DNA from: Ignavibacteria bacterium
Lineage (GTDB): Bacteria; Bacteroidota; Ignavibacteria; Kapaibacteriales; UBA4661
Direction: 5' to 3'
NCBI GenBank assembly: GCA_947459425.1
Contig: CANHDJ010000014.1
Coordinates: 1-64,000, forward strand
Length of the DNA stretch: 64,000 nt
The notes beneath the pieces were generated by a model. That model had not been told where the DNA came from. It made no database searches and saw nothing but the letters and a program-made list of their open reading frames with translations. This document shows, piece by piece, positions 1 through 64,000 of this stretch. The translations under genes were made by a program, and so were the position numbers. The stretch's first letter is position 1, and the number at the start of each line of letters is the position of its first letter.

Positions 1-150
1 AACAACAACCCTCAGCACGGACTGTGCTTCGCTAGTCGGAGCGCCGCCCTGCACCGAAGACGGTGCAGACCGACACTACCTCCTGGCTGAAGCACAATGC
101 CTTATATCCCCATGCCTAAAGGCAGGGGGTTTACGGCAAGGATGCTAAAA
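1..150 (+). mobile_element. IS200/IS605-like right end with omega-RNA-like hairpins (partial)
   Basis: Three hairpins follow one another: GCAC/GTGC at 15-18/24-27, a perfect 8-bp stem at 49-56/61-68 with loop AAGA, and a stem at 108-116/121-129 with loop TAAA and one A-G mismatch. A terminal hairpin of the CCCC..GCC-TAAA-GGC..GGGG kind followed by TTTACGGC resembles right ends of IS200/IS605 elements, where the 3' end of tnpB doubles as a guide (omega) RNA. Frame 1 is open from the window edge to a TGA at 88-90 and could be a TnpB C-terminus, but it is too short to recognise. Identity is inferred from structure only; the transposase would lie to the left of the window. Confidence 0.4.
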
Positions 151-195
151 ACACGACCGCACACTGTGCAGAAGGTAGTGAAGTATTGATTTTGG

Positions 196-1299
196 CTACC
201 TGTTCCGGGAAGTGTTAGCAAAGTGACTACTCTCAGAAAGAAGCTCCCATACGGCTTCCGCGACTTTCACTGCCTCAATATTTCGCATACACGCAAAATG
301 CACTTTCGGACACGCCGAGCGTCCAATATGCGTACATGGGCGGCATTCCACCTGTGCTTCGACAATCCGATGCGCCACCCGAAATGGCGCAAAACCGAGT
401 TCCGTCACCGTCGAACCAAAAACCGCCACGAGTGGCACTCCGCGTGCTGCGGCGAGGTGCATTATACCAGTGTCGTTGCAAAGTAGGACGGCACACGAGT
501 CAAGTAGTTGTGCGGTTTCTGCAAGCGTCGCATTATCCGGTGGCAACACATAACGCATCTTGCCGACAAGAAAATCCGCCACTTCTCGGCAAATATTTTC
601 GTCCGCCCGTCCACCGAGCAGAACGATTTCCACCGATTGACGGTGTGTCTGAAGCCGTTCAGCCAAGAGCAAAGCAGCTTCGGCGAAGCGTTCCGGTAAC
701 CACCGTTTTGTGGCGTGGTGCGCCCCGGGCGCAATACCAATGCGTACTATGCCGCCTTCTCTGCGCTCTGCCACGATAACCTCCTTGCCAAGCAGCATCT
801 CTAATCCTCTGCCGTCATCGCTCAAGCCCAGATGAGATGCGGTGTTTCGGTAGCGCTCGGTGATATGGATGGTTTGGGCGTGAAGATTCCGTTTAAGATA
901 AACGAGTGCCAATTTGTGCAAACGATATTTGCGAATGCGGTGAATGGTGCTTCCCAAGCCCTGCCAAATCTGGCGAGAGCGCCGATTACGCTGGAGATCA
1001 AGAATGAGGTCATACTTCGGGCTGCCCGTGCTGCTCTGAAGCGCCGCAGCGATGGTGTGCTTCCAATCCTGCAATTCGCGGCGTGAGAACGAGCGTTTAT
1101 AGCCCAATACCGTGTTGCAATGCGGGTTGTAGCGATAAATTGCACTCCATTCTTCGCCAACGCACACATCAATTCTCGCGTCAGGAAAACGCTGCCGCAA
1201 TAAGCGCACAAGCGGCGTTGAAAGCAGAACATCACCCATCGAACTAAGCCGAATGACAAGAATTGAGCGTATTTGCTCGTCTGAAGAATGATTGAGCAT
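196..1299 (-). CDS. Glycosyltransferase family 9 (heptosyltransferase-like)
   Basis: Predicted GT-B transferase of the ADP-heptose:LPS heptosyltransferase family (GT9), which adds sugars to LPS core or similar glycolipids at the inner face of the membrane. The N-terminus shows the typical 'ILVIRLSSMGDVLLSTPL' strand-loop-helix (residues 13-30). The C-terminal half carries the donor-binding 'CNDTGIMHLAAARGVPLVAVFG' region. A cysteine pair near the C-terminus ('CRPCTH') is seen in several GT9 proteins. At 367 aa it is full length. It is a lone minus-strand gene ending beside the IS-like hairpins. A second GT9 gene lies at 31888-33051. The acceptor cannot be told from sequence. Confidence 0.88.
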   Translation of the reverse strand: MLNHSSDEQIRSILVIRLSSMGDVLLSTPLVRLLRQRFPDARIDVCVGEEWSAIYRYNPHCNTVLGYKRSFSRRELQDWKHTIAAALQSSTGSPKYDLILDLQRNRRSRQIWQGLGSTIHRIRKYRLHKLALVYLKRNLHAQTIHITERYRNTASHLGLSDDGRGLEMLLGKEVIVAERREGGIVRIGIAPGAHHATKRWLPERFAEAALLLAERLQTHRQSVEIVLLGGRADENICREVADFLVGKMRYVLPPDNATLAETAQLLDSCAVLLCNDTGIMHLAAARGVPLVAVFGSTVTELGFAPFRVAHRIVEAQVECRPCTHIGRSACPKVHFACMRNIEAVKVAEAVWELLSESSHFANTSRNR

Positions 1300-1506
1300 A
1301 ATGCCTTGATGTTCGGGGGGTGTGTCCTACATGAAATGAAACTGATCTGATCCCCTATGTATGGACAGCGAAATGATGAATTATCCCTAGATCATGTTTA
1401 CCATCTTTCTTCTGTTCCTGAACATATTATCCTGTATTGTTACACCACTGCCTGAATTTTCTTGATACTCCGCCACGCTTGATTGAGGTGTTGCCAAGAT
1501 GACTAT

Positions 1507-2142
1507 TTATCGCAAAAAATAGCGTAATTGTATGGCAGTCAGACAAAGCCCGATAAGCGACCCGACTATGACCTGCCCTATTGTATGTTTGCGTAGCACC
1601 ACGCGCGAAATACCAACAATCGGCACTAACGCAAACCAAGGCGCAATAGCCAGACCAAAGTGAAATGCCCACGCCACCACCGCCCCGCCAACACCAGTAG
1701 CATGAATGCTGACTTTCCACCAGCGCGTAATGAGTTGTACCAAGAGCGTATTGGTAACAAAGCAAAACATCAACCATGTCACAAGCGGTGGCGCACCAAG
1801 CCAATACACCAATATAAATCCGATACAGTTGCTCGCCAGCCCCACAATAAAGGGTTTGCGGCGTTCTTCGCGGAGGTCGAGATCAACCGAGCCGACGCGC
1901 CCGGAAAGTTTCAGATAGACGACATAACCGGAAATGATGAGCGTTGTCGAAAGCAAACACACGCACCATATCAGCCACTTGCGCTCCAGAGGAAGCGTCG
2001 TGTCTTGGGCGAGTATTGCCGAAAACGTAAATGCTGGTAGCACCACGGGGCTGAAAACCGCCGAGACAAAGAGCGACGAATAATAGACGGTTTTGCGCAG
2101 GGCGCTTAATTCTGCGGTCGGCGTAGTAAGGACTGTTGCCAT
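1507..2142 (-). CDS. PAP2-superfamily-like integral membrane protein
   Basis: A 211-aa, strongly hydrophobic protein with about five or six membrane segments. Three elements match the phosphatidic-acid phosphatase (PAP2) signature in order: a basic stretch 'REERRKPF' around residue 90 (motif 1-like), 'SIHATG' around 145 (motif 2, S-x-H) and 'SRVVLRKHTIGQVIVG' around 180 (motif 3, SR-x5-H). Such proteins dephosphorylate lipid phosphates such as undecaprenyl or phosphatidylglycerol phosphate on the outer face of the membrane. Motif 1 is imperfect, so catalysis is likely but not certain. It stands alone between the GT9 gene and the transaldolase; its start is preceded by a cloverleaf palindrome. 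Confidence 0.65.
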   Translation of the reverse strand: MATVLTTPTAELSALRKTVYYSSLFVSAVFSPVVLPAFTFSAILAQDTTLPLERKWLIWCVCLLSTTLIISGYVVYLKLSGRVGSVDLDLREERRKPFIVGLASNCIGFILVYWLGAPPLVTWLMFCFVTNTLLVQLITRWWKVSIHATGVGGAVVAWAFHFGLAIAPWFALVPIVGISRVVLRKHTIGQVIVGSLIGLCLTAIQLRYFLR

Positions 2143-2186
2143 AGACGAAGCAAAAAATAGAACAAAAAGTGTTACTATTCAGGTTG

Positions 2187-2313
2187 GGTCTTTCCGTCCT
2201 ACGCTTTCCTAAGCGTAGAACGGGTTTCCCGGAAGTTTTCGACAAAGAATATTACCGGGAAATCCGTGCGACGGCAGCGTTTATGCTTTCCTTAGCCGTC
2301 GGACGGAAAGACC
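2187..2313. repeat. Cloverleaf palindromic repeat, copy A
   Basis: A perfect 13-bp outer stem (2187-2199 with 2301-2313) encloses three arms: 7 bp at 2200-2206/2211-2217 with loop TCCT, 13 bp with one G-T wobble at 2220-2232/2255-2267, and 7 bp at 2269-2275/2295-2301. TCAGG and CCTGA lie at the outer edges. The element fills the gap between the PAP2-like gene and the transaldolase gene, both on the minus strand. It shares its architecture, but little sequence, with copies near 16.9, 47.9 and 63.0 kb. Confidence 0.8.
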
Positions 2314-2335
2314 TGACCAATTACCCAAAAAATTA

Positions 2336-3007
2336 TTATCCTTTCAGTTTTGCGATTTCTTCCTGCATTTTTTTGTAGTCTGCCAAAAATGCCGCCAAAC
2401 CCTTGTCCGTAAGCGGGTGTTGGAGCGATTGCATAAGTGGTTTGTAGGGGCAGGTCGAAATATCTGCGCCAGCTTTGGCGGCTTCCACAATGTGCAGTGG
2501 ATGGCGAATAGATGCAGCAAGGATCAGCGATGACAAGCCTTGCGTATCCCAGATGTCGCGTACATCGCGCACAACTTCCATTCCGTCAGCACCAAGATCG
2601 TCCAAACGTCCGACAAAAACGCTCACGTAGGTAGCGCCAGCATTATTGGCGGCAAGTGCTTGAGTGGGGCTGAAAATTAGCGTCACGTTTGTTTCTACGT
2701 CTTGGTCGGAGAGTTTGCGTACTGCTTTTAAGCCTTCGGGAATCATCGGAATTTTAATCGTTGCTTCGGGAAACCAGCTTAAAATCTCGTCTGCTTCGCG
2801 GAGCATTCCGTCGGCATCGGTCGAAACTACTTCCACCGATAAATGTCCGCCAACAAGAGCATGAATCTCCAAAATACGCTTCCGTACATCAATTTTTGGG
2901 TCTTCTTTTGCCAACAGCGATGGGTTCGTTGTTACGCCGCTAATAATGCCAAGCGATGCGGCATGGCGGATTTCCTCAATATTCGCAGAATCCAAATACA
3001 ATTCCAT
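2336..3007 (-). CDS. tal: Small transaldolase (TalC/FSA subfamily)
   Basis: A 223-aa class I aldolase of the small transaldolase group, acting in the cytoplasmic non-oxidative pentose phosphate pathway. The Schiff-base lysine is K85 in 'IKIPMIPEG', and the N-terminal 'LDSANIEEI' and 'GVTTNPSL' are family hallmarks. Residue 131 ('VSVFVGR') is phenylalanine; in the fructose-6-phosphate aldolase FsaA this position is tyrosine, and phenylalanine is the transaldolase state. I therefore favour transaldolase over F6P aldolase. GAGAGG lies about 9 nt before the start codon, a better Shine-Dalgarno than most genes here. It is a single-gene unit upstream of the divergent chemoreceptor. Confidence 0.9.
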   Translation of the reverse strand: MELYLDSANIEEIRHAASLGIISGVTTNPSLLAKEDPKIDVRKRILEIHALVGGHLSVEVVSTDADGMLREADEILSWFPEATIKIPMIPEGLKAVRKLSDQDVETNVTLIFSPTQALAANNAGATYVSVFVGRLDDLGADGMEVVRDVRDIWDTQGLSSLILAASIRHPLHIVEAAKAGADISTCPYKPLMQSLQHPLTDKGLAAFLADYKKMQEEIAKLKG

Positions 3008-3148
3008 AGTCGTTACCTCTCAAGTTATCAACATACACATTAAGAAATTAGTAATAGCAGACTGCAAATTATCACATTTCTAGCGGAGTTGAAAATTATT
3101 ACGCCGTGATTATGTCTGCTGCACTTCTTTTGCTGGGACTTCGCTGCG

Positions 3149-3163
3149 AAAATACGTGTTTTT
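3149..3163. promoter_or_regulatory. Shared near-palindromic 15-mer upstream of the chemoreceptor
   Basis: The 15-mer AAAATACGTGTTTTT lies in the 268-bp gap 3008-3275, 113 bp before the chemoreceptor start. The identical 15-mer occurs at 30167-30181, also in front of a plus-strand gene, and a reverse half-copy (AAAAACACGT) precedes the ferritin gene at 56567-56576. It could be an operator or promoter element. Nothing else was recognised in this gap. Confidence 0.3.
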
Positions 3164-3275
3164 CTTCGACTGCGTAAGGCTGTTTTTCATATTGCTAAAT
3201 CGTAACGTGATACATAACACCCAAATAATACTTCCATCGTAATTTTGTGAAGTTTCAAGGAAGATTTATCCACTA

Positions 3276-5738
3276 ATGCTCCTTTTTATGATTTCGCTTT
3301 CACCATCACGTCGTCTGACTGTGCTTGCATCAAGCGTTCGAGGTAAAATTTTGGGTTTGGCATTGCTCCTTTTGCTGCTCAGTGGCGTTGTTATTGCTTG
3401 TATGCGTCTGGAAATTCGTGCGTATTCGCAGCGCGACGATATGCGACGGATGAGCGTTCTGCTGCTCAATGCGCATCGGTTTGAGCGTGATTTCCTCACC
3501 ACACGGGATAGTTCCTTCATTGAGCGCTTCCATACTGCTTTGCGCGACTTCGAGGCGATTCGGAGCGAAAGCAATGACGACGACGAACAAGCAGAAATAC
3601 TTGTGCGGCAAGCAAAAGGCTATGCTATTTCTTTTCAAAATCTTAGCGTGAGTTTGCGGGAGCGTGGGCTGAATGAAAAATCTGGAGCCGAGGGAGCATT
3701 CCGCGCCAGTGTTCATAAGATTGAGGGACTCGTCACCACAGCAGGTGAAATGCGACTTTTGAACACGATGCTCCAAGTGCGCCGTAATGAAAAGGACTTT
3801 TTGCTGCGCCGCCAAGAAAAATATATTGAAGCCGTTCAAAGCAATATTGCCACACTGCGTGAGCAAACACGAGCCTCCGGCATCAATACTGCAACGAAAA
3901 CCGCTATCGAAGCACTTGCCGACGAGTATGATAGCAAATTTGCCAAACTCGTCGCATTGCTCAAACGTGTAGATATGCTGGACGCAAGGCTGAATAACGA
4001 GTTTTTGGCAATGAATCTTCATTTGGATGGCTTAGTGAGCGCGAAAGAGCGCACGGCACTGGTTTTTCGCATGGTTTCTTTGGGAGTTTTGGTGTTGGCA
4101 TTGGTCGTCTGTCTCCTGCTTGCCCTCCGAATGTCGCAGAATATCGCCAACCCGATTATTCGCCTCAAAAATGCCGCCAGACAAGTAGCGGCGGGCGATT
4201 TCGATGCGACAATCACTGTGCGCACCCACGACGAAATCCGCGACCTCGGCGATGCCTTCAATAGTATGCTCCAAAGCCTCCGCACGAGCCGCGATGAGCT
4301 TCAAGCAGAAAAACAGAGCGTTGAGAAAAAAGTTCACGAAGCCGTTGCGACGATTGAGGAAGAACGGGCGTATCTCATAGAAAATGTTGGAACGCTTTTG
4401 CAAGGAATAGAGCGCTTTGCAAGCGGTGATCTGACGCTTCGCTTTGCCGAAAGCGACACGACGCATGACGGCGCAATGGCAGCGCTTTTTGCCGGGTTTA
4501 ACCGTGCCTTAGAGAAAGTGCAAAGCCTGCTTTTGACGACACACGAAGCCGTTGTGGAGGCGGCGCAAGCAGGCGTAATCATTGCCGAAAAATCAGATAG
4601 TTTTTCCATCGGAGCGCAGGAACAAAGCCGTCAAGCCGCCACTGCTGCACAGTCGGTGGACGAAATGCTCAGAGCGATTGATCACACCGTTGATTTTATC
4701 AATGTCGCCGCTCTAAACTCCCTCCATGCGAGCGAAAATGCCCGCAAAGGTGTGAAAACCGTTGAACACACCGCAAACGGCATCAATGCTATTGTTACGG
4801 CGACGCAACAGATGGAGCAGCAAATTCTGCGCCTCACGGACCACGTGAGCAAAATAGACGAGGTAGCGGGTGCAATTCGTGAAATTGCCGATTTGACGAA
4901 CCTTCTTTCTCTCAATGCTTCCATCGAAGCGGCACGTGCAGGTGAGTATGGACGCGGGTTTGCGGTTGTTGCCGATGAAGTAAAAAAACTTGCCGACCGC
5001 ACAAGCGAAGCCACGAAAGAGATTACCCGCACTATTACGGGCATTCACAAAGAAACCTCCAACGCGAATGAGGTAATGAGCGCTGCGCGACAGAGCGTGA
5101 CGAAGGGAATTGATATGACGCAAATGATAACCTATATGTTCGAGGAAATTTTGAATGACTCTCTTCAGGTTTCCGAAGCAATGAATGATGTCCAGCAACA
5201 AAGCCGGATTCAGCGCTCCATGAGCCAACAAGTCAATGCCAATGTGCAAAATATCACTGCCGTTGTGATGGATTCCGAACACAACATCAATCATCTGGCG
5301 GAAGTCGCCCGCGAACTCAAAATGTCTATGGCGGTTATGTACGATAGTCTCCAGAATTTCACACTCTCGACGGTGCAGCAAATCAACGACGATATTCGCA
5401 CGTCATCAGGATTGAGAACGCCGTTGGCGCATACCGGGCAGAATCAGTCAATGCCGCAGGATTGGTCGCTCAGTATCACGCTTGATCGCACATTCGAGCA
5501 GCAAAGTCAACGGCTTCTTGAAGAAGAATCCGCATCAGGAAATTTTCCGAGGCGACTTCTCAGCAACCATGTTGAGGTTCGCACAGAAACACAACGTACA
5601 CGAGCGCAGGCAATTTTGAAAAATTTATCGCTCTATGGCACAAATGGCATAAAAGTGAATACCGAGCAGTCATCACACTTTGTTATGCCAAACGGTACGC
5701 CGTCGGTAAAACGCTTTGCGCAGCCATTACCGATATGA
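3276..5738 (+). CDS. Methyl-accepting chemotaxis protein
   Basis: An 820-aa transmembrane chemoreceptor that signals to CheA/CheW. Order of parts: membrane helix near residues 25-45, an all-helical periplasmic sensor with two similar segments ('[18 protein letters not shown]' and '[19 protein letters not shown]') resembling a helical bimodular domain, a second membrane helix near 263-285, a HAMP domain near 290-340, and a long cytoplasmic coiled coil with the conserved tip '[18 protein letters not shown]'. A tail of about 110 residues follows the signalling helices and lacks a CheR-docking pentapeptide. CAAGGAAG lies 12 nt before the start. No chemotaxis partners are in the window. A terminator follows directly. 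Confidence 0.95.
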
Positions 5739-5803
5739 AGAAAGAGGCGTTGTTCTGAAAAACTCCATTATACCTCGTTATGGAAGGGGAAACACACACA
5801 GGA

Positions 5804-5836
5804 GCCTGTTTGAACGCTATTCAGACAGGCTTTTTT
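5804..5836 (+). terminator. Rho-independent terminator after the chemoreceptor
   Basis: Ten-bp stem 5804-5813/5821-5830 with one G-T wobble and a 7-nt loop, followed directly by six T. It separates the chemoreceptor from the VWA/OmpA gene. Confidence 0.9.
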
Positions 5837-5916
5837 AATCGTGAGAAATCGTGTATCTTGCGCCGTGGATTTGTGTGCAAACATTCCCTTTCCCCAACCT
5901 CATTTGCAAACTATAT

Positions 5917-8900
5917 ATGTCGCAGCGCTACCTTCTTTACGTCGTTTTGAGAATGTGTTCTATCAGCTCACTCTTTTTATCAATGCTGTCGCCGGCGTTC
6001 CTTCCCGCACAAACACGCCTCTTTGCGCCAGAGAGCGTTACGAATCGACGCTTGGGCTATTTGGGCGATGCAAGTGCTGTCGGGTGGAATCCTGCTATGC
6101 TGGGTATGCGCTCTTCGCTTGAGTTGCTGCTTTCTGCGCCGCTCAATCAAAATTTTGGAACAATGGGTCAATACAGCCTTTTTGCAAAATTGGCACCTTT
6201 GGCTGTCGGTTATACGCTCAACACTGATAGCAGCCTTGCGACGGGAGAACTCTATACAGGGCTTGGCTTCAATGTTCTTGATGATATTCTTTGGCTGGGT
6301 GCAAGCGGGCGCTTGACCAATCCGGGTGATATTCAGAAACTTTCGCTTGCATCCTTGCGATGGAATGCCTCTGTCGTTGCAAAGCCGCTTAATGGCTTAT
6401 TTCTCGGCATTTCCGCCAGTACGATGGGAATAGATACCTTTCGCACCGAAACTGTTTCAAACATATCAAGGCACATACGCACCTCGCCGGAAACGCTGTA
6501 TTGGACAGCAAGCGCGTCGTATTCGCCCCTGAATTGGATAACGATTTTTGCTAATTATTCTACACTGCCGACAACAGCGCTTGGGCTGGACGTTGGCGCA
6601 AGTGTAGGCATATTGAACAATCTGCTCGTGCTGACGGGGAATTACAACGTCGGAGCGAGTGCTTTTCGTGTGGGCGCAGAAGCAAATTTGGGTCCGCTTG
6701 GTGTGGGCTTATTGCGGACAATGCCTACGACTGGTGATGCCTCGCATCTGGCAATGGTGCGACTCGCCAGCGACCAAGTGCGCAATAGTGCTGATTTGCT
6801 TGGCTACCGCGCCGATGATGACGGATGCCGCGTCCCCGTTGATTCCGCACTTTCCAAGCCTGATTATCTCGACCAATTCCTTCGCCGAACAAATCCCGAT
6901 TTTGCCAAAGGATTAGAAAATCTCTCCACGCAGTCATCGGGGCTGTATGGCGCTATTCAAGAGCGGTATTACAAGCCCAAAACCGTCACGAAATCTATCT
7001 CCGGCGAGACTGTTGATATTTTGTCGCGTCAAGGGTATGCACTGCAACTCTTGAATGTGGAAAGTAAGCAGTTTCCTCTGACGACTGTTGTTGTGCGGGC
7101 TGTGGATAATGATGGGCGAAGTATGGGTGGACTGACGGAAGCGGATTTTGCATTGCGCGACCCGATGGCAAAAATTATCTCCGTGAAGCCCGCAGACAGT
7201 GCTGCGACTACGCCCGTGGATGTAGTGCTGATTATTGACTGTTCCGGCAGCATGGGCAATAAAATCCGTGAGACCCGCGAAAATGCGAAGCGCTTTGCTG
7301 ATGAAATGCGGAAACGCGGGGCGGATTACCGAATTGGTGTGATTCTCTATGGAATGTACGTCGTGGACGTATTGCAGCCGACGGACAAATTTGAGCGCTT
7401 CGAGGCATTTATCGCCAAAGCCAGTGCCAATCAGCCCGACGAGTATCTTCCCGATGCACTCCAAGAACTCGCCCGCATGAAATTTCGCCCCAACGCTGAA
7501 CGTATCGGCATTGTCATCACCGACGAACTCACCTACACCCAGCGCCGCAATGAAGTCGAACCACAGATTATCGAAACACTGTGGAAAGAGCGCATCAAAT
7601 TGAACAAAATCGTGAAGCCCTGTGATAATAACGGCTCGGCAACCGCCTATCTGACGCTTGGACGTGAATACAACATCAAAGACCGTTTCGAGAGAATTTT
7701 GGACGATATTGGGCGCGAAATTACCACCACCTACTCCATCACTTATCGTCAAGCAGAACCGAAAGTAACGGTTGTGCAAGGTGTGGTGCAAAGCGAAGCC
7801 GGGCTGCCAATTGCCGCCGAAGTCACCTTCACCGATGCGGCAGGGAATGATATTGGTCCCGTGCAAGCAGAGCCAGTAGCAGGGGTATTTGTCAGTCCCA
7901 TAGCCGAAGGTAAGCGTTATGCGGTGCGGGTTTCGCCGCAAGACACCGTGAATTTTGCGCCGACTACGACGGCATTGGATTTAACAAAAACAACAAAAGG
8001 CGATACCGTGCAGATTCCTGTCATCAAGGTACGGCGCATCGTGCGCCCAATTATCTTGACGGGAAAAGTTATGGACACGAAAGGAAAGCCTCTTCAAGCC
8101 GATATTAGCTTGACGGAAAACATTGACGATTTCACACAAGGCGCAGCCGAACTTGTGCCGACTTCTGGCGCAGAATCGCGGTATGCGAAGCGGTACGGTT
8201 TTGGGAAAAGCCTGTCGGTCTTTGTTGACCCTGCCTTGCAGGACGAGTATATTGCCCTTGCAACAGAACTCAATATGCGCTCTGCCAAGCAAGGCGATAC
8301 GGTTGTGCGTGATTTTGTGCTGAACGCGATGCCGAAACAAATTACGGTTTTTGGCAAAGTCACCTCCACACAACCAAAGCAAAAAGGCATTGAAAACGCC
8401 ATCGTAACAGCAACCGAAATTTCTACGAATACGAAACTTGCCGAAACGCGCACGAGTAGCGATGGCGATTTTTCACTCACCGTGCCAAAGGGCAGAAGCG
8501 TTGGGGTGAGCGTTCAAGCATCGGAGTATTACGCCGACACAACATATTTGCAATTGCCCAAGCGCGACACCAGCACACAACAAATGCTGAATGTGCCTCT
8601 CGTCTGGAAAAATGTGGTGGTGACGGGCAAAGTGGAAGCGGAGAAAAGCGGCTTGCCCGTGCCGTCGGCACTTGTGGTAACGCAAAAAGACAGCACCGAA
8701 ACGACACTCACCCAAGTAACCGCCGCACCCGATGGCACATTTCAAATGGTTGTCCCCAAAGATACGCCGCTTCGCTTTACGGCACAGTCCAGCGAGTATT
8801 TCTTTGCCTCGCAGAGCGCATTCTACCGCAAGAATGACACTACTGCTATTGTTCAGAATTTCCGCTTGCCGGAAGGCCTAACCTTGCGCATCAATTTCCC

Positions 8901-9264
8901 CAGCAATGAATTTGCGAATCCCAGCCCGTTTGTCTTGGATTCCAACGGCACTCCAAGCGGTACACGGTGGCAAAGTGAGCTAGACCGCGTAGCAGCAAAC
9001 CTGCTCTTATTCAAAAATTTTCTGGGTGTGCTGACGATAACCGGACACACCGATGATGCCTCGTCGGACGAGTACAATCAGCAGTTAGGGCAAAAGCGGG
9101 CAGAGTTCGTCGTTGCGGAACTCATCAAACGCGGTATCCCCGCAGACCGCTTACGGGCTGAATCCCAAGGCGAAAAGCAAGTTCTTGTGCGAAAAACAGG
9201 CGAAACCACCGACCAGTACCGTGCGCGTTGTCGGCGTGTGGAATTAGTAAAAACAAGGCAGTGA
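5917..9264 (+). CDS. VWA domain / carboxypeptidase-regulatory repeats / OmpA-like envelope protein
   Basis: A very large envelope protein (1115 aa from the ATG at 5917; an in-frame ATG exists at 5851 but the later one gives a clean signal peptide, 'SQRYLLYVVLRMCSISS'). Parts in order: a secreted, barrel-like N-terminal region ('GDASAVGWNPA', as in PorV-like proteins) to about residue 290; a von Willebrand A domain near 430-615 with MIDAS 'DCSGS'; four carboxypeptidase-regulatory-like beta domains, each beginning G-x-V ('GVVQSEAGLP', 'GKVMDTKGKP', 'GKVTSTQPK', 'GKVEAEKSGLP'); and a C-terminal OmpA peptidoglycan-binding domain ('LTITGHTDDAS'). It probably links outer membrane and cell wall and holds a metal-dependent binding site. 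Substrate unknown. Confidence 0.85.
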   Translation: MSQRYLLYVVLRMCSISSLFLSMLSPAFLPAQTRLFAPESVTNRRLGYLGDASAVGWNPAMLGMRSSLELLLSAPLNQNFGTMGQYSLFAKLAPLAVGYTLNTDSSLATGELYTGLGFNVLDDILWLGASGRLTNPGDIQKLSLASLRWNASVVAKPLNGLFLGISASTMGIDTFRTETVSNISRHIRTSPETLYWTASASYSPLNWITIFANYSTLPTTALGLDVGASVGILNNLLVLTGNYNVGASAFRVGAEANLGPLGVGLLRTMPTTGDASHLAMVRLASDQVRNSADLLGYRADDDGCRVPVDSALSKPDYLDQFLRRTNPDFAKGLENLSTQSSGLYGAIQERYYKPKTVTKSISGETVDILSRQGYALQLLNVESKQFPLTTVVVRAVDNDGRSMGGLTEADFALRDPMAKIISVKPADSAATTPVDVVLIIDCSGSMGNKIRETRENAKRFADEMRKRGADYRIGVILYGMYVVDVLQPTDKFERFEAFIAKASANQPDEYLPDALQELARMKFRPNAERIGIVITDELTYTQRRNEVEPQIIETLWKERIKLNKIVKPCDNNGSATAYLTLGREYNIKDRFERILDDIGREITTTYSITYRQAEPKVTVVQGVVQSEAGLPIAAEVTFTDAAGNDIGPVQAEPVAGVFVSPIAEGKRYAVRVSPQDTVNFAPTTTALDLTKTTKGDTVQIPVIKVRRIVRPIILTGKVMDTKGKPLQADISLTENIDDFTQGAAELVPTSGAESRYAKRYGFGKSLSVFVDPALQDEYIALATELNMRSAKQGDTVVRDFVLNAMPKQITVFGKVTSTQPKQKGIENAIVTATEISTNTKLAETRTSSDGDFSLTVPKGRSVGVSVQASEYYADTTYLQLPKRDTSTQQMLNVPLVWKNVVVTGKVEAEKSGLPVPSALVVTQKDSTETTLTQVTAAPDGTFQMVVPKDTPLRFTAQSSEYFFASQSAFYRKNDTTAIVQNFRLPEGLTLRINFPSNEFANPSPFVLDSNGTPSGTRWQSELDRVAANLLLFKNFLGVLTITGHTDDASSDEYNQQLGQKRAEFVVAELIKRGIPADRLRAESQGEKQVLVRKTGETTDQYRARCRRVELVKTRQ

Positions 9265-9588
9265 GCGGCTCTGCATTTAGGATTTGGGTGTTTTCAGACA
9301 CGTTCATCGTTGGCGCTTACAAAATCTTGTCGCTTTATTGGTCTCAAACGCTAGTCAAAACTATGGGCTTTAGCCCAAGGCTGGAGTTTCTACAAATGTT
9401 CCACAGGTTGTATCCAGATTGAGTTATTGGCAAAAATCTGGGTCGTTTGTAGATGGCAATAGAGCGTTCTATTCTTTGACTACAATCCACAAGAGACTTT
9501 CAGTCCCAATCAAATCTCTGCATTTTCAGCGCAGAGTGATTCGGTGATTTCACGTCTCTTACCAGACTCGTCTTCTTGATAACGGCTT
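9265..9588. other. 324-bp gap without a recognised gene
   Basis: This gap between two converging genes holds a small GGGCTTTAGCCC palindrome near 9364-9375 and scattered short repeats. No RNA gene, clear terminator or coding potential was recognised. Confidence 0.5.
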
Positions 9589-12462
9589 TTAATTAAAAAT
9601 ACTCACACAATTCGTCTTTTTCAGCGCGGCGGCAAGCGCTTTTTCAGCGTGTTCGAGCAGTTCTTCCAACGAGCCTTGCTTCAGAAATTCGGCAAGACCG
9701 ATGCTGACGGTAACGTTATATTGCTTGCCACCCACGCTCAGGCTTGCGGCGGCGGTTTCGCGGCGAATACGCTCTGCCCACATTTGCGCGGCTTGAGTGT
9801 TCTTTTCGATAAGGCAGACCGCCAACGTCGTGCCGTGATACCGCGCTATTACGTCGTAGGGGCGAAGGTTTTTGCGGAGAATTTGGACAAAAGCGTGGTT
9901 GAGTTCGTCCAAAAGCGGAAGATTATTGCTGAAAGCGGCGTATTTATCAAGGCTAACAAGGGCAATCGTTAGCGAAAGTTCCACATCTTCCGCTCGTGCT
10001 AATTCTTCGTTGACTCGTTGCAAGAAGGTCGCCGTGCCGACAAGCGCATTATCACTGGCTTCCTGCAAAAGAGCGTGCGTCTGGACGTACTCTTGAAGTT
10101 GCATCTGCTCTAGCGCTGTGCCAGCATATTCGCAAACGGTTTCGATAATTTCCACATCCTGCTTGGTGAGCCGTGTTTCGCCGGCTTCTTCAATAAACAA
10201 TGCTCCATAACACCGCGATACCGACACCAATGGAACGCCCGTAAATGCAAGCGTCGTCGGCTTCTGTTCGCGCTGCGTGACGCGCACAAAATTTGCCGAC
10301 GGGTTCGCAAAGCGATAGGTACGCCCGTTGGTGATGGTTTTGCCGACGAGAGAATTGTCTAAATAAACTTCGCCGCTCAGTATTTCCTTTGTTTGCGGCT
10401 CTTTGGTGTGGAGATTGGAAACGTACCATCCGCCGCGCTCTTCGCTGAAAATCGTTGTTCCCATCGTTGTATATGGCACAAGTCGCATCAGTGAGCGAAT
10501 AAGCGCCGTGCAGACATCTTCGCTTGTGCGGTCGGGTTTCAGCGTGAGTTGGCGGAAGGTGTCAATCGCGTCCAGTGTTCGTGCGGATTGCAAGAGGTCG
10601 TATTTTTCCGTGTAGCTTTGAATCAGCCCGCTCACCAGTTTGGTAAAATGCCCCAAAAAGCTGACAGTTGCGTTATCGTAGGCATCATCATCAGTGGAGT
10701 CTGCCGTCAGTACGCCAACGACGGCATTATTGAAATAGACAGGAACGCCAACAAAGGAGCGGGTTTTTGCTGGAGCGGTATAATATGGCAAAAGCTGCAA
10801 CTCCGCATCAATACTAATCTCGCTCAAAATCTCCGGCGTGCCGCTTTCGGCGATATGGCTTAAAACGTCGTCCCCCAGCGCAAAGGAAACCTGCTTTTTC
10901 ATAGCTTCCGGCACATCGGAAATTTTTGCTTCCAGCGTCAGTTGCTTGCGGTCAGCGGCAAACCACCAATACGCCGTCGTGCGGGCGCTCATGGCAGAGC
11001 GAATCGCCAACAAGACCCGTTGCAACAGAAATTCAAACTCTCGGCGTGGTTCATTTTTCGCGCCTTCGGGCGTTTCTTCAACGATTTCCTCCATCTGCAC
11101 GGTCAGTTTTTTACGGCGATGGCTGACGGCTTCTTCGGAAAGTTCGGTTGAGGCTTGGGCTTTGGGGTTTGGGGCTTGTTGTTTACTGCTTGTTGCTTGA
11201 GATTTATTATTTGGCGCTTGGTATGCTTCGCGTTTTAGGGCGGCGTTGGCAGCGCGGGTTACTTTGTCTTGAATATCCTCGTCGGTGGTAAATTCTTCCA
11301 GTGTTGGTGCGGTCTCTGGCGTAGTCTCCTCGCCCAAACCTCTCACGGCGGGCGAGGGCTTTGGAGAATGCTCTGTGTCTGGCGCTGCATCATGCTTCGC
11401 GCCTTGCCCTTCTCCCTGTGGGGGAAGGGTTGGGATGAGGGGCTGGGCGCTTACCGCCGTATTTTCACCGTTGCCCTCATCGTCTTTTTTTTTTGCCTCA
11501 ATCGGCGTTGGAGGCGGAATGGTGCTGGTCGTAACGGTTATTGGCGCGGGCGTGGAAGCAGCCGTAGCCGTAGATTTCCCGACAATCCGAAATTCTGCAC
11601 CCTCGTCCTCATCAAAATCAGCGCCAAGCAAGGATTCGTCAAGTCTTGGAGCATTGTAATTGCCGGGAAGAGCTTCGGCAAGCGCGACCGGCGGCGGAGG
11701 CGGTGTCACGGGCGGCGGAGCAGGTTTGGGTTGCAAGTCGCTTGGCAGCGTGGTTTGCCCGATAGATATTTGCGGCGTAAAATCATTGTTCAAACTGGCA
11801 TTTTCATTACTGTCATCAAACACCAAGACTTTTTTGCCGGATGTGGTGTTCGTGGTATTCAACGCCTGTTGCACAGCACTTGTTGGTGTTGGAATCGTTG
11901 GTGGCGGCATTTCGGGCGTGAATTTATGCGGAGCCGTCACGAGGGTAACGTCGTCAAATCCTGCGGCATCGTCGAAATCGTCAAACACCAGCTTTTTGGG
12001 GAGCGTTGGTTGCGGAGGAGCGCTTACTGCCTTTTTTTCTGGTATAGCTTGTGCGGGAGCGCTCTTATTTTGTGCTGTTTTTGTCGGCGGCGCTTCATCC
12101 GTAGCAACGCCAAATGATTCGGCAAAATCATCGAAAACAAGCCGCTTTGAACCGCTTTCTTGCTTGACGGTTGTTTTGAAATCGGACACATCGGAAACGG
12201 CTTTGGAGGGTGATTTCATTTGTTCGCGGAGCGCAGTTTCGCGGGCGGCACTTTCTCTCAACGCCGACAAATCCTTGACGCGCTGACTGTACAAGACGAC
12301 AACGCCAATGCTACCGAGTATAGCAATACAGACACCAATCAAGCGCACGGGCAAATCGCCCAAAAAGAGCGCAATAGCGAGTCCCAGCGCAATAACCAGC
12401 AATGCCGGAATGTCGGTTGGCGCATTAAAAAGTCGTGACAAAGAAGGTTGTTCGTTACTCAT
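9589..12462 (-). CDS. Membrane-anchored GAF protein with degenerate GGDEF domain
   Basis: A 957-aa protein from the ATG at 12462. Two membrane helices (about residues 17-34 and 40-58) are followed by a long, proline- and threonine-rich linker, two GAF-type sensor domains (roughly 480-790) and a C-terminal GGDEF-fold domain. The catalytic GG[D/E]EF signature is replaced by 'YHGTTLAV', so cyclic-di-GMP synthesis is unlikely; 'VSIGLAEF' shows the fold is kept. The linker holds three copies of a short motif: 'KRLVFDDF', 'KKLVFDDF' and 'KVLVFDDS', about 50 residues apart, possibly docking sites. Part of the linker is encoded by a REP-like double hairpin (11328-11429). It lies 41 nt downstream of the epimerase-like gene. 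Confidence 0.8.
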   Translation of the reverse strand: MSNEQPSLSRLFNAPTDIPALLVIALGLAIALFLGDLPVRLIGVCIAILGSIGVVVLYSQRVKDLSALRESAARETALREQMKSPSKAVSDVSDFKTTVKQESGSKRLVFDDFAESFGVATDEAPPTKTAQNKSAPAQAIPEKKAVSAPPQPTLPKKLVFDDFDDAAGFDDVTLVTAPHKFTPEMPPPTIPTPTSAVQQALNTTNTTSGKKVLVFDDSNENASLNNDFTPQISIGQTTLPSDLQPKPAPPPVTPPPPPVALAEALPGNYNAPRLDESLLGADFDEDEGAEFRIVGKSTATAASTPAPITVTTSTIPPPTPIEAKKKDDEGNGENTAVSAQPLIPTLPPQGEGQGAKHDAAPDTEHSPKPSPAVRGLGEETTPETAPTLEEFTTDEDIQDKVTRAANAALKREAYQAPNNKSQATSSKQQAPNPKAQASTELSEEAVSHRRKKLTVQMEEIVEETPEGAKNEPRREFEFLLQRVLLAIRSAMSARTTAYWWFAADRKQLTLEAKISDVPEAMKKQVSFALGDDVLSHIAESGTPEILSEISIDAELQLLPYYTAPAKTRSFVGVPVYFNNAVVGVLTADSTDDDAYDNATVSFLGHFTKLVSGLIQSYTEKYDLLQSARTLDAIDTFRQLTLKPDRTSEDVCTALIRSLMRLVPYTTMGTTIFSEERGGWYVSNLHTKEPQTKEILSGEVYLDNSLVGKTITNGRTYRFANPSANFVRVTQREQKPTTLAFTGVPLVSVSRCYGALFIEEAGETRLTKQDVEIIETVCEYAGTALEQMQLQEYVQTHALLQEASDNALVGTATFLQRVNEELARAEDVELSLTIALVSLDKYAAFSNNLPLLDELNHAFVQILRKNLRPYDVIARYHGTTLAVCLIEKNTQAAQMWAERIRRETAAASLSVGGKQYNVTVSIGLAEFLKQGSLEELLEHAEKALAAALKKTNCVSIFN

Positions 12463-12503
12463 CGTTTTGGGAAATGATGAAAAATGAAAATTACTCGTTG
12501 AAA

Positions 12504-13034
12504 TTACCCGAACTTTGGCTCCCACACCTCGCCAAGCACCGCATCCCAGGCAAACTTGAGTTCATCGGCAGGGTCGTAGGGATGGGATTGTAGATTGACG
12601 ACGATAGTTTCCGGTTGCGACAGCGCCTTCCATCCGTGCATCACGCCCGGCGGAATGAGTATCATTGCGGGGTTTTGAATGCCGATGATAAACGAATTGA
12701 CGTGTCCAAAGGTGGGGGACTCGGCACGAATATCCACGCAGACAACCTGCATTTTGCCGCGTGTCACGGTGAATTGGTCGGTGTGGATGGCGTGCAGATG
12801 CCATGCTTTCACAACGCCGTAATCGGTTGCCGATTGATACACGTGTTGCGGCACAATCACACCCTCACGCTCCACCCACGGCAAACTCCAAAGTTCAATC
12901 ACATCGCCACGCCCATCCACGATGGTTTTAAGCGCCTTGAAGTGTACGCCGCTAATGGTAGCACCGTTGAATGTAGAATGTTGTTTATAGGGAACGTCGT
13001 GGAGAAAAGAAAGTGTAACGTCGGTAATGTTCAT
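12504..13034 (-). CDS. dTDP-4-dehydrorhamnose 3,5-epimerase-like cupin
   Basis: A 176-aa RmlC-like cupin; the start at 13034 ('MNITDVTLSFL') is chosen because upstream codons show no conservation-like pattern. 'VKAWHLHAIHTDQFTVTRG' around the middle carries the His-rich loop of the family, and 'LIPPGVMHGWKAL' is the second conserved cupin strand. RmlC epimerises dTDP-4-keto-6-deoxyglucose at C3 and C5, but variants in this family act on other nucleotide sugars. The rmlA and rmlB genes are far away (57 and 39 kb), so rhamnose synthesis is not shown by context. Likely co-transcribed with the downstream GAF gene. Confidence 0.75.
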   Translation of the reverse strand: MNITDVTLSFLHDVPYKQHSTFNGATISGVHFKALKTIVDGRGDVIELWSLPWVEREGVIVPQHVYQSATDYGVVKAWHLHAIHTDQFTVTRGKMQVVCVDIRAESPTFGHVNSFIIGIQNPAMILIPPGVMHGWKALSQPETIVVNLQSHPYDPADELKFAWDAVLGEVWEPKFG

Positions 13035-13371
13035 AACAAGCAAGAAAAATGGGCGTAAATCTGTGCGAAAACCGCACCGTTGCAGCCCCAAACTTAGCAC
13101 TTTTTCTCCAAACTTTGCGCACATATTCTGCACGTTCTTGGCAAGATTTCGCCCAAAGCGCCTCTGTGGATAACTTTCTTGCCCTGCACGTTGGCATGGC
13201 AAATAACGCTTGAACGCAAGTCTTTATGCGATAGTTGACACATCAACTGCTGTAAGCCATGACAAATGAATCGGAAAATGAACGTATTTTCATCGTTTTG
13301 TCATCGAAAAGTTTTTTTTCTGGGTGTAGTTTCGCAACCGATAGTTTGTTAAATTAAGGATACTTTGCTTT
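13035..13371. other. 337-bp divergent intergenic region
   Basis: Region between the epimerase-like gene and rlpA. It contains one exact DnaA-box word (TGTGGATAA, 13165-13173), a GTTGA-CACA-TCAAC inverted repeat near 13234-13247 and AT-rich sequence before rlpA. No second DnaA box or coding frame was recognised, so it is probably only a double promoter region. Confidence 0.4.
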
Positions 13372-14280
13372 ATGATGATTCGTACTTTTTCGTTCGTGAT
13401 TCGTCGTTCCCGCCGTGCTTTGCGGGTTGCTCGTGCGGTAGCATTTGTGCTGCTGGTGTGCGTTGGCGCTATGTACAGCTTTGGTGTTCAGGCAAAAATC
13501 CGTACATTTTTTACTGGCACCCCTAGCGCTGTGACCGAAGCGATTGCCTCCGCGTCCTCAATAGTGCAGCATGGCGTGGCTTCGTGGTATGGTCCGCGCT
13601 TTCATGGTCGCAGAACGGCAAATGGGGAAATCTATGATATGAATGACTTTACCGCCGCACATCTTACATTGCCGCTTGGAACGGTTATTCGGGTCACCAA
13701 TACCGACAACGACCGAACAACGCTGGTGCGCGTCAATGATCGTGGTCCCTACATCGACGGGCGTATTCTCGACCTGTCGTATAGCGCCGCAAAAACACTC
13801 GGTATTCTGGGCAACGGCACGGGAAATGTGAAAGTGGAAGTTGTTGAAGGGATTCGCCTTACCGACACATCGCTTACGACCGATTTTCTCAGCACGAATT
13901 ATGAATTTGCCGCCATCAAAGACCTGCTCTCCACGACTGCCTTTGCACATACGATGCAACCATTGGTCGTTGATGCAGGAACGTTTTCCATCGTTCACGA
14001 AACTGATAATTTTGCGGAAGCGCTCAATGCCTGGAAAAATCTCCGCAAAAAGCACGGCGATATCGTCTATCTTGTGCCGCAACGCAAGCCCGACGAGCAG
14101 ATTGCCTTTGAAGAACTTCAGCGCAAAGCCGAAAAACCTCACACAAAAAAATTGACCGCATCAGAAAAGCGCGCCGCAAAACGCAACAAAAATATCCGTC
14201 AAACCGAAGAACGAAGCCGTCTTTACAACTATCAACTTCTGCTGCTGGAAACAGACTCTCCGGCATTAGCGGCGAATTGA
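13372..14280 (+). CDS. rlpA: RlpA-like septal ring lytic transglycosylase
   Basis: A 302-aa exported protein with a basic N-terminus and hydrophobic signal helix (about residues 20-37), then a double-psi beta-barrel domain near residues 62-155. Family landmarks are 'GVASWYGPRFHGRRTANGE', 'AAHLTLPLGTVIRVTN' and 'VRVNDRGPYIDGRILDLS', which carries the catalytic aspartate. RlpA cuts naked glycan strands of peptidoglycan in the periplasm, usually at the septum. The C-terminal part (about 200-302) is basic and charged; it is not a clear SPOR domain, although it contains a segment ('VDAGTFSIVHETDNFAEALNAW') that could be a reduced one. A strong terminator follows, so it is a single-gene unit. Confidence 0.88.
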   Translation: MMIRTFSFVIRRSRRALRVARAVAFVLLVCVGAMYSFGVQAKIRTFFTGTPSAVTEAIASASSIVQHGVASWYGPRFHGRRTANGEIYDMNDFTAAHLTLPLGTVIRVTNTDNDRTTLVRVNDRGPYIDGRILDLSYSAAKTLGILGNGTGNVKVEVVEGIRLTDTSLTTDFLSTNYEFAAIKDLLSTTAFAHTMQPLVVDAGTFSIVHETDNFAEALNAWKNLRKKHGDIVYLVPQRKPDEQIAFEELQRKAEKPHTKKLTASEKRAAKRNKNIRQTEERSRLYNYQLLLLETDSPALAAN

Positions 14281-14325
14281 CACGCTTGTCCGTCTTGCGG
14301 CATCCTTCCCGAAAATATCCCCCAG

Positions 14326-14357
14326 CCCCTTGCTTCCTACGATTCAAGGGGTTTTTT
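14326..14357 (+). terminator. Rho-independent terminator after rlpA
   Basis: Seven-bp GC-rich stem CCCCTTG/CAAGGGG (14326-14332/14345-14351) followed by six T. Confidence 0.9.
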
Positions 14358-14433
14358 GTTTGCCAAATCTAACGGAATATTCTAATTTGTCGGTGTAATT
14401 CTTTTTCCCTCCACGCCCTTCAATCCTTGATTT

Positions 14434-14943
14434 ATGGAGCATCTTTGGTCGCCTTGGCGCTCGCAATACATCGAAACATTCAGCAATACCACGCCAAAAA
14501 CAAGCGAATGTTTCCTGTGCGCTGCGTTTTATCAGCCGCAGCGCGATGCGGAATTGCTTGTTGTGGCGCGGCGTGAGCGCTGTTTTGTGATTATGAACCG
14601 CTTTCCCTACAATAGCGGGCATATCATGGTCGTTCCGAACCGTCATTGCGGCGAGTTGCGCCTTTTGAGTGATGATGAATTGATGCTACTTTTTCGCACC
14701 GTCCGCGAGGCGGAAGATGTGCTGCACAAGGTCTTTAAGCCTCATGGAATCAATGTCGGGCTGAATTTAGGTAGTGCAGCCGGAGCAGGCGTACCGTCTC
14801 ATCTCCACGTCCATTTGGTGCCGCGTTGGAATGGCGATGTGAATTTTATGCCCGTGCTGGCGGACGTGAAAATTGTTTCCGAGCGCCTTGAGGACACGTA
14901 TCAAAAACTTACGCAGGGCTTTGAAGCGAGCGCAGCCGCATGA
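14434..14943 (+). CDS. HIT-family nucleotide hydrolase/phosphorylase
   Basis: A 169-aa histidine-triad protein with the triad H123-L-H125-V-H127 in 'SHLHVHLVPRW'. 'MEHLWSPWRSQYI' at the N-terminus and the 'CFLC' pair near residue 26 are typical of the bacterial branch related to Ap4A phosphorylases/hydrolases, which split dinucleoside polyphosphates or AMP conjugates. The last four bases are ATGA, so its stop codon overlaps the start of rsmA and the two genes are probably translationally coupled. Confidence 0.9.
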   Translation: MEHLWSPWRSQYIETFSNTTPKTSECFLCAAFYQPQRDAELLVVARRERCFVIMNRFPYNSGHIMVVPNRHCGELRLLSDDELMLLFRTVREAEDVLHKVFKPHGINVGLNLGSAAGAGVPSHLHVHLVPRWNGDVNFMPVLADVKIVSERLEDTYQKLTQGFEASAAA

Positions 14944-15854
14944 AAACTCACTACAACACCAATACCACATCCCAACAGGCTTCCGACCGCCTTCAGCCCC
15001 GCAAAGACCTTGGGCAAAATTTTTTACGCGACCCCAACATTGCCCGCAATATTGTTCGCTCATTGGATATTGCTGAAACCGATACCGTATTGGAAATTGG
15101 TCCCGGCGAAGGCGCACTCACGGCTCTGCTGCTTGATTCCCCTGCAAAGCATATTGTGGCAGTCGAATACGATGCGCGGGCGGTTGAATTGCTGGAAAAG
15201 CGCTTTGCAACTGCTTTGGCGGCGGGGCGTTTGCGTATTATTCACAGCGATATTTTAGCATTGTCATTGGAAACCATAGTTGATGCCGCGCAAGCAAGTA
15301 ATAGTGCGGTCTTGAAGATTGTGGGAAATATTCCCTACTACATCACCAGCGATATTCTTTTTTGGGTATTTAACGAATGGGCAAAGCAAGAAGTGAGGAA
15401 TGAAGCTGATGGCGGGCTGTTGCTGGCAAAAACGGTCATTATGATGCAAAAAGAGGTCGCCCAACGCATTGCTGCAAAACCTCGCACGAAGGAGTATGGT
15501 ATTCTGAGTGTCGCATCATTACTTGTCTCTACGCCGAAATTGCTGTTTCATGTCTCGCCGCAGTGTTTCTTTCCACCGCCGAAGGTAACGTCGTCGGTGG
15601 TCGAATTTTCGATGAAACGGGGCGCGGCGGCGGCAAATACGTTTCGTGCTGTTCATCCGTTCGTGCGCGTAGCATTTAATCAGCGCCGCAAAGTCTTATC
15701 GAATGCGCTTTCCAGCTTGTTGCCGAAAGAGCGCCTCCCGGAGATTCTTACTGCTGCCGAAACGCGCAAAATTTCGTATTTTCGTTCTCGTGCGGAAGAG
15801 CTTTTGCCGGAGGATTTTGTGCTATTGCACGAGCTTATCCGTGAGTTTCAGTGA
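14940..15854 (+). CDS. rsmA: 16S rRNA (adenine1518/1519-N6) dimethyltransferase
   Basis: A 304-aa KsgA/Dim1-family enzyme that dimethylates two adjacent adenines in helix 45 of 16S rRNA during late 30S assembly, using S-adenosylmethionine. Seen: 'LGQNFLRDPNIARNIV' at the N-terminus, SAM-binding motif I 'VLEIGPGEGALT' around residue 52, and motif IV 'NIPYYITSDILF' around residue 128. A 12-residue loop after motif IV is longer than in E. coli KsgA. It overlaps the HIT gene by four bases (ATGA). Confidence 0.95.
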   Translation: MKTHYNTNTTSQQASDRLQPRKDLGQNFLRDPNIARNIVRSLDIAETDTVLEIGPGEGALTALLLDSPAKHIVAVEYDARAVELLEKRFATALAAGRLRIIHSDILALSLETIVDAAQASNSAVLKIVGNIPYYITSDILFWVFNEWAKQEVRNEADGGLLLAKTVIMMQKEVAQRIAAKPRTKEYGILSVASLLVSTPKLLFHVSPQCFFPPPKVTSSVVEFSMKRGAAAANTFRAVHPFVRVAFNQRRKVLSNALSSLLPKERLPEILTAAETRKISYFRSRAEELLPEDFVLLHELIREFQ

Positions 15855-15939
15855 ATACACATCCACACAGCATAGTTCCATTGAGCAAAAAACCTTTAAG
15901 TTTCACGCTTTTTTCGTCAGCACTTCTCAACAATATTTT

Positions 15940-16290
15940 ATGACAACTATTCCATTTCAAGCCATTGATTGGAACACCATTCCAGCAACCGAGCATCCGG
16001 GCGAAAGCGGCACTGCTTTTTGGCAAACGCTTCTTTACGACGGGCTGCGGGTACGGATTGTCGAATATTCCGCAGGGTATATTGCCGACCATTGGTGTCA
16101 AAAAGGGCATATTGTTCATTGTTTGGAGGGTGAGTTCGTCAGCGAAATGAGCAACGGTGAGTCTTTCAAGCTCACGGTGGGCATGACCTATATCGTTTCC
16201 GATGATATGAGTTCCCACCGCTCCACATCAGCAACAGGCGTAAAACTGCTCATCGTGGACGGAGATTTTCTTGCAAAATCATCAATGTAG
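15940..16290 (+). CDS. Small cupin protein (D-H-W-C motif)
   Basis: A 116-aa single-domain cupin; the ATG at 15940 ('MTTIPFQAIDWNTI') is preferred because upstream in-frame codons overlap the end of rsmA. 'YSAGYIADHWCQKGHIVHCL' contains the first metal-binding strand and 'GMTYIVSDDMSSHRS' the second. It resembles a small cupin family in which an aspartate-histidine pair next to tryptophan and cysteine is conserved; the biochemical role is not known to me. It lies 85 nt after rsmA on the same strand. Confidence 0.7.
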   Translation: MTTIPFQAIDWNTIPATEHPGESGTAFWQTLLYDGLRVRIVEYSAGYIADHWCQKGHIVHCLEGEFVSEMSNGESFKLTVGMTYIVSDDMSSHRSTSATGVKLLIVDGDFLAKSSM

Positions 16291-16350
16291 AACTGCGTCC
16301 TATTTTTTAGGTTTCACCTTGCATTTTTTCATTTTTCCCTCTTCAAAACC

Positions 16351-16869
16351 ATGTCCAAAGCCCCGCCACTCCACCGCGAACAGCCCACGCCACCAGACTA
16401 TAAAAATCGTCCGCAAAAAAGCGTTGCACAAAACCGCAAAGCACGGCATGACTACTTCATCACCGATACGATTGAAGCAGGAATCATGCTGCAAGGCACG
16501 GAAGTCAAGTCGCTCAGGGCGGGAAAATGCAATCTGCAAGACAGCTACGCCATGTTTGAGGGTAAAAAAGACGAAGCACCGGAGCTGTTCGCACTCGGCA
16601 TCCACATCAGCCACTACGAACAGGGCAACATCAACAATCACGTTCCCGTGCGCCCGCGCAAGCTCTTGCTGAAGCGCAGTCAATTACAAAAACTCTACGT
16701 GCGGGTGCAGGAAAAAGGCGCTGCTCTTGTGCCACTTGCGGTGTATTTTTCGGGTCCGTACGCAAAAGTCGAACTCGGCATTGCTAAAGGAAAAGCGAAA
16801 TATGACAAGCGCGAATCCATCAAACAACGTGATGCAGAGCGCTCCATGCGGCGCGGGCGCGATGATTGA
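16351..16869 (+). CDS. smpB: SsrA-binding protein SmpB
   Basis: A 172-aa protein that binds tmRNA and brings it to stalled ribosomes for trans-translation. The conserved core starts 'QNRKARHDYFITDTIEAGI' and continues 'LQGTEVKSLRAGKCNLQDSY'. The C-terminal tail 'GKAKYDKRESIKQRDAERS' is the helix that enters the decoding centre. The N-terminal extension of about 30 residues ('KAPPLHREQPTPPDYKN') is longer than usual and proline-rich. No ssrA gene was recognised nearby. The leader is pyrimidine-rich with no Shine-Dalgarno. Confidence 0.96.
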   Translation: MSKAPPLHREQPTPPDYKNRPQKSVAQNRKARHDYFITDTIEAGIMLQGTEVKSLRAGKCNLQDSYAMFEGKKDEAPELFALGIHISHYEQGNINNHVPVRPRKLLLKRSQLQKLYVRVQEKGAALVPLAVYFSGPYAKVELGIAKGKAKYDKRESIKQRDAERSMRRGRDD

Positions 16870-16909
16870 TGCTCACAACAACGACCATTTCGCAGCTCGT
16901 TCAGTATTC

Positions 16910-17031
16910 CCCGTCGGGCGGCTTCTTCGCCGTCCGGCGGTTCTCCACACTAGCTTCCACGCCGATTGGCAGTTGTGCAAGAAGAACCCGCCGGACGGCA
17001 GCATATTTCCACTCCTCAGCCGCCCGACGGG
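16910..17031. repeat. Cloverleaf palindromic repeat, copy D
   Basis: Perfect 13-bp outer stem (16910-16922/17019-17031) enclosing a small GGC-TTCTTC-GCC arm, a 12-bp perfect central arm (16929-16940/16988-16999) extended by four more pairs past a bulge, and a weak third arm. TTCAG begins just outside on the left and TTGACC on the right, as in the other copies. It fills the gap between smpB and pdxA and forces the pdxA start to be placed downstream of it. Confidence 0.78.
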
Positions 17032-17079
17032 AAGTATTTGACCAAACACGGTAGTTCTATTTTTTTTCCTCACAACACC

Positions 17080-18126
17080 ATGACCATTCTTCTTACCTCG
17101 GGCGACCCTAACGGCATTGGGCTGGAAGTCTGTATAAAAGCACTCATGCGTCTTGCACCAAGTGTGCAGGGCGTACATTTTCGTTTAGCGGTGAATCCCA
17201 TGCTTTTCGATGAATATTGCCGTTTGTTGCAATTCCCCGTCAACCGCACTGCAACTGGCTTTGTGGCAAATGGGCTGGAATGTACGATTGTACCGTGTCT
17301 AGCGGATGCTGCACTGGAACTCGGCGTGGAATCGCGCTCAGGAGGCGTACAGGCATTGGAAGCGTTAGAAATTGCCGCCAGTGAACTCCGCGAAGGCAGT
17401 TCTGATGCGGTCTGCACAATGCCCGTCTCGAAACACGCCTTATACCTCGCCGGAGCAACCTTCCCCGGACAAACCGAATTTTTTGGAGAGCGCTTTGGCA
17501 CTAGGGTTTCCGGCACATCAGGCAAACCCTTGATGATTCTCGCCACCGAAGCCGCCGAACTTGACCCCAAGCACTCTCCGGTGCGTGTTGGGCTGGCAAC
17601 GGTGCATATTCCCTTGCAGCGCGTGGCTTCGGCATTGAGCGAAGAGCTTGTTTTAGAGCGATTAACCGCCATGAACACCGCCTTGCGTCAGGATTTCGGC
17701 ATCACCGCACCACGCATTGCTGTTTTGGGGCTGAATCCTCATGCCGGAGAACAGGGTGCACTCGGCAACGAGGAAACAACGATTATTCATCCTGCCTTGA
17801 AAGCCGCACAGAATCTGGGCATTGACGCATACGGAGCATTTCCCGCCGATGGCTTTTTTGCGCATGGCGAATTTCGCCGCTACGACGGCATTTTAGCAAT
17901 GTACCACGACCAAGGCTTGATACCGCTTAAACTCTTGGCTGGCGGCGGCGGGGTCAATTTTTCGGCAGGTTTGCCTATTGTGCGAACTTCGCCCGACCAC
18001 GGCACCGCTTTCGGGCTTGCGGGCAAGGGCATTGCCCACGAAGGCAGCACAGTCGAAGCGATAGAAATGGCAATCACCATTGTCCAAAACCGCAAGAAAT
18101 CAGGCATTCTTCCTGCATTGCCATAA
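17080..18126 (+). CDS. pdxA: 4-hydroxythreonine-4-phosphate dehydrogenase
   Basis: A 348-aa PdxA that oxidises 4-phosphohydroxy-threonine in the DXP-dependent route to pyridoxal phosphate. The start at 17080 ('MTILLTSGDPNGIGLEV') matches the family N-terminus; the frame is open further upstream but only through the palindrome. Visible hallmarks are 'TSGDPNGIG', 'FPGQTEFFGERFG', 'GLNPHAGEQGALGNEE' and 'AMYHDQGLIPLKLL', which supplies metal-binding residues. It is followed after six bases by pbpC. The partner pdxJ is not in the window. Confidence 0.94.
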   Translation: MTILLTSGDPNGIGLEVCIKALMRLAPSVQGVHFRLAVNPMLFDEYCRLLQFPVNRTATGFVANGLECTIVPCLADAALELGVESRSGGVQALEALEIAASELREGSSDAVCTMPVSKHALYLAGATFPGQTEFFGERFGTRVSGTSGKPLMILATEAAELDPKHSPVRVGLATVHIPLQRVASALSEELVLERLTAMNTALRQDFGITAPRIAVLGLNPHAGEQGALGNEETTIIHPALKAAQNLGIDAYGAFPADGFFAHGEFRRYDGILAMYHDQGLIPLKLLAGGGGVNFSAGLPIVRTSPDHGTAFGLAGKGIAHEGSTVEAIEMAITIVQNRKKSGILPALP

Positions 18127-18132
18127 ACCGCT

Positions 18133-20547
18133 ATGAACCTTCCCGACTTGTTCAAACGCCATCATAGCCCACTTGTGCAGCTTTTTCGCTGGAGTTGTCT
18201 CGGAGCCGCATCATTCCTTGCACTGCTGGCAATCTTATCTCTTCTTTTTCCCCTTCGCACCGATATTCCGTTTGCACCAATTGTTACCGCCCGCGACGGA
18301 ACCGTCATCCACGCTTTTCTTGCCGACGACGACAAATGGCGCATGAAAACAGAACTCCACGAGATTTCACCCATGCTGCGCACGGCGCTTTTGCACAAAG
18401 AAGACAAGTGGTTTTATTGGCATTTTGGCGTAAATCCGCTTGCTATTTTGCGGGCGTTGGTGAATAACATTCAGCAACGGCGCACCACCTCAGGCGCTTC
18501 GACACTCACAATGCAAGTGGCGAGGATGCTGGAGAATCAGCACCGCCAACGCCAACACCCATCCAGCAAAGCAACGGTGCGGGAGCGCAGCATTGGGAAC
18601 AAACTCATTGAGGTTTTTCGAGCTTTGCAGCTTGAAATCACGCATTCCAAAAGCGAAATTCTCCAACTTTACTTGAATCTTGCTCCCTACGGAGGCAATA
18701 TCGAAGGCGTGAAAGCCGCATCACTGCTGTATTTTGGAACATTGCCAGAAAAACTGAGCCTCGCCCAAGCCACCACGCTTGCGATTATCCCCAATCGCCC
18801 CACGACGCTCAAACTCGACGAAAACAACAGCGTCATTCGCAGTGAGCGCGACAAATGGCTTGAACGCCTGCGCCGCGAAGGTGTTTTTCCCAGCACAATT
18901 ATTGACGACGCGCTCCGCGAGCCAACGGCGATTCAGCGCCACGACGCGCCCGCGACGCTTGCGCCGCACTTTGCCTACCGCATGAAACGGCTCTATCCCA
19001 ACGAATCCACCATCGCCACAACGCTGGACACGCGCAAGCAGCAAAGCGTTCAAACGCTCACTCAAAACGTGATTCGGCGTTTGAAAATGTTCGGCATTAG
19101 CAATGCTGCGGTGTTGGTGGTGGACAACCGCACTCGCGCTGTCGAGGCATACGTGGGTTCGCCAGATTATACCGACAAGTCAGCGTCGGGTGAGGTAGAC
19201 GGCGTGCGGGCTGTACGCTCACCCGGAAGCGCCCTGAAGCCGCTTGTCTACGCGCTGGCAATGGACAAAGGCTTGATAACGCCGAAAACGGTTCTGACGG
19301 ATGTACCGACGAATTTTGATGGGTATGCGCCCGAAAACTTTGACCGCACCTATCGTGGCTTTGTTCCTGCCGAAAAAGCGCTCATTAACTCGCTCAATAT
19401 TCCGGCAGTCAAGCTCCTGCGAGGTCTTGGCGTGGGGGCATTCACCGAAACGCTTGCGAATGCGGGTTTTGAGCAAATTCGCTCGGATGGCAAAAAACTT
19501 GGATTATCAGTTGTTTTAGGCGGCTGCGGAGTACGCTTGGAAGAGATGGCGGGCTTGTATAGTGCGTTTGCGAACTATGGCAATTGGAAACCGCTTGTGT
19601 TCCGCAAGGAGAACGGTGCGGTGCAACAAAATGACTCACAACGCACGGGAAACCGCATTGTGTCTGCTTCAGCGGCATTTTTACTCGGTGAAATTTTAAC
19701 GCAACTCACGCGACCCGATGTGCCACGCAATTTCGGTTCGACGCGGCATTTGCCCAAAGTTGCCTGGAAAACCGGAACGTCCTACGGGCGGCGCGATGCG
19801 TGGAGCATCGGCTACAACAAGCGTTACACGGTTGCGGTCTGGGTGGGAAATTTTTCTGGCGTTGGGGTGCCGGAACTCGTCGGTGCCGACATTGCCACGC
19901 CACTCTTGTTCGATATTTTCAATGCGATTGACTATAATTCGCCGAATGATTGGTTTGAGCCTTCTCCGGCACTGGATTTTCGGCTTGTCTGCTCAGAAAG
20001 CGGCTTGCCACCCGGTGATGGCTGCGACAATCAGGTTATGGATTATTTCCTGCCCCGCATTTCCGGCAATGCGCCTTGCCAACACCTCAAATCCGTTGCG
20101 GTCTCGGCGGATGAGCGCTTTTCGTACTGCCCCGATTGTTTACCACAAACGGGCTACAAAATGAAGCGTTATCCGAATTTGCCCCCGGAGATGTTGGCAC
20201 TCTACACCGCAGAAAACCGAGCGTTTGAGCGTATTCCCGAACACAATCCCGATTGTAGTCGTGCGGCAGGAAGTGGCGCTGCGCCCAGCATTATCTCGCT
20301 TTCGGATGGTAAAGAATATGTCGTTGAAAAGAAAGCCAACGGCAAAGCAGCATCGGAACTCTTGCTCACGTGCCATGCGGCGAATGATGTTCGCACGGTG
20401 TACTGGTTTGTGAACGATAAATTTTTGCGCTCTGCCTCGCCGGAAGAGCGGGTATTTTTCACGCCGGAGCGAGGTTTCGTCAAGGTTTCATGCAGCGACG
20501 ACAAAGGGCGCAATACGAATATTTGGATAAATGTTGCTTGGCAGTAG
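18133..20547 (+). CDS. pbpC: Penicillin-binding protein 1C
   Basis: An 804-aa bifunctional class A PBP. A membrane anchor lies near residues 20-41; a GT51 glycosyltransferase domain follows with catalytic E90 in 'LHKEDKWFYWHFGVNPLAI' and 'SGASTLTMQVARML'; then a transpeptidase domain with S366-A-L-K369 and 'KTGTS' near residue 545; and a C-terminal BiPBP_C domain ('WFVNDKFLRSASPEE') that defines the PbpC subfamily. It polymerises and cross-links peptidoglycan in the periplasm. In other bacteria pbpC often sits beside an alpha-2-macroglobulin gene; none is here. It starts six bases after pdxA, so the two are probably one transcript. Confidence 0.94.
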   Translation: MNLPDLFKRHHSPLVQLFRWSCLGAASFLALLAILSLLFPLRTDIPFAPIVTARDGTVIHAFLADDDKWRMKTELHEISPMLRTALLHKEDKWFYWHFGVNPLAILRALVNNIQQRRTTSGASTLTMQVARMLENQHRQRQHPSSKATVRERSIGNKLIEVFRALQLEITHSKSEILQLYLNLAPYGGNIEGVKAASLLYFGTLPEKLSLAQATTLAIIPNRPTTLKLDENNSVIRSERDKWLERLRREGVFPSTIIDDALREPTAIQRHDAPATLAPHFAYRMKRLYPNESTIATTLDTRKQQSVQTLTQNVIRRLKMFGISNAAVLVVDNRTRAVEAYVGSPDYTDKSASGEVDGVRAVRSPGSALKPLVYALAMDKGLITPKTVLTDVPTNFDGYAPENFDRTYRGFVPAEKALINSLNIPAVKLLRGLGVGAFTETLANAGFEQIRSDGKKLGLSVVLGGCGVRLEEMAGLYSAFANYGNWKPLVFRKENGAVQQNDSQRTGNRIVSASAAFLLGEILTQLTRPDVPRNFGSTRHLPKVAWKTGTSYGRRDAWSIGYNKRYTVAVWVGNFSGVGVPELVGADIATPLLFDIFNAIDYNSPNDWFEPSPALDFRLVCSESGLPPGDGCDNQVMDYFLPRISGNAPCQHLKSVAVSADERFSYCPDCLPQTGYKMKRYPNLPPEMLALYTAENRAFERIPEHNPDCSRAAGSGAAPSIISLSDGKEYVVEKKANGKAASELLLTCHAANDVRTVYWFVNDKFLRSASPEERVFFTPERGFVKVSCSDDKGRNTNIWINVAWQ

Positions 20548-20581
20548 AATCTTTACGAAAACCAACGCCGTGTTTTTTGGT

Positions 20582-20769
20582 TCTAAATGATTTTAGGTGG
20601 AAACAATAATGGTACGAAAACATCGTTATAGCCAAGCAACAAAGCGGCTTTTAGCATTCTGCCTTTATCGTTAAACGACGAGCAGGGCTAAAAGCCCGTG
20701 ATTTCAAGACCGCATTAAACCTTGTTTCTCCAATGGCTCATGTTGCCTTTCCAACTGAAATCATTTAGA
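20582..20769. mobile_element. MITE-like non-coding element
   Basis: Terminal inverted repeats of 22 nt (20582-20603 and 20748-20769) match at 20 positions, with the first 12 identical. In the centre a perfect 10-bp stem (20646-20655/20687-20696) encloses shorter nested stems, CTGC/GCAG and TCGT/ACGA. There is no coding frame, and I could not define a target-site duplication. It lies at the border between the pbpC operon and the restriction island. The rest of the 315-bp gap (to 20862) is AT-rich with a direct repeat of CTAAAATATGG (near 20800 and 20840). Confidence 0.5.
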
Positions 20770-20862
20770 TCCCACCATATTGTAGTTTTCCACCGGAATC
20801 TAAAATATGGCTTTTTATATTTTAAGAAAAGGCGTTTTCCTAAAATATGGGATTTCGCTATC

Positions 20863-21095
20863 TCACGCAACCATCAAACGCCGTCCTTTAGGCATCGGCA
20901 CAGTACGACCAAGTTCTCGTGCTGTCTCTAGGCACTCACGGATAATAATTTCGGCATTCTGAAGCGTGGGGCGGCGTAGGTTTCGCCATCCGCCATACAC
21001 CCCGGAAGTTCCGGTACTTCTGCGATATACGCATGGTCTTCTGCACTCCAATAGAGAATGATTTCATAGTGGAGCGTTTCATACTCAGAGTTCAT
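20863..21095 (-). pseudogene. hicB: HicB-family antitoxin, frameshifted
   Basis: Reading from the ATG at 21095 gives 'YEIILYWSAEDHAYIAEVP' then 'ELPGCMADGETYAAP', the HicB N-terminal fold, before a premature stop. The next frame then supplies the missing half, 'TLQNAEIIIRECLETAREL' and 'GRTVPMPKGRRLMVA', ending at 20863. The switch is at a run of four C (minus strand, about 20967-20970); one more C restores a normal 77-aa HicB. It could be a real mutation or a base-calling error. AGGAG lies 7 nt before the ATG. No hicA toxin gene was found on either side. HicB proteins neutralise the HicA RNase and can repress their own promoter. Confidence 0.8.
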
Positions 21096-21170
21096 TGGTA
21101 TCTCCTAAATGATATTTCACGATGAGGTTACACCGCACAATGCCTCAAAATCTACCGTTGAATTTGCGTT

Positions 21171-22268
21171 TTATTCATGGATGCTGCGTTGTAATTCATT
21201 CTCAATTTCTTCGATACTTGGCAATGTATTTTTGAATGTATCGGGTAAATCTTTAACAATCAACGCTTCCCAGTTTGCTACTCCGATTGGATTTCGGTTG
21301 TTCATCAAACTGTATTCCACCAGCACTCTGTTCTTTTCTTTGACCAGCAAAAGCCCTATGGTGGGCATATCGGTCTCATGCTTCAGCACGTCATTTACCA
21401 CGTTTTGATACATATTCAGTTTACTGACGTATTCCGGTTTGAACTCCCCTGATTTCAGTTCTATGACCACATAGCACCGTAATTTGAGGTGGTAAAAGAG
21501 CAAGTCAATGTAAAAGTCCTGATTTCCAAGCTCCAAATGTACCTGCCGCCCGACAAAGGCAAATCCTTGTCCCAATTCCAATAAAAACTTTTGGATATGC
21601 TCTATCAATTTCCGTTCAAGTTCGGCTTCACGCCGAGGAGCATCTGTGCCTAAAAAATCAAAAATGTACGGGTCTTTGAACGCTTGACGGCTAAAATCCG
21701 AATGGAGAGCCGGAAGCGTTTGCTCAAAATTGTTGACGCTGTTGCCTTCTCGCAGATGCAGTTTGCTTTCAATCTGAATAACGAGCATATCTTTTCCCCA
21801 ACCGTTTTCGATGACCTTTTGAGCGTACCAAAGCCGCGTCTCGTGGTCGCCCAGCTTTTCCAAGAGGGTGATATTGCTACGCCAAGGAATTAGTGCAACG
21901 GTGCGTTGCACTATTTCGATGTCGGGATAAGCGTCGGCAAATTTTTTCATGTACGTAAGATTGCGCGGAGAAAAGCCGCCCATATCGGGAAATGCTTCTT
22001 TGAGGTCGTAGCCCAAGCGGTCTATGACTTTGCTGCCCCAGCCTTCATGCTCCTGCTTGATGCCGATAGCACGTCCAATCTGCCAATACAACACCGTCAT
22101 TGCGCTGTTTGCCTGCACAACGGCGTTCAAACGCTGCCGCCCTATCTGCTCTTTGAGCTGACGGACAAACGCCTCGTAATCGTCAGGCATAGACACCAAT
22201 CCTTCCGGCTGTGGAAATACCACATTCGCCTTTGGCTTGCCGCGTTGTTTTCGCTGTTCTTTGTTCAT
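21171..22268 (-). CDS. YhcG/DUF1016 family PD-(D/E)XK nuclease
   Basis: A 365-aa protein with an N-terminal DUF1016 helical domain ('VLYWQIGRAIGIKQ', 'GFSPRNLTYMKKFADAYP') and a C-terminal PD-(D/E)XK nuclease domain whose core is 'DFYIDLLFYHLKLRCYVVIE' followed directly by LKSGEF (about residues 250-275). Such proteins are common in defence islands and next to type I or IIG restriction systems; the precise role is not settled. It starts 26 nt after the restriction-modification gene and precedes hicB by 75 nt, so the three form an operon-like row. Its GGGAGATACCAATGAAC start context is nearly identical to that of hicB. Confidence 0.88.
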   Translation of the reverse strand: MNKEQRKQRGKPKANVVFPQPEGLVSMPDDYEAFVRQLKEQIGRQRLNAVVQANSAMTVLYWQIGRAIGIKQEHEGWGSKVIDRLGYDLKEAFPDMGGFSPRNLTYMKKFADAYPDIEIVQRTVALIPWRSNITLLEKLGDHETRLWYAQKVIENGWGKDMLVIQIESKLHLREGNSVNNFEQTLPALHSDFSRQAFKDPYIFDFLGTDAPRREAELERKLIEHIQKFLLELGQGFAFVGRQVHLELGNQDFYIDLLFYHLKLRCYVVIELKSGEFKPEYVSKLNMYQNVVNDVLKHETDMPTIGLLLVKEKNRVLVEYSLMNNRNPIGVANWEALIVKDLPDTFKNTLPSIEEIENELQRSIHE

Positions 22269-22294
22269 TGGTATCTCCCTGTGCGTCGTTCAGT

Positions 22295-25200
22295 TTAATC
22301 GGTAAAAAAGCCTAACTGCTGCTCGTCCAGTAAGCGTTGATGATTGTGCTGTTCCTTGAAGTATTTTTGCCAAAAGGCTTTGATAACGCTGTTTTGCTCT
22401 TTCACAACCGGAGTAATCGTGGCGGCAGCTTTGGCAAGTTGTGTGCTAAAGATAGCGGAACGCTCTATAACAATGTCTGATTCTGCTAAACGGCTTTCCA
22501 GCTCTTCCACTAAAACACTCACTTCCACAGAACGCTTTTGTTTCTTCTCCGAATCGACACTATGCGCTTTGGCAAGGCGCGATGACACTAAATCTACCAC
22601 TGCTTTATACAATTCCAGAAGAACCTCGTCTTGCTCATGGTCAGCAAAGCCTATTGCCTCAAGAACAGCACGGTCAAGACTCACACGAGACGGCGAAACC
22701 TTTGAAAGCTGCACTGTATCTGATGTCAAAGCGCCAAGTTCATCAAAAATGGATTGCACGTTGGTTAATGATGAAATTTTCCGCACTTTAGGTAATGCTA
22801 CTGGCAATGCAGAAAGTTCATACGCCTGAATCTTTGCAACACCACCACCAAAGTTTGTACGAATCATTACATTTTGCATTAACCATGACCATGATGAATT
22901 AAGGTAGTGCCACATCTGCGGAACATGATTTGGGTTTAATACTTTCAGAGTATGCAAATTGTCGCCCGTGTACACTGCACCGCGGTACGTTTTGCCCATT
23001 TCATGAATCATGTAATTAAAGCTCATATCCGGTTTTTCCCGTTCTCCCAGATTCCACCATGCTTCGCCCCGTGCAGCACACGTCGGACGGTCGTGAAAAC
23101 CAGCTTCTTCGCCGCGTTTGAGATATTTCCAAAAATATGGCGCTGTTTTCTTGACTGTCGCCTTATCATCGTGACAGAGAATGAGACGGCGTAGGATGTG
23201 GTTTTCATCAATGCTGTATGCAGAAAGCTCTTGCGGAGATTTTATTGCCGAAGCCAGATATTGCTGCTCAATCAACCACAATTCTGATAATTCTGTTCGT
23301 ACCACTCGCAATCCGGCATCCAGAACCTGCGCAATAGTTTTGATACGCTTGGAAGGATGATTCCGAATCGCACCAAAATCGTCGTCGTGCATTGTCTCTG
23401 TCACATCACGGACAAAGAAAAATTCATTCGCACCAGTTGTATAGCCCCTCAATACATTTGCAACAGCACTAAGCGGCTGCCATTTGTCCGCTCCACGAGC
23501 CATAATACGCCAGTACACATCGGGCGCACGAAGATAGGACGACCACGCAATGCTTGGTTTATCCTTGCTTGAGGCGAGTTCACGTTGTGGGATAAGTCGG
23601 ATAGTCCAGTATTCATCGGCATAGTCTTCGGTGCAGGATTCAATAAATGTACGGATGGCTTCATCAGGCGCAATCTGATGTTGCGCCATAAGATAATCGG
23701 ACAATTCAGCAAGAGGCTTTTGCAGATAAACAAATTTCGTACTGTGCTTTTCTCTGGCTTCGGGACTTTCCTCACGTTGGAGAATGACGATATTGGTATT
23801 GACTTCGGCAGCGGTAAAAAAGCGCTCGACTTTGGTATCAATTATCGCCACAATACGAAAATGCTGAAGCATCCAGTTTTGGAGCGTCTCACCGTAGCGC
23901 GTGTCCAGCCATGAGTTCTGTACGATAAATCCCAAGTAGCCTTGATTTTTCACCATTTTTCCGGCGTGATAGAAAAAATGTGCATAAATCGAGGTATTGC
24001 TGGGCGGCTCCAGCTTCCAGTCTTGCTTGACGGTAGCGATAATTTTCGTTTTTGCTGTGGGGTCGAAAGCATCAATATCTTCTTGGCGCGTATAGGGTGG
24101 ATTGCCGACGACGGCATCAAAATTTTCAAAGGAAATGCGTTTGTCTTTACCGCCTAAGTCGCGCACGGTCAGGCTTTTTTGCCAACCGACATGAAAAAAG
24201 TCGCGCTGAATAATACGCGGATAACACTGCAAACGCAAATCACGCATGGCAAGATTAAGCATTGCCAAATGCGTGGCATAGCCGGAAATATCAATGCCCG
24301 TCACCTCATTTAACACGTCTTTGTGCGGCTTCTGCGCTAACTCCTTTTTGCGCTGATATGCTCTGACCAGAAACGTTCCCGAACCGCACGACGGGTCTAA
24401 AACACTTTCGTTTCCGGTACGAATACAAAAGGCGTTGATAATATCAACAATGCGCGATGAAGTGAAGTATTGACCGCGTTTGTGGCGTTCGTCCTCACGG
24501 ATAAGTCCCTCAAAAATACGCCCCACAATGTCATAAGGTAGGTTGGCAAAATTATAGCGTTCCTCAATTCCAAGCACGTCGTGAACAAGGTCTATACTAC
24601 TTTCTGCCAAAAAGGGAATACGATTAATAGTGTCGGCTCGCTCGCCAAAAAGCAGTTCAAAGTCGCCTGTGATTTCTTTCAATTGGTCGAAGCTATCCCA
24701 CAAATAGGTATAGTATTCGTGTGCAGTACCATTTTCCGGCGGCTCGGCAAGCGGTGGAATTTTCCAGTCTTTGAAATCCACAAATGCTTTATAGACCATG
24801 AGTTTGGACACTAGCATAAGAAGCGCGATATAGGCATAACCCATCATCTCAAATTCCATCGTTGGGATTTGCCATTCTTGGGCGCGGGCGTAGAGCTCAA
24901 GTGAACGCTTGAAATTGCGGTCTTGTTGGAATTTCTGCCATAGATTATCACTCACATCCCAAGCACGAACCTCAATAAAGCGTTGAATCTTGTAGATAAA
25001 TGCTTCGTCGAGCGGTGTTTTCTCTAATGTTTTTTCACCGAAAATGGATAGTGCGCAATCAATATGCCAATCAGCCAGAATCGTAAGTTTAGCGATTGTC
25101 GCATCGGTGGGATGGTAATTTGTGCGTAAGCGACTGAGTTCTTCTGTCTGAAACGCTTTTCCTTTTTGTAATTGAAATTCGTCGCCGCTGGTTTGGTCGT

Positions 25201-25498
25201 AAAAGATAGCCTCAACAAAATTACAGATACTGAAATATGAAATTCCCATTTTTGCGGCACGCTTGGATTCACGCTTGAAAACATCTGCATTTCCGGCAGT
25301 ACGCCCATCGGGTGCAATAGGGTCTTTGAGTTCAATAAAGAAAAGGGTTTTTCCTTTGTTATCCTTGATAGTAATATCGGCTCGTGCTTCTTCGGCGACA
25401 GAGTAAGCAGACAAGCGTTCAGTAAGGTTTCGTGCTTTTATACGCTCTGTGAAGACCGTTGCGAGTGTACCTTGTAATTCTCGTTCAATACGTTTCAT
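22295..25498 (-). CDS. Type IIG-like restriction-modification enzyme (N6-adenine)
   Basis: A 1067-aa single-chain enzyme. The N-terminal part has a PD-(D/E)XK-like core, 'EARADITIKDNKGKTLFFIE' followed by LKDP (about residues 37-60), suggesting DNA cleavage. The central N6-methyltransferase domain shows motif I 'DPSCGSGTFLVRAY' near residue 366 and motif IV 'VVGNPPYTRQED' near residue 464. The C-terminal third should contain the target-recognition domain. Length and order fit type IIG (R-M-S in one chain). It probably modifies and cuts DNA at one recognition site, which cannot be read from sequence. A YhcG nuclease and a hicB pseudogene follow. No frameshift is seen, so it may be active. Confidence 0.87.
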   Translation of the reverse strand: MKRIERELQGTLATVFTERIKARNLTERLSAYSVAEEARADITIKDNKGKTLFFIELKDPIAPDGRTAGNADVFKRESKRAAKMGISYFSICNFVEAIFYDQTSGDEFQLQKGKAFQTEELSRLRTNYHPTDATIAKLTILADWHIDCALSIFGEKTLEKTPLDEAFIYKIQRFIEVRAWDVSDNLWQKFQQDRNFKRSLELYARAQEWQIPTMEFEMMGYAYIALLMLVSKLMVYKAFVDFKDWKIPPLAEPPENGTAHEYYTYLWDSFDQLKEITGDFELLFGERADTINRIPFLAESSIDLVHDVLGIEERYNFANLPYDIVGRIFEGLIREDERHKRGQYFTSSRIVDIINAFCIRTGNESVLDPSCGSGTFLVRAYQRKKELAQKPHKDVLNEVTGIDISGYATHLAMLNLAMRDLRLQCYPRIIQRDFFHVGWQKSLTVRDLGGKDKRISFENFDAVVGNPPYTRQEDIDAFDPTAKTKIIATVKQDWKLEPPSNTSIYAHFFYHAGKMVKNQGYLGFIVQNSWLDTRYGETLQNWMLQHFRIVAIIDTKVERFFTAAEVNTNIVILQREESPEAREKHSTKFVYLQKPLAELSDYLMAQHQIAPDEAIRTFIESCTEDYADEYWTIRLIPQRELASSKDKPSIAWSSYLRAPDVYWRIMARGADKWQPLSAVANVLRGYTTGANEFFFVRDVTETMHDDDFGAIRNHPSKRIKTIAQVLDAGLRVVRTELSELWLIEQQYLASAIKSPQELSAYSIDENHILRRLILCHDDKATVKKTAPYFWKYLKRGEEAGFHDRPTCAARGEAWWNLGEREKPDMSFNYMIHEMGKTYRGAVYTGDNLHTLKVLNPNHVPQMWHYLNSSWSWLMQNVMIRTNFGGGVAKIQAYELSALPVALPKVRKISSLTNVQSIFDELGALTSDTVQLSKVSPSRVSLDRAVLEAIGFADHEQDEVLLELYKAVVDLVSSRLAKAHSVDSEKKQKRSVEVSVLVEELESRLAESDIVIERSAIFSTQLAKAAATITPVVKEQNSVIKAFWQKYFKEQHNHQRLLDEQQLGFFTD

Positions 25499-25613
25499 AT
25501 TCCGGCTAAAATGTGTTCAGATAGTATAGTTTGTGTTTGGAAGCGAATCCTTGCGTATGTAGGCGCTCGAAGTCCATAGTAACGCTTGACTGAACGGTAT
25601 AATCAAAAAAGGA

Positions 25614-26597
25614 TTACCGAAATACTTGCCGGAACGCCCAATTATCGCCCATTTCCGGCTCGGACAAATACACTTCGTGCAGGAGAATAGCCACGTACAA
25701 GGTCGTGTCCTCAAACAGCCCGTAGGCAGGCACTTCGCGGCAAATCGCACAAAAGCTGCCCCATCGGCGATTGTCCTTTTCACCCTCCATACCCGCTAAG
25801 GACGGGCACACGAAAAAGAGTGTGAGCATATCGGAAGATTCGGTACATAATACCTCTTCAAACGTTGCTTTATGACGCGCCGCAAAAGGCATGAGAACGG
25901 TGTATTGGTATGCCCTAGAGCCAGCTTTGAGATGCACCAAACAAGCATCGTCATACTTCAGAAAACTTTCCCATTCCCACGGACCTTCGTGTTTTTCGAT
26001 GAAGCGGTCAAGGCGCAACTTTTTGATCTTGTCCAGAAGTTCCGAAGGGATATCAGCAATGGTGTACGATGGTGGATTTTTGGGCTTTTTTTTCGGCAGT
26101 ATAATACGACGATTACCTTCACGTACATTCTGTATCATTCCTCGGCTTAACGTGGTAATATCTACCATTTCGGAATCGGGCAGGTCAAGCAAATGGGTAA
26201 CATGAAAAGATGATGGTTCTTGGGCTACGCGCATAATCTCTGTTAATGTACCTTCAATAAGTGTCGCTTGATATTCATACCATTCGGATTCTACAATTTT
26301 CCCTTGCGCTTGCTGAGGAGCATTGGCATCAGAATCTTCCGAAAAAATGAGGATTGGCGGGTCGCATGGAAGAGATAGGGAGGTATAGAACCGCAACGAA
26401 CCGTGAAAATTTACATCCTGCTGAGAGGGCGTATTTTCGTTATTATCAACATCACTATCCTCCCGACAAAGCCGCCCATCGCTTGTGATCCGATACGTTT
26501 CCAGATTCTCCCCTAGGTCTTTCGTCTGAAAGTCCTCACGTTGTACTTCTGCATTTGGCAGTGCGTAATCACAGTAAATAGTGTCGAAAAAGCCCAT
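25614..26597 (-). CDS. Unknown protein of the restriction island
   Basis: A 327-aa protein I do not recognise. The start at 26597 ('MGFFDTIYCDYALPN') avoids overlap with ychF. The first 45 residues, with 'FQTKDLGENLETYRITSDG', resemble small uncharacterised bacterial proteins that begin M-G-x-F-D-T. The middle (about 60-160) is acidic. A basic 'LPKKKPKNPPSYTIADIP' linker leads to a C-terminal part rich in aromatic residues ('GPWEWESFLKYDDACLV'). No signal peptide, membrane helix or nuclease motif is visible. It lies 115 nt upstream of the restriction gene on the same strand and may belong to the same system. Confidence 0.65.
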   Translation of the reverse strand: MGFFDTIYCDYALPNAEVQREDFQTKDLGENLETYRITSDGRLCREDSDVDNNENTPSQQDVNFHGSLRFYTSLSLPCDPPILIFSEDSDANAPQQAQGKIVESEWYEYQATLIEGTLTEIMRVAQEPSSFHVTHLLDLPDSEMVDITTLSRGMIQNVREGNRRIILPKKKPKNPPSYTIADIPSELLDKIKKLRLDRFIEKHEGPWEWESFLKYDDACLVHLKAGSRAYQYTVLMPFAARHKATFEEVLCTESSDMLTLFFVCPSLAGMEGEKDNRRWGSFCAICREVPAYGLFEDTTLYVAILLHEVYLSEPEMGDNWAFRQVFR

Positions 26598-26706
26598 GAG
26601 AATTAGCCGTAAGAAGTGTAGAAAATATTTCTCACCAAGATACAAAACAAGCGACAAAGCAGCAAATATGCGCTCTGTCGCTTGCAATATTGTTTTCAAG
26701 AAAATG

Positions 26707-27801
26707 CTACACGTTGAATCGAAAATACATAATATCCCCATCCTGCGTTACATACTCTTTCCCTTCCACTCGGTACAATCCCGCTTCCTTCACGGCAGCT
26801 TCCGAACCAAGCCGCATCAAGTCTGCATACTTCATCACCTCCGCACGAATAAAGCCTTTCTCGAAGTCGGTATGAATTGCCGCCGCCGCTTTTGGCGCTT
26901 TTACGTCGCGTTCCACTGTCCAAGCGCGTACTTCCTTCTTTCCGGCGGTGAAGTAGGTTATCAAATTGAGCAGCGTGTAGCCCTCGCGGATGACGCGATG
27001 CAAGCCCGGTTCGGTCATGCCCATATCCGCCAAAAATGCCTCGCGGTCTTCGGCTTCCAGTTCGGCAATTTCTGCTTCGATGTTCGCACAAATCGGCACG
27101 ACGAGTGAGCCATCGCGCTTGGCGATTTCACGCACGGCATCAATATATTTGTTGCCGTTTTTCATGCCGTCTTCGTCGGTGTTGGTAATGAACATCACGG
27201 GTTTGTCGGTGATGAGATAGAGTTGCGAAAGCACAGCCGCATTTTCGTCTGCGTGTGGAAAGTTTTTCGCTAATTTCCCCGAATCTAGATGCGCTCGCAG
27301 TTCGGTAAGAATCTCCATTTCTGCTTTTGCATCCTTGTCTTGCGCACGGGCTTTTTTCTCGACCGTTTGCATCCGCTTTTCGACGGAATCAAGGTCTTTC
27401 AAAACAAGTTCGGTTTCGATAATTTCAATATCCCGCGCCGGATCTACGTCGCCTTGCACGTGAATCACATTGTCGTTTTGAAAACAGCGCACCACGTGAG
27501 CAATCGCGCTCACTTGCCGAATATGCGACAAAAACTGGTTTCCCAAGCCTTCGCCCGAAGCTGCGCCTTTGACCAAACCAGCAATATCAACGAACTCAAT
27601 CGTCGTCGGCACGGTGCTATCGGTGTCGTACATTGCCGAGAGCTTGTCAAGGCGCTCGTCCGGCACGTTCACAATGCCCACATTTGGGTCAATGGTACAA
27701 AAGGGGTAATTAGATGCTTCCACACCGCTTGCGGTGAGCGCATTGAAAAGAGTTGATTTGCCGACGTTGGGAAGTCCAACGATGCCACAATTAAAGCCCA
27801 T
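26707..27801 (-). CDS. ychF: Ribosome-binding ATPase YchF
   Basis: A 364-aa Obg-family P-loop protein of the YchF/OLA1 type, which prefers ATP. Visible are 'CGIVGLPNVGKSTLFNAL' (G1), 'FVDIAGLVKGAASGEGLGN' (G3 region), the altered G4 motif 'FITNTDEDG' in place of NKxD, and the C-terminal TGS domain 'RAWTVERDVKAPKAAAAIHT'. It associates with ribosomes and stress responses. Length is typical. It marks the return to conserved chromosome beyond the restriction island. Its leader is a run of T and C without a Shine-Dalgarno. Confidence 0.97.
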   Translation of the reverse strand: MGFNCGIVGLPNVGKSTLFNALTASGVEASNYPFCTIDPNVGIVNVPDERLDKLSAMYDTDSTVPTTIEFVDIAGLVKGAASGEGLGNQFLSHIRQVSAIAHVVRCFQNDNVIHVQGDVDPARDIEIIETELVLKDLDSVEKRMQTVEKKARAQDKDAKAEMEILTELRAHLDSGKLAKNFPHADENAAVLSQLYLITDKPVMFITNTDEDGMKNGNKYIDAVREIAKRDGSLVVPICANIEAEIAELEAEDREAFLADMGMTEPGLHRVIREGYTLLNLITYFTAGKKEVRAWTVERDVKAPKAAAAIHTDFEKGFIRAEVMKYADLMRLGSEAAVKEAGLYRVEGKEYVTQDGDIMYFRFNV

Positions 27802-27870
27802 AATGAGAAAAAATGAAGAATGAAAAAGGAGTGTTGAGTTTTAAGTTTTGAAGTTACGCTTTCCCCAATT

Positions 27871-27996
27871 CCCCTTCACTTGTGAAGGGGTGGCAGTCAA
27901 GCGGCAGCGCAGACTGACGGGGTAGCGCCGCCTGACGACAAAGAAACACCCCGCCCTCGCTGCCGCTTGGACACCCCTCTTTGTTCCAAAGAGGGG
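27871..27996. repeat. Composite palindromic intergenic repeat
   Basis: Two outer hairpins (CCCCTTCAC/GTGAAGGGG at 27871-27890 and CCCCTCTTT/AAAGAGGGG at 27974-27996) flank a perfect 12-bp stem (27898-27909/27958-27969) that holds a nested CGGGGT/ACCCCG arm (27918-27923/27948-27953). GGGGTG and CACCCC (27887-27892/27972-27977) could also close a cloverleaf. It lies between ychF and rsmB, both on the minus strand, and may end rsmB transcription. Sequence differs from the cloverleaf family elsewhere. Confidence 0.75.
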
Positions 27997-28043
27997 AATA
28001 TTGAGCATTGAAGCGTAGCTTCAGTGATCAATGAACCACAACC

Positions 28044-30029
28044 CTAGCTCTTCCGCACCAGTCGTGCTGCAAATGCGCCATCAGTTTGATGAAGATGCGG
28101 AAAGGTTTGCATAAAACCATCCTTGCATATTGCCTCTGGGAGGTATGTTTCAGCGCGGTCAAGTTCGTAGTTGGTAAATTCTTTCAGGAACCATGCTATT
28201 TGCGAGGTGTTTTCCTCCGGCTCAATGGTGCATGTGCTGTACACCAATGCGCCGCCAACTTTCACGAGTTTGGCGGCATTGCGCAACAGTTCACGTTGGG
28301 TGCGGACAAGCGGCATAAAATCGGTTGTCTCAAATTTCCATTTTATATCGGGTTTTTTTGCAAGCGTTCCCAGCCCCGAACACGGCGCATCCAGCAAGAC
28401 AATATCTGCCAATTCTTTCGGTGCAAAATTGCGTCCGTCCTGCGCAAGCGTTGAAATGCAGGTAAGCCGCAGGCGCTCGGCATTTTCCTGAATAATGTTG
28501 AGCTTTCCGGCGTATTTGTCCAGCGCAACAATCGTTCCGTTGTCCTCCATCAGTTCTGCCGCAAAGGTGGCTTTTCCGCCCGGTGCAGCGCAAAGGTCGT
28601 ACACGCGCTGCCCGCGTTGTGGATTGGCTAATCGCACCACTTGCGCGGCGCTGGGGTCTTGCACGGAAAACCATCCGTCTTGGAACGGCTTCCATTCGCG
28701 TACCGACGAGAGCGAACCCACCCAAATCAGGCGTTCCGTGTCGAATGGCGCATCCCAACGCTTCACGTCTTGCGATTCGAGGAAGGCAAAGAGTTCTTCG
28801 GGTTTGCAGCGCATCATGTTCATACGAAGCGAGATTTTAGGGCGCTCATTATTCGTTTTTAAGAGCGCTTCGGCACTTTCTACGCCCAAGCGGTCAATCC
28901 AGCGCTTGACCATCCAAAACGGGTGCGAATACACCACCGAAAAATGCCGCGCAATATCCTCGCCCCGAAGCGGATAGCGGATATTGTTGATGTTATTCAA
29001 AATATTCCGCAAGATAGCATTGACGAGGTTTCCAGAGCGATTTCCTTTCAGACGCTTTATCAATTCCACCGATTCGCTCACCGCAGCAAAGGGCGGGATA
29101 CGATGCAAAAACATGATTTGGTACAGCGCAATGCGCATTGCGTTTTTTACCGGAACAATACATTTGACAAATTCACCATGATAAAATCCCGTCAGCACCC
29201 AATCCAACTTAGCTTGCCAGCGCGTCACGCCATGCACAAGTTCCGTCAAAAGCGCACGGTCAACGGGCTTCAAATCGGCGTGTGCCAATTCATATTCCAG
29301 CAATTTGTCTAAATAGGAATCGCTTTGGTCAAGCCGCGATAAAATCTTGATTGCCAAACCACGAGCGCCAATATAAAGCGGGTTAAAATCTTTGTAAAAA
29401 ATGTTGTCACTGCCTTTTGCGGGTTTGTCCGGCACGTAAGGCGGGTCTTCGTAGCGCAGAGGTGCAGGAATGCCGTTTTTCCGCAATTCTTCTAACTGTT
29501 CCGGGCGCTCAATTCCTTGATGCGTCGGGATAAATTCCGGGGTAAACGGGTCGCGTGAACGCGCCTCAAATCGTGGTCTGCCCTCGCCTCGCGGTGAATG
29601 TTCGGAAGAGTGTGGTCGCCCACCGCCATCAGGACGCTCTCCACGCTGCGGGCGTTGCTGTTGGTCGCCTCTATCGGGATAGGGACGGCGATTGTCGTAT
29701 GGACGTGGTGATTCATTGCGAGGTGCTTCATTGCGAGGTGCTTCGTGGCGAGGATTTTCCCTGCGAGGCGGCGCATCGTTGCGTGGGTGAGGCTCGTTCG
29801 GGCGGCGTTCCTGCTGGCGCTCATTGCGGGTAGGGTCTGCCGGGGCGCTTTGTGGCGGTTTGTTGGAATGAGGCTTTTCGTGCTGTGATGTATCGTGCTG
29901 TGGTTTTGCCTGATGGGGCTTTTCGGATGAAGATTTATCGTGCGGAGGCTTGTTTTGATGCGGTTTTCCGCCGGACTGTGGTCGGCGGTCTTGATTGGGC
30001 GCGGACGGTGTTTGGTCTTGATTCGCCAT
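28044..30029 (-). CDS. rsmB: RsmB-like 16S rRNA m5C methyltransferase with disordered N-terminus
   Basis: A 661-aa protein. Residues 1-200 are almost only P, H, R, N, Q, E, S and K, with short repeats such as 'RHEAPRNEAPRNESPRP', and look disordered and RNA-binding. The remaining 460 residues are a normal RsmB: a NusB-like helical domain ('ALLTELVHGVTRWQAKLDWV') and a SAM-dependent m5C methyltransferase with 'VYDLCAAPGGKATFAAELM', the 'DAPCSGLGTL' PC motif and the catalytic-cysteine motif 'YSTCTIEPEEN'. It should methylate C967 of 16S rRNA. The long N-terminal tail is unusual for the family. Confidence 0.92.
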   Translation of the reverse strand: MANQDQTPSAPNQDRRPQSGGKPHQNKPPHDKSSSEKPHQAKPQHDTSQHEKPHSNKPPQSAPADPTRNERQQERRPNEPHPRNDAPPRRENPRHEAPRNEAPRNESPRPYDNRRPYPDRGDQQQRPQRGERPDGGGRPHSSEHSPRGEGRPRFEARSRDPFTPEFIPTHQGIERPEQLEELRKNGIPAPLRYEDPPYVPDKPAKGSDNIFYKDFNPLYIGARGLAIKILSRLDQSDSYLDKLLEYELAHADLKPVDRALLTELVHGVTRWQAKLDWVLTGFYHGEFVKCIVPVKNAMRIALYQIMFLHRIPPFAAVSESVELIKRLKGNRSGNLVNAILRNILNNINNIRYPLRGEDIARHFSVVYSHPFWMVKRWIDRLGVESAEALLKTNNERPKISLRMNMMRCKPEELFAFLESQDVKRWDAPFDTERLIWVGSLSSVREWKPFQDGWFSVQDPSAAQVVRLANPQRGQRVYDLCAAPGGKATFAAELMEDNGTIVALDKYAGKLNIIQENAERLRLTCISTLAQDGRNFAPKELADIVLLDAPCSGLGTLAKKPDIKWKFETTDFMPLVRTQRELLRNAAKLVKVGGALVYSTCTIEPEENTSQIAWFLKEFTNYELDRAETYLPEAICKDGFMQTFPHLHQTDGAFAARLVRKS

Positions 30030-30166
30030 GATAGAAAAAAATGAGTGAACAAAAGTGCTACGGAACGTGATTCGGCGTTCAGAAATTGCGCGGAAAATAC
30101 TATCTTTGGAGCGTGACGTTCAAGAATCAACGTCCTATTTTTCCTGCAACGCGACCGAAGACACGC

Positions 30167-30181
30167 AAAATACGTGTTTTT
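30167..30181. promoter_or_regulatory. Second copy of the near-palindromic 15-mer
   Basis: Identical to 3149-3163 and placed 48 bp before the small gene at 30229, flanked here by GC on both sides to give an extended dyad. Function unknown. Confidence 0.3.
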
Positions 30182-30228
30182 GCGCATTTTTGAAACCACA
30201 TTCTTCTTTACTCTTTTCACACAGCACC

Positions 30229-30510
30229 ATGAACATCTTCAAACGATTCTTTTATACGCTCTACCGCCCCGTTGACTGGAAACGCAGCAGCCATGAGAAT
30301 TTTGAGCATTGGAAAGGCATCAAAACGGGTGATATTGTCGAGGCGGCAGTTGAATCGCCGAATGGTATCCGCTACCGTGTCGAAGAACTCAATAATGATG
30401 CAATGCAAGCCCGTGTCGTGCGACTGGACAAAGACGGCTCGACACCGCTTGAACGCTATACACTCTCGCTGAATATGATCCGCCCTCTTGCAAAAGCATC
30501 TGCAAAATAG
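30229..30510 (+). CDS. Small conserved-looking hypothetical protein
   Basis: A 93-aa soluble protein starting 'MNIFKRFFYTLYRPVDW'. A middle segment 'IKTGDIVEAAVESPNGIRYR' looks like a small beta-barrel fold, as in some nucleic-acid-binding or ribosome-associated domains, but I do not recognise the family. It ends 27 nt before the ClpB-like gene and probably shares its transcript. A longer in-frame ORF upstream is rejected because the leader before 30229 has the pyrimidine-rich, ACAGCACCATG-type start context seen in neighbours. Confidence 0.6.
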   Translation: MNIFKRFFYTLYRPVDWKRSSHENFEHWKGIKTGDIVEAAVESPNGIRYRVEELNNDAMQARVVRLDKDGSTPLERYTLSLNMIRPLAKASAK

Positions 30511-30537
30511 CGATTAACCAATAATTGCTTTACCACT

Positions 30538-31857
30538 ATGAACGTACAGAAACTTACCTTAAAAGCGCAAGAGGCATTACAACGCGCTCAGGAAATAGCC
30601 TCGGCAAGCAACCAGCAGTCTATTGAGCCGATTCATTTGTTGCTGGCGCTTCTGGAAGATTCCGGTGGGATTATTCCACCCATGCTGCTCAAACTTGGGG
30701 CAAACGTGGAATACCTGAAAACCAAAACACAACAGGAAATAGAAGCGTTGCCCAAAGTCAGCGGGACAGTTGTGGGAAGCCAGTTCCTAAGCCGTGATTT
30801 GGGTAGCGTTATGGAAATTGCCCTCAAAGAAGCACAAAAACTGAGCGACGAATATGTCAGCACCGAACACCTGCTTATGGCGCTTTCTGAGCAGAAATCC
30901 TCTGCCGCCCAGCTTCTACGCGACCAAGGCGTGACCAAAGATGCCGTTGTCAAAATTCTCAAGGATTTTCGCGGCTCTCAGCGAGTGACCGACCAAAATC
31001 CTGAAGACAAATATCAAGCGCTTCGGCGCTATGGGCGCTCCATCAATGATGAAGCCCGCAAAGGCAAAATTGACCCCATCATTGGGCGTGAAGACGAGAT
31101 TCGGCGCGTTCTGCAAGTGCTTTCACGCCGCACGAAAAACAATCCTGTTCTTATCGGTGAGCCAGGCGTTGGCAAGACCGCCATTGCCGAAGGCATTGCC
31201 CAACGCATTGTCTCCGGCGATGTGCCGGAAACCCTCAAAACTAAAACGATTATTGCGTTGGATATGGGCGCACTCGTGGCAGGGACGAGTTTTCGCGGGC
31301 AGTTTGAAGAGCGCTTAAAAGCGGTTGTCCGCGAGGTGAGTGAATCCGATGGCGAAATTATTTTGTTTATTGATGAACTGCATACGCTGGTGGGCGCAGG
31401 CGCAACAAATCAAGGCAGTATGGATGCGGCAAATATCCTCAAACCCGCATTAGCACGGGGCGAATTGCGGTGTATCGGCGCAACAACATTAGACGAATAT
31501 CAAAAATACATCGAAAAAGATGCTGCATTGGAGCGCCGTTTCCAACGGGTTTTGATAGGCGAACCAACCGTAGAAGATACCATCTCCATCTTACGTGGCA
31601 TCAAGGAGCGCTACGAAGTACATCATGGCGTACGCATTACCGATGGCGCACTCATAGCGGCAGCGCAGCTTTCCCACCGTTATATTGCCGACCGTTTCTT
31701 ACCGGACAAAGCGATTGACCTTATTGATGAATCCGCCTCCAAGTTGCGCATTGAGATTGACTCCATGCCCGAGGAATTGGATTCTATCGAGCGAAAAATC
31801 CGCCAACTGGAAATTGAGCGTGAGGCGCTTTTGCGCGAACTCGGCGAAACGGCGTAA
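30538..31857 (+). CDS. clpB: ClpB-like protein ending after the first ATPase domain
   Basis: A 439-aa protein matching only the N-terminal half of the ClpB disaggregase (about 860 aa). It has two Clp_N repeats (1-145), NBD1 with Walker A 'GEPGVGKT' (207-214), Walker B 'ILFIDE' (275-280), sensor 'GATT' (314-317) and arginine fingers R333/R334. It stops at '[10 protein letters not shown]', where the coiled-coil middle domain should begin. The middle domain and NBD2 are absent; no other frame downstream continues them, and the next gene begins 30 bp later. It may be a deletion derivative, a natural short form or a join artefact. All visible ATPase residues are intact, so hydrolysis is possible but disaggregation is unlikely. 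Confidence 0.88.
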
Positions 31858-31887
31858 TATCTCTTCTTTTGCACTTAACTTTTTACG

Positions 31888-33051
31888 ATGATTTTCAAAA
31901 AAACTATCAAATCGTACTTTCGTCCAGCAGAGAAAATCGCAAGACAGCTTCTGCACGGGTTGTTGTACAAACTTTATGGTAATAAGCCAGCCGCTTTGCC
32001 CCTTCAAACTGATACTTGTCGCAAAATTCTCATTTGTCGTTATGACCGTGCCGGAGATATGATTGTTACGACACCAGTCATACACCTGCTGCATCAGATG
32101 ATTCCCAACGTGCAGATTCACGTTCTTGCTTCACCCCGTAACTCGTCCCTGCTTCGCTATGACCGCCGCGTTGCGAAGGTGTATGAATTAGATGGCACTC
32201 AAGAACCATTGCAGATTTTTTTATCATTATTTAAGGGCAATCTTCGCCATCAAATGCGTGAAGAGCGTTATGATGCTGTCTTTTGCTTTGTGTTTCATAA
32301 AACAACCCTAGCAGGATTGGTGGCAAGTATTCTCACGGGGTCTGAATCGGTAAAAATTGGCATTACGCACCCCGACCCCAGAAGAATGGAACTGTATTAT
32401 ACACTCTTCAATGTTCTTTTAGAAACAGAATTTGAGCGTGAAACAATGGCGGAACTCCTTGTTCGCTTTGTTTGCAAGCCCTTTGGCTGGAAATATAGCC
32501 CCGACCTTGTGGAGTATGGTGTCGAACTTGCCGACACTCATTACCAATATGCGGAGTCCGTTCTTCAGATGCTTCCAAAGAATAATACCGAGAATGGAGG
32601 GCAAAAACTGGTTTTTTACAACTGTTCGGCTGGAAAACTTATCTGTGAATGGTCGTTTGAGCGCAATCATGCTTGCTTGACTTTACTGACCAAACGTTTT
32701 CCTGATGTTCATTTTTGTATCAATACTGCTCCGCAAGACCGCGCCCGTGGCGAGGCTCTCCACGCCTTATTCCCGAAGGCAACGACGCTTCTGCCCTTGT
32801 CCAATGATCTTCTTGATATTTGTGCCTTAGTGCAGCGCATGGATGCCGTTTTTACGCCGGATACATCTATTGTTCATATCGCCACAATGTACCGCAAGCC
32901 ACTCGTGGCGCTGTATTCACGGAGTTTGTATGCCGTAGAATGGTTCCCATTTGGGGACTTCCCTCGCAAAATTCTAATCTCGGAAGGTCAGGAGCCTGTC
33001 GAAAGTATAACGCCCGAGCAAGCATCAGAGGCATTTGCAGAGATTATCTAG
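31888..33051 (+). CDS. Glycosyltransferase family 9, second copy
   Basis: A 387-aa GT9 (heptosyltransferase-like) protein. 'ILICRYDRAGDMIVTTPVIH' near the N-terminus and 'FTPDTSIVHIATMYRKPLVA' in the C-terminal half are the family signatures. A membrane-binding basic N-terminus ('FKKTIKSYFRPAEKIARQ') is present. It differs strongly from the GT9 protein at 196-1299, so the two probably use different acceptors. It begins 30 bp after the truncated clpB on the same strand, exactly where the rest of clpB would be expected. Confidence 0.86.
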   Translation: MIFKKTIKSYFRPAEKIARQLLHGLLYKLYGNKPAALPLQTDTCRKILICRYDRAGDMIVTTPVIHLLHQMIPNVQIHVLASPRNSSLLRYDRRVAKVYELDGTQEPLQIFLSLFKGNLRHQMREERYDAVFCFVFHKTTLAGLVASILTGSESVKIGITHPDPRRMELYYTLFNVLLETEFERETMAELLVRFVCKPFGWKYSPDLVEYGVELADTHYQYAESVLQMLPKNNTENGGQKLVFYNCSAGKLICEWSFERNHACLTLLTKRFPDVHFCINTAPQDRARGEALHALFPKATTLLPLSNDLLDICALVQRMDAVFTPDTSIVHIATMYRKPLVALYSRSLYAVEWFPFGDFPRKILISEGQEPVESITPEQASEAFAEII

Positions 33052-33231
33052 GTTTTTCAGGGCGGCACCAAAATCCGATTTTGTTTTCTGGCGCTTTCGA
33101 CCTAAATTTGCGGATTATTGCGTTGTCGCTTCCACAAAAAGCTATTTGGCAATATATTGGACAAAATGTGTTCCAACGTTCTTTGTTGTTTGATTTTTTT
33201 TGGTTTGATTTTTCACAAAAGCACAATTTTT

Positions 33232-33858
33232 ATGCCGCAGAGCAGACCGTCAGAATCCACGCCGAAAGCCACACGGCAGCCTATTACCACGCCGATTGTC
33301 AAGGGGACACGCCGCATAGCCCGTGAAAAGGTCATGCAACTTCTTTCCGCTCAAGAAATATCGGAAGTGCCTTGGCGTGAAAACTTCCCCTACATTTTCC
33401 CCTACGAATACCGTATTGACGAGGCAGAAACGCCCAATCGCTTACTCACCGAGCAGGAAGTTGAAAGCCTTGAGTCCGATTTTATTATTGATTGGGACGA
33501 TGAAACCAAACAATTTGCCCTCGCCTTGCTGGACCGCACCGAGCATTATGCCGAATACTCCCTCGAACTCATTGAAAAATTTTCCCAAAATTGGGAATTG
33601 GGGCGCTTGGCGCATATTGACCGCGTTGTGCTCAAAATTGCTATCGCCGAACTCATGAGTTTTGAGGAAATTCCCGCCAAAGTGACGATTAACGAAGCTA
33701 TCGAAATCGTCAAAAAATACTCCACCGACAAAAGCAGTATGTTCGTTAATGGTGTCTTGGATTCAGCATTGGCTGAACTCACAACGCTTGGCAGAGTAAC
33801 CAAAACAGGGCGCGGTTTGCTGGATATAAATTTGGGCAAGCAGCGCGGCGAAGGATAG
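33232..33858 (+). CDS. nusB: Transcription antitermination factor NusB
   Basis: A 208-aa NusB-fold protein; the ATG at 33232 ('MPQSRPSESTPKATRQP') is preferred. The N-terminal tail of about 35 residues is basic and probably flexible. The helical core shows 'GTRRIAREKVMQLLSAQEIS', 'HIDRVVLKIAIAELMSFEEI' and 'AKVTINEAIEIVKKYSTD' followed by KSSMFVNGVLD, the classic NusB C-terminal signature. It binds boxA RNA with NusE (S10) in rRNA antitermination. It is longer than E. coli NusB (about 139 aa). The 3-HAO gene follows 28 nt later. Confidence 0.92.
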   Translation: MPQSRPSESTPKATRQPITTPIVKGTRRIAREKVMQLLSAQEISEVPWRENFPYIFPYEYRIDEAETPNRLLTEQEVESLESDFIIDWDDETKQFALALLDRTEHYAEYSLELIEKFSQNWELGRLAHIDRVVLKIAIAELMSFEEIPAKVTINEAIEIVKKYSTDKSSMFVNGVLDSALAELTTLGRVTKTGRGLLDINLGKQRGEG

Positions 33859-33886
33859 TTCAGATACCACAATTATCGTCAAATTT

Positions 33887-34423
33887 ATGACAAAACAACT
33901 GACAAAACCGTTCAATTTTCGCACATGGATAGATGATCACCGTCATCTTCTGAAGCCGCCAGTCGGCAATGCCGTCGTATATGATGAAACCGAAGATTTT
34001 ATCGTCATGGTTGTCGGCGGACCAAATGCCCGCAAGGATTTTCACTACAACGAAGGAGAAGAATTTTTCTACCAGTTGGAAGGTGATATTGTTTTGAAGC
34101 TACACGACGGGGAGAAGGTCGTGGATATGCCGATTCGAGAAGGGGAAATTTTTCTCTTGCCGCCCAGAACACCTCATTCACCACAGCGTAAAGCCAATAC
34201 CGTCGGGCTGGTGATGGAACGCAAACGCGCCACACAAGAACTGGACGGCTTTCTGTGGTTTTGCGAAAATTGCGGAAATAAATTGTACGAAGAATATCAT
34301 TTCGTGAGCAATATCGTCGAGCAGCTACCGCCCATATTTGAGCGCTTTTATGGCAACGCCGAGCATTGTACGTGCAAACGCTGCGGAACGGTCATGCAGC
34401 GCCCCCAAAAGCCTGTTGCATAG
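33887..34423 (+). CDS. nbaC: 3-hydroxyanthranilate 3,4-dioxygenase
   Basis: A 178-aa cupin dioxygenase that opens the ring of 3-hydroxyanthranilate to give the precursor of quinolinate in the kynurenine pathway. Catalytic iron ligands are visible at H53, E59 and H97, spaced as in the characterised bacterial enzyme. A second, rubredoxin-like metal site is formed by C126/C129 ('FCENCG') and C163/C166 ('CKRC'). Other kynurenine genes are not in the window, so whether it serves NAD synthesis or tryptophan breakdown is open. It follows nusB closely. Confidence 0.93.
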   Translation: MTKQLTKPFNFRTWIDDHRHLLKPPVGNAVVYDETEDFIVMVVGGPNARKDFHYNEGEEFFYQLEGDIVLKLHDGEKVVDMPIREGEIFLLPPRTPHSPQRKANTVGLVMERKRATQELDGFLWFCENCGNKLYEEYHFVSNIVEQLPPIFERFYGNAEHCTCKRCGTVMQRPQKPVA

Positions 34424-34438
34424 CGCTGTTGTAAGTGA

Positions 34439-35992
34439 TTACATCCACTTTTTTGCAATCGCTTCCGCGCATTTTTGACCATCAATAGCCGCAGAGACAA
34501 TTCCACCCGCAAAACCTGCTCCCTCTGCGCATGGATACAAGCCTTGTATGTCGGGATGCTCCAGCGTCACGGGGTCGCGTGGGATCCGCACGGGCGAAGA
34601 AGTCCGAGATTCTACGCCATGCAGAACGGCTTCGTTGGTAAAATAGGGTTTCATTTTTTTTGATAATGCCAAAAATGCCTCTTGGAGGCTTCTTCCGATA
34701 AGTGGTGGGAGGAGTTCATGCAGAGGCGCGGAAACAATACCTGGCTGATAGGACGTTTGCGGGAGGTTCTGTGATAGTGTATTGCGCGTAAAGTCCACCA
34801 AGCGCTGTGCCGGTGCGGTTTGTGTTCCACCTCCTGCCCGAAACGCCATTTGCTCAAGTTCTTGTTGAAATCGTAAGCCAGCAAGCGCACCATACTGTGT
34901 GTTGAAGTGTAAATCGGCGAGTTCTATTGCCACAACGACACCGGAATTGGCAAAGGGATTGTTGCGTTTGGACGGCGACCAGCCATTCGTCACAATCTCA
35001 CCTTCGGCAGTCGCACAAGGCGCAATGATCCCGCCCGGACACATACAAAACGAGAATACACCTCGCTCCGATACTTGCTCAACCCAACTATACGGCGCGG
35101 CAGGCAGCAGAGAATTTCTCGGCGAAGAGCGGTACTGCATCGTGTCTATGAGCGATTGCGGGTGTTCGATGCGCAACCCCATAGCAAAAGGCTTTGCCTC
35201 AATGCGAATCTGTTTTTGTGCCAGCAAAGTGAAAATATCTCGTGCGGAATGTCCTGTGGCTAATATCAACTCTGTGCCGGAAAATTCTCTGCCGTCGGCA
35301 GTAATCACCCCTTGAAAATGCTGCCGATGCAAGATAAAATCAACGATCCGAGTGTTGAAATGGATTTCACCACCAGCATTCAAAATTCGCTCACGGATAG
35401 CAACGATAATGTGCGGGAGTTTGTTCGTGCCGATATGAGGATGTGCTTCCACCAGAATATCCTCCGAAGCGCCGTGCGCAACGAGTAATTCCAGAATTTT
35501 CTGCACATCACCCCGCTTCGTCGAACGGGTATAGAGTTTTCCATCGGAATACGTCCCTGCACCGCCTTCGCCGAAACAGTAGTTAGAATCAGGGTTGACG
35601 ATGTGTTCTCTGTTAATTGCTGCTAAATCGCGTCTTCGTGCTTTCACATCTTTACCGCGCTCAAGAATAACAGGCTTCAATCCCGCTTCAATTAGTCGAA
35701 GTGCAGCAAACAATCCCGCCGGACCCGCCCCTGCAATCAGAACGCTCCGCGAAGATGAGACATCCTTGGTTTGGATGCGGTAGTCGCTCGGCGCAGGTGT
35801 CTCGTCAATATAGATCTCTGCTTGGAGGTGAATCTTGACGGTGCGGGAACGCGCATCAATAGAGCGTTTACGCTTTTTTACGGCGACGATTGTGTCAGGG
35901 CTGATTGCCAAATGGTCGGCAACGGCATTTTTCAAGCGTTGCTCGTCGGCATCGTCTTCGGGACTAACTTGGAGGGTGACAGAGTGTATCAT
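34439..35992 (-). CDS. FAD-dependent dehydrogenase (COG2509-type)
   Basis: A 517-aa flavoprotein from the ATG at 35992 ('MIHSVTLQVSPEDDADEQ'). A small N-terminal ferredoxin-like domain of about 80 residues ('IVAVKKRKRSIDARSRTVKI') precedes a Rossmann FAD-binding motif 'SVLIAGAGPAGLFAALRLIE' and the family motif 'NYCFGEGGAGTYSDGKLYTR'. The C-terminus 'GLYPCAEGAGFAGGIVSAAI' completes the FAD site. This family is widespread and uncharacterised. Its stop is 15 bp from the converging 3-HAO stop codon. The next upstream gene on this strand is the M28 peptidase. Confidence 0.85.
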   Translation of the reverse strand: MIHSVTLQVSPEDDADEQRLKNAVADHLAISPDTIVAVKKRKRSIDARSRTVKIHLQAEIYIDETPAPSDYRIQTKDVSSSRSVLIAGAGPAGLFAALRLIEAGLKPVILERGKDVKARRRDLAAINREHIVNPDSNYCFGEGGAGTYSDGKLYTRSTKRGDVQKILELLVAHGASEDILVEAHPHIGTNKLPHIIVAIRERILNAGGEIHFNTRIVDFILHRQHFQGVITADGREFSGTELILATGHSARDIFTLLAQKQIRIEAKPFAMGLRIEHPQSLIDTMQYRSSPRNSLLPAAPYSWVEQVSERGVFSFCMCPGGIIAPCATAEGEIVTNGWSPSKRNNPFANSGVVVAIELADLHFNTQYGALAGLRFQQELEQMAFRAGGGTQTAPAQRLVDFTRNTLSQNLPQTSYQPGIVSAPLHELLPPLIGRSLQEAFLALSKKMKPYFTNEAVLHGVESRTSSPVRIPRDPVTLEHPDIQGLYPCAEGAGFAGGIVSAAIDGQKCAEAIAKKWM

Positions 35993-36080
35993 TTCAAACA
36001 AGAAAGAGTTGGCAAAAGCAGGGCGCGAAAGCAAGACGTGGCAAGCACAAAGCCTGTTCGCGGAACTCAATTCTCATAAT

Positions 36081-37601
36081 TCATCTGCCGCCATACAGCG
36101 CGTTAAAAGCCGCTTCGTACTTGTCGCCCGACTTCCACCGTGGACGGTCTTTCGCATCAGCAACCATGCGGGTTGCCGTCAAAAATGTATTGACATACCG
36201 CGTCAAATAGCGAAAATTAAAATCTTCACCCGCTTCGTCGGCAAGTTGATGATAATATTTGAAAATTTCTGCGTCAAAAGCCTTAAACCCCGCAGAAACA
36301 GTTGGCGCAGGAATACCTAGTTTGGCAAAATGAACGTTGTCCGAGCGGTCGAAAAGATTCTGCTCCGGTGCTGGGTCGTTTCCGGCTTTGAGTCCATGCG
36401 CTTTTGCGGCTTCGTCAAAAAGCGGCTGCGCGGTTGTGCGGTCGTATCCAATAATCGTGATGAGCGTCGTATCGTTGTAGCCAGCGCCATCGGTGTTCAT
36501 GTTGAAAACAACGTTCTTATGCGGCACGACAGGGTTTGCTGCATAAAATTTACTCCCCAGCAAGCCAATCTCTTCTGCCGTACACGCCAAGAGCAACAGC
36601 GAGCGCTTGGGTGGCTTTGCGGCAAAGTATTTCGCCGCCGCCAGCAGTGCGGTTGTTCCCATGCCGTTGTCGCGTGCGCCGTTGTACACGGTGTCTTTGC
36701 CATCGGCACTTTTGCCTGTTCCTATATGGTCGTAGTGCGCCGAAAGCAGCACGTACTCTTGATTGAGCGCCGGGTCTGTGCCTTTAATCACACCCAAAAC
36801 ATTATTGGAAATAAGCGTATCAATTTTCGGCATTTCCAAGGTCATGGACACTGGAATAGGGCGCTTTTGTGCAGTTTGTGCGGCTAACTGCGTGGTGATT
36901 TTTTTACCGCCATCGTAGGCAATGAGCCAATTCATCGTTGGTGTTTTGGTTTCGCTGGCAAGTTCCGGTCTGCCTTCTTTAGCGTTGCCCGTGACATTGC
37001 CCCACGCAACGGGGTTTTCAGGCGTAAAAAGCTCTATAAGCGCTACTGCACCTTTGCTCTGGGCGATTGCCTGTTTACGAAAAAGTGCGCGAAATCCTCT
37101 GCGAATATCGCTACTATCACTTTCACCAAATTGAACAATGACAATTTTTCCTTGTACGTCTAAACCCGCATAATCATCGCGTTTTGTGGCTGAATCCACT
37201 AACCCGTATCCCACAAAAACCGCGTTGCCCGAAAGTGTTGCGTTTTTGACCATTGCCGAAACAAAACGGCGCTCAAACGCGAGGGTATCAGCACCGATAA
37301 TAAGCCGACCCGTTTTTGCTGATTGTTGCTTTGCAAATGTCACGGGCTGAAAGTACGATTTCATGCCCTGCGGCACAACAACATTATTAAGCCGAAACTG
37401 CTCGGCGATATACCGCGCAGCCTCGTCATTACCTGGCGTTCCGGTCATACGTCCCATAAGTTTGTCGGAAGCTAAAAATTGCAAATGTGCTTTACATTCG
37501 GCTTCGGTGGCAGTTTGGGCAAAAAGAGATTGAACATTTGCGCAGAAGATGGCTACAAATGCGCATAGAATCAAGCGCGGAGCGATATATCGTCGGAGCA
37601 T
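36081..37601 (-). CDS. Secreted M28-family zinc peptidase
   Basis: A 506-aa exported aminopeptidase-like protein. A signal peptide ('LILCAFVAIFCANVQSLFA') is followed by a protease-associated (PA) insert near residues 130-230 and the M28 catalytic domain. The two-zinc site is visible as 'SAHYDHIG', 'NGARDNGMGT', 'CTAEEIGLLGSKFY' (general base and metal ligand) and 'NMNTDGAGYND', with a late ligand in 'YHQLADEAGEDF'. It should trim N-terminal residues from peptides in the periplasm or outside the cell. Confidence 0.92.
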   Translation of the reverse strand: MLRRYIAPRLILCAFVAIFCANVQSLFAQTATEAECKAHLQFLASDKLMGRMTGTPGNDEAARYIAEQFRLNNVVVPQGMKSYFQPVTFAKQQSAKTGRLIIGADTLAFERRFVSAMVKNATLSGNAVFVGYGLVDSATKRDDYAGLDVQGKIVIVQFGESDSSDIRRGFRALFRKQAIAQSKGAVALIELFTPENPVAWGNVTGNAKEGRPELASETKTPTMNWLIAYDGGKKITTQLAAQTAQKRPIPVSMTLEMPKIDTLISNNVLGVIKGTDPALNQEYVLLSAHYDHIGTGKSADGKDTVYNGARDNGMGTTALLAAAKYFAAKPPKRSLLLLACTAEEIGLLGSKFYAANPVVPHKNVVFNMNTDGAGYNDTTLITIIGYDRTTAQPLFDEAAKAHGLKAGNDPAPEQNLFDRSDNVHFAKLGIPAPTVSAGFKAFDAEIFKYYHQLADEAGEDFNFRYLTRYVNTFLTATRMVADAKDRPRWKSGDKYEAAFNALYGGR

Positions 37602-37648
37602 GGTGTGGTGGGATTATGTGAGTGTTGAAGTGTTGTTTTTTGCGCATT

Positions 37649-38914
37649 CTAAACGTCGTGTCGTTTGCGCATTTGTCGAAAGAAGTTCATCACAAAGCCA
37701 AGCATGGCGAGGTTGATGACAAGAGATGTGCCGCCGGCGCTCATAAATGGCAGTGGAATCCCGATGACGGGCAGAAGCCCAAGCGCCATGCCGATATTGA
37801 TGAACGTGTGATATGCCCAAATACTCGCAATTCCGGCAATCACGGTACTTTCAAATTTTCGCTGCACAATCTCTGCTACACGCAAAAGGCGCATGGATAA
37901 GCCAGCAAGCAAGCCAATAACAAGCGTTCCACCAATAAAACCAAATTCTTCCGTCGGTACGCAATAAATAAAATCCGTCCATTGCTTTGGAATATAGCGC
38001 AACTGCGTTTGTGTGCCTTGTTGAAAGCCACGCCCAAATAAGCCTCCGCTTCCAACTGCCATTTTCGATTGCACGACATTGTAGCCCTGACCACGCGGGT
38101 CTTTATTGGGGTCGAGCAGAATTTCGATGCGCTGTTTTTGATACGGCTTCAGAACATTATTAAACACCCAAGGCATACCATACCCCGCACCAATATTGAT
38201 GCCGATGACGACTGCTGTCACGAGCAATGTCCGCCGAAAAAGCAGTGTTCCGACTGAAACAGCAACAAGCGCAATCAACAAAGGTTTGATACCAAAAAGT
38301 GCTGCCAATGCAACGATTGGCGGTGTGACAAGCGCATAGAGCAAGAGCAAATCGGCTCCGCCCCAAAGCGCAATGCCGAGAAACAATGCTCCAAATACCG
38401 TTGCAGAGCCGTAGTCCGGCTCCAAAATAATCAAAGCAACAGGGGCAGCAATGTAGAAGAATACTGTTCCCAAATCCCGCACCGTCTGGAGATTCACATT
38501 CGGACGTGCCATAAAACGAGCAATCGCCAGAAGTGTACAAATCTTGGCAACCTCAGATGGTTGAAACGTGATTGGTCCGAGTGCAATCCAGTTTTTCTGC
38601 CCGTTTACAACCTTCCCAATCACCAAAACCGCTACCAACAGCATGAGCGCTAAACCATAGACAAATGGCGCTCCCACTTCAATCCATCGCACAGGAGTAA
38701 ACATCACCCCAAGCATTATCACCAAACCAACGCCCGTAAACGCAAGCTGTTTTGCAAAATACGTCGGCATTCCCGCATTGACGGTAGCGCTGTAAATAGA
38801 AAGCAAGCCGAGTCCGCAGAGAAGAAGGGTCATTAAAAGTGATGACCATTCCACGACGCTTGCGCCCTCGCTTTGAGAGCCGATGCGTTCACCGAGATAG
38901 TTTTGACGAGCCAT
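37649..38914 (-). CDS. rodA: Rod-shape peptidoglycan polymerase RodA
   Basis: A 421-aa SEDS-family membrane protein with about ten membrane segments. It polymerises lipid II for side-wall growth together with a class B PBP. 'ILLDPNKDPRGQGYNVVQSK' and 'VGSGGLFGRGFQQGTQTQLR' form the large periplasmic loop, and 'PTEEFGFIGGTLV' and 'LPFMSAGGTSLVINLAMLG' are conserved SEDS motifs. RodA rather than FtsW is suggested by the overall pattern, not by neighbours: mreBCD and pbp2 are absent here. It lies between the M28 and rmlB genes on the minus strand. Confidence 0.9.
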   Translation of the reverse strand: MARQNYLGERIGSQSEGASVVEWSSLLMTLLLCGLGLLSIYSATVNAGMPTYFAKQLAFTGVGLVIMLGVMFTPVRWIEVGAPFVYGLALMLLVAVLVIGKVVNGQKNWIALGPITFQPSEVAKICTLLAIARFMARPNVNLQTVRDLGTVFFYIAAPVALIILEPDYGSATVFGALFLGIALWGGADLLLLYALVTPPIVALAALFGIKPLLIALVAVSVGTLLFRRTLLVTAVVIGINIGAGYGMPWVFNNVLKPYQKQRIEILLDPNKDPRGQGYNVVQSKMAVGSGGLFGRGFQQGTQTQLRYIPKQWTDFIYCVPTEEFGFIGGTLVIGLLAGLSMRLLRVAEIVQRKFESTVIAGIASIWAYHTFINIGMALGLLPVIGIPLPFMSAGGTSLVINLAMLGFVMNFFRQMRKRHDV

Positions 38915-38940
38915 TGAGAGGAGGGTGATTGTGGCAAATA

Positions 38941-39954
38941 TTAACCGTTGTATTGTTTGGCGTAATAATCCTTATACGCACCGGAACGCACGTTTTGAAG
39001 CCATTCTGCATTTGCCAAATACCATTCGACGGTCTTTTTCATGCCGCTTTCAAATGTTTCTTTTGGCTGCCAGCCAAGTTCGTCGTGAATTTTCCGAAAA
39101 TCAATCGCATAGCGGCGGTCATGCCCGGGGCGGTCGGTGACGTATTTGATGAGCGATTCCGATTTGCCAAGCGTTTTCAAAATCGTCTTTACGACTTCAA
39201 TATTCGGCTTTTCCGATGCGCCTCCTGCATTATAGACCTCGCCAACGCGACCACGCTCATAGACCGCCCAAATCGCCGAACAGTGGTCTTCCACATAAAT
39301 CCAATCGCGGACGTTCATGCCGTCGCCATAGACGGGAAGCGGCTTGTCCTCAAGTGCGTTCGCAATCATCAGGGGAATGAGTTTTTCGGGAAATTGGTAC
39401 GGACCATAATTATTCGAGCAGCGCGTCGTCAGCGCAGGAAGCCCGTGCGTATGGACAAATGCCCGCACAAGCATATCTGATGCGGCTTTCGAGGCTGAAT
39501 AAGGCGAATTTGGCTGAATTGGTGTTTCTTCAGTAAATAAGCCATCATCACCAAGCGAGCCATAGACTTCATCGGTCGAAACCTGCACAAAACGGCGCAG
39601 ATTCAGCGCTTTTGCCACTTCTAAAAGCGCCAGCGTTCCTTGTACATTCGTGTCAACAAAGGGAGCCGCGCTCATAATGGAGCGATCAACGTGGGACTCC
39701 GCCGCAAAATTGATGATACCCGTCACGCCATATTGGCGGCAGACGTACTCGACGAGTTCTTTATTTTGAATAGCGCCGTGAACAAAGCGGTAACGAGGGT
39801 TTTCGGGCAAAATGCTGCGCAAATTTTCTAAATTCCCGGCGTAGGTTAGCGCATCAAGATTGATAATCGTGTGCGGAGTGGCGGCAAGCATAAAATGAAC
39901 AAAGTTCGAGCCGATAAAGCCAGCCCCACCCGTGACAAGAATGGTTTCGTGCAT
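38941..39954 (-). CDS. rmlB: dTDP-glucose 4,6-dehydratase
   Basis: A 337-aa extended short-chain dehydrogenase. NAD-binding 'VTGGAGFIGSNFVHFML' lies at residues 7-23 and the catalytic Y-x3-K in 'NSPYSASKAASDMLVRAF'. 'NYGPYQFPEKLIPLMI' and 'VRDWIYVEDHCSAIW' are RmlB-specific. It makes dTDP-4-keto-6-deoxyglucose, the branch point to rhamnose and other deoxysugars. Its supplier rmlA is 18 kb away at 57277. It ends 26 bp before the rodA start, so wall and surface-sugar genes share a strand here. Confidence 0.95.
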   Translation of the reverse strand: MHETILVTGGAGFIGSNFVHFMLAATPHTIINLDALTYAGNLENLRSILPENPRYRFVHGAIQNKELVEYVCRQYGVTGIINFAAESHVDRSIMSAAPFVDTNVQGTLALLEVAKALNLRRFVQVSTDEVYGSLGDDGLFTEETPIQPNSPYSASKAASDMLVRAFVHTHGLPALTTRCSNNYGPYQFPEKLIPLMIANALEDKPLPVYGDGMNVRDWIYVEDHCSAIWAVYERGRVGEVYNAGGASEKPNIEVVKTILKTLGKSESLIKYVTDRPGHDRRYAIDFRKIHDELGWQPKETFESGMKKTVEWYLANAEWLQNVRSGAYKDYYAKQYNG

Positions 39955-40005
39955 TTGCGAAAAGAGAGAATGTGGTTGAAAAGAACGGGAAGGGGGATTT
40001 GCCCA

Positions 40006-40833
40006 TCAAAATTCTTTTCGAGAAAAAGAGAATGCCGAGAGAAGGAAAAACACCATACCGTAAGCAACGGCATTATAGTAAGGAACGGTATTGGTAACGG
40101 TTTTTTCTTGAACGATATTGCTGGTAATTTGCGCCATATCAGCCACTTGCGGTGTTAAATGATACACCGCAGAAATCAAGGTGCGCCAAAAATCGCTCGT
40201 AACTGCTTGAAACAATAGTTCTTCGCGGCTAAAAAGAAGTGGACTGACGGTATAAACAATCAAAAAGCAAATAACCATGCCACTTACAGCCGAGCGCGAT
40301 TGAATGCCGACATAGACCAAAACCCCATACAAGCCCAAAAACGTGAGAATAAGTGGAAAAAACGACATCATATATCCGCTTGTCCAAACGCCCGTCGAAA
40401 TAGCAATAATTAGCCACGAACCGAGCATAAAGTACAGCGTCAGCACCGTCACGACCGCAAACCCGCCAATAACCTTACCCATAAGCAGCATTACCCGCGA
40501 AAGTGGCTTAGAAAGGAGCAGATCAATCACACCTTTGGTCATCATATTCGGAACGAGGTCGGATGTGATGATGATAGCGAGAATCAGAGCCGCATTGAAA
40601 AAAGCAAAACTCAAACCGCTTTGCAAAGAGCGCAATTTCTCGCGGAGCGCCACACCAAGCGGGTCATCGGCGGTGGGCTGAAGATTTTGTATCTGCTCTT
40701 GAAAGCCGGAACTAGAGCAGTATGCCAGCAAGATCACAAGTCCTGCGGTCGAAATAAAGAAAAACACCACAAAAACTTTCTTGGAAAACGCTTCCAGAAA
40801 GGTCTCGCGGATAAGAGCATAAATTTTAATCAT
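40006..40833 (-). CDS. ABC-2-type transporter permease
   Basis: A 275-aa membrane protein with six predicted helices. The N-terminal 'IKIYALIRETFLEAFSKKVF' and the long loop after helix 1 ('QEQIQNLQPTADD') match ABC-2 permeases of the NosY/gliding type. 'MMTKGVIDLLLSKPLSRVML' is the conserved cytoplasmic segment next to helix 2. No ATPase gene is adjacent, so its partner must be encoded elsewhere. Substrate unknown. It lies between ilvE and rmlB on the same strand. Confidence 0.8.
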   Translation of the reverse strand: MIKIYALIRETFLEAFSKKVFVVFFFISTAGLVILLAYCSSSGFQEQIQNLQPTADDPLGVALREKLRSLQSGLSFAFFNAALILAIIITSDLVPNMMTKGVIDLLLSKPLSRVMLLMGKVIGGFAVVTVLTLYFMLGSWLIIAISTGVWTSGYMMSFFPLILTFLGLYGVLVYVGIQSRSAVSGMVICFLIVYTVSPLLFSREELLFQAVTSDFWRTLISAVYHLTPQVADMAQITSNIVQEKTVTNTVPYYNAVAYGMVFFLLSAFSFSRKEF

Positions 40834-40911
40834 CGTGAAGAATAAAGTTGGTCGTTGGTGGATTGATCATTGGTTTCTTGGTCATTAGTCATTGGTGACT
40901 TTGTTCCTTGC

Positions 40912-41826
40912 TTAGATGAACGATAGCCAGTTGTAGGAATCAAGACCATTTTGGGTAATATCCGCCATGCGGGTTTTGAGTTTTTTGGTGATTTCGCCCA
41001 TCGTGCCGTTACCGACAGGCTGTTTGTCCACCGATTTCACCCAGTTGATTTCAACGGCGGTTCCGGCAAGGAAAATTTCATCGGCAACATGAATCATACC
41101 GCGTGGAATCAGGGTTTCGCGGACATCAATGAGCAGGTCTTTTGCCAATGTTAAAATCGTGTCGCGGGTAATGCCGAGTAACAGCGAATCACCCATCGGT
41201 GGAGTATAGAGAACGCCGTCGTAAACCACAAACACATTTGCGCCGCTTGCTTCCGAGACGTTGCCGTCAATATCCAGCGTCAGAGCTTCGTCATAGCCAT
41301 TGCGAATTGCTTCCATCTTCATCAGTTGAGCGTTCATATAATTTCCACCAGCTTTTGCGATAGCGGGCATAGTATTGGGAGGCAGACGATTCCATGAGGA
41401 AACACAGACGTTTGCACCGCTTTCGGCAGCATCGCCCAAGTAAGCGCCCAGCTCCCATGCGGCAACGGCGACTTCAACGGGACAGGCAAGAGGCGAGACA
41501 CCCATTTCGGCATACCCACGCCATGCCACGGGACGCAAATATGCGGATTTGAGGTTGTTGCGGCGCACGGTTTCCTTGCACACCTCTTCAATTTCTTGCG
41601 CCTTGTAGGGCATTTCCGTATGATAAATTTTCATAGAGCGCTCCAAGCGCTTGATGTGTTCGGGCAGACGAAAAATTGCCGTGCCTTTCTTGGTGTTGTA
41701 GGCGCGTATTCCCTCGAACCAACTTGAGCCGTAGTGGACGACGTGCGAAAGAACGTGTATTTGTGCGTCTTGCCACTGGACGAACTCGCCATTCATCCAA
41801 ATCCATCCGCTTGTAGGAAGTTTCAT
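40912..41826 (-). CDS. ilvE: Branched-chain amino acid aminotransferase
   Basis: A 304-aa fold-type IV PLP enzyme that transfers the amino group in the last step of leucine, isoleucine and valine synthesis. The PLP lysine is K158 in 'MPAIAKAGGNYMNAQ'. 'HYGSSWFEGIRAY' near residue 31, 'RPVAWRGYAEMG' and 'EASGANVFVVYDG' are typical of IlvE. Length is normal. No other branched-chain genes are near. It is followed downstream by a spacer of TTGGT-like repeats before the ABC-2 permease. Confidence 0.95.
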   Translation of the reverse strand: MKLPTSGWIWMNGEFVQWQDAQIHVLSHVVHYGSSWFEGIRAYNTKKGTAIFRLPEHIKRLERSMKIYHTEMPYKAQEIEEVCKETVRRNNLKSAYLRPVAWRGYAEMGVSPLACPVEVAVAAWELGAYLGDAAESGANVCVSSWNRLPPNTMPAIAKAGGNYMNAQLMKMEAIRNGYDEALTLDIDGNVSEASGANVFVVYDGVLYTPPMGDSLLLGITRDTILTLAKDLLIDVRETLIPRGMIHVADEIFLAGTAVEINWVKSVDKQPVGNGTMGEITKKLKTRMADITQNGLDSYNWLSFI

Positions 41827-41996
41827 AGCAGTACTGAAATGTGAAAAGAGATACTATTTTGCTTGGTTATTGTACTTAACAGACAAGCAAACTAATGAAA
41901 TATGGGCAAAAAATCCAGAATTAAATCGCAGTTCGCTATTCCCATTATGCACTCTCTGGCTGGCAGCGCCGTAGCGCATGGTAGAACCTTGATGAT

Positions 41997-42025
41997 AAAA
42001 AAAGCCGCTTCAACAATGAAGCGGC
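41997..42025 (-). terminator. Rho-independent terminator after gyrB
   Basis: Perfect 9-bp stem GCCGCTTCA/TGAAGCGGC (42004-42012/42017-42025), loop ACAA. Seven A on the plus strand at 41997-42003 give a T-run on the minus strand. It separates gyrB from ilvE; the remaining 292-bp gap holds nothing else I recognise. Confidence 0.9.
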
Positions 42026-42118
42026 TTTCACAATTATTTCCGTTCGCCTCGTCAGGACTTCGCCCTCTCAAGGTCGAATTGTACGGGTTTTTACCCAAAA
42101 AACATATTCGGGGACAGA

Positions 42119-44137
42119 TTACACGTCCAAATTCTTCACATACTGAGCGTTGCGCTCAATGAACTCGCGGCGTGGCTCTACTTGGTCGCCCATGAGTGTC
42201 TCGAAGAGTTTGCTGGCAGTGGCGGCGCTCTCTATCGAAACTTGAAGAATGGTGCGGGTTTCGGTGTTCATCGTCGTTTCCCACAGTTGTTCGGGGTTCA
42301 TTTCGCCCAAACCTTTGAAGCGGGAAATGAGGATGCCGGAGGTGTTGCCATTGGCAGCCGCAACTTCTTCGCCCGAAATCACTTCCACATTCGCGCCAGA
42401 CTCTTTTTTGATGCGGCTAATAATCTCATCGCGCTCGGCATCATTGTACGCATAATACTCCTTTTTGCCTTTTTTCAGCTTGTACAATGGTGGCTGGGCG
42501 ATGTAGATTTTACCAGCCTCGATAAGTGGGTGCATATAGTTAAAAAAGAATGTAAGCAGCAATGTTCGGATGTGCGAACCGTCCACGTCGGCATCCGCCA
42601 TCAAAATCACCTTGCCATAGCGCAGTTTGGCAATGTCGAAATCCTCGCCAAAGCCCACACCAAGCGCCGTGAACATACAGCGAATTTCCTCATTTTCCAG
42701 CACTTTCGGCAAACGCGCTTTCTGCACGTTCAGTACCTTACCACGAAGTGGCAAAATGGCTTGAAAACGACGGTCGCGCCCTTGTTTTGCCGAACCGCCT
42801 GCCGAATCACCTTCGACAATAAATATTTCGCAATCTTCCGGCGTACTAATGGAGCAGTCAGCGAGTTTGCCCGGTAGAGCGCTTGATTCTAGGGCGCTTT
42901 TGCGGCGCACCATTTCGCGCGACTTCCGAGCCGCAATTCGCGCTTCTGCCGCCAAAATTGCCTTGTCAATAATTTTTTTGCCGATGGGCGGATTCTGCTC
43001 TAAAAATGCGGTTAATTGGTCGTTGACGATAGAGCGGACGGCACTTTCGGTCTCGCCGTTGCCTAATTTAGTTTTTGTTTGACCTTCAAATTGTGGTTCG
43101 CCAACTTTCACCGAAATCGCTGCCGTCAAGCCTTCGCGGAAATCATCGCCTGTGAGTTGGATTTTATCGCCTTTGACGAGGTTGTTTTTGGTGGCGTAGG
43201 TGTTGAGTGTCCGCGTGAGCGCCGAGCGGAAGCCGGAGACGTGCGTTCCGCCTTCGATGGTGTTGATATTGTTCACGTAGGACAGCACGGTTTCATTGTA
43301 GCTATTGTTGTACTGAAAACATACGTCCACAGGCGTTTCCGAGCCATCGTCGCCTTTGAAAACCGACGAAACAAATATCGGCTTCATCAGAGCAATCTTT
43401 CCTTCATCCACATAGCTCACAAAATCCACCAATCCGCCTGGGTAGTGATACACGTCGTCGCGTCCGTCCCGCTCATCGCGGAGGCGAATGACAATTTGTG
43501 GATTCAAAAAGGCAAGTTCACGTAGGCGGTCAGCTACGCGGTCACTCTTAAATTCGACAGTTTTGAAAATCGTTGCGTCGGGCGTAAAACGAATCATCGT
43601 TCCGGTAGATTTTGCTTCGCCAATCTCGCGTACATCGCCCTGTGGAGCGCCCTGTGCGTAATCTTGACGATACACTTTTCCTTCTCGACGAATTTCCGCC
43701 GTCAACGCGCCGGAAAGCGCATTAACGCAGGAAACACCCACACCGTGCAAGCCGCCGGAAACCTTGTAGGCATTTTTCTCAAACTTGCCGCCTGCGTGGA
43801 GCGTACACATTACCACTTCCAACGTGGAAATTTTCTTCACGGGGTGCGGACCAACAGGAATACCGCGACCATCGTCCTGCACGGAACATGAGCCGTCGGT
43901 GTGGAGCGTGATGGTGATATTTCGCGCAAAGCCAGCAAGCGCTTCGTCAATGGAGTTATCCACGACTTCATTGATGAGATGATGCAAACCGCGCTCACCA
44001 ATATCGCCAATATACATCGCAGGGCGCTTCCGTACTGCTTCTAAGCCTTCAAGGACTTTGATACTGTCTTCAGAGTAACTGCCGCCAGCAACGGCGGTTG
44101 AAAGTTCCATTTCGAGGAGTTCTGTTTCTTGTGCCAT
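42119..44137 (-). CDS. gyrB: DNA gyrase subunit B
   Basis: A 672-aa type IIA topoisomerase subunit; the start at 44137 ('MAQETELLEMEL') removes a hydrophobic upstream stretch that is not gyrase. ATPase motifs are visible as 'EVVDNSIDEALAGFA', 'VQDDGRGIPVG' and 'SGGLHGVGVSCVNALS'; the TOPRIM domain has 'IVEGDSAGGSAKQGRDRRF' and 'ILMADADVDGSHIRTLLLTF'. Length fits the short GyrB type without the large insertion found in E. coli. With GyrA it introduces negative supercoils. It lies downstream of dciA, recF and dnaN on the same strand, a typical replication neighbourhood. Confidence 0.97.
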   Translation of the reverse strand: MAQETELLEMELSTAVAGGSYSEDSIKVLEGLEAVRKRPAMYIGDIGERGLHHLINEVVDNSIDEALAGFARNITITLHTDGSCSVQDDGRGIPVGPHPVKKISTLEVVMCTLHAGGKFEKNAYKVSGGLHGVGVSCVNALSGALTAEIRREGKVYRQDYAQGAPQGDVREIGEAKSTGTMIRFTPDATIFKTVEFKSDRVADRLRELAFLNPQIVIRLRDERDGRDDVYHYPGGLVDFVSYVDEGKIALMKPIFVSSVFKGDDGSETPVDVCFQYNNSYNETVLSYVNNINTIEGGTHVSGFRSALTRTLNTYATKNNLVKGDKIQLTGDDFREGLTAAISVKVGEPQFEGQTKTKLGNGETESAVRSIVNDQLTAFLEQNPPIGKKIIDKAILAAEARIAARKSREMVRRKSALESSALPGKLADCSISTPEDCEIFIVEGDSAGGSAKQGRDRRFQAILPLRGKVLNVQKARLPKVLENEEIRCMFTALGVGFGEDFDIAKLRYGKVILMADADVDGSHIRTLLLTFFFNYMHPLIEAGKIYIAQPPLYKLKKGKKEYYAYNDAERDEIISRIKKESGANVEVISGEEVAAANGNTSGILISRFKGLGEMNPEQLWETTMNTETRTILQVSIESAATASKLFETLMGDQVEPRREFIERNAQYVKNLDV

Positions 44138-44277
44138 AGTATTAAAAATGAGAAAAAAGAAAAATAGTATTCGTGATTTAATGCGGTGTCTAGAAAATAC
44201 ACACCAAACTGTCAAGTATTTTCATTGTTTCGCTGATAAGATAGTCTATTTTCTGACGTTCAAGAGCAACAATTCCT

Positions 44278-45426
44278 TTATTGACGTGGAAAAATCAAAA
44301 GCGCATCACTTACAGGGCGCTCACCGGCAGGATCAGACGGCTTATTGACGATGGTTCCATTCAGCACCATCGTTGTTGAGCCGCCGCCGTCGAGATTCAT
44401 GGCGTGTTCTGCACCCATTTCGATCAGCATTTGTGCGAGTTCTTGGAGCGTTAAGCCCATGCTCACGCCAATTTGCCGCCCGTCCGCCACCAGAATCAGC
44501 ATCCGCCCGTCCTTGAGTTTTGCAATCGCCGTGCGCGGATGCCGTCCGAGAGCGAAATCTTCTGCCGCACCCTCCCGTTGCCACGTCATAGCGATTTGCC
44601 CATTTTCTACCAGTTGCGACACCCCACCGACAATATCTTCTGCCGCCTGAAAGCCGTTTTGCACCTCAGGTTTGAGTGCTTCAATCTCAGTGATAATTTT
44701 CACATTCATTCCTTCGCGGACGTTTGCTTTTGCCCAATCATATCCCGCGCCAGAGCAGGATAAAACGACACCATCGTGTGGAATAATGCTGCTTCCGGCG
44801 CTGTCGCGTAGTTCCGTCACAACACCGCCGCGCACAAGGATTTCCAAACCACGAGTATTGGTGAGCGTTGTGCGGTGAAATTCCGGTGTGAAGATCACCA
44901 TATCGCTGGAATCGCGTCCGCGATTGATGCCGGAAATCGGGTAACCGGGATTTTTGCCAAAGCGCAACGTGCCGATTTGTGCTTCGCCAATAAATTTCAA
45001 ATGACCAAAGACCGCATCAGTTCTATTGTTGCGATTGATAATGCCGCAGGCAACGCGCTCTTTGTATGGCTCGCTCAAAAGTTTTCCGTCAATCTGCAAT
45101 ACGCCCGCCGCATCGCCCGCCATCAAGCCCTTCATCCCGAAAAACCCCGCATTGACCGCCGCAAGCGCCTTGTAGCGATTGGCAAGACTACTGGTTGTTT
45201 CCAGACCGATAGCGGCATCTTTCGCGTGAATAAGCTGTAATGCGGCTTTTGTGCCGTCAATGCGAAGTAGATTTACCACACAGGGAAATGAGGCGCTGTC
45301 TTGTACACGTATTTGGCGCGTAAACTGCGCGTATTCTACGCCGTTTGCGATAGCGCGAAAATCTTGTGTCCAGAGAACACCTCTGCTAACCAGAGCTATC
45401 ACTATTCCAACAACAATAATCCGCAT
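44278..45426 (-). CDS. Exported phosphodiester glycosidase-like (NAGPA/DUF2233) protein
   Basis: A 382-aa secreted protein from the ATG at 45426 ('MRIIVVGIVIALVSRG', a signal peptide); an in-frame TTG lies five codons upstream. The domain shows 'ALAAVNAGFFGMKG' and the C-terminal signature 'AEHAMNLDGGGSTTMVLNG', typical of N-acetylglucosamine-1-phosphodiester alpha-N-acetylglucosaminidase-like proteins. These cleave sugar phosphodiesters in cell-surface polymers or bind them. It sits between dciA and gyrB but has no evident link to replication. Confidence 0.85.
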   Translation of the reverse strand: MRIIVVGIVIALVSRGVLWTQDFRAIANGVEYAQFTRQIRVQDSASFPCVVNLLRIDGTKAALQLIHAKDAAIGLETTSSLANRYKALAAVNAGFFGMKGLMAGDAAGVLQIDGKLLSEPYKERVACGIINRNNRTDAVFGHLKFIGEAQIGTLRFGKNPGYPISGINRGRDSSDMVIFTPEFHRTTLTNTRGLEILVRGGVVTELRDSAGSSIIPHDGVVLSCSGAGYDWAKANVREGMNVKIITEIEALKPEVQNGFQAAEDIVGGVSQLVENGQIAMTWQREGAAEDFALGRHPRTAIAKLKDGRMLILVADGRQIGVSMGLTLQELAQMLIEMGAEHAMNLDGGGSTTMVLNGTIVNKPSDPAGERPVSDALLIFPRQ

Positions 45427-45444
45427 CTTCTTTATTATCAATAG

Positions 45445-45735
45445 TTACTTGAAGACAATATCCAAAACAATCGCATCGCCAACACGCTCATTCAGCCGCG
45501 TGATGATTTCTGCTTTGCGCATCATCAATTCCGTGCGCCAAACAGGTGATTGGCAATGGACGGTGAGTTTGCCATGTTCCATACGCTGAACCGTACACGA
45601 CCGCGCAGCTTTTTCGCCAATCACATCTTTCCAGTATTCCAGCACCGAAGCCTCTTGGAGCTTTTTATCCAAGCCCGATTTGACTGCCATTTTTTGGAGC
45701 AGCACGGAAAGCGGTGTTGCGGAATCATTTTCCAT
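45445..45735 (-). CDS. dciA: DciA-like DUF721 protein
   Basis: A 96-aa protein of the DUF721 family. 'SVLEYWKDVIGEKAARSC' and 'GKLTVHCQSPVWRTELMM' form the conserved KH-like core. DciA is the ancestral loader of the replicative helicase DnaB in bacteria without DnaC or DnaI, and it usually lies near recF, dnaA or gyrB. Only the short core is present, with no long N-terminal tail. It is 18 nt upstream of the NAGPA-like gene and is separated from recF by the Rpn-family gene. Confidence 0.85.
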   Translation of the reverse strand: MENDSATPLSVLLQKMAVKSGLDKKLQEASVLEYWKDVIGEKAARSCTVQRMEHGKLTVHCQSPVWRTELMMRKAEIITRLNERVGDAIVLDIVFK

Positions 45736-45771
45736 AGAAGCCTCTTGAATAATCGGTTACGTGGTTTCGGC

Positions 45772-46605
45772 TCAAGAAATTTCTGCTGCAATTTTTTCGA
45801 CAAGATCCAGTGGTGCTTGCGCAACTTCGGCAATTTGCGCGTGGCTCAAAATGTCCTGCTGAAGAAGATTGCGTATCATTCGCTCTTGCATTTCTATTTT
45901 GCCTTCCTCTTTGCCTTCTTCCTTCACGAGCGCAATTACCTCGCGTTTGCCAACTTCCCTCTTCGCTTCGTACATCTCCTCCGGCGTGAGTTCTTCCACA
46001 TCAATTATCTCCGCAACTCGCTTCACACCTTCATTTGCCGTGTTGATGTGTGGCGAATGTGGATGATGAATACTTTCGTACACCAAATCCAACCAATCGC
46101 GGTAGTTCTGCGGCGTTTCTGCGTCGCGGTAATTCGGATTCAAAAACACTAACTCGTGGTTGAATAAATCTCGCTCCACACCGCGTAAATTCTTCGGATT
46201 CAACTTTGAGATTAACACTTCGTCGGGGATAAATTCTCCCGATTTTGTGCCAACTTTGTAGGGTGCTGTTATCACCACAATCGTATAAACCGTGCGCTCT
46301 GCGCGGTAACTTTCCGATGATCGAATCTGTTCCGAAATCGCTTGCAAATGGTAATGCAAAAAACGCTCGAAGTTATGGTCGTACTCTACTTTCTGAATCT
46401 CAACAATCACGCGCTTTTCCGGATCGTCGGCGAAAATATCGTACTTCACAGCAACGTTGCCCGATTTCGGCGCAAAGGAGCGCTCCGTCTCTATCACAGG
46501 CGGATTCACGTCAATTCCCAGAATATCCTTGACAAACGCCCGAAAAACAAACGGGTCGGTAAAGGCTTTCTTGAAAATTACTTCGTTGTCCAGACGGGCG
46601 AGCAT
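45772..46605 (-). CDS. Rpn-family PD-(D/E)XK nuclease/putative transposase
   Basis: A 277-aa protein of the PD-(D/E)XK 'transposase' family (Rpn-like, recombination-promoting nucleases). The N-terminal part begins 'LDNEVIFKKAFTDPFVFRAF' and holds the nuclease core 'VKYDIFADDPEKRVIVEIQ' followed by K, giving D and E-x-Q-K near residues 75-95. The C-terminus has a charged segment with 'KEEGKEEGKIEMQERMIRN', common in this family. Such genes are mobile and often multicopy. Its position between recF and dciA breaks an otherwise conserved replication cluster, so it is probably an insertion. No terminal repeats were seen. Confidence 0.87.
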   Translation of the reverse strand: MLARLDNEVIFKKAFTDPFVFRAFVKDILGIDVNPPVIETERSFAPKSGNVAVKYDIFADDPEKRVIVEIQKVEYDHNFERFLHYHLQAISEQIRSSESYRAERTVYTIVVITAPYKVGTKSGEFIPDEVLISKLNPKNLRGVERDLFNHELVFLNPNYRDAETPQNYRDWLDLVYESIHHPHSPHINTANEGVKRVAEIIDVEELTPEEMYEAKREVGKREVIALVKEEGKEEGKIEMQERMIRNLLQQDILSHAQIAEVAQAPLDLVEKIAAEIS

Positions 46606-46650
46606 GGCGTATTTACGTGGTTGTTGGTAAATTGGTCATTAGTCACTTGG

Positions 46651-47796
46651 TCAGTGCGTTACTATTTCGCCGTTTTGTATGGTAAAAAGCGCATGATTGC
46701 TTGTTCCGAAGGCAGCAACGTAATCGTGATACATTCGCTCTTCCGTCGTTGTCAGCAGCGTTTGTGCGCCAGATTCTAAAAGAGCAAAAACATTTGCAGC
46801 CCGCTTGGTATCAAGTTCGCTGAAAATATCATCTAAAAGAACTATCGGTGTTTCCTGCCGAAGGTCGCGCAAATACTCGAATTCGGCAGTTTTGAGCGCA
46901 ATCAGCAAGGTTTTATGCTGCCCTTGCGACGCACATTCTTTTGCAACACCGCCGCCAACTGAAAAAACAATTTCGTCTTTTTGTGGTCCCGCAAGCGTGG
47001 TTCCACGCCGTTTTTCATCAAACTGTACCTTGCCGAAAATGCGGGCGTATTCCGTGCGAATGGCTTCAACGCTTGGTTTTGCGGTAAATAATTCTGCCGC
47101 AAGATTGTCCGGCTCGTACTGCATCGTGATTTCTTCGGCATTTTGGGCAATATTCGCATACACACGCTGCGTATAAGTCGAAAATTCCTGCAAAAATTCC
47201 CACCGCCGAACAACAATCTCTGCACTGACCTGAATAAACTGCTCCGTCCACGCTTCCAACAGCGTCATATCTATCGGATGACCAAGTTTTGCGCTGTGCA
47301 GCATAGAATTTCGCTGCTTCAGCACCCGCTTCATCGTCAGCATATTTGCCATGTAGAGCTTGCTTGCTTGCGAAAGAATGCCGTTCAAAAAGCGCCGCCG
47401 GTCATCGGGCGAACCCGCCGTGATAGATTTGAAATCCGGCGACAGCACCACTATCGGCATTTCACCGATAATATCCTGCGGCGTAAGGCGCTTGCCCAGC
47501 GACGATGAAATCTGCTTCCGCTCGTGCAAACCAATCTTCACGCCCACTTTGTACGGCGTTTGCAAATCGGTGTAGGAGGCGACCAACACCGAAGCCGACT
47601 CTGCGCCACGCCGCAGCAGCGCACTATCGGGGCAAGCCACAAAACTCTGCGACAAGGCGCAAAGCGACACGGCTTCCAAAAGTGAGGTTTTACCGTGTCC
47701 GTTCATACCACACAACACATTGACACCGCTTGAAAACTCAATGTGCGAATGCGTGTGATTGCGAATATTTTCCACCGTCAAACTGGTAAGCCGCAT
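46651..47796 (-). CDS. recF: DNA replication and repair protein RecF
   Basis: A 381-aa SMC-like ATPase; the ATG at 47796 ('MRLTSLTVENIRNHTHSH') is the family start. Walker A is 'GMNGHGKTS' near residue 30, the signature region 'KECASQGQHKTLLIALK' lies in the C-terminal half, and Walker B is 'PIVLLDDIFSELD'. RecF with RecO and RecR loads RecA at gapped DNA. It lies 200 bp downstream of dnaN; that gap is filled by cloverleaf copy B. Confidence 0.95.
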   Translation of the reverse strand: MRLTSLTVENIRNHTHSHIEFSSGVNVLCGMNGHGKTSLLEAVSLCALSQSFVACPDSALLRRGAESASVLVASYTDLQTPYKVGVKIGLHERKQISSSLGKRLTPQDIIGEMPIVVLSPDFKSITAGSPDDRRRFLNGILSQASKLYMANMLTMKRVLKQRNSMLHSAKLGHPIDMTLLEAWTEQFIQVSAEIVVRRWEFLQEFSTYTQRVYANIAQNAEEITMQYEPDNLAAELFTAKPSVEAIRTEYARIFGKVQFDEKRRGTTLAGPQKDEIVFSVGGGVAKECASQGQHKTLLIALKTAEFEYLRDLRQETPIVLLDDIFSELDTKRAANVFALLESGAQTLLTTTEERMYHDYVAAFGTSNHALFTIQNGEIVTH

Positions 47797-47850
47797 AGAT
47801 TGGGAACGACGAAGTGAGGAAAGAATATCATAGAGGGTAGTTGGCAACTG

Positions 47851-47968
47851 TTCAGGTATCGGACGAGGGTCTGCCTTCTTAGGCAGGCTCTCGTTTCTGA
47901 AGACCGCGACCTTATGTGCCGTATCGTACCCAAGAGCCTCGCTAAGAAGCGAGACCCTCGAACCTGAA
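47851..47968. repeat. Cloverleaf palindromic repeat, copy B
   Basis: Outer stems TTCAGGT/ACCTGAA (47851-47857/47962-47968) and CGAGGGTCT/AGACCCTCG (47864-47872/47952-47960) enclose arm 1 (CTGCCT-TCTT-AGGCAG, 47871-47886), a central arm GGCTCT/AGAGCC (47886-47891/47933-47938) and arm 3 (CTCGCT-AAGA-AGCGAG, 47938-47953). Arm 1 is identical to copy C, and arm 3 differs from it by a compensatory pair. It lies between dnaN and recF. Confidence 0.85.
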
Positions 47969-47996
47969 TAGTTCCTTTTACCCTTTTACCCATTCC

Positions 47997-49124
47997 CTAC
48001 AATCGCACCGGCATCACCAGCATCAAAACATCATCGGCTTCTACGTCATCGCGGAGCGGCTTCATCAGGGCAGCGCGATTTGGGTTAGAGAAGGTCAGCA
48101 CAGCAGCATTCACGCCATCGTCGTTAAGGTGCGCCAGGGCTTCTTCGAGATAGCGGTGATTGAAGCCGATTTCAAATGCTTCGCCCGCATAATCGCAGGT
48201 AATTTCTTCTTGCGCTTTGTTGCCTGTTTCTTGGTCTTCGGCGATGACCGTAATTTTATTCGCGCTGAGGGCAAAACGAACTTGTTTGGTGTTGCTGTTG
48301 GAGAAAAGTGCCACACGCTTAACCGACGAAATAAGTTCCGACGTGCCGACGCGGGCAAATTTATCGTTACCCTGCGGAATAACGCTCTCGTAAGGCGGGA
48401 AACGCTCGTCAATAACGCGGGTAATAATCGTGGAAGTTCCCGTTGTGAATTTTGCGTGTGTGTCGCTCACCAGCATCACCAAATCACCTTCGATGCGCTT
48501 CAACAGGTCAACCGCACGAACAGGAATAATCACATCCGTCTTTTTATCCGCCAAAAGCGCACCGTTACCAGACTGAAGCATCACTTTGACAAGACGATAA
48601 CCATCGGTGGTAACAGCATTGATACGGGTTGTGTCGCATTCAAAGAGCATACCGGTCATAGCAGGACGATATTCGTCTCGGGAAGCCGCAAACGAAGCCA
48701 CTTTCGCAATCCGCATTGCGTCTGCGCCCGGAATCTGAATCGTCGTTCCGGTAGAAAAATCCGGCACCGACGGAAATTCCTGCGCATCCAGACCATGCAG
48801 CACATACTCGCCAAAGTCAGTTTTGAGCGTAATTTTGAACGATTTGCCTTCCGCACTAAAGGTAATGCGCCCCGCATTGCCAAGCGCTTTGACAATATCC
48901 GCCAATTTGCGTGCCGGCACAAGCAATTCGCCATTCGATGCGCCATCAACCGTGAGCGTGGCAATAATGGTCAATTCTTGGTCGGTGGCGGTAATATTCA
49001 ACGTGGAACCATCCAAACGAAAATGGAAATTTTCCAAGACTGGCAAGGTGGATTTTGGCGGAACGGCTTGGAGAGCGGATTGCAGGACTTTTTGGAGGTC
49101 GGGCAAAGCAACGGTAAATTTCAT
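47997..49124 (-). CDS. dnaN: DNA polymerase III sliding clamp (beta subunit)
   Basis: A 375-aa beta clamp with three similar domains. 'MKFTVALPDLQKVLQSALQA' starts the protein, 'DEYRPAMTGMLFECDTTRIN' lies in domain 2, and the C-terminal 'KPLRDDVEADDVLMLVMPVR' and final L form the partner-binding pocket. It tethers polymerase III to DNA. GAGGAAAG precedes the start, a good Shine-Dalgarno. Upstream, dnaA would be expected but a divergent psd gene is found instead; recF follows downstream. Confidence 0.97.
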   Translation of the reverse strand: MKFTVALPDLQKVLQSALQAVPPKSTLPVLENFHFRLDGSTLNITATDQELTIIATLTVDGASNGELLVPARKLADIVKALGNAGRITFSAEGKSFKITLKTDFGEYVLHGLDAQEFPSVPDFSTGTTIQIPGADAMRIAKVASFAASRDEYRPAMTGMLFECDTTRINAVTTDGYRLVKVMLQSGNGALLADKKTDVIIPVRAVDLLKRIEGDLVMLVSDTHAKFTTGTSTIITRVIDERFPPYESVIPQGNDKFARVGTSELISSVKRVALFSNSNTKQVRFALSANKITVIAEDQETGNKAQEEITCDYAGEAFEIGFNHRYLEEALAHLNDDGVNAAVLTFSNPNRAALMKPLRDDVEADDVLMLVMPVRL

Positions 49125-49176
49125 AACAGACTTTCCTCAATGCAAAATGAAATGTTGGAAGAAATGTGATATTTGC

Positions 49177-49228
49177 GTAAGTTTTATCGTTTTTGCTGAC
49201 GCAGTATTTTGCGTCACATCAAACTTAC
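49177..49228. promoter_or_regulatory. Nested dyad in the dnaN/psd divergent region
   Basis: TGACGCA/TGCGTCA (49197-49203/49210-49216) is nested inside GTAAGTTT/AAACTTAC (49177-49184/49221-49228). Both stems are perfect. The dyad lies in the 132-bp gap between the divergent dnaN and psd starts and could be an operator acting on either promoter. No DnaA boxes are present. Confidence 0.45.
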
Positions 49229-49256
49229 AATTTACGAAAAAGTCAAGATATACACT

Positions 49257-49916
49257 ATGATTACTCGCTACGGTTACGATAACTTCCTCGCCCTGATTGC
49301 GGGCGGCTTTGCGCTGATGACCTTTGGTCTGTGGTCGGATATTCCTATCTTGAAAGGTGTTTTGGTGCTGCTCGGCGTGATAATATGCCTGTTCGCGTGT
49401 TGGTTTTTCCGCAATCCCAAACGTACCCCTCCTCAAGAAGCACTCAGCAACGATGCCGTCGTCATAGCCCCCGCCGATGGGAAAGTGGTGCAGATTATCA
49501 CGCTGGACGAACCGCGCTTGATTCAAGGAAAAGCCCGCCGCATTAGTATTTTCCTCTCGCCGCTTGATGTCCACGTCAACCGCGTTCCGGCAAATGGGGA
49601 AATTATTTTTTCTGATTATCAGCCCGGAAAATTTCTCGTCGCTATGGATCACCGTGCTTCCGAGGAAAATGAGCAAACCATTATCGGGCTTCGCAATAGC
49701 AAGGGCGCTCTGCTTTTTAAGCAAATGACGGGCGCACTGGCACGGCGCATTGTGAACGAAGCAAAGCCCGGAGACCGCTTCAAAGCTGGTGACGAATTTG
49801 GCATGATGAAATTCGGCTCCCGGATGGACGTGATTGTGCCGGAAGGTACGCAAATACTGGTCAAAGAGGGTGATCGCGTTGTCGGCGGAGAAACGCTGCT
49901 CTGTCGCTTGGTCTGA
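49257..49916 (+). CDS. psd: Phosphatidylserine decarboxylase proenzyme (short type)
   Basis: A 219-aa short-form Psd from the ATG at 49257. Two hydrophobic segments lie in the first 50 residues. 'FLSPLDVHVNRVPANGEI' carries catalytic histidine residues, and self-cleavage is expected at G187-S188 in 'MMKFGSRMDVIVPEGT', which makes the pyruvoyl group. It forms phosphatidylethanolamine at the inner membrane. It is followed 66 bp later by comEC. The serine-transferring partner pssA is not in the window. Confidence 0.93.
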   Translation: MITRYGYDNFLALIAGGFALMTFGLWSDIPILKGVLVLLGVIICLFACWFFRNPKRTPPQEALSNDAVVIAPADGKVVQIITLDEPRLIQGKARRISIFLSPLDVHVNRVPANGEIIFSDYQPGKFLVAMDHRASEENEQTIIGLRNSKGALLFKQMTGALARRIVNEAKPGDRFKAGDEFGMMKFGSRMDVIVPEGTQILVKEGDRVVGGETLLCRLV

Positions 49917-49982
49917 CGCGCCTCTCCGCGCCCGTCCAACAGGAGTGCGAACGCAGTTCGCCGCTCGTTTCCGCAACGAACT

Positions 49983-52238
49983 ATGCACCAAAAACCGCAT
50001 ATAACCTCGCTTCGTCAACTTCCCGCACTCAGACTGCTCCTTCTCTGCTGTGCGGGAATGTGCGCAGGATTTTTTCTGCCAACCGCACCAATCCTCAGTT
50101 TCAGCGCCCTTGCACTCGTTGGCGGATTTCTCGTTCTTGGTGGAAAAATTGTTAAAAAAAACATTGAAAAAGATTTTGAAAAAAAGCTACTCGAAAGGCA
50201 AACGGCGCTATCGCGCACCGTAACGACTCGCTTCCACACCGCTACGGTACTTGCTTACACCTGTGCCGCATTTGCACTGGGCGCTCTTGTCGCCAAAGAA
50301 GCCGAAAGTACGCGCTTGGACATTGGTATTCCCGACCAGACGAGTATTATCGCGCCTCAAATGCCGACCGTCCTTCGTGGTGAAATTCTCCGCATTCTGC
50401 GCCGCGACTCGCTTTCAACACGCCTTCTTGTGCGTGGCATTGTTGACACGAAAGCGTTTCCGCGACTCCATGATGCAACCGTGCTGCTTACCGTCCGCCC
50501 TGCTGCGTCCAAACACCCAATGACCGCCGTCATGGACGATTTACGCGCCGGAACAAGTATTTATGCCGTTGTGAGCGCCCGCATCCCGCGCCGCGCCCTG
50601 CTTCCAACGGATATTGATGAAGCCTACTACGCCGCCTCGCTCTCCGCCTCGCTTTTGGCACAAACCGATATGCAGCACCTCGCCATTACCGCCGAAAACC
50701 GCACATTCCAAACATTCCTCGACAAAGCCGCCCGTGCGCTCGAACACCGCATCACCACACTCTTTCCTGCCGAAACAGCACCATTTGCGCTGGCATTACT
50801 CACGGGAAACACCGCCCATCTTGACCTTGCCACCAAACACGCTTACAGCCGCACGGGAACCATCCACATAGCCGCAGTAAGCGGTTTGCACCTGAGTTTA
50901 GTTGTGGCGATTGTCCTTGTGCCGTTAGCATTTGTACGCCGTCCGCACGTGCGTTGGTTCTTGGCTGTTGTGGCGATTGCCGCGTTTGTGCTGTTTACGG
51001 GCGCAGCAGCATCGGCGATGCGGTCTGGTGCGATGGCAGCATTGCTTTTGCTTACGTTCGCCGAAGAGCGCCGCGCTGTTTTGCTCAACGTTGTGGCGCT
51101 GAGTGTCGTGCTGGTGCTGGTCTGGCAACCCGCAATGGTGTATTCGATAGGCTTCCGAATGTCGGCGGCGGCAGTTTTTGGTATTGCGCTTCTACTGCCG
51201 CTTTTCGAGCAAGGTTTTATGCGGCTTTTGGGCATACGCACACCGCGTTTTGCCAACGATTTTCCCGTGCGCAAGCGCCTTGCTCAGATGCTTGCCGTGA
51301 CGAGTGCCGCATCGGTGGCGAGTGTACCGATTTCCGCGTGGTACTTTGAGACGACCTCACTTGTGGCGCTGCCTGCAAACCTTGTTGTTGTGCCGCTCAG
51401 TTCCGTCGCCATGCTCTACACATTGGCAAGCGTGGCGTTCTCAACCTTCTGGCAGGGCGGAGCGGAGCTTTTCGCCCAAACAGCGCATCAATCCTTGCAC
51501 TTGATGAATAGCCTCAACACCATTGCCGCCGCGCCCAGATTTGCGGCTATCGAAGGACGTTGGGCTTTTGGAGTTGCCGTAGGTTTGTCATTTGGAATGG
51601 TCTATGGCGCATCGGCGCTGTCATGGCGGATATTCGCCTTTCGTTTTGTGGTACTTGCTCTCGCTGCAAGCGCCCTGGTGCTGATTCTCCGCGATACAAG
51701 CACCCAAGCAACCGTGCAGATTCTCCCGCGCGAACAGGTCGTCGCAGCGCTTGTGCCTTGCCGACGGCACACTTTCTTGCTTCTGCAAGACCGCCGCCTT
51801 GAAGGTGCAGCCGCCAAGCCCGATGCAGCATTGGAGCGCTATGTCGGGGAATACTGCCTTGCCGAACAAGATTCGTTGACGGTCTGCACAACGGGAGCGG
51901 CTTCGATGCTTATCGCTGCACGTCTCGGCACTCTTTTGGCGAATAGTCAAGCACAAAAAATCAGCACAAAGCCCATTGCAATGCGTGTTCTTGCGCAATC
52001 TCTTCTCTACAAAAACCCACGCTTTTTTGCAGCCTTGGACACCCTCGAAGCCCATTCTATCCGCGTTCTTTCGGCAACCGCAATGATGAAACGCGATAGC
52101 ACCGTGCTTCTCCGCGAGGAAATACCGCACAAGCAGCGTATCGTCTGGGATATCTGGCAAGGACGGTTACTTGTTTCGGATGAATACAGAAACAGGAATA
52201 TTGTGCTGCCCCAAGTACGAACTATGCAGGAATGGTAA
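49983..52238 (+). CDS. comEC: ComEC/Rec2-family DNA uptake channel protein
   Basis: A 751-aa multi-pass membrane protein. An N-terminal OB-like region (about 120-230) is followed by the ComEC competence domain with 'ALALLTGNTAHLDLATKHAY', 'GTIHIAAVSGLHLSLVVAIV' and many membrane helices. It should carry single-stranded DNA through the inner membrane. The C-terminal 160 residues are soluble but show no metallo-beta-lactamase His/Asp motif, so the nuclease-like domain present in many ComEC proteins is missing or replaced. No other competence gene is adjacent. Confidence 0.87.
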   Translation: MHQKPHITSLRQLPALRLLLLCCAGMCAGFFLPTAPILSFSALALVGGFLVLGGKIVKKNIEKDFEKKLLERQTALSRTVTTRFHTATVLAYTCAAFALGALVAKEAESTRLDIGIPDQTSIIAPQMPTVLRGEILRILRRDSLSTRLLVRGIVDTKAFPRLHDATVLLTVRPAASKHPMTAVMDDLRAGTSIYAVVSARIPRRALLPTDIDEAYYAASLSASLLAQTDMQHLAITAENRTFQTFLDKAARALEHRITTLFPAETAPFALALLTGNTAHLDLATKHAYSRTGTIHIAAVSGLHLSLVVAIVLVPLAFVRRPHVRWFLAVVAIAAFVLFTGAAASAMRSGAMAALLLLTFAEERRAVLLNVVALSVVLVLVWQPAMVYSIGFRMSAAAVFGIALLLPLFEQGFMRLLGIRTPRFANDFPVRKRLAQMLAVTSAASVASVPISAWYFETTSLVALPANLVVVPLSSVAMLYTLASVAFSTFWQGGAELFAQTAHQSLHLMNSLNTIAAAPRFAAIEGRWAFGVAVGLSFGMVYGASALSWRIFAFRFVVLALAASALVLILRDTSTQATVQILPREQVVAALVPCRRHTFLLLQDRRLEGAAAKPDAALERYVGEYCLAEQDSLTVCTTGAASMLIAARLGTLLANSQAQKISTKPIAMRVLAQSLLYKNPRFFAALDTLEAHSIRVLSATAMMKRDSTVLLREEIPHKQRIVWDIWQGRLLVSDEYRNRNIVLPQVRTMQEW

Positions 52239-52286
52239 CTGTAACGTTTTTTGCCCTACTGTCTTTTTCACAAGAACCCCAGCATT

Positions 52287-52352
52287 AAACCTTCTCGACC
52301 AAAATATCGTCCGTTGAAGAAGAAGGTTGCTACCCATCGAAACCGATATTTT
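52287..52352 (+). promoter_or_regulatory. Interleaved stems in the DUF6600 gene leader
   Basis: AACCTTCT/AGAAGGTT (52287-52294/52320-52327) and CAAAATATCG/CGATATTTTG (52299-52308/52343-52352) are perfect and interleave, the order expected for an H-type pseudoknot. They lie 58 nt before a clear GAGGAG ribosome-binding site and the ATG at 52410. Could be an RNA control element or two DNA operators. Confidence 0.35.
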
Positions 52353-52409
52353 GACCCCAAATTTCTGCCTAAATTATCATTCCCGATGCTTTTTTGAGGA
52401 GAACATCCC

Positions 52410-54437
52410 ATGAAACGATTCCCCGCTCTGGCAAACGTCTTGACGACGTTTCTCTGGGTATCCGCATTAACACTCGCTTTGAGCGCTTGCGTTACCTATG
52501 AATCATCGCTGCGCTCGCGCTACGGCAATAACGTACCACAGCAGCAGCAACCCTATTATGCGCCACAAAGCCAGCAAATACCGCCTTCCGGCACACCTCA
52601 ATACTACGGGCAGGGCTATAATCAAAATTACAATCAAGGCTACAACCAACGACCCAATCAAGGCTTTGGTCAGCCCGCTATGCAGAACCAATTCGCTGCG
52701 CCAATTACCTTTCAAAATTTTTACGACGAACTTGCCCCTTTTGGCGAATGGATAGACACCCGCGAACACGGCTTTATTTGGCGACCCTACGGTATCAATG
52801 CCGGCTGGCGACCCTACCTGCATGATGGGCGCTGGGTTTACACGGAATATGGCTGGACGTGGGCTTCCGATTATGTCTGGGGCTGGGCACCCTTCCACTA
52901 CGGGCGTTGGCGGCTTGATCCCTTCTATGGCTGGGTTTGGCATCCGGGTAATGTCTGGGGTCCGGCGTGGGTGGAATGGCGGTTTTGGAATGGAAATTAT
53001 TGCTGGGCACCATTGTTACCAGGAATCAATATTGGGATTGGCTTTCGTGGCGGAGACTACCACTGGTCGGCGTGGAACGTGGTTCCATGCCGTTATTTAA
53101 CCCAGCGCAGCATTTGGAATCACTGTTTGCCCTATACGCAAATCCATAACGGGATTCGCAACACCACGATTATCAACAATACGACGATTATCAATAACAA
53201 CACCTATTTCACCGGACCTGCCGTGAGCGATGTTGAGCGGTATTCGCCGAAAGTTGTTCCTCTGGCACTGAAAAATTTGAATAAAGTAGCCAGTTCAACC
53301 ATTGATGACAACAGCATCTCGCTCTACCGCCCCGATGTGACGGACAATGGCAGCAAAGCGCAAACAAGCGCCCTGCGCCCGCTTCAATCAACCCCCGCCA
53401 ATCAAGCATCAACAGGCAAAGCGGGTATGCTGCTCAACCAGACACCCGAAAATGCGGACAATATCGCCTCGCCAAAAAGCAATCCGATGAACCCGAATAC
53501 GCAGAGCCGCGACGCGAACAGCCCCTTTCTCACACCTGCTCCGGCGGGTAAAGCTACGCCCAATGCGCTTGGCGGCGAGTCAGGCAAAAATGGTGGAAAA
53601 GTGATGCCTATGCCAACACCGATTGAGGACGAGCGCCGCAGCCCTGCGTCGCCCAATGAGACAAGCGTTCCGAATACTCGCCCGACAAAACAAGCCGAGC
53701 AGCCAATACGCATCGAAGCGCCTTCTGGCAAGGTAAATCCGTATGCTATTCCACGCAAAACTGAGACAATACCGCCACCGCAAGAACAAGAACGCGGACA
53801 AAAAAGCACAGGCACTTGGCAACAAAGCGAAGAGCAGCGCCAACGCGAGGAGCAGCGCCTCCGCGATGAACAACAACGACGCGAATCGCAACGTCAACAA
53901 GAACAACTTCAGTTGCAAAAACAACGGGAAGAGCAGCAAGAGCGCGATGCACAACAGCAACGCGAAGAACAGCGTCAGCGCGAAGAACAACAACGCAGAG
54001 AACAGCGCTTGCAAAAACAACGCGAAGAAGAGCAGCAACGCGAGGAACAGAACCGCCAAGAGCAAACACGCTATCAAAAACAATCCGAAGAGCAACAGCG
54101 TCAACGCGAGGAACAACGCCAACGCGAAGAACAACAACGCAAAGAAGAGCAACAACGCCAACGCGAAGAACAACAACGCAAAGAAGAGCAACAACGCCAA
54201 CGCGAAGAACAACAACGCAAAGAAGAGCAACAACGCCAACGCGAAGAACAACAACGCAAAGAAGAGCAACAACGCCAGCGCGAGGAACAGCGCCAGCGCG
54301 AGGAACAACAACGCAAAGAAGAGCAGCAGCGCGAGGAGCAACGTCGTCAAGATAACCAACGAAAAAGCGTTCCTCAGAGCATACCGAAAACTGAAGGCGA
54401 AAAAGGACCTCCGCCTCCTCGTGAGTTTGGTTGGTGA
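52410..54437 (+). CDS. DUF6600-type lipoprotein with long Q/E/R coiled tail
   Basis: A 675-aa predicted lipoprotein: signal peptide with lipobox L-S-A-C27. A Q/Y/N/P-rich linker leads to an aromatic repeat domain (about 95-235) with 'APFGEWIDTREHGFIWRPY', 'GWRPYLHDGRWVYTEYGWTW' and 'VWGWAPFHYGRWRLDPFYGW', matching DUF6600. Residues 460-655 are almost only Q, R, E and K, a long charged helix containing an exact 13-residue tandem repeat (REEQQRKEEQQRQ). It is probably anchored in a membrane and may reach across the periplasm. Function unknown. GAGGAG precedes the ATG. Confidence 0.82.
   Translation: MKRFPALANVLTTFLWVSALTLALSACVTYESSLRSRYGNNVPQQQQPYYAPQSQQIPPSGTPQYYGQGYNQNYNQGYNQRPNQGFGQPAMQNQFAAPITFQNFYDELAPFGEWIDTREHGFIWRPYGINAGWRPYLHDGRWVYTEYGWTWASDYVWGWAPFHYGRWRLDPFYGWVWHPGNVWGPAWVEWRFWNGNYCWAPLLPGINIGIGFRGGDYHWSAWNVVPCRYLTQRSIWNHCLPYTQIHNGIRNTTIINNTTIINNNTYFTGPAVSDVERYSPKVVPLALKNLNKVASSTIDDNSISLYRPDVTDNGSKAQTSALRPLQSTPANQASTGKAGMLLNQTPENADNIASPKSNPMNPNTQSRDANSPFLTPAPAGKATPNALGGESGKNGGKVMPMPTPIEDERRSPASPNETSVPNTRPTKQAEQPIRIEAPSGKVNPYAIPRKTETIPPPQEQERGQKSTGTWQQSEEQRQREEQRLRDEQQRRESQRQQEQLQLQKQREEQQERDAQQQREEQRQREEQQRREQRLQKQREEEQQREEQNRQEQTRYQKQSEEQQRQREEQRQREEQQRKEEQQRQREEQQRKEEQQRQREEQQRKEEQQRQREEQQRKEEQQRQREEQRQREEQQRKEEQQREEQRRQDNQRKSVPQSIPKTEGEKGPPPPREFGW
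54121..54276 (+). repeat. 39-bp exact tandem repeat, four copies
   Basis: Four in-frame copies of a 39-bp unit start at 54121, 54160, 54199 and 54238; a fifth, at 54277, has diverged. Each encodes 13 residues of the lipoprotein tail. Such repeats expand and shrink by slippage and also create long spurious open frames on both strands. Confidence 0.9.
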
Positions 54438-54516
54438 TATTGATCCGTGTGTCGAGTGTCCTCGCTTCGCAAAACCGACAAGAATATTTGATGAAAAGTC
54501 TGTTATTGCGTAATTT

Positions 54517-54556
54517 GCCACAAAAGACGTTGTAATGCGCCTTTTGTGGCTTTTTT
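54517..54556 (+). terminator. Rho-independent terminator after the DUF6600 gene
   Basis: Perfect 10-bp stem GCCACAAAAG/CTTTTGTGGC (54517-54526/54541-54550) followed by six T. Confidence 0.9.
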
Positions 54557-54610
54557 CTGGGATTTTTTTGCTCGAATACCCAAATCATATCATTTTCTAC
54601 CATCGCAATT

Positions 54611-56554
54611 ATGGCAAAAACACTCGGTAAATCCGGCAAAACCAAACGTTCAAAATCTCTGCCATTTTATCAAAACCCTCGATTTCATGCGCTATTTGTG
54701 GCTCTTGTTGCACTCGTAATGTACGGGCAGACGCTTCGTTTTGATTTCGTTATGGACGATAAAATGGTCATTACCGACCACAAGACCGTACAACAAGGCT
54801 TTGCGGGCATTCCGACACTTGTCACACAAGATTCCTTTGCGGGATTTGATGAAAACTACGACCGCGCTGGACAGCGCAAAACCTATCGCCCCGTGTCGTT
54901 TATTTCTTTTGCTATCGAAAAACAGCTTTTTGGCAACAATACCGTTCTTGCGCACGGCATAAACATTGCCCTCTACGCTCTGACATTGCTTGTTCTTCTC
55001 GCCTTGCTTCGTGCCGTGTTCGTTGGGGAAGATGCGCCTAACCCGCCGTTTCGGGTGTACAATTTTCCGCCGCTTTTCCCGCTTGCCGTCACACTGCTTT
55101 TCGCCGTTCATCCAATACATATCGCGGTTGTGACCAATATCAAAAGCCGCGATGAAATCTTCGCGTTGCTGTTTGTGTTATTGTCATTACGATTTTTGTT
55201 GCAATACATTCGCTTGGAAACCGCACAAAATCTTGCCTTGAGTCTTGTTTTTTTTTCATTGGCGCTCCTTTCTAAGGAAAGTGCGGTGCTGATGCTTCCT
55301 GTCGTGTGTGGTTTTGTCTATACCGTTACAAGTCTTGACATGAAGCGGTTTGTAAGGATTTGTGCGCCATTTTTTGTGGTGACGGTGCTGTTTTTAACAG
55401 TATGGTTTGGGTTGGTTGGGCGCGTAGAAGAGGGTTTGTATGCCTATAAACTCCATAACCCTTTTGTAGGTGCAACCTTTGCAGAGCGCATTGCTACGGG
55501 CATGATGACGTTGGGGCTGTATTGCTTGAAGGCAATTTTTCCCATTACGCTTTCCGAAGGATATACCTACAATGCACTGCCCGTGGTTTCTTGGATGGAT
55601 GTAAGAGTGATTGCGGGATTTCTGGCAACTTCTTCGTTGCTGGTTTTCGGGGTGATACGCTTTTTGCGACGAGACGTTATCGGCTTCTCTATTCTTGCTT
55701 TTTTTGCTGGTCTGGCGATAGCGTCGAATTTGGTCGTTTATGCCGGAAGTATGTTTGGCGACCGCTTCCTTTATACGCCCAGTCTTTTTGCGGTATTGGG
55801 CTTCGTATGGTTGCTTTTTGAGGCGTTTGGTGCAGTGAAAAATGGCGGTAAAAACTTCCGTTTTGCGCCTGTTATGGGAATTATTTTGGTGGTGGCAATG
55901 TTATATGCTGTGCGAGGTTTTATGCGCCTTCCCGATTGGAAAACGGATTATGCCCTTCTTCAGTCAGACCACCGCGCTACGCCGGAAAGTATGATGACCG
56001 CCCGCAACTATGCTTCCCAGCTTATTCTTCGCGCCGGAAACACGGAAAACGACACCGAACGCGGCATACTCCTTGATGAAGCCGAAGTCGTATTGGCGAG
56101 GGCTTTGGCAACAGATTCGACTGCCGACCCTGCCGTCTATGACCTTCAATCGCTTTCGGCATTGCAGCGTGGTGACTTTGCACGGGCGATTGCTCTGGAG
56201 AATCGCGCATTGGCGCTGGATTCCGCAACGCGCTTGGCGATTCATCGCAAGCCGATTTTTAAGCGTAATTTAGCCTCGGCTTTTGTTTCGCGGAGCGCAA
56301 AGAGCATTAACGAAGAGCGTTTTGCCGAAGCCGTTGACGATTTGAAAGTCGCATTGCAACTGAATCCCAACAATGAAAACGCCTACATCAATCTTGGAAT
56401 GATTTTCGGACGGCAAAAAGAGTACAAAAAGGCACTTGGCGCTTTCCAAGCCGCATACAAAGTGAATCCCGGCTCAAAAGTCGCCCAACAATATATTTTT
56501 CATATTCAGCAAGCATTAACAGAGGAAGAGGCAGAAAAACCTCGTACTCCTTAA
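54611..56554 (+). CDS. TMTC-like GT-C glycosyltransferase with TPR tail
   Basis: A 647-aa membrane protein with about ten membrane segments and a soluble C-terminus. The first loop 'LRFDFVMDDKMVITDHKTVQ' carries the acidic pair typical of lipid-sugar-dependent GT-C enzymes, and 'YRPVSFISFAIEKQLFG' and 'HPIHIAVVTNIKSRDEIFAL' match the TMTC O-mannosyltransferase family. Residues about 480-640 form tetratricopeptide repeats ('NENAYINLGMIFGRQKEYKK') that could bind the protein acceptor. It may glycosylate exported proteins, but the sugar cannot be stated. Confidence 0.82.
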   Translation: MAKTLGKSGKTKRSKSLPFYQNPRFHALFVALVALVMYGQTLRFDFVMDDKMVITDHKTVQQGFAGIPTLVTQDSFAGFDENYDRAGQRKTYRPVSFISFAIEKQLFGNNTVLAHGINIALYALTLLVLLALLRAVFVGEDAPNPPFRVYNFPPLFPLAVTLLFAVHPIHIAVVTNIKSRDEIFALLFVLLSLRFLLQYIRLETAQNLALSLVFFSLALLSKESAVLMLPVVCGFVYTVTSLDMKRFVRICAPFFVVTVLFLTVWFGLVGRVEEGLYAYKLHNPFVGATFAERIATGMMTLGLYCLKAIFPITLSEGYTYNALPVVSWMDVRVIAGFLATSSLLVFGVIRFLRRDVIGFSILAFFAGLAIASNLVVYAGSMFGDRFLYTPSLFAVLGFVWLLFEAFGAVKNGGKNFRFAPVMGIILVVAMLYAVRGFMRLPDWKTDYALLQSDHRATPESMMTARNYASQLILRAGNTENDTERGILLDEAEVVLARALATDSTADPAVYDLQSLSALQRGDFARAIALENRALALDSATRLAIHRKPIFKRNLASAFVSRSAKSINEERFAEAVDDLKVALQLNPNNENAYINLGMIFGRQKEYKKALGAFQAAYKVNPGSKVAQQYIFHIQQALTEEEAEKPRTP

Positions 56555-56613
56555 TAGCTCGCACATAAAAACACGTTCATTCTTCTATTTTTTTACATCA
56601 ATTCCCAATCACT

Positions 56614-57147
56614 ATGAATAAGCAAGTTTTGGAAGGTTTGAACAAGCAACTCAATATGGAGTTTGCTTCGGCGTATGTCTATTTGGCAATGTCGTCATAC
56701 TTTGAAAGCATAGATTTAGAGGGCTTTTCCGATTGGTTTAAGGTTAAAGCGCATGAAGAAATGTTCCATGCCATGAAAATTTATGATTATATCGGCGATC
56801 GGCGTGGGAAACGTGATTTGAGCGCTATCGGGCTGCCCGTCAAGACGTGGAAATCTCCTGCTGCTGCTGCTGAGGATGCGTACAAGCACGAATGTAAGGT
56901 TTCTGCGTCCATTCACAACGTCATTGATATTGCGCGTCAGCACAAAGACCATTCGACCGAAGCCTTTTTGCATTGGTTTGTCATTGAGCAAATCGAAGAA
57001 GAAGCGGAAGCCGACCGTATTTTGCAAAAAGTGAAAATGGTTGCCGAAAATCCCGGTGGTATGTTCATGTTGGACAATTACATGGCTGAACGTGCGAAGG
57101 TAGATGCCGCAAAAGTTGGCACAGAGTCTGGTGGCGAGGAAGAATAA
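56614..57147 (+). CDS. ftnA: Non-heme bacterial ferritin
   Basis: A 177-aa ferritin monomer; 24 copies form an iron-storage shell. Ferroxidase ligands are visible at E16, E49, H52 and E93, with 'KAHEEMFHAMKIYDYIGDR' around the second helix and Q126 in 'WFVIEQIEEEAE'. The acidic tail 'GTESGGEEE' is an extension. Its leader is pyrimidine-rich without a Shine-Dalgarno; a half-copy of the 15-mer seen at 3149 lies about 40 nt upstream. A strong hairpin follows the gene. Confidence 0.95.
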   Translation: MNKQVLEGLNKQLNMEFASAYVYLAMSSYFESIDLEGFSDWFKVKAHEEMFHAMKIYDYIGDRRGKRDLSAIGLPVKTWKSPAAAAEDAYKHECKVSASIHNVIDIARQHKDHSTEAFLHWFVIEQIEEEAEADRILQKVKMVAENPGGMFMLDNYMAERAKVDAAKVGTESGGEEE

Positions 57148-57169
57148 TGTTCAGTATAATCCCGTGTAA

Positions 57170-57201
57170 CCCGCTCTACACCGAAAAAGGCGTAGAGCGG
57201 G
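57170..57201. repeat. 13-bp hairpin downstream of ftnA
   Basis: Stem 57170-57182/57189-57201 with one mismatch and loop GAAAAA. There is no T-run, so it is not a standard terminator. TTCAG occurs 20 nt before it, as in the cloverleaf family, so it may be a decayed copy. Confidence 0.6.
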
Positions 57202-57276
57202 AATACGCAATGGTTCTTCGCAGTCAATAGTTAATCTCAATTCTCAACTTTCCTCGTTTTTCTCTCCAAAAGCCGC

Positions 57277-58167
57277 ATGAACACACGCAACAAAGGTATT
57301 ATTCTCGCCGGAGGAAGCGGAACGCGCCTCTATCCGCTCACGTCGCTTTTTAGCAAACAGCTTCAACCAATTTATGACAAGCCGATGATTTATTATCCGC
57401 TTGCAACGCTGATGTTAGCTGGTATTCGGGATGTTCTTATTATTTCCACACCCATCGACACACCCAATTTCGAGCGGCTTTTGGGCGACGGAAAACAGTG
57501 GGGCGTGAATATCCAATACAAGGTACAACCGGAGCCGAAGGGTATTGCTCAGGCATTTATTTACGGACGAGAGTTTATCGGTAACGACCAAGTGTGCTTG
57601 ATATTAGGCGATAATCTTTTTTATGGGAAACTCAATTTTTTGCGTCAGGCGCTTACTGCCAACGTCGGCGGCACAATTTTTGGTTATCCGGTCAATGACC
57701 CGGAGCGCTATGGAGTCGTCGAATTTGGCGCAGATAAGCGGGTTTTGAGCATTGAGGAAAAACCGAAAAAACCGAAGTCGAATTATGCCGTACCGGGGCT
57801 GTACGTCTATTCATCGGATGTTTGCGATATTGCCGCCAATCTTGAGCCAAGCCCACGCGGAGAACTTGAAATCACGGACATCAACAACACGTATTTGCGG
57901 CAAGACCGTCTGCACGTCGAGGTAATGGGGCGCGGACTGGCGTGGTTAGACACCGGCACACCAAAAAGCCTTTTGGAAGCGAGTATGTTTATTCATACGA
58001 TTGAAGAGCGACAGGGCTATAAAATCGCGTGTTTGGAGGAGATTGCTTTGCAACAGGGTTTTCTTACGCCCGAAGAATGGCTGCAAACCATCCAGCGCCT
58101 TCCCAAAAGTCCATATAAAGATTATTGCTTGCGTATTTTTGAAGAGTTTCGCGGGCAGCATTTGTGA
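57277..58167 (+). CDS. rmlA: Glucose-1-phosphate thymidylyltransferase
   Basis: A 296-aa nucleotidyltransferase that makes dTDP-glucose, the first step of dTDP-deoxysugar synthesis. 'GIILAGGSGTRLYPLTSLFS' at the N-terminus binds dTTP, and 'KQLQPIYDKPMIYYPLATLM', 'LILGDNLFYG' and 'VEVMGRGLAWLDTGTPKSLL' are RmlA signatures. Length is typical. It stands apart from rmlB (39 kb) and the RmlC-like cupin (12.5 kb); rmlD was not seen. Confidence 0.96.
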   Translation: MNTRNKGIILAGGSGTRLYPLTSLFSKQLQPIYDKPMIYYPLATLMLAGIRDVLIISTPIDTPNFERLLGDGKQWGVNIQYKVQPEPKGIAQAFIYGREFIGNDQVCLILGDNLFYGKLNFLRQALTANVGGTIFGYPVNDPERYGVVEFGADKRVLSIEEKPKKPKSNYAVPGLYVYSSDVCDIAANLEPSPRGELEITDINNTYLRQDRLHVEVMGRGLAWLDTGTPKSLLEASMFIHTIEERQGYKIACLEEIALQQGFLTPEEWLQTIQRLPKSPYKDYCLRIFEEFRGQHL

Positions 58168-58305
58168 TGTACTCTGCTTCCATTGCATATTCGCCAGCGC
58201 TTTTCAGGGTCTCCTTACCTGAAGTTACGAAGGAGTTTTTCGACTTTCTTCAGTACAAGTTTCAGTTGTTTTTTTGTAGAGTTTCAAAAAATGTTGTTTA
58301 CCAAC

Positions 58306-58317
58306 CAAACGTTTGGT
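58306..58317. promoter_or_regulatory. Putative TetR operator
   Basis: Perfect 12-bp palindrome CCAAACGTTTGG, 28 bp before the tetR start. Position and symmetry suggest autoregulation by the TetR-family protein that follows, possibly also controlling the thioesterase and fabF genes. Confidence 0.6.
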
Positions 58318-58345
58318 AAATTTGTGTAACATTCAAAAACACACT

Positions 58346-58906
58346 ATGCCTCTTCAAAAAATAACCCGTGAAGAAATTGTCAGCAAATGTGTCGAGCGCT
58401 TTCGGACGCATGGCTTTCATCGAACAACCATGAACGATCTTGCCGAAGTTTGTGGCTTACAGAAAGGCAGTTTTTATCATTATTTCACCTGCAAAGACGA
58501 GATTTTGCAGGAAGGCTTGGTGCAGACCCGCGATTATTTTGCCGAAAAAATTTTCACGATAGGATATGACAACGCTGTTATGCCTGAGAAGCGCATGAAA
58601 CAGATGCTAGAAGAGCATATCGCCATTATGTTGCGTGGCAATGGCGGTTGTCTGATAGCCAATATCACCGCAGAGGCGCTCAATGCTATGCCCGACGTTG
58701 CGCCGCTTTTGCGAGAAATAAGCGACCAGTGGCACGCCGCGTTGACGCATATTCTCCGCACACGCCGCGACGTGGAAGCAGCACGAGAGCTTGCGTGGTG
58801 CATTATGCAGGACATCGAAGGCGCGGTAATGCTTTGTCGCCTATATGACACGACACAATTCGCAACACAAGCAGTAGAGCGCTCTTTAGCCTACTGCTCT
58901 GGTTGA
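58346..58906 (+). CDS. TetR/AcrR-family regulator
   Basis: A 186-aa repressor from the ATG at 58346. The N-terminal helix-turn-helix is clear: 'IVSKCVERFRTHGFHRTTMN' then 'DLAEVCGLQKGSFYHYFTCK'. The C-terminal ligand domain is of the TetR_C type seen in regulators of acyl-CoA or efflux genes ('GNGGCLIANITAEALNAMPD'). The thioesterase and fabF genes follow within 30 nt each, which suggests control of acyl-chain metabolism. Ligand unknown. Confidence 0.9.
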   Translation: MPLQKITREEIVSKCVERFRTHGFHRTTMNDLAEVCGLQKGSFYHYFTCKDEILQEGLVQTRDYFAEKIFTIGYDNAVMPEKRMKQMLEEHIAIMLRGNGGCLIANITAEALNAMPDVAPLLREISDQWHAALTHILRTRRDVEAARELAWCIMQDIEGAVMLCRLYDTTQFATQAVERSLAYCSG

Positions 58907-58933
58907 TTGTTTCTTACTATTTCATCGCAATAA

Positions 58934-59422
58934 ATGACACCAGAACAGACAGAATCCGCATCCAATCCCGTTTTGGAGTATTTTCGCTCACTTGTCGGGC
59001 AGGGTTTTGAGGACAAAAGCCTTTCTCCATTTGGCAGGTGGCTTGCCGGAACGCTGACGGCTGTTGATGTTGGGACACTTGAGGTCGAATTTACGGTGCG
59101 CCCGGAAATGCTCAATCCAGCCGGAACATTTCATGGTGGCGTTGTTGCCGCGCTGATGGACGATACCATTGGGGCAACAATTTTCATCCTTGGCAAGAAA
59201 AACTTTTTTACATCTGTAAATCTTGTTGTAGATTACTTCGCTCCGGCAAAAGTGGGTGAGCGCGTTATCGCAAAAACAGCGATTATCAAGGAAGGAGCAA
59301 AAATTATCAACGCGCAGTGCGAGGTGTGGAATCACGAGCGCAAGCGCCTTTTAGCACGAGGTACGACGAATTTGATGAGAATTGATACCGTCGTACCGGT
59401 GGCAGCAGCAATTAACGATTAA
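58934..59422 (+). CDS. PaaI-like hotdog thioesterase
   Basis: A 162-aa single hotdog-fold protein. 'PAGTFHGGVVAALMDDTIGA' holds the H-G-G active-site motif and the acidic residue on the following helix, as in PaaI/YbdB-type acyl-CoA thioesterases. The C-terminal strands 'VNLVVDYFAPAKVGERVIAK' complete the fold. It starts 27 nt after tetR and ends 30 nt before fabF, so it is probably part of the same transcript and may release acyl or aryl groups from CoA. Confidence 0.88.
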   Translation: MTPEQTESASNPVLEYFRSLVGQGFEDKSLSPFGRWLAGTLTAVDVGTLEVEFTVRPEMLNPAGTFHGGVVAALMDDTIGATIFILGKKNFFTSVNLVVDYFAPAKVGERVIAKTAIIKEGAKIINAQCEVWNHERKRLLARGTTNLMRIDTVVPVAAAIND

Positions 59423-59452
59423 AATCTTTTTGTTATCTCATTGTTCAGGATT

Positions 59453-60700
59453 ATGCAACGTAAAACTATTGTAATTAGCGGCATTGGCGCAATCACTCCC
59501 ATCGGAGAAGGCGTAGATGCTTACTGGGAAGGCTTACTCGCTGGCAAAAGCGGCGCTGTGCCTATTTCCGGCTTCGACACCGCCGACTATGACTGCAAGT
59601 TTGCCTGTGAAGTGCGAAATTTTGATGCGACAAAATACCTCGACCGCAAGTCATTAAGCCGCCTTGATAAATACTGTCAATTCGGTATCATCGCGGCAGA
59701 AATGGCAATGAAAGACGCGAAATTTCACCTACCCGATATGGATACGACGCGCATTGGCGTTGTCTTTGGCTCCGGTATTGGTGGGATGATTTCCTACGAT
59801 GCGCAGTTTCGCGGCTATATGGCTGCCGGTCCACGCCGCGTTAGCCCGTTCTTTGTACCGCAGATGATTCCCGATATGGCTGCCGGCATGATTTCCATCC
59901 GTAACAACCTTCGCGGACCGAATTATGCCACCGTTTCGGCGTGTGCGACCTCTCTCCACGCCATGATTGATGCCTACATGATTTTGAATCACGGCATGGC
60001 AGATATGATGATTTGTGGTGGCGCGGAAGCATCCATTACGCCGATGGCAATCGCGGGTTTTGGCAATATGCAAGCGCTTTCCACCCGCAACGATAGCCCA
60101 GAAACCGCTTCCCGTCCTTACGATAAAGACCGCGATGGTTTTGTGATGGGCGAAGGCGCAGGAGCATTTGTTGTCGAAACGCTCGAATCGGCACAAGCAC
60201 GGGGAGCGCATATTTACGCTGAAATCGCCGGAGTCGGCATGACGGCTGATGCGCACCATATGACCGCTCCACATCCCGAAGGTGAAGGCGCTCTTCGTGC
60301 GATGCAAATGGCAATGAATGGCGCTGGTATTACGGCGCAGCAACTTGATTATATCAACACGCACGGCACATCCACGCCGCTCGGCGATGTTGCTGAAATC
60401 ACGTCCATCAAAAAACTGTATGCCGAAAATACCGATGCACTCAGCAAGGTAAATATCAGTTCAACGAAGTCCATGACGGGGCATTTGTTGGGCGCTGCCG
60501 GGGCGATTGAATCTATCGCCTGTGTGAAGGCAATACAACATCAAATCGTACCGCCGACGATCAATGTTTTTAATCAAGATGAGCGCATTGATGTCAATGT
60601 CACGCCGAATAAGCCGCAAGAACGCTCCATTTCTTACGTTCTCAATAACGGTTTTGGCTTCGGTGGACACAATGCGACGTTGATTTTTAAGAAAATCTAA
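59453..60700 (+). CDS. fabF: Beta-ketoacyl-ACP synthase II
   Basis: A 415-aa condensing enzyme of fatty acid elongation. The catalytic triad is visible: C164 in '[11 protein letters not shown]', H304 in '[12 protein letters not shown]' and H344 in '[11 protein letters not shown]', with K339 nearby. Start at 59453 ('[19 protein letters not shown]') is the family start. It uses malonyl-ACP to extend acyl-ACP. It is the last gene of the tetR-thioesterase-fabF run and ends before a bidirectional terminator. An acyl carrier protein gene, often next to fabF, is absent. Confidence 0.96.
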
Positions 60701-60732
60701 ACTGAGCGGCAACGTATCTGCCGAATAACAAT

Positions 60733-60768
60733 AATGCCAAGAACAGTATTCGTACCGTTCTTGGCATT
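60733..60768. terminator. Terminator between converging fabF and HdrD-like genes
   Basis: Perfect 12-bp stem AATGCCAAGAAC/GTTCTTGGCATT (60733-60744/60757-60768) followed by a T-rich stretch on the plus strand and preceded by an A-rich one, so it can serve both strands. Confidence 0.8.
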
Positions 60769-60802
60769 GTTCTTATTGTTTGGTCTGGCGGGAGTACCAG
60801 CG

Positions 60803-62908
60803 TTAATTTTTTACCGCATCCAGCAAAATTTCGGATACATCGCGGACGTTGACATCATCCACTCTGCCTTTGTCCTTCACGCCATCATTCATCATCGTCA
60901 TACAAAACGGACAGTTCACGGCAATAGTGTTTGCGCCTGTTGCAAGGAGTTCTTCGGTGCGCTCAATATTGACACGCTTGCCGTCGTGTTCTTCCATAAA
61001 CATCCGTCCGCCGCCCGCACCGCAACAGAAGCCTTTGTCTTTGCTGCGTCCGGGATTGATAACCTTCAAGCCGGGAATGTCGGTCAACATAGCGCGTGGA
61101 GCCTCATATTCGTTGTTGTAGCGCCCTAAATAACACGAATCGTGGTAGGCAACAGCCGACGAGGAAACATTCTTGCCCGCAATCTTCAGTTTGCCCGATG
61201 CGGTCAAATCCTGAATAAATTGGGTGTGATGGAAAACTTCGTAATTGCCGCCGAATTGCGGATAATCGTTTTTCAGCGTATTGAGGCAGTGCGGACACGT
61301 CGTGACGATTTTTTGGACGTTGTAGCCGTTCATCGTTTCGACGTTCATTTTCACCAGCATATCGGCAAGGTACTCATTGCCGGAACGCCGAGCCGGATCG
61401 CCGGTACATTTTTCTTCCGAACCCAAAATGCGGTATTTCACACCCGCAATGTCCATCAACTCCGCAAATGCTTTCGTAACCCGCTTTGCGCGGTCATCGT
61501 AGCTTCCGGCGCAGCCAACCCAGAACAGCACGTCCATTTCCGGGTCGTCGGCGACCGTTTTGACGTTTGTGCCTTCTGTCCAATCGGCACGCTCTGAGGG
61601 CGAAAATGCCCATGGCGTAAAGCTATTTTCCATATTGCCAAATGCCGGTTGTACTTCTGGCGGGAAATTCGCTTCCATCAGCACAAGCGAGCGGCGCATT
61701 TCCACAATCGCCGGAACGTGTTCAATCATCACGGGGCATTCTTGTTGGCAAGCGCCGCAGGTAGTACATTGCCAGAGCGCCTCGACGGGGATATACTCAC
61801 CGATAAGGGGCTTTTGCCATGTTGCTTGTTCATCTGTTGTGAGAATTTTTTCAAACACTGCTTGCCCCATTTCTCCAGCTTCTTCGGGCTTTTTCCCTTT
61901 TGCCAAAAGCGTGGCAGATTCTTTTTCTTCCGCCGAACCGCCATTTTTGCTAAAAGCATCGAACTTCAGCATAAGTGGTGCTTTGTCCATGGTGCGGTCG
62001 TGAATAGCGACGATGATGGCGCGTGGGTCAAGCACTTTGCCTGTTTGGTTTGCTGGGCAAACGCTGGTGCAGCGCCCGCAGTGCGTACAGGTGTAGCCGT
62101 CCAAAAGCGTTTTCCACGTAAAATCCTCAATATCGCTTGCGCCGAATTTTTCTGCGCCTTCTTCCTCGAAGTTGATCGGTTTGAGGCTGTTTGGATAGGA
62201 TAAATTGCCAAAGAATGTGTTGGGAAGCGAGGTCAGAACGTGCAGGTGCTTAGAATACGGCAGATAGTTCATAAACCCGAAAACGAGAACCATATGCGCC
62301 CAGAAAAACACCTCGAAAATGAGGTGTGCTGCGCCTTGTGGAATAATTGTTGCAATGGCGCTGGCAAACGGACGCACCGCCCACGAAAAATCTGCGCCAA
62401 GGCTGATACGAGCAGAGTTTTGCAGCAAAATCGAAGTCACAATGCTGAAAATCGTAATGAGAATCAATCCCGCTTCTACTTTTTCGCCCTCAACCTGAAG
62501 ACGCGGTACTTTCGTCACATAGCGTCGCCAGAGTGCCGCCAGCGTGAGCAGCATAATCAAGCCGCAAAAGACATCAACCAAAATGGTGATACCAGAATAC
62601 AGTGGTCCCAGAAAATTCAGCGACCAGCCGTCATGCAAACCTTCCAAGATACCTTCTGTTGCCGATGCCAGCAAAATAAGAAAGCCCCAAAATACGCCCG
62701 CATGGATGGGTCCGGCGACTTTGTCGCGTAAAATTTTGCTTTGCCCAAAACCAACTTTGAGCAAAAGCCAGAGTCGCGCCGGAATATTGTCCAAGCGATT
62801 TTCGGGTTTGCCGAGTTGGAGATAGGAAATAAGCCGCCGCACATTGAAAACAATGCCGCCAAAAGCCGCCAGCATCACTAGCAGAAACACGATGTTTTTG
62901 ATGCCCAT
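60803..62908 (-). CDS. Membrane-anchored HdrD/GlcF-like Fe-S oxidoreductase
   Basis: A 701-aa fusion. The first 230 residues form a cytochrome b/NarI-like membrane domain with about six helices and conserved histidines ('GPIHAGVFWGFLILLASATE', 'FEVFFWAHMVLVFGF'). Two 4Fe-4S clusters follow: 'CTHCGRCTSVCP' near residue 276 and 'CTTCGACQQECP' near 380. Two CCG domains lie in the last third ('FWVGCAGSYDDRAKRV', 'GFCCGAGGGRMFMEE'). Such proteins pass electrons between quinones and soluble partners, as in electron-bifurcating or Etf-linked chains. AAGGAG precedes the start. No Etf genes are beside it. Confidence 0.9.
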   Translation of the reverse strand: MGIKNIVFLLVMLAAFGGIVFNVRRLISYLQLGKPENRLDNIPARLWLLLKVGFGQSKILRDKVAGPIHAGVFWGFLILLASATEGILEGLHDGWSLNFLGPLYSGITILVDVFCGLIMLLTLAALWRRYVTKVPRLQVEGEKVEAGLILITIFSIVTSILLQNSARISLGADFSWAVRPFASAIATIIPQGAAHLIFEVFFWAHMVLVFGFMNYLPYSKHLHVLTSLPNTFFGNLSYPNSLKPINFEEEGAEKFGASDIEDFTWKTLLDGYTCTHCGRCTSVCPANQTGKVLDPRAIIVAIHDRTMDKAPLMLKFDAFSKNGGSAEEKESATLLAKGKKPEEAGEMGQAVFEKILTTDEQATWQKPLIGEYIPVEALWQCTTCGACQQECPVMIEHVPAIVEMRRSLVLMEANFPPEVQPAFGNMENSFTPWAFSPSERADWTEGTNVKTVADDPEMDVLFWVGCAGSYDDRAKRVTKAFAELMDIAGVKYRILGSEEKCTGDPARRSGNEYLADMLVKMNVETMNGYNVQKIVTTCPHCLNTLKNDYPQFGGNYEVFHHTQFIQDLTASGKLKIAGKNVSSSAVAYHDSCYLGRYNNEYEAPRAMLTDIPGLKVINPGRSKDKGFCCGAGGGRMFMEEHDGKRVNIERTEELLATGANTIAVNCPFCMTMMNDGVKDKGRVDDVNVRDVSEILLDAVKN

Positions 62909-62953
62909 GGTTGAACTCCTTGTTTAGTTTTTGGTTATTGGTTGTTAGTTTTT

Positions 62954-63075
62954 GGTTCAGTGTTGAACGAGGGTCTGCCTTCTTAGGCAGGCTCTCAATT
63001 CTGAAGGGTATATCACGTGCTATGCGGCACTATACCGAGAGCCTTGCTAAGAAGCAAGACCCTCGTGCCTGACCA
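62954..63075. repeat. Cloverleaf palindromic repeat, copy C
   Basis: Outer stem ACGAGGGTCT/AGACCCTCGT (62967-62976/63057-63066), with TGGTTCAG and CTGACCA pairing at the edges (62953-62960/63069-63075, one bulge). Arm 1 CTGCCT-TCTT-AGGCAG (62975-62990) is identical to copy B. The central arm GGCTCTC/GAGAGCC (62990-62996/63037-63043) carries GGTATA/TATACC and GTGC/GCAC. Arm 3 CTTGCT-AAGA-AGCAAG (63043-63058) changes one base pair against copy B. It lies between the Uma2 gene and the HdrD-like gene. Confidence 0.86.
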
Positions 63076-63089
63076 GTTTTATCCCTTCT

Positions 63090-63821
63090 TTAACTTGTTT
63101 CCGGCTCTATGCCTAGCTTGCGGAGCTGCTCGGCGAGGCGCTCTGCCTTTTGACGCTCTGCCTCTGCTTTTTGACGTTCCGCTTCTACTTTCTGGCGCTC
63201 TACTTCGACATTGCGACGCTCTTCTTTGAGCATTGTCAATGCTTCTTGGTGCAAGCGCCCGATTTCTTCAAAAGCGACAAAAGCACGTCCATCGGGGCGA
63301 AATAACTGCACTTCATCGTTTTCCAGACCAAAGCGAATGCCTAGTCGCGGGCTTTGCCACGTTAGCATATCCTCAATCAACCTAAAGGCAACCCCTTCCC
63401 GCACGTAGCCGATAAGGTCGGCACGGTCGGGGTCAATGATGTAGTATTCTTCCACGCCGTAGCGGTCGTAGAATTGCTGCTTTCGCGCCATTTCGCCTGC
63501 TCGGTTGCCGGGCGACAGCACCTCGAACACCACCTGCGGCGCGATTCCGCCTTCTTCCCATTGTTTGTAGGAGCCTCTGTATCCTTTGGGGCGACCAAAA
63601 GCAACCATCGCATCAGGCGCAAGACGGATTTCGGGATGTCCTTCGACCGCATACCAGAGCAAGTCTCCGGCAACAAAAACATCGGGATTTTCGGCAAACA
63701 TCGTCGCCAACTCGCCTTTGATACTGGAAATCCAGTCAAATTGTTTGGTATTATCAGCCATCGGTTGCCCGTCGGAATCGGGGTAAAGAATTGATTGAGT
63801 TTTTGCCAAGGGTGAAATCAT
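63090..63821 (-). CDS. Uma2-family (DUF820) PD-(D/E)XK endonuclease-like protein
   Basis: A 243-aa protein. The nuclease-like core shows 'IRLAPDAMVAFGRPKGYRGS' (PD) and 'QVVFEVLSPGNRAGEMARK' (E-x-x), with 'YYIIDPDRADLIGYVREG' as the third conserved strand. The C-terminal 60 residues are a coiled coil built from repeats of 'VEAERQK' and 'AEAERQK'. Uma2 genes are often multicopy and scattered in filamentous and FCB bacteria; their function is poorly known. Cloverleaf copy C lies just 3' of it. Confidence 0.85.
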   Translation of the reverse strand: MISPLAKTQSILYPDSDGQPMADNTKQFDWISSIKGELATMFAENPDVFVAGDLLWYAVEGHPEIRLAPDAMVAFGRPKGYRGSYKQWEEGGIAPQVVFEVLSPGNRAGEMARKQQFYDRYGVEEYYIIDPDRADLIGYVREGVAFRLIEDMLTWQSPRLGIRFGLENDEVQLFRPDGRAFVAFEEIGRLHQEALTMLKEERRNVEVERQKVEAERQKAEAERQKAERLAEQLRKLGIEPETS

Positions 63822-63882
63822 AAAACCTCACGAAATACAATCGTTGGAAAAATCAGCCTCATCATTTTGCAAACTCGCATCA

Positions 63883-64000
63883 TTACTCGTCGCGGTGGAC
63901 GGTCTCTGGCGAAAATGCCGGAAGACAAACGGCGATGTATTCTGCACCCTCATTCGGTGTGCTGTACCGTACCCATTCGCCAGCGTGAGTGATAATAGCT
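63883..64000 (-). CDS. Cupin-domain protein, C-terminus only
   Basis: The last 38 residues of a protein whose start lies beyond the window; it reads 'IITHAGEWVRYSTPNEGAEY' then 'IAVCLPAFSPETVHRDE' and a TAA stop. This ending is typical of small single-domain cupins with the conserved 'AFSPETVHRD' tail. Nothing can be said of its substrate. It lies 61 bp upstream of the Uma2 gene. Confidence 0.7.
   Translation of the reverse strand, partial: AIITHAGEWVRYSTPNEGAEYIAVCLPAFSPETVHRDE

Follow-up and report, generated by a model that had tools for sequence, protein, structure and literature searches.

Inverted hairpin pairs in an Ignavibacteria genome are probably REPINs served by a RAYT encoded in the same genome

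Two paired repeats in intergenic positions

The window analysed here is the whole 64,000-nucleotide stretch at the start of contig CANHDJ010000014.1 of an Ignavibacteria bacterium, and it contains two copies, B and C, of a structured repeat that an earlier note described as a cloverleaf. Copy B sits at the dnaN-recF junction, adjoining recF (46651-47847, minus strand; TIGR00611 recf, 281 bits, cut-off 172) and followed by dnaN (47997-49124, minus strand; TIGR00663, 242.5 bits, cut-off 137.65). Copy C lies upstream of the start of a gene for a CCG/4Fe-4S protein (60803-62908, minus strand; PF02754, 119.6 bits), with a Uma2 family gene on its opposite side (63090-63821, minus strand; PF05685, 54.5 bits).

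Each copy comprises two REP-like hairpin units in inverted orientation, corresponding to arms 1 and 3 of the proposed cloverleaf, and all four units are intergenic in a gene annotation based on profile models. In copy B, the first unit (47864-47893, plus strand; inner stem TGCC/GGCA, loop TTCTTA; 52.9 bits, E 1.4e-8 in the window) is separated by a 37-nt spacer (47894-47930), which contains a non-conserved middle arm, from the second (47931-47960, minus strand; inner stem TCGC/GCGA; 50.6 bits). In copy C, the first unit (62968-62997, plus strand; 48.1 bits), the 38-nt spacer (62998-63035) and the second unit (63036-63065, minus strand; inner stem TTGC/GCAA; 51.8 bits) follow the same order. 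As the note had reported, arm 1 is letter-identical over 28 nt (GAGGGTCTGCCTTCTTAGGCAGGCTCTC, 47865-47892 and 62969-62996), and arm 3 differs by the replacement of a C-G pair by a T-A pair around an unchanged loop (CTCGCT-AAGA-AGCGAG in B, CTTGCT-AAGA-AGCAAG in C). A covariance model of the unit recovered four units in the window, all of them in B and C; one further row at E<=10 was the reverse strand of one of the four. The other two of the four copies originally counted are therefore not recognisable as members. Scans of the window returned no Rfam family at gathering scores and no tRNA or tmRNA.

The conserved object is a hairpin unit

The conserved object is a hairpin unit of about 30 nt, CGAGG(G/C)TCTNNN-TTCTTA-NNNAGG(C/G)TCTCG, arranged as two inverted copies that flank a variable spacer. 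None of 200 dinucleotide shuffles folds as well as B or C on either strand (z -5.3 to -7.4), which together with the repeat's BLAST matches places the structure beyond chance; at minimum energy, however, each whole strand forms one long hairpin interrupted by internal loops and no cloverleaf.

A search of the genome and its relatives for further copies, as the note had suggested, found many. At least 37 units were present in the same genome (G000) at E<=1e-3, a lower bound given that 150 of 1248 candidates were scored, and BLAST with copy C found 13 places in it, 10 at E<=1.5e-5 and three, which may be chance, at E>0.6. A pattern blind to base pairing gave 295 matches in five of eight genomes of the genus, ranging from 0 to 192 per genome, and its reversed control gave none in the eight. 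Sixteen of 34 units in G000 overlap no open reading frame of at least 120 aa, in a list of which many frames are possibly spurious, and one pair lies in frame inside an open reading frame of at least 827 aa. Copy C had no match to plasmids and phages at E<=0.01, and the one exact unit pattern searched in viral contigs was absent from them; a phage or plasmid origin is therefore without support.

At loci picked with the hairpin model itself, 99.0% of stem cells are paired, compared with 87.8% after shuffling, and 27 are changed on both sides, compared with a shuffled mean of 6.7. Compensatory changes occur at stem pairs 1, 6, 10, 11 and 12. Shuffles matched two of five covariation measures, the number of pairs changed on both sides (26 of 500) and the number of further pair types (93 of 500). 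For 150 of the pairing-blind matches, the inner stem comprises 450 cells that the pattern leaves unconstrained, and 437 of them are paired, the shuffled mean being 262 and the maximum 284. With copies that share ancestry and pairs that may move together, the figures from shuffling are not strict probabilities. Stems are not broken as often as loops: 13 of the 450 free stem cells are unpaired, and 19 loop variants occur in a set of 109 units. Given the compensatory stem changes and the pairing of the free inner cells, selection on the folded single strand, extending beyond B and C, is well supported, and the earlier suggestion of selection on folded DNA or RNA, and not chance, stands.

Two positions in the stem are conserved in an unusual form. 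Pair 5 is G.T in 108 of the 109 units and pair 7 is T.G in 106, a constancy that rests on the loci picked with the hairpin model, since the pairing-blind pattern fixes both wobble pairs; pair 6, between them, is G-C in 80 units and C-G in 25. Read on the opposite strand, pairs 5 and 7 are A.C mismatches, such that a stem irregularity is kept on one strand. It is on this A.C strand that the commonest foot of the hairpin, RAAG, is found (GAAG in 30 and AAAG in 18 of 109), facing inwards in 13 of 15 pairs in G000. The canonical GTAG foot of the GTAG REP superfamily is exact in only 3 of 109 units; GTAG or GTGG occurs within 8 nt on the A.C strand in 16, more often than in shuffled flanks (mean 5.0, maximum 12). 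The CGTC foot of the CGTC REP superfamily was found in none of the 109 within 6 nt on either strand.

Pair architecture argues against a cloverleaf

A locus was available for 34 of the 37 units in G000, and in all 15 pairs the units lie on opposite strands. The idea of the earlier note, a cloverleaf of RNA or DNA held by loop-loop contacts, draws on the complementary loops and possible middle arm of both window copies. The loops are indeed complementary in B and C, as expected from arms that are inverted copies of one unit, but this holds in only 2 of the 15 pairs, both within the window, and kissing loops were rejected on this count. Furthermore, spacers range from 12 to 44 nt, 5 of the 37 units are singletons by position, and the middle arm lacks conservation: in the related genome G003, the repeat that follows dnaN has a different spacer. 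We consider the cloverleaf scarcely credible as the conserved form.

The two units of a pair tend to differ in stem type. Pairs with the same stem type number 0 of 15 in G000 (4.1 expected) and 2 of 18 in G003 (7.6 expected). The bias was not significant in G004, in which 3 of 28 pairs share a stem type (3.4 expected), and a heterodimer rule was accordingly rejected as a general law.

A RAYT gene flanked by units in the same genome

A gene for a REP-associated tyrosine transposase (RAYT), the one detected in this genome, lies outside the window at G000:C17:52704-53243 and has two units, that is, a unit pair, on each side. Its product of 180 aa matches NF047646 (REP_Tyr_transpos) at E 5.7e-18 with 65.2 bits, below the NCBIfam cut-off of 80, and its Pfam match of 23.4 bits is barely above the cut-off of 23. 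Residues H54, H56 and Y116 are invariant in 11 of 11 sequences; the HUH motif reads THFH, the tyrosine motif is YIHNNP (residues 116-121), and FQ, placed by eye, occupies the WQ position. A search of the protein against PDB sequences gave no match at E<=0.1. Among PDB structures, the predicted fold is most similar to 4er8 (E 1.1e-8, 16% identity), an entry whose title describes a RAYT with a REP hairpin bound and whose protein we take to be that of E. coli. tRNA-His guanylyltransferases also appear among the fold matches, at E 1.2e-4 and weaker.

The units could instead be terminal sequences or MITEs of an insertion sequence of this genome, whether of IS200/IS605 type or another; the genome does carry two other Y1_Tnp genes (140.2 and 133.4 bits). 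However, the examined flanks of these two genes, both at loci that end at contig ends, contain no unit, whereas the RAYT gene is flanked, and the predicted RAYT fold is nearer to 4er8 than to the IS608 and ISDra2 transposases (E 4.4e-5 or worse). The several near-identical copies of an IS200/IS605 transposase were not seen either: the genome, which is 86.6% complete, has one match of the RAYT at E<=1e-10. IS200-type genes were rejected as the driver on the basis of their unit-free flanks, and we regard an insertion-sequence origin of the units as very unlikely.

Among relatives, a RAYT locus on contig C8 of G004 has five units upstream and two downstream, and a second RAYT on C1 of that genome has a unit on one side. 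The examined flanks of the RAYT relatives in G003 and G008 are free of units (one G003 flank ends at a contig end), and both genomes themselves carry units. Units are present in 4 of 4 family genomes with a RAYT relative and in 1 of 6 without (10 genomes); in G002, 13 pattern matches occur and no RAYT was found. This co-occurrence is weaker than it looks, given the unit-free flanks in G003 and G008 and a G003 RAYT only 57% identical to that of G000 though dnaN is 99% identical; the enzymes of G003 and G008 may or may not match the units of their genomes. Downstream of dnaN, copy B is present in G000 and G003 and absent from G005, G006, G007 and G008, in which a recF-like frame follows; no clean empty site was seen among these relatives.

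Relation to known REP systems

The note had compared the repeats with REP/RAYT-type elements, which is the likely answer given that this genome has a RAYT gene with units on both sides. It had known of no name for such a repeat, but REPs paired in inverse orientation do have one, REPIN or REP dimer (Bertels and Rainey 2011, PMC3116915; Di Nocera 2013, PMC3733652). The parts of these two papers used here describe short palindromes that form inverted pairs around variable-length spacers, alternative complementary stem residues, G-T pairs, pairs commonly differing in their stems (heterodimers) and an association with RAYT genes, all of which resemble the present elements. The latter differ in the foot, RAAG being commoner than the GTAG or CGTC of these papers; the groups from which the CGTC superfamily has been reported include Chlorobi and Bacteroidetes (PMC3733652).

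According to the portion of the TnpA-Y1 classification used here (Quentin 2018, PMC6006769), the RAYT resembles subclass 2.6 (RAYT group 5) in its tyrosine motif (YIH[QN]NP), in its length (median 179 aa) and in being flanked by atypical structures that lack GT[AG]G and have copies elsewhere in the genome. It departs from that subclass in having THFH instead of NH[LIV]H and, by eye, FQ for WQ, and in a host outside Bacteroidetes proper; assignment to subclass 2.4 (NH[IFV]H, YIxNNP) is possible instead. E. coli REPs, as far as one paper on TnpA-REP describes them, likewise form a long hairpin with a conserved stem irregularity (PMC8266576), but the irregularity here consists of two A.C mismatches around one flippable base pair, without GTAG, and the E. 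coli enzyme requires both a 5' GTAG and the irregularity.

Interpretation

One explanation for B and C is that they are kept mainly as transcribed intergenic RNA structures (mRNA stabilisers, processing sites or terminators), with mobility belonging to their history. Both lie between co-directional genes, both fold far better than shuffles, and on one strand the hairpin would be continuous as RNA through G-U pairs. Yet with opposite orientation in 15 of 15 pairs, each strand combines a G.U form with an A.C form; moreover, sites vary between close relatives, and the number of matches per genome runs from 0 to 192 within a genus. We think this explanation unlikely.

We favour, with a probability of roughly 85%, the reading that B and C are REPINs, non-autonomous elements whose unit hairpins the C17 RAYT most likely recognises, nicks and rejoins. 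Each copy would be a mobile element of two inverted REP hairpin units and a spacer; the likeliest substrate of the RAYT is the unit folded as a hairpin of single-stranded DNA, and its nicking and rejoining would most likely be the means by which pairs spread. We infer that the genome's own RAYT acts on B and C, and, by analogy with E. coli, the processed strand would be the one with A.C at pairs 5 and 7, on which the 5' hairpin foot most often reads RAAG.

A more tentative possibility, which we hold to be less likely than its alternatives, is that this RAYT lineage has a recognition code of its own, composed of two kept wobble or mismatch positions with a flippable pair between them, a mostly inward RAAG foot instead of GTAG, and a strong heterodimer bias. 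If so, heterodimers would leave each hairpin readable yet break up the long hairpin that would destabilise the DNA. Our literature search found no description of a REPIN/RAYT system for an Ignavibacteria/Kapabacteria-type lineage; the present elements, if this interpretation is correct, would add one with strong covariation, in which pattern matches per genome vary from 0 to 192 within one genus, and would permit a direct test of how RAYTs recognise hairpins without a GTAG-tagged substrate.

Copies B and C as inverted pairs of one hairpin unit

Inverted REP pairs accompanied by a RAYT (REP-associated tyrosine transposase) are an already known kind of element. Copies B (47851-47968, between dnaN and recF) and C (62954-63075) each carry one hairpin unit twice, inverted, around a 37- or 38-nt spacer: in copy B at 47864-47893 (+; arm 1) and 47931-47960 (-; arm 3), and in copy C at 62968-62997 (+; arm 1) and 63036-63065 (-; arm 3). 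As the earlier note had described, arm 1 is exactly common to both copies (identity over 28 nt) and a C-G pair in arm 3 of B is a T-A pair in C. The fold of both copies, on either strand, was better than all 200 shuffles. The proposed cloverleaf did not hold as the conserved form, however: whole strands of B and C favour a single long hairpin interrupted by internal loops, conservation does not extend to the middle arm (pairs in this genome have spacers of 12-44 nt), and complementarity between the arm 1 and arm 3 loops is no general form, occurring in 2 of 15 own-genome pairs, both within the window. Directly past recF lies a gene for a PD-(D/E)XK nuclease family transposase (PF12784; 45772-46605, minus strand), and tandem 18/21-nt repeats at 53820-54371 lie inside an ORF bearing a DUF6600 domain (52410-54437).

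A BLAST search with copy C matched the genome at 13 places, 10 with E ≤ 1.5e-5. A genome search with a covariance model, as the earlier note had suggested but here built from 31 aligned units, recovered further copies, with at least 43 matches at E ≤ 1 and at least 37 at E ≤ 1e-3; by position the 37 form 16 pairs and 5 singletons. These are lower bounds, as scoring covered 150 of the 1248 first-look candidates. Within the window, the search returned B and C and no other copies. Elsewhere in the genome, tandem 25-nt repeats of half-units (GCGAGGCTCTCGCTCCTACGCCAAA) adjoin one full unit at about 18513-18642 of contig C49 (locus L019, 17114-20141), and a unit pair on contig C9 (80081 and 80123; locus L024, 78624-81651) lies in frame within an ORF at least 827 aa long, membrane-protein-like by eye, whose reading frame is open across both hairpins.

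Covariation of the stem

In the alignment of 31 units, 25 of them distinct, 99.0% of cells were paired and 27 cells had both sides changed, each value above all 500 shuffles; two of five stem measures were unexceptional, matched by 26 and 93 of 500 shuffles. Since these units had been picked in part by pairing, we searched eight genomes with a pairing-blind pattern, in which pairs 10-12 were free and pair 6 was free between G and C. Matches, which may overlap where units are tandem, numbered 29 in this genome (G000) and 13, 47, 192 and 14 in the related genomes G002, G003, G004 and G008, with none in G005, G006 or G007; the reversed-pattern control gave none in all eight. In 150 listed matches of G002, G003 and G004, 437 of 450 inner cells were paired, against 262 when shuffled (maximum 284).

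The unit consensus is CGAGG(G/C)TCTNNN - loop - NNNAGG(C/G)TCTCG. We compiled 109 units, 34 from this genome and 75 from relatives, at loci selected with the hairpin model; the pattern used for relatives admitted either G-C or G.T as pair 5 and either C-G or T.G as pair 7. Pair 6 was G-C in 80 and C-G in 25, pair 11 was G-C in 59, C-G in 25 and A-T in 22, and the wobbles at pairs 5 (G.T, 108) and 7 (T.G, 106) were near-constant. A 13th pair at the stem foot was present in 95 units (shuffled mean 70, maximum 81), and the loop TTCTTA in 32.

On the complement of the wobble strand, two A.C mismatches flank one base pair, and the 5′ foot is GAAG in 30 of 109 units and AAAG in 18. Passages of PMC8266576 describe E. 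coli TnpA-REP as processing single-stranded REP and not its complement, and as requiring a 5′ GTAG and an irregular stem zone. Unlike the E. coli REP, just 3 of 109 units here have an exact GTAG foot, and none has a CGTC foot. In 16 of the 109 units the A.C strand does carry GTAG or GTGG no more than 8 nt from the stem, on the spacer side, which is more than in shuffled flanks (a mean of 5.0 units and at most 12). Passages of PMC6006769 report a lack of GT[AG]G for TnpA-Y1 subclass 2.6 and for class 3. The A.C strand may be the one processed by the RAYT.

Association with RAYT genes

Three Y1_Tnp genes were found in the genome. One, encoding 180 aa on contig C17 outside the window (G000:C17:52704-53243), has two units on each side; the other two had no unit in the flanks examined, which contig ends cut short. 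The C17 protein matched the NCBIfam RAYT model at E 5.7e-18, under the model cut-off; residues H54, H56 and Y116 are invariant across 11 aligned proteins, and the best match of its predicted fold (mean pLDDT 89.4) is a RAYT-REP hairpin complex. Contig C46 (locus L020, 26335-28791) carries an IS200-type transposase gene followed by a further gene, presumably TnpB from the way it reads.

Of the 10 genomes of the family, G000, G003, G004 and G008 have RAYT relatives, and those four and G002 have units (Fisher's exact p ~0.02, by hand arithmetic), a co-occurrence weakened by the finding that the RAYT relatives of G003 and G008 have no units in the flanks examined. The G004 RAYTs have units on both sides at contig C8 and on one side at C1, the latter gene (198432-198974; loci L035 and L154) having one internal stop codon.

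In a 119-genome sample of the order, at least 13 unit matches were found in five genomes, all of this genus; two further genomes had one match each, in which none and one of the three inner pairs formed, by eye. A RAYT relative was present in 14 of the 119, and the 10 RAYT-bearing genomes outside the genus had no match to this unit, which agrees with the view, given in passages of PMC6006769, that every RAYT has REPs of its own. A repeat of at least 14 nt common to both gene flanks occurred at 20 of 27 RAYT relatives (25 of 34 before filtering) versus 10 of 317 control windows; these were scored as repeats, with hairpin form established for fewer than all. Among the matches listed, the closest RAYT relatives were from Ignavibacteria and Candidatus Kapaibacterium genomes.

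Variation between genomes and pair composition

At the dnaN site, compared in G000 and G002-G008, the element lies 3′ of dnaN in G000 and G003 (dnaN 99% identical, spacers different), the G003 contig stopping short of recF. It is absent in G005, G006, G007 and G008, in each of which a recF-like frame comes next (by eye), and other DNA lies downstream of dnaN in G004 and G002. Copy C is missing from the corresponding place in G003, where the flanking gene is 100% identical; this is not a clean empty site, because the remaining intergenic stretch also differs.

Pairs with the same stem type numbered 0 of 15 in this genome against 4.1 expected and 2 of 18 in G003 against 7.6, so that heterodimers prevail in both; the bias in G004 was within chance (3 of 28 against 3.4, from 90 of 192 matches). 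With its clear covariation, the unit family of B and C looks like a further family of the RAYT and inverted-REP-pair kind.
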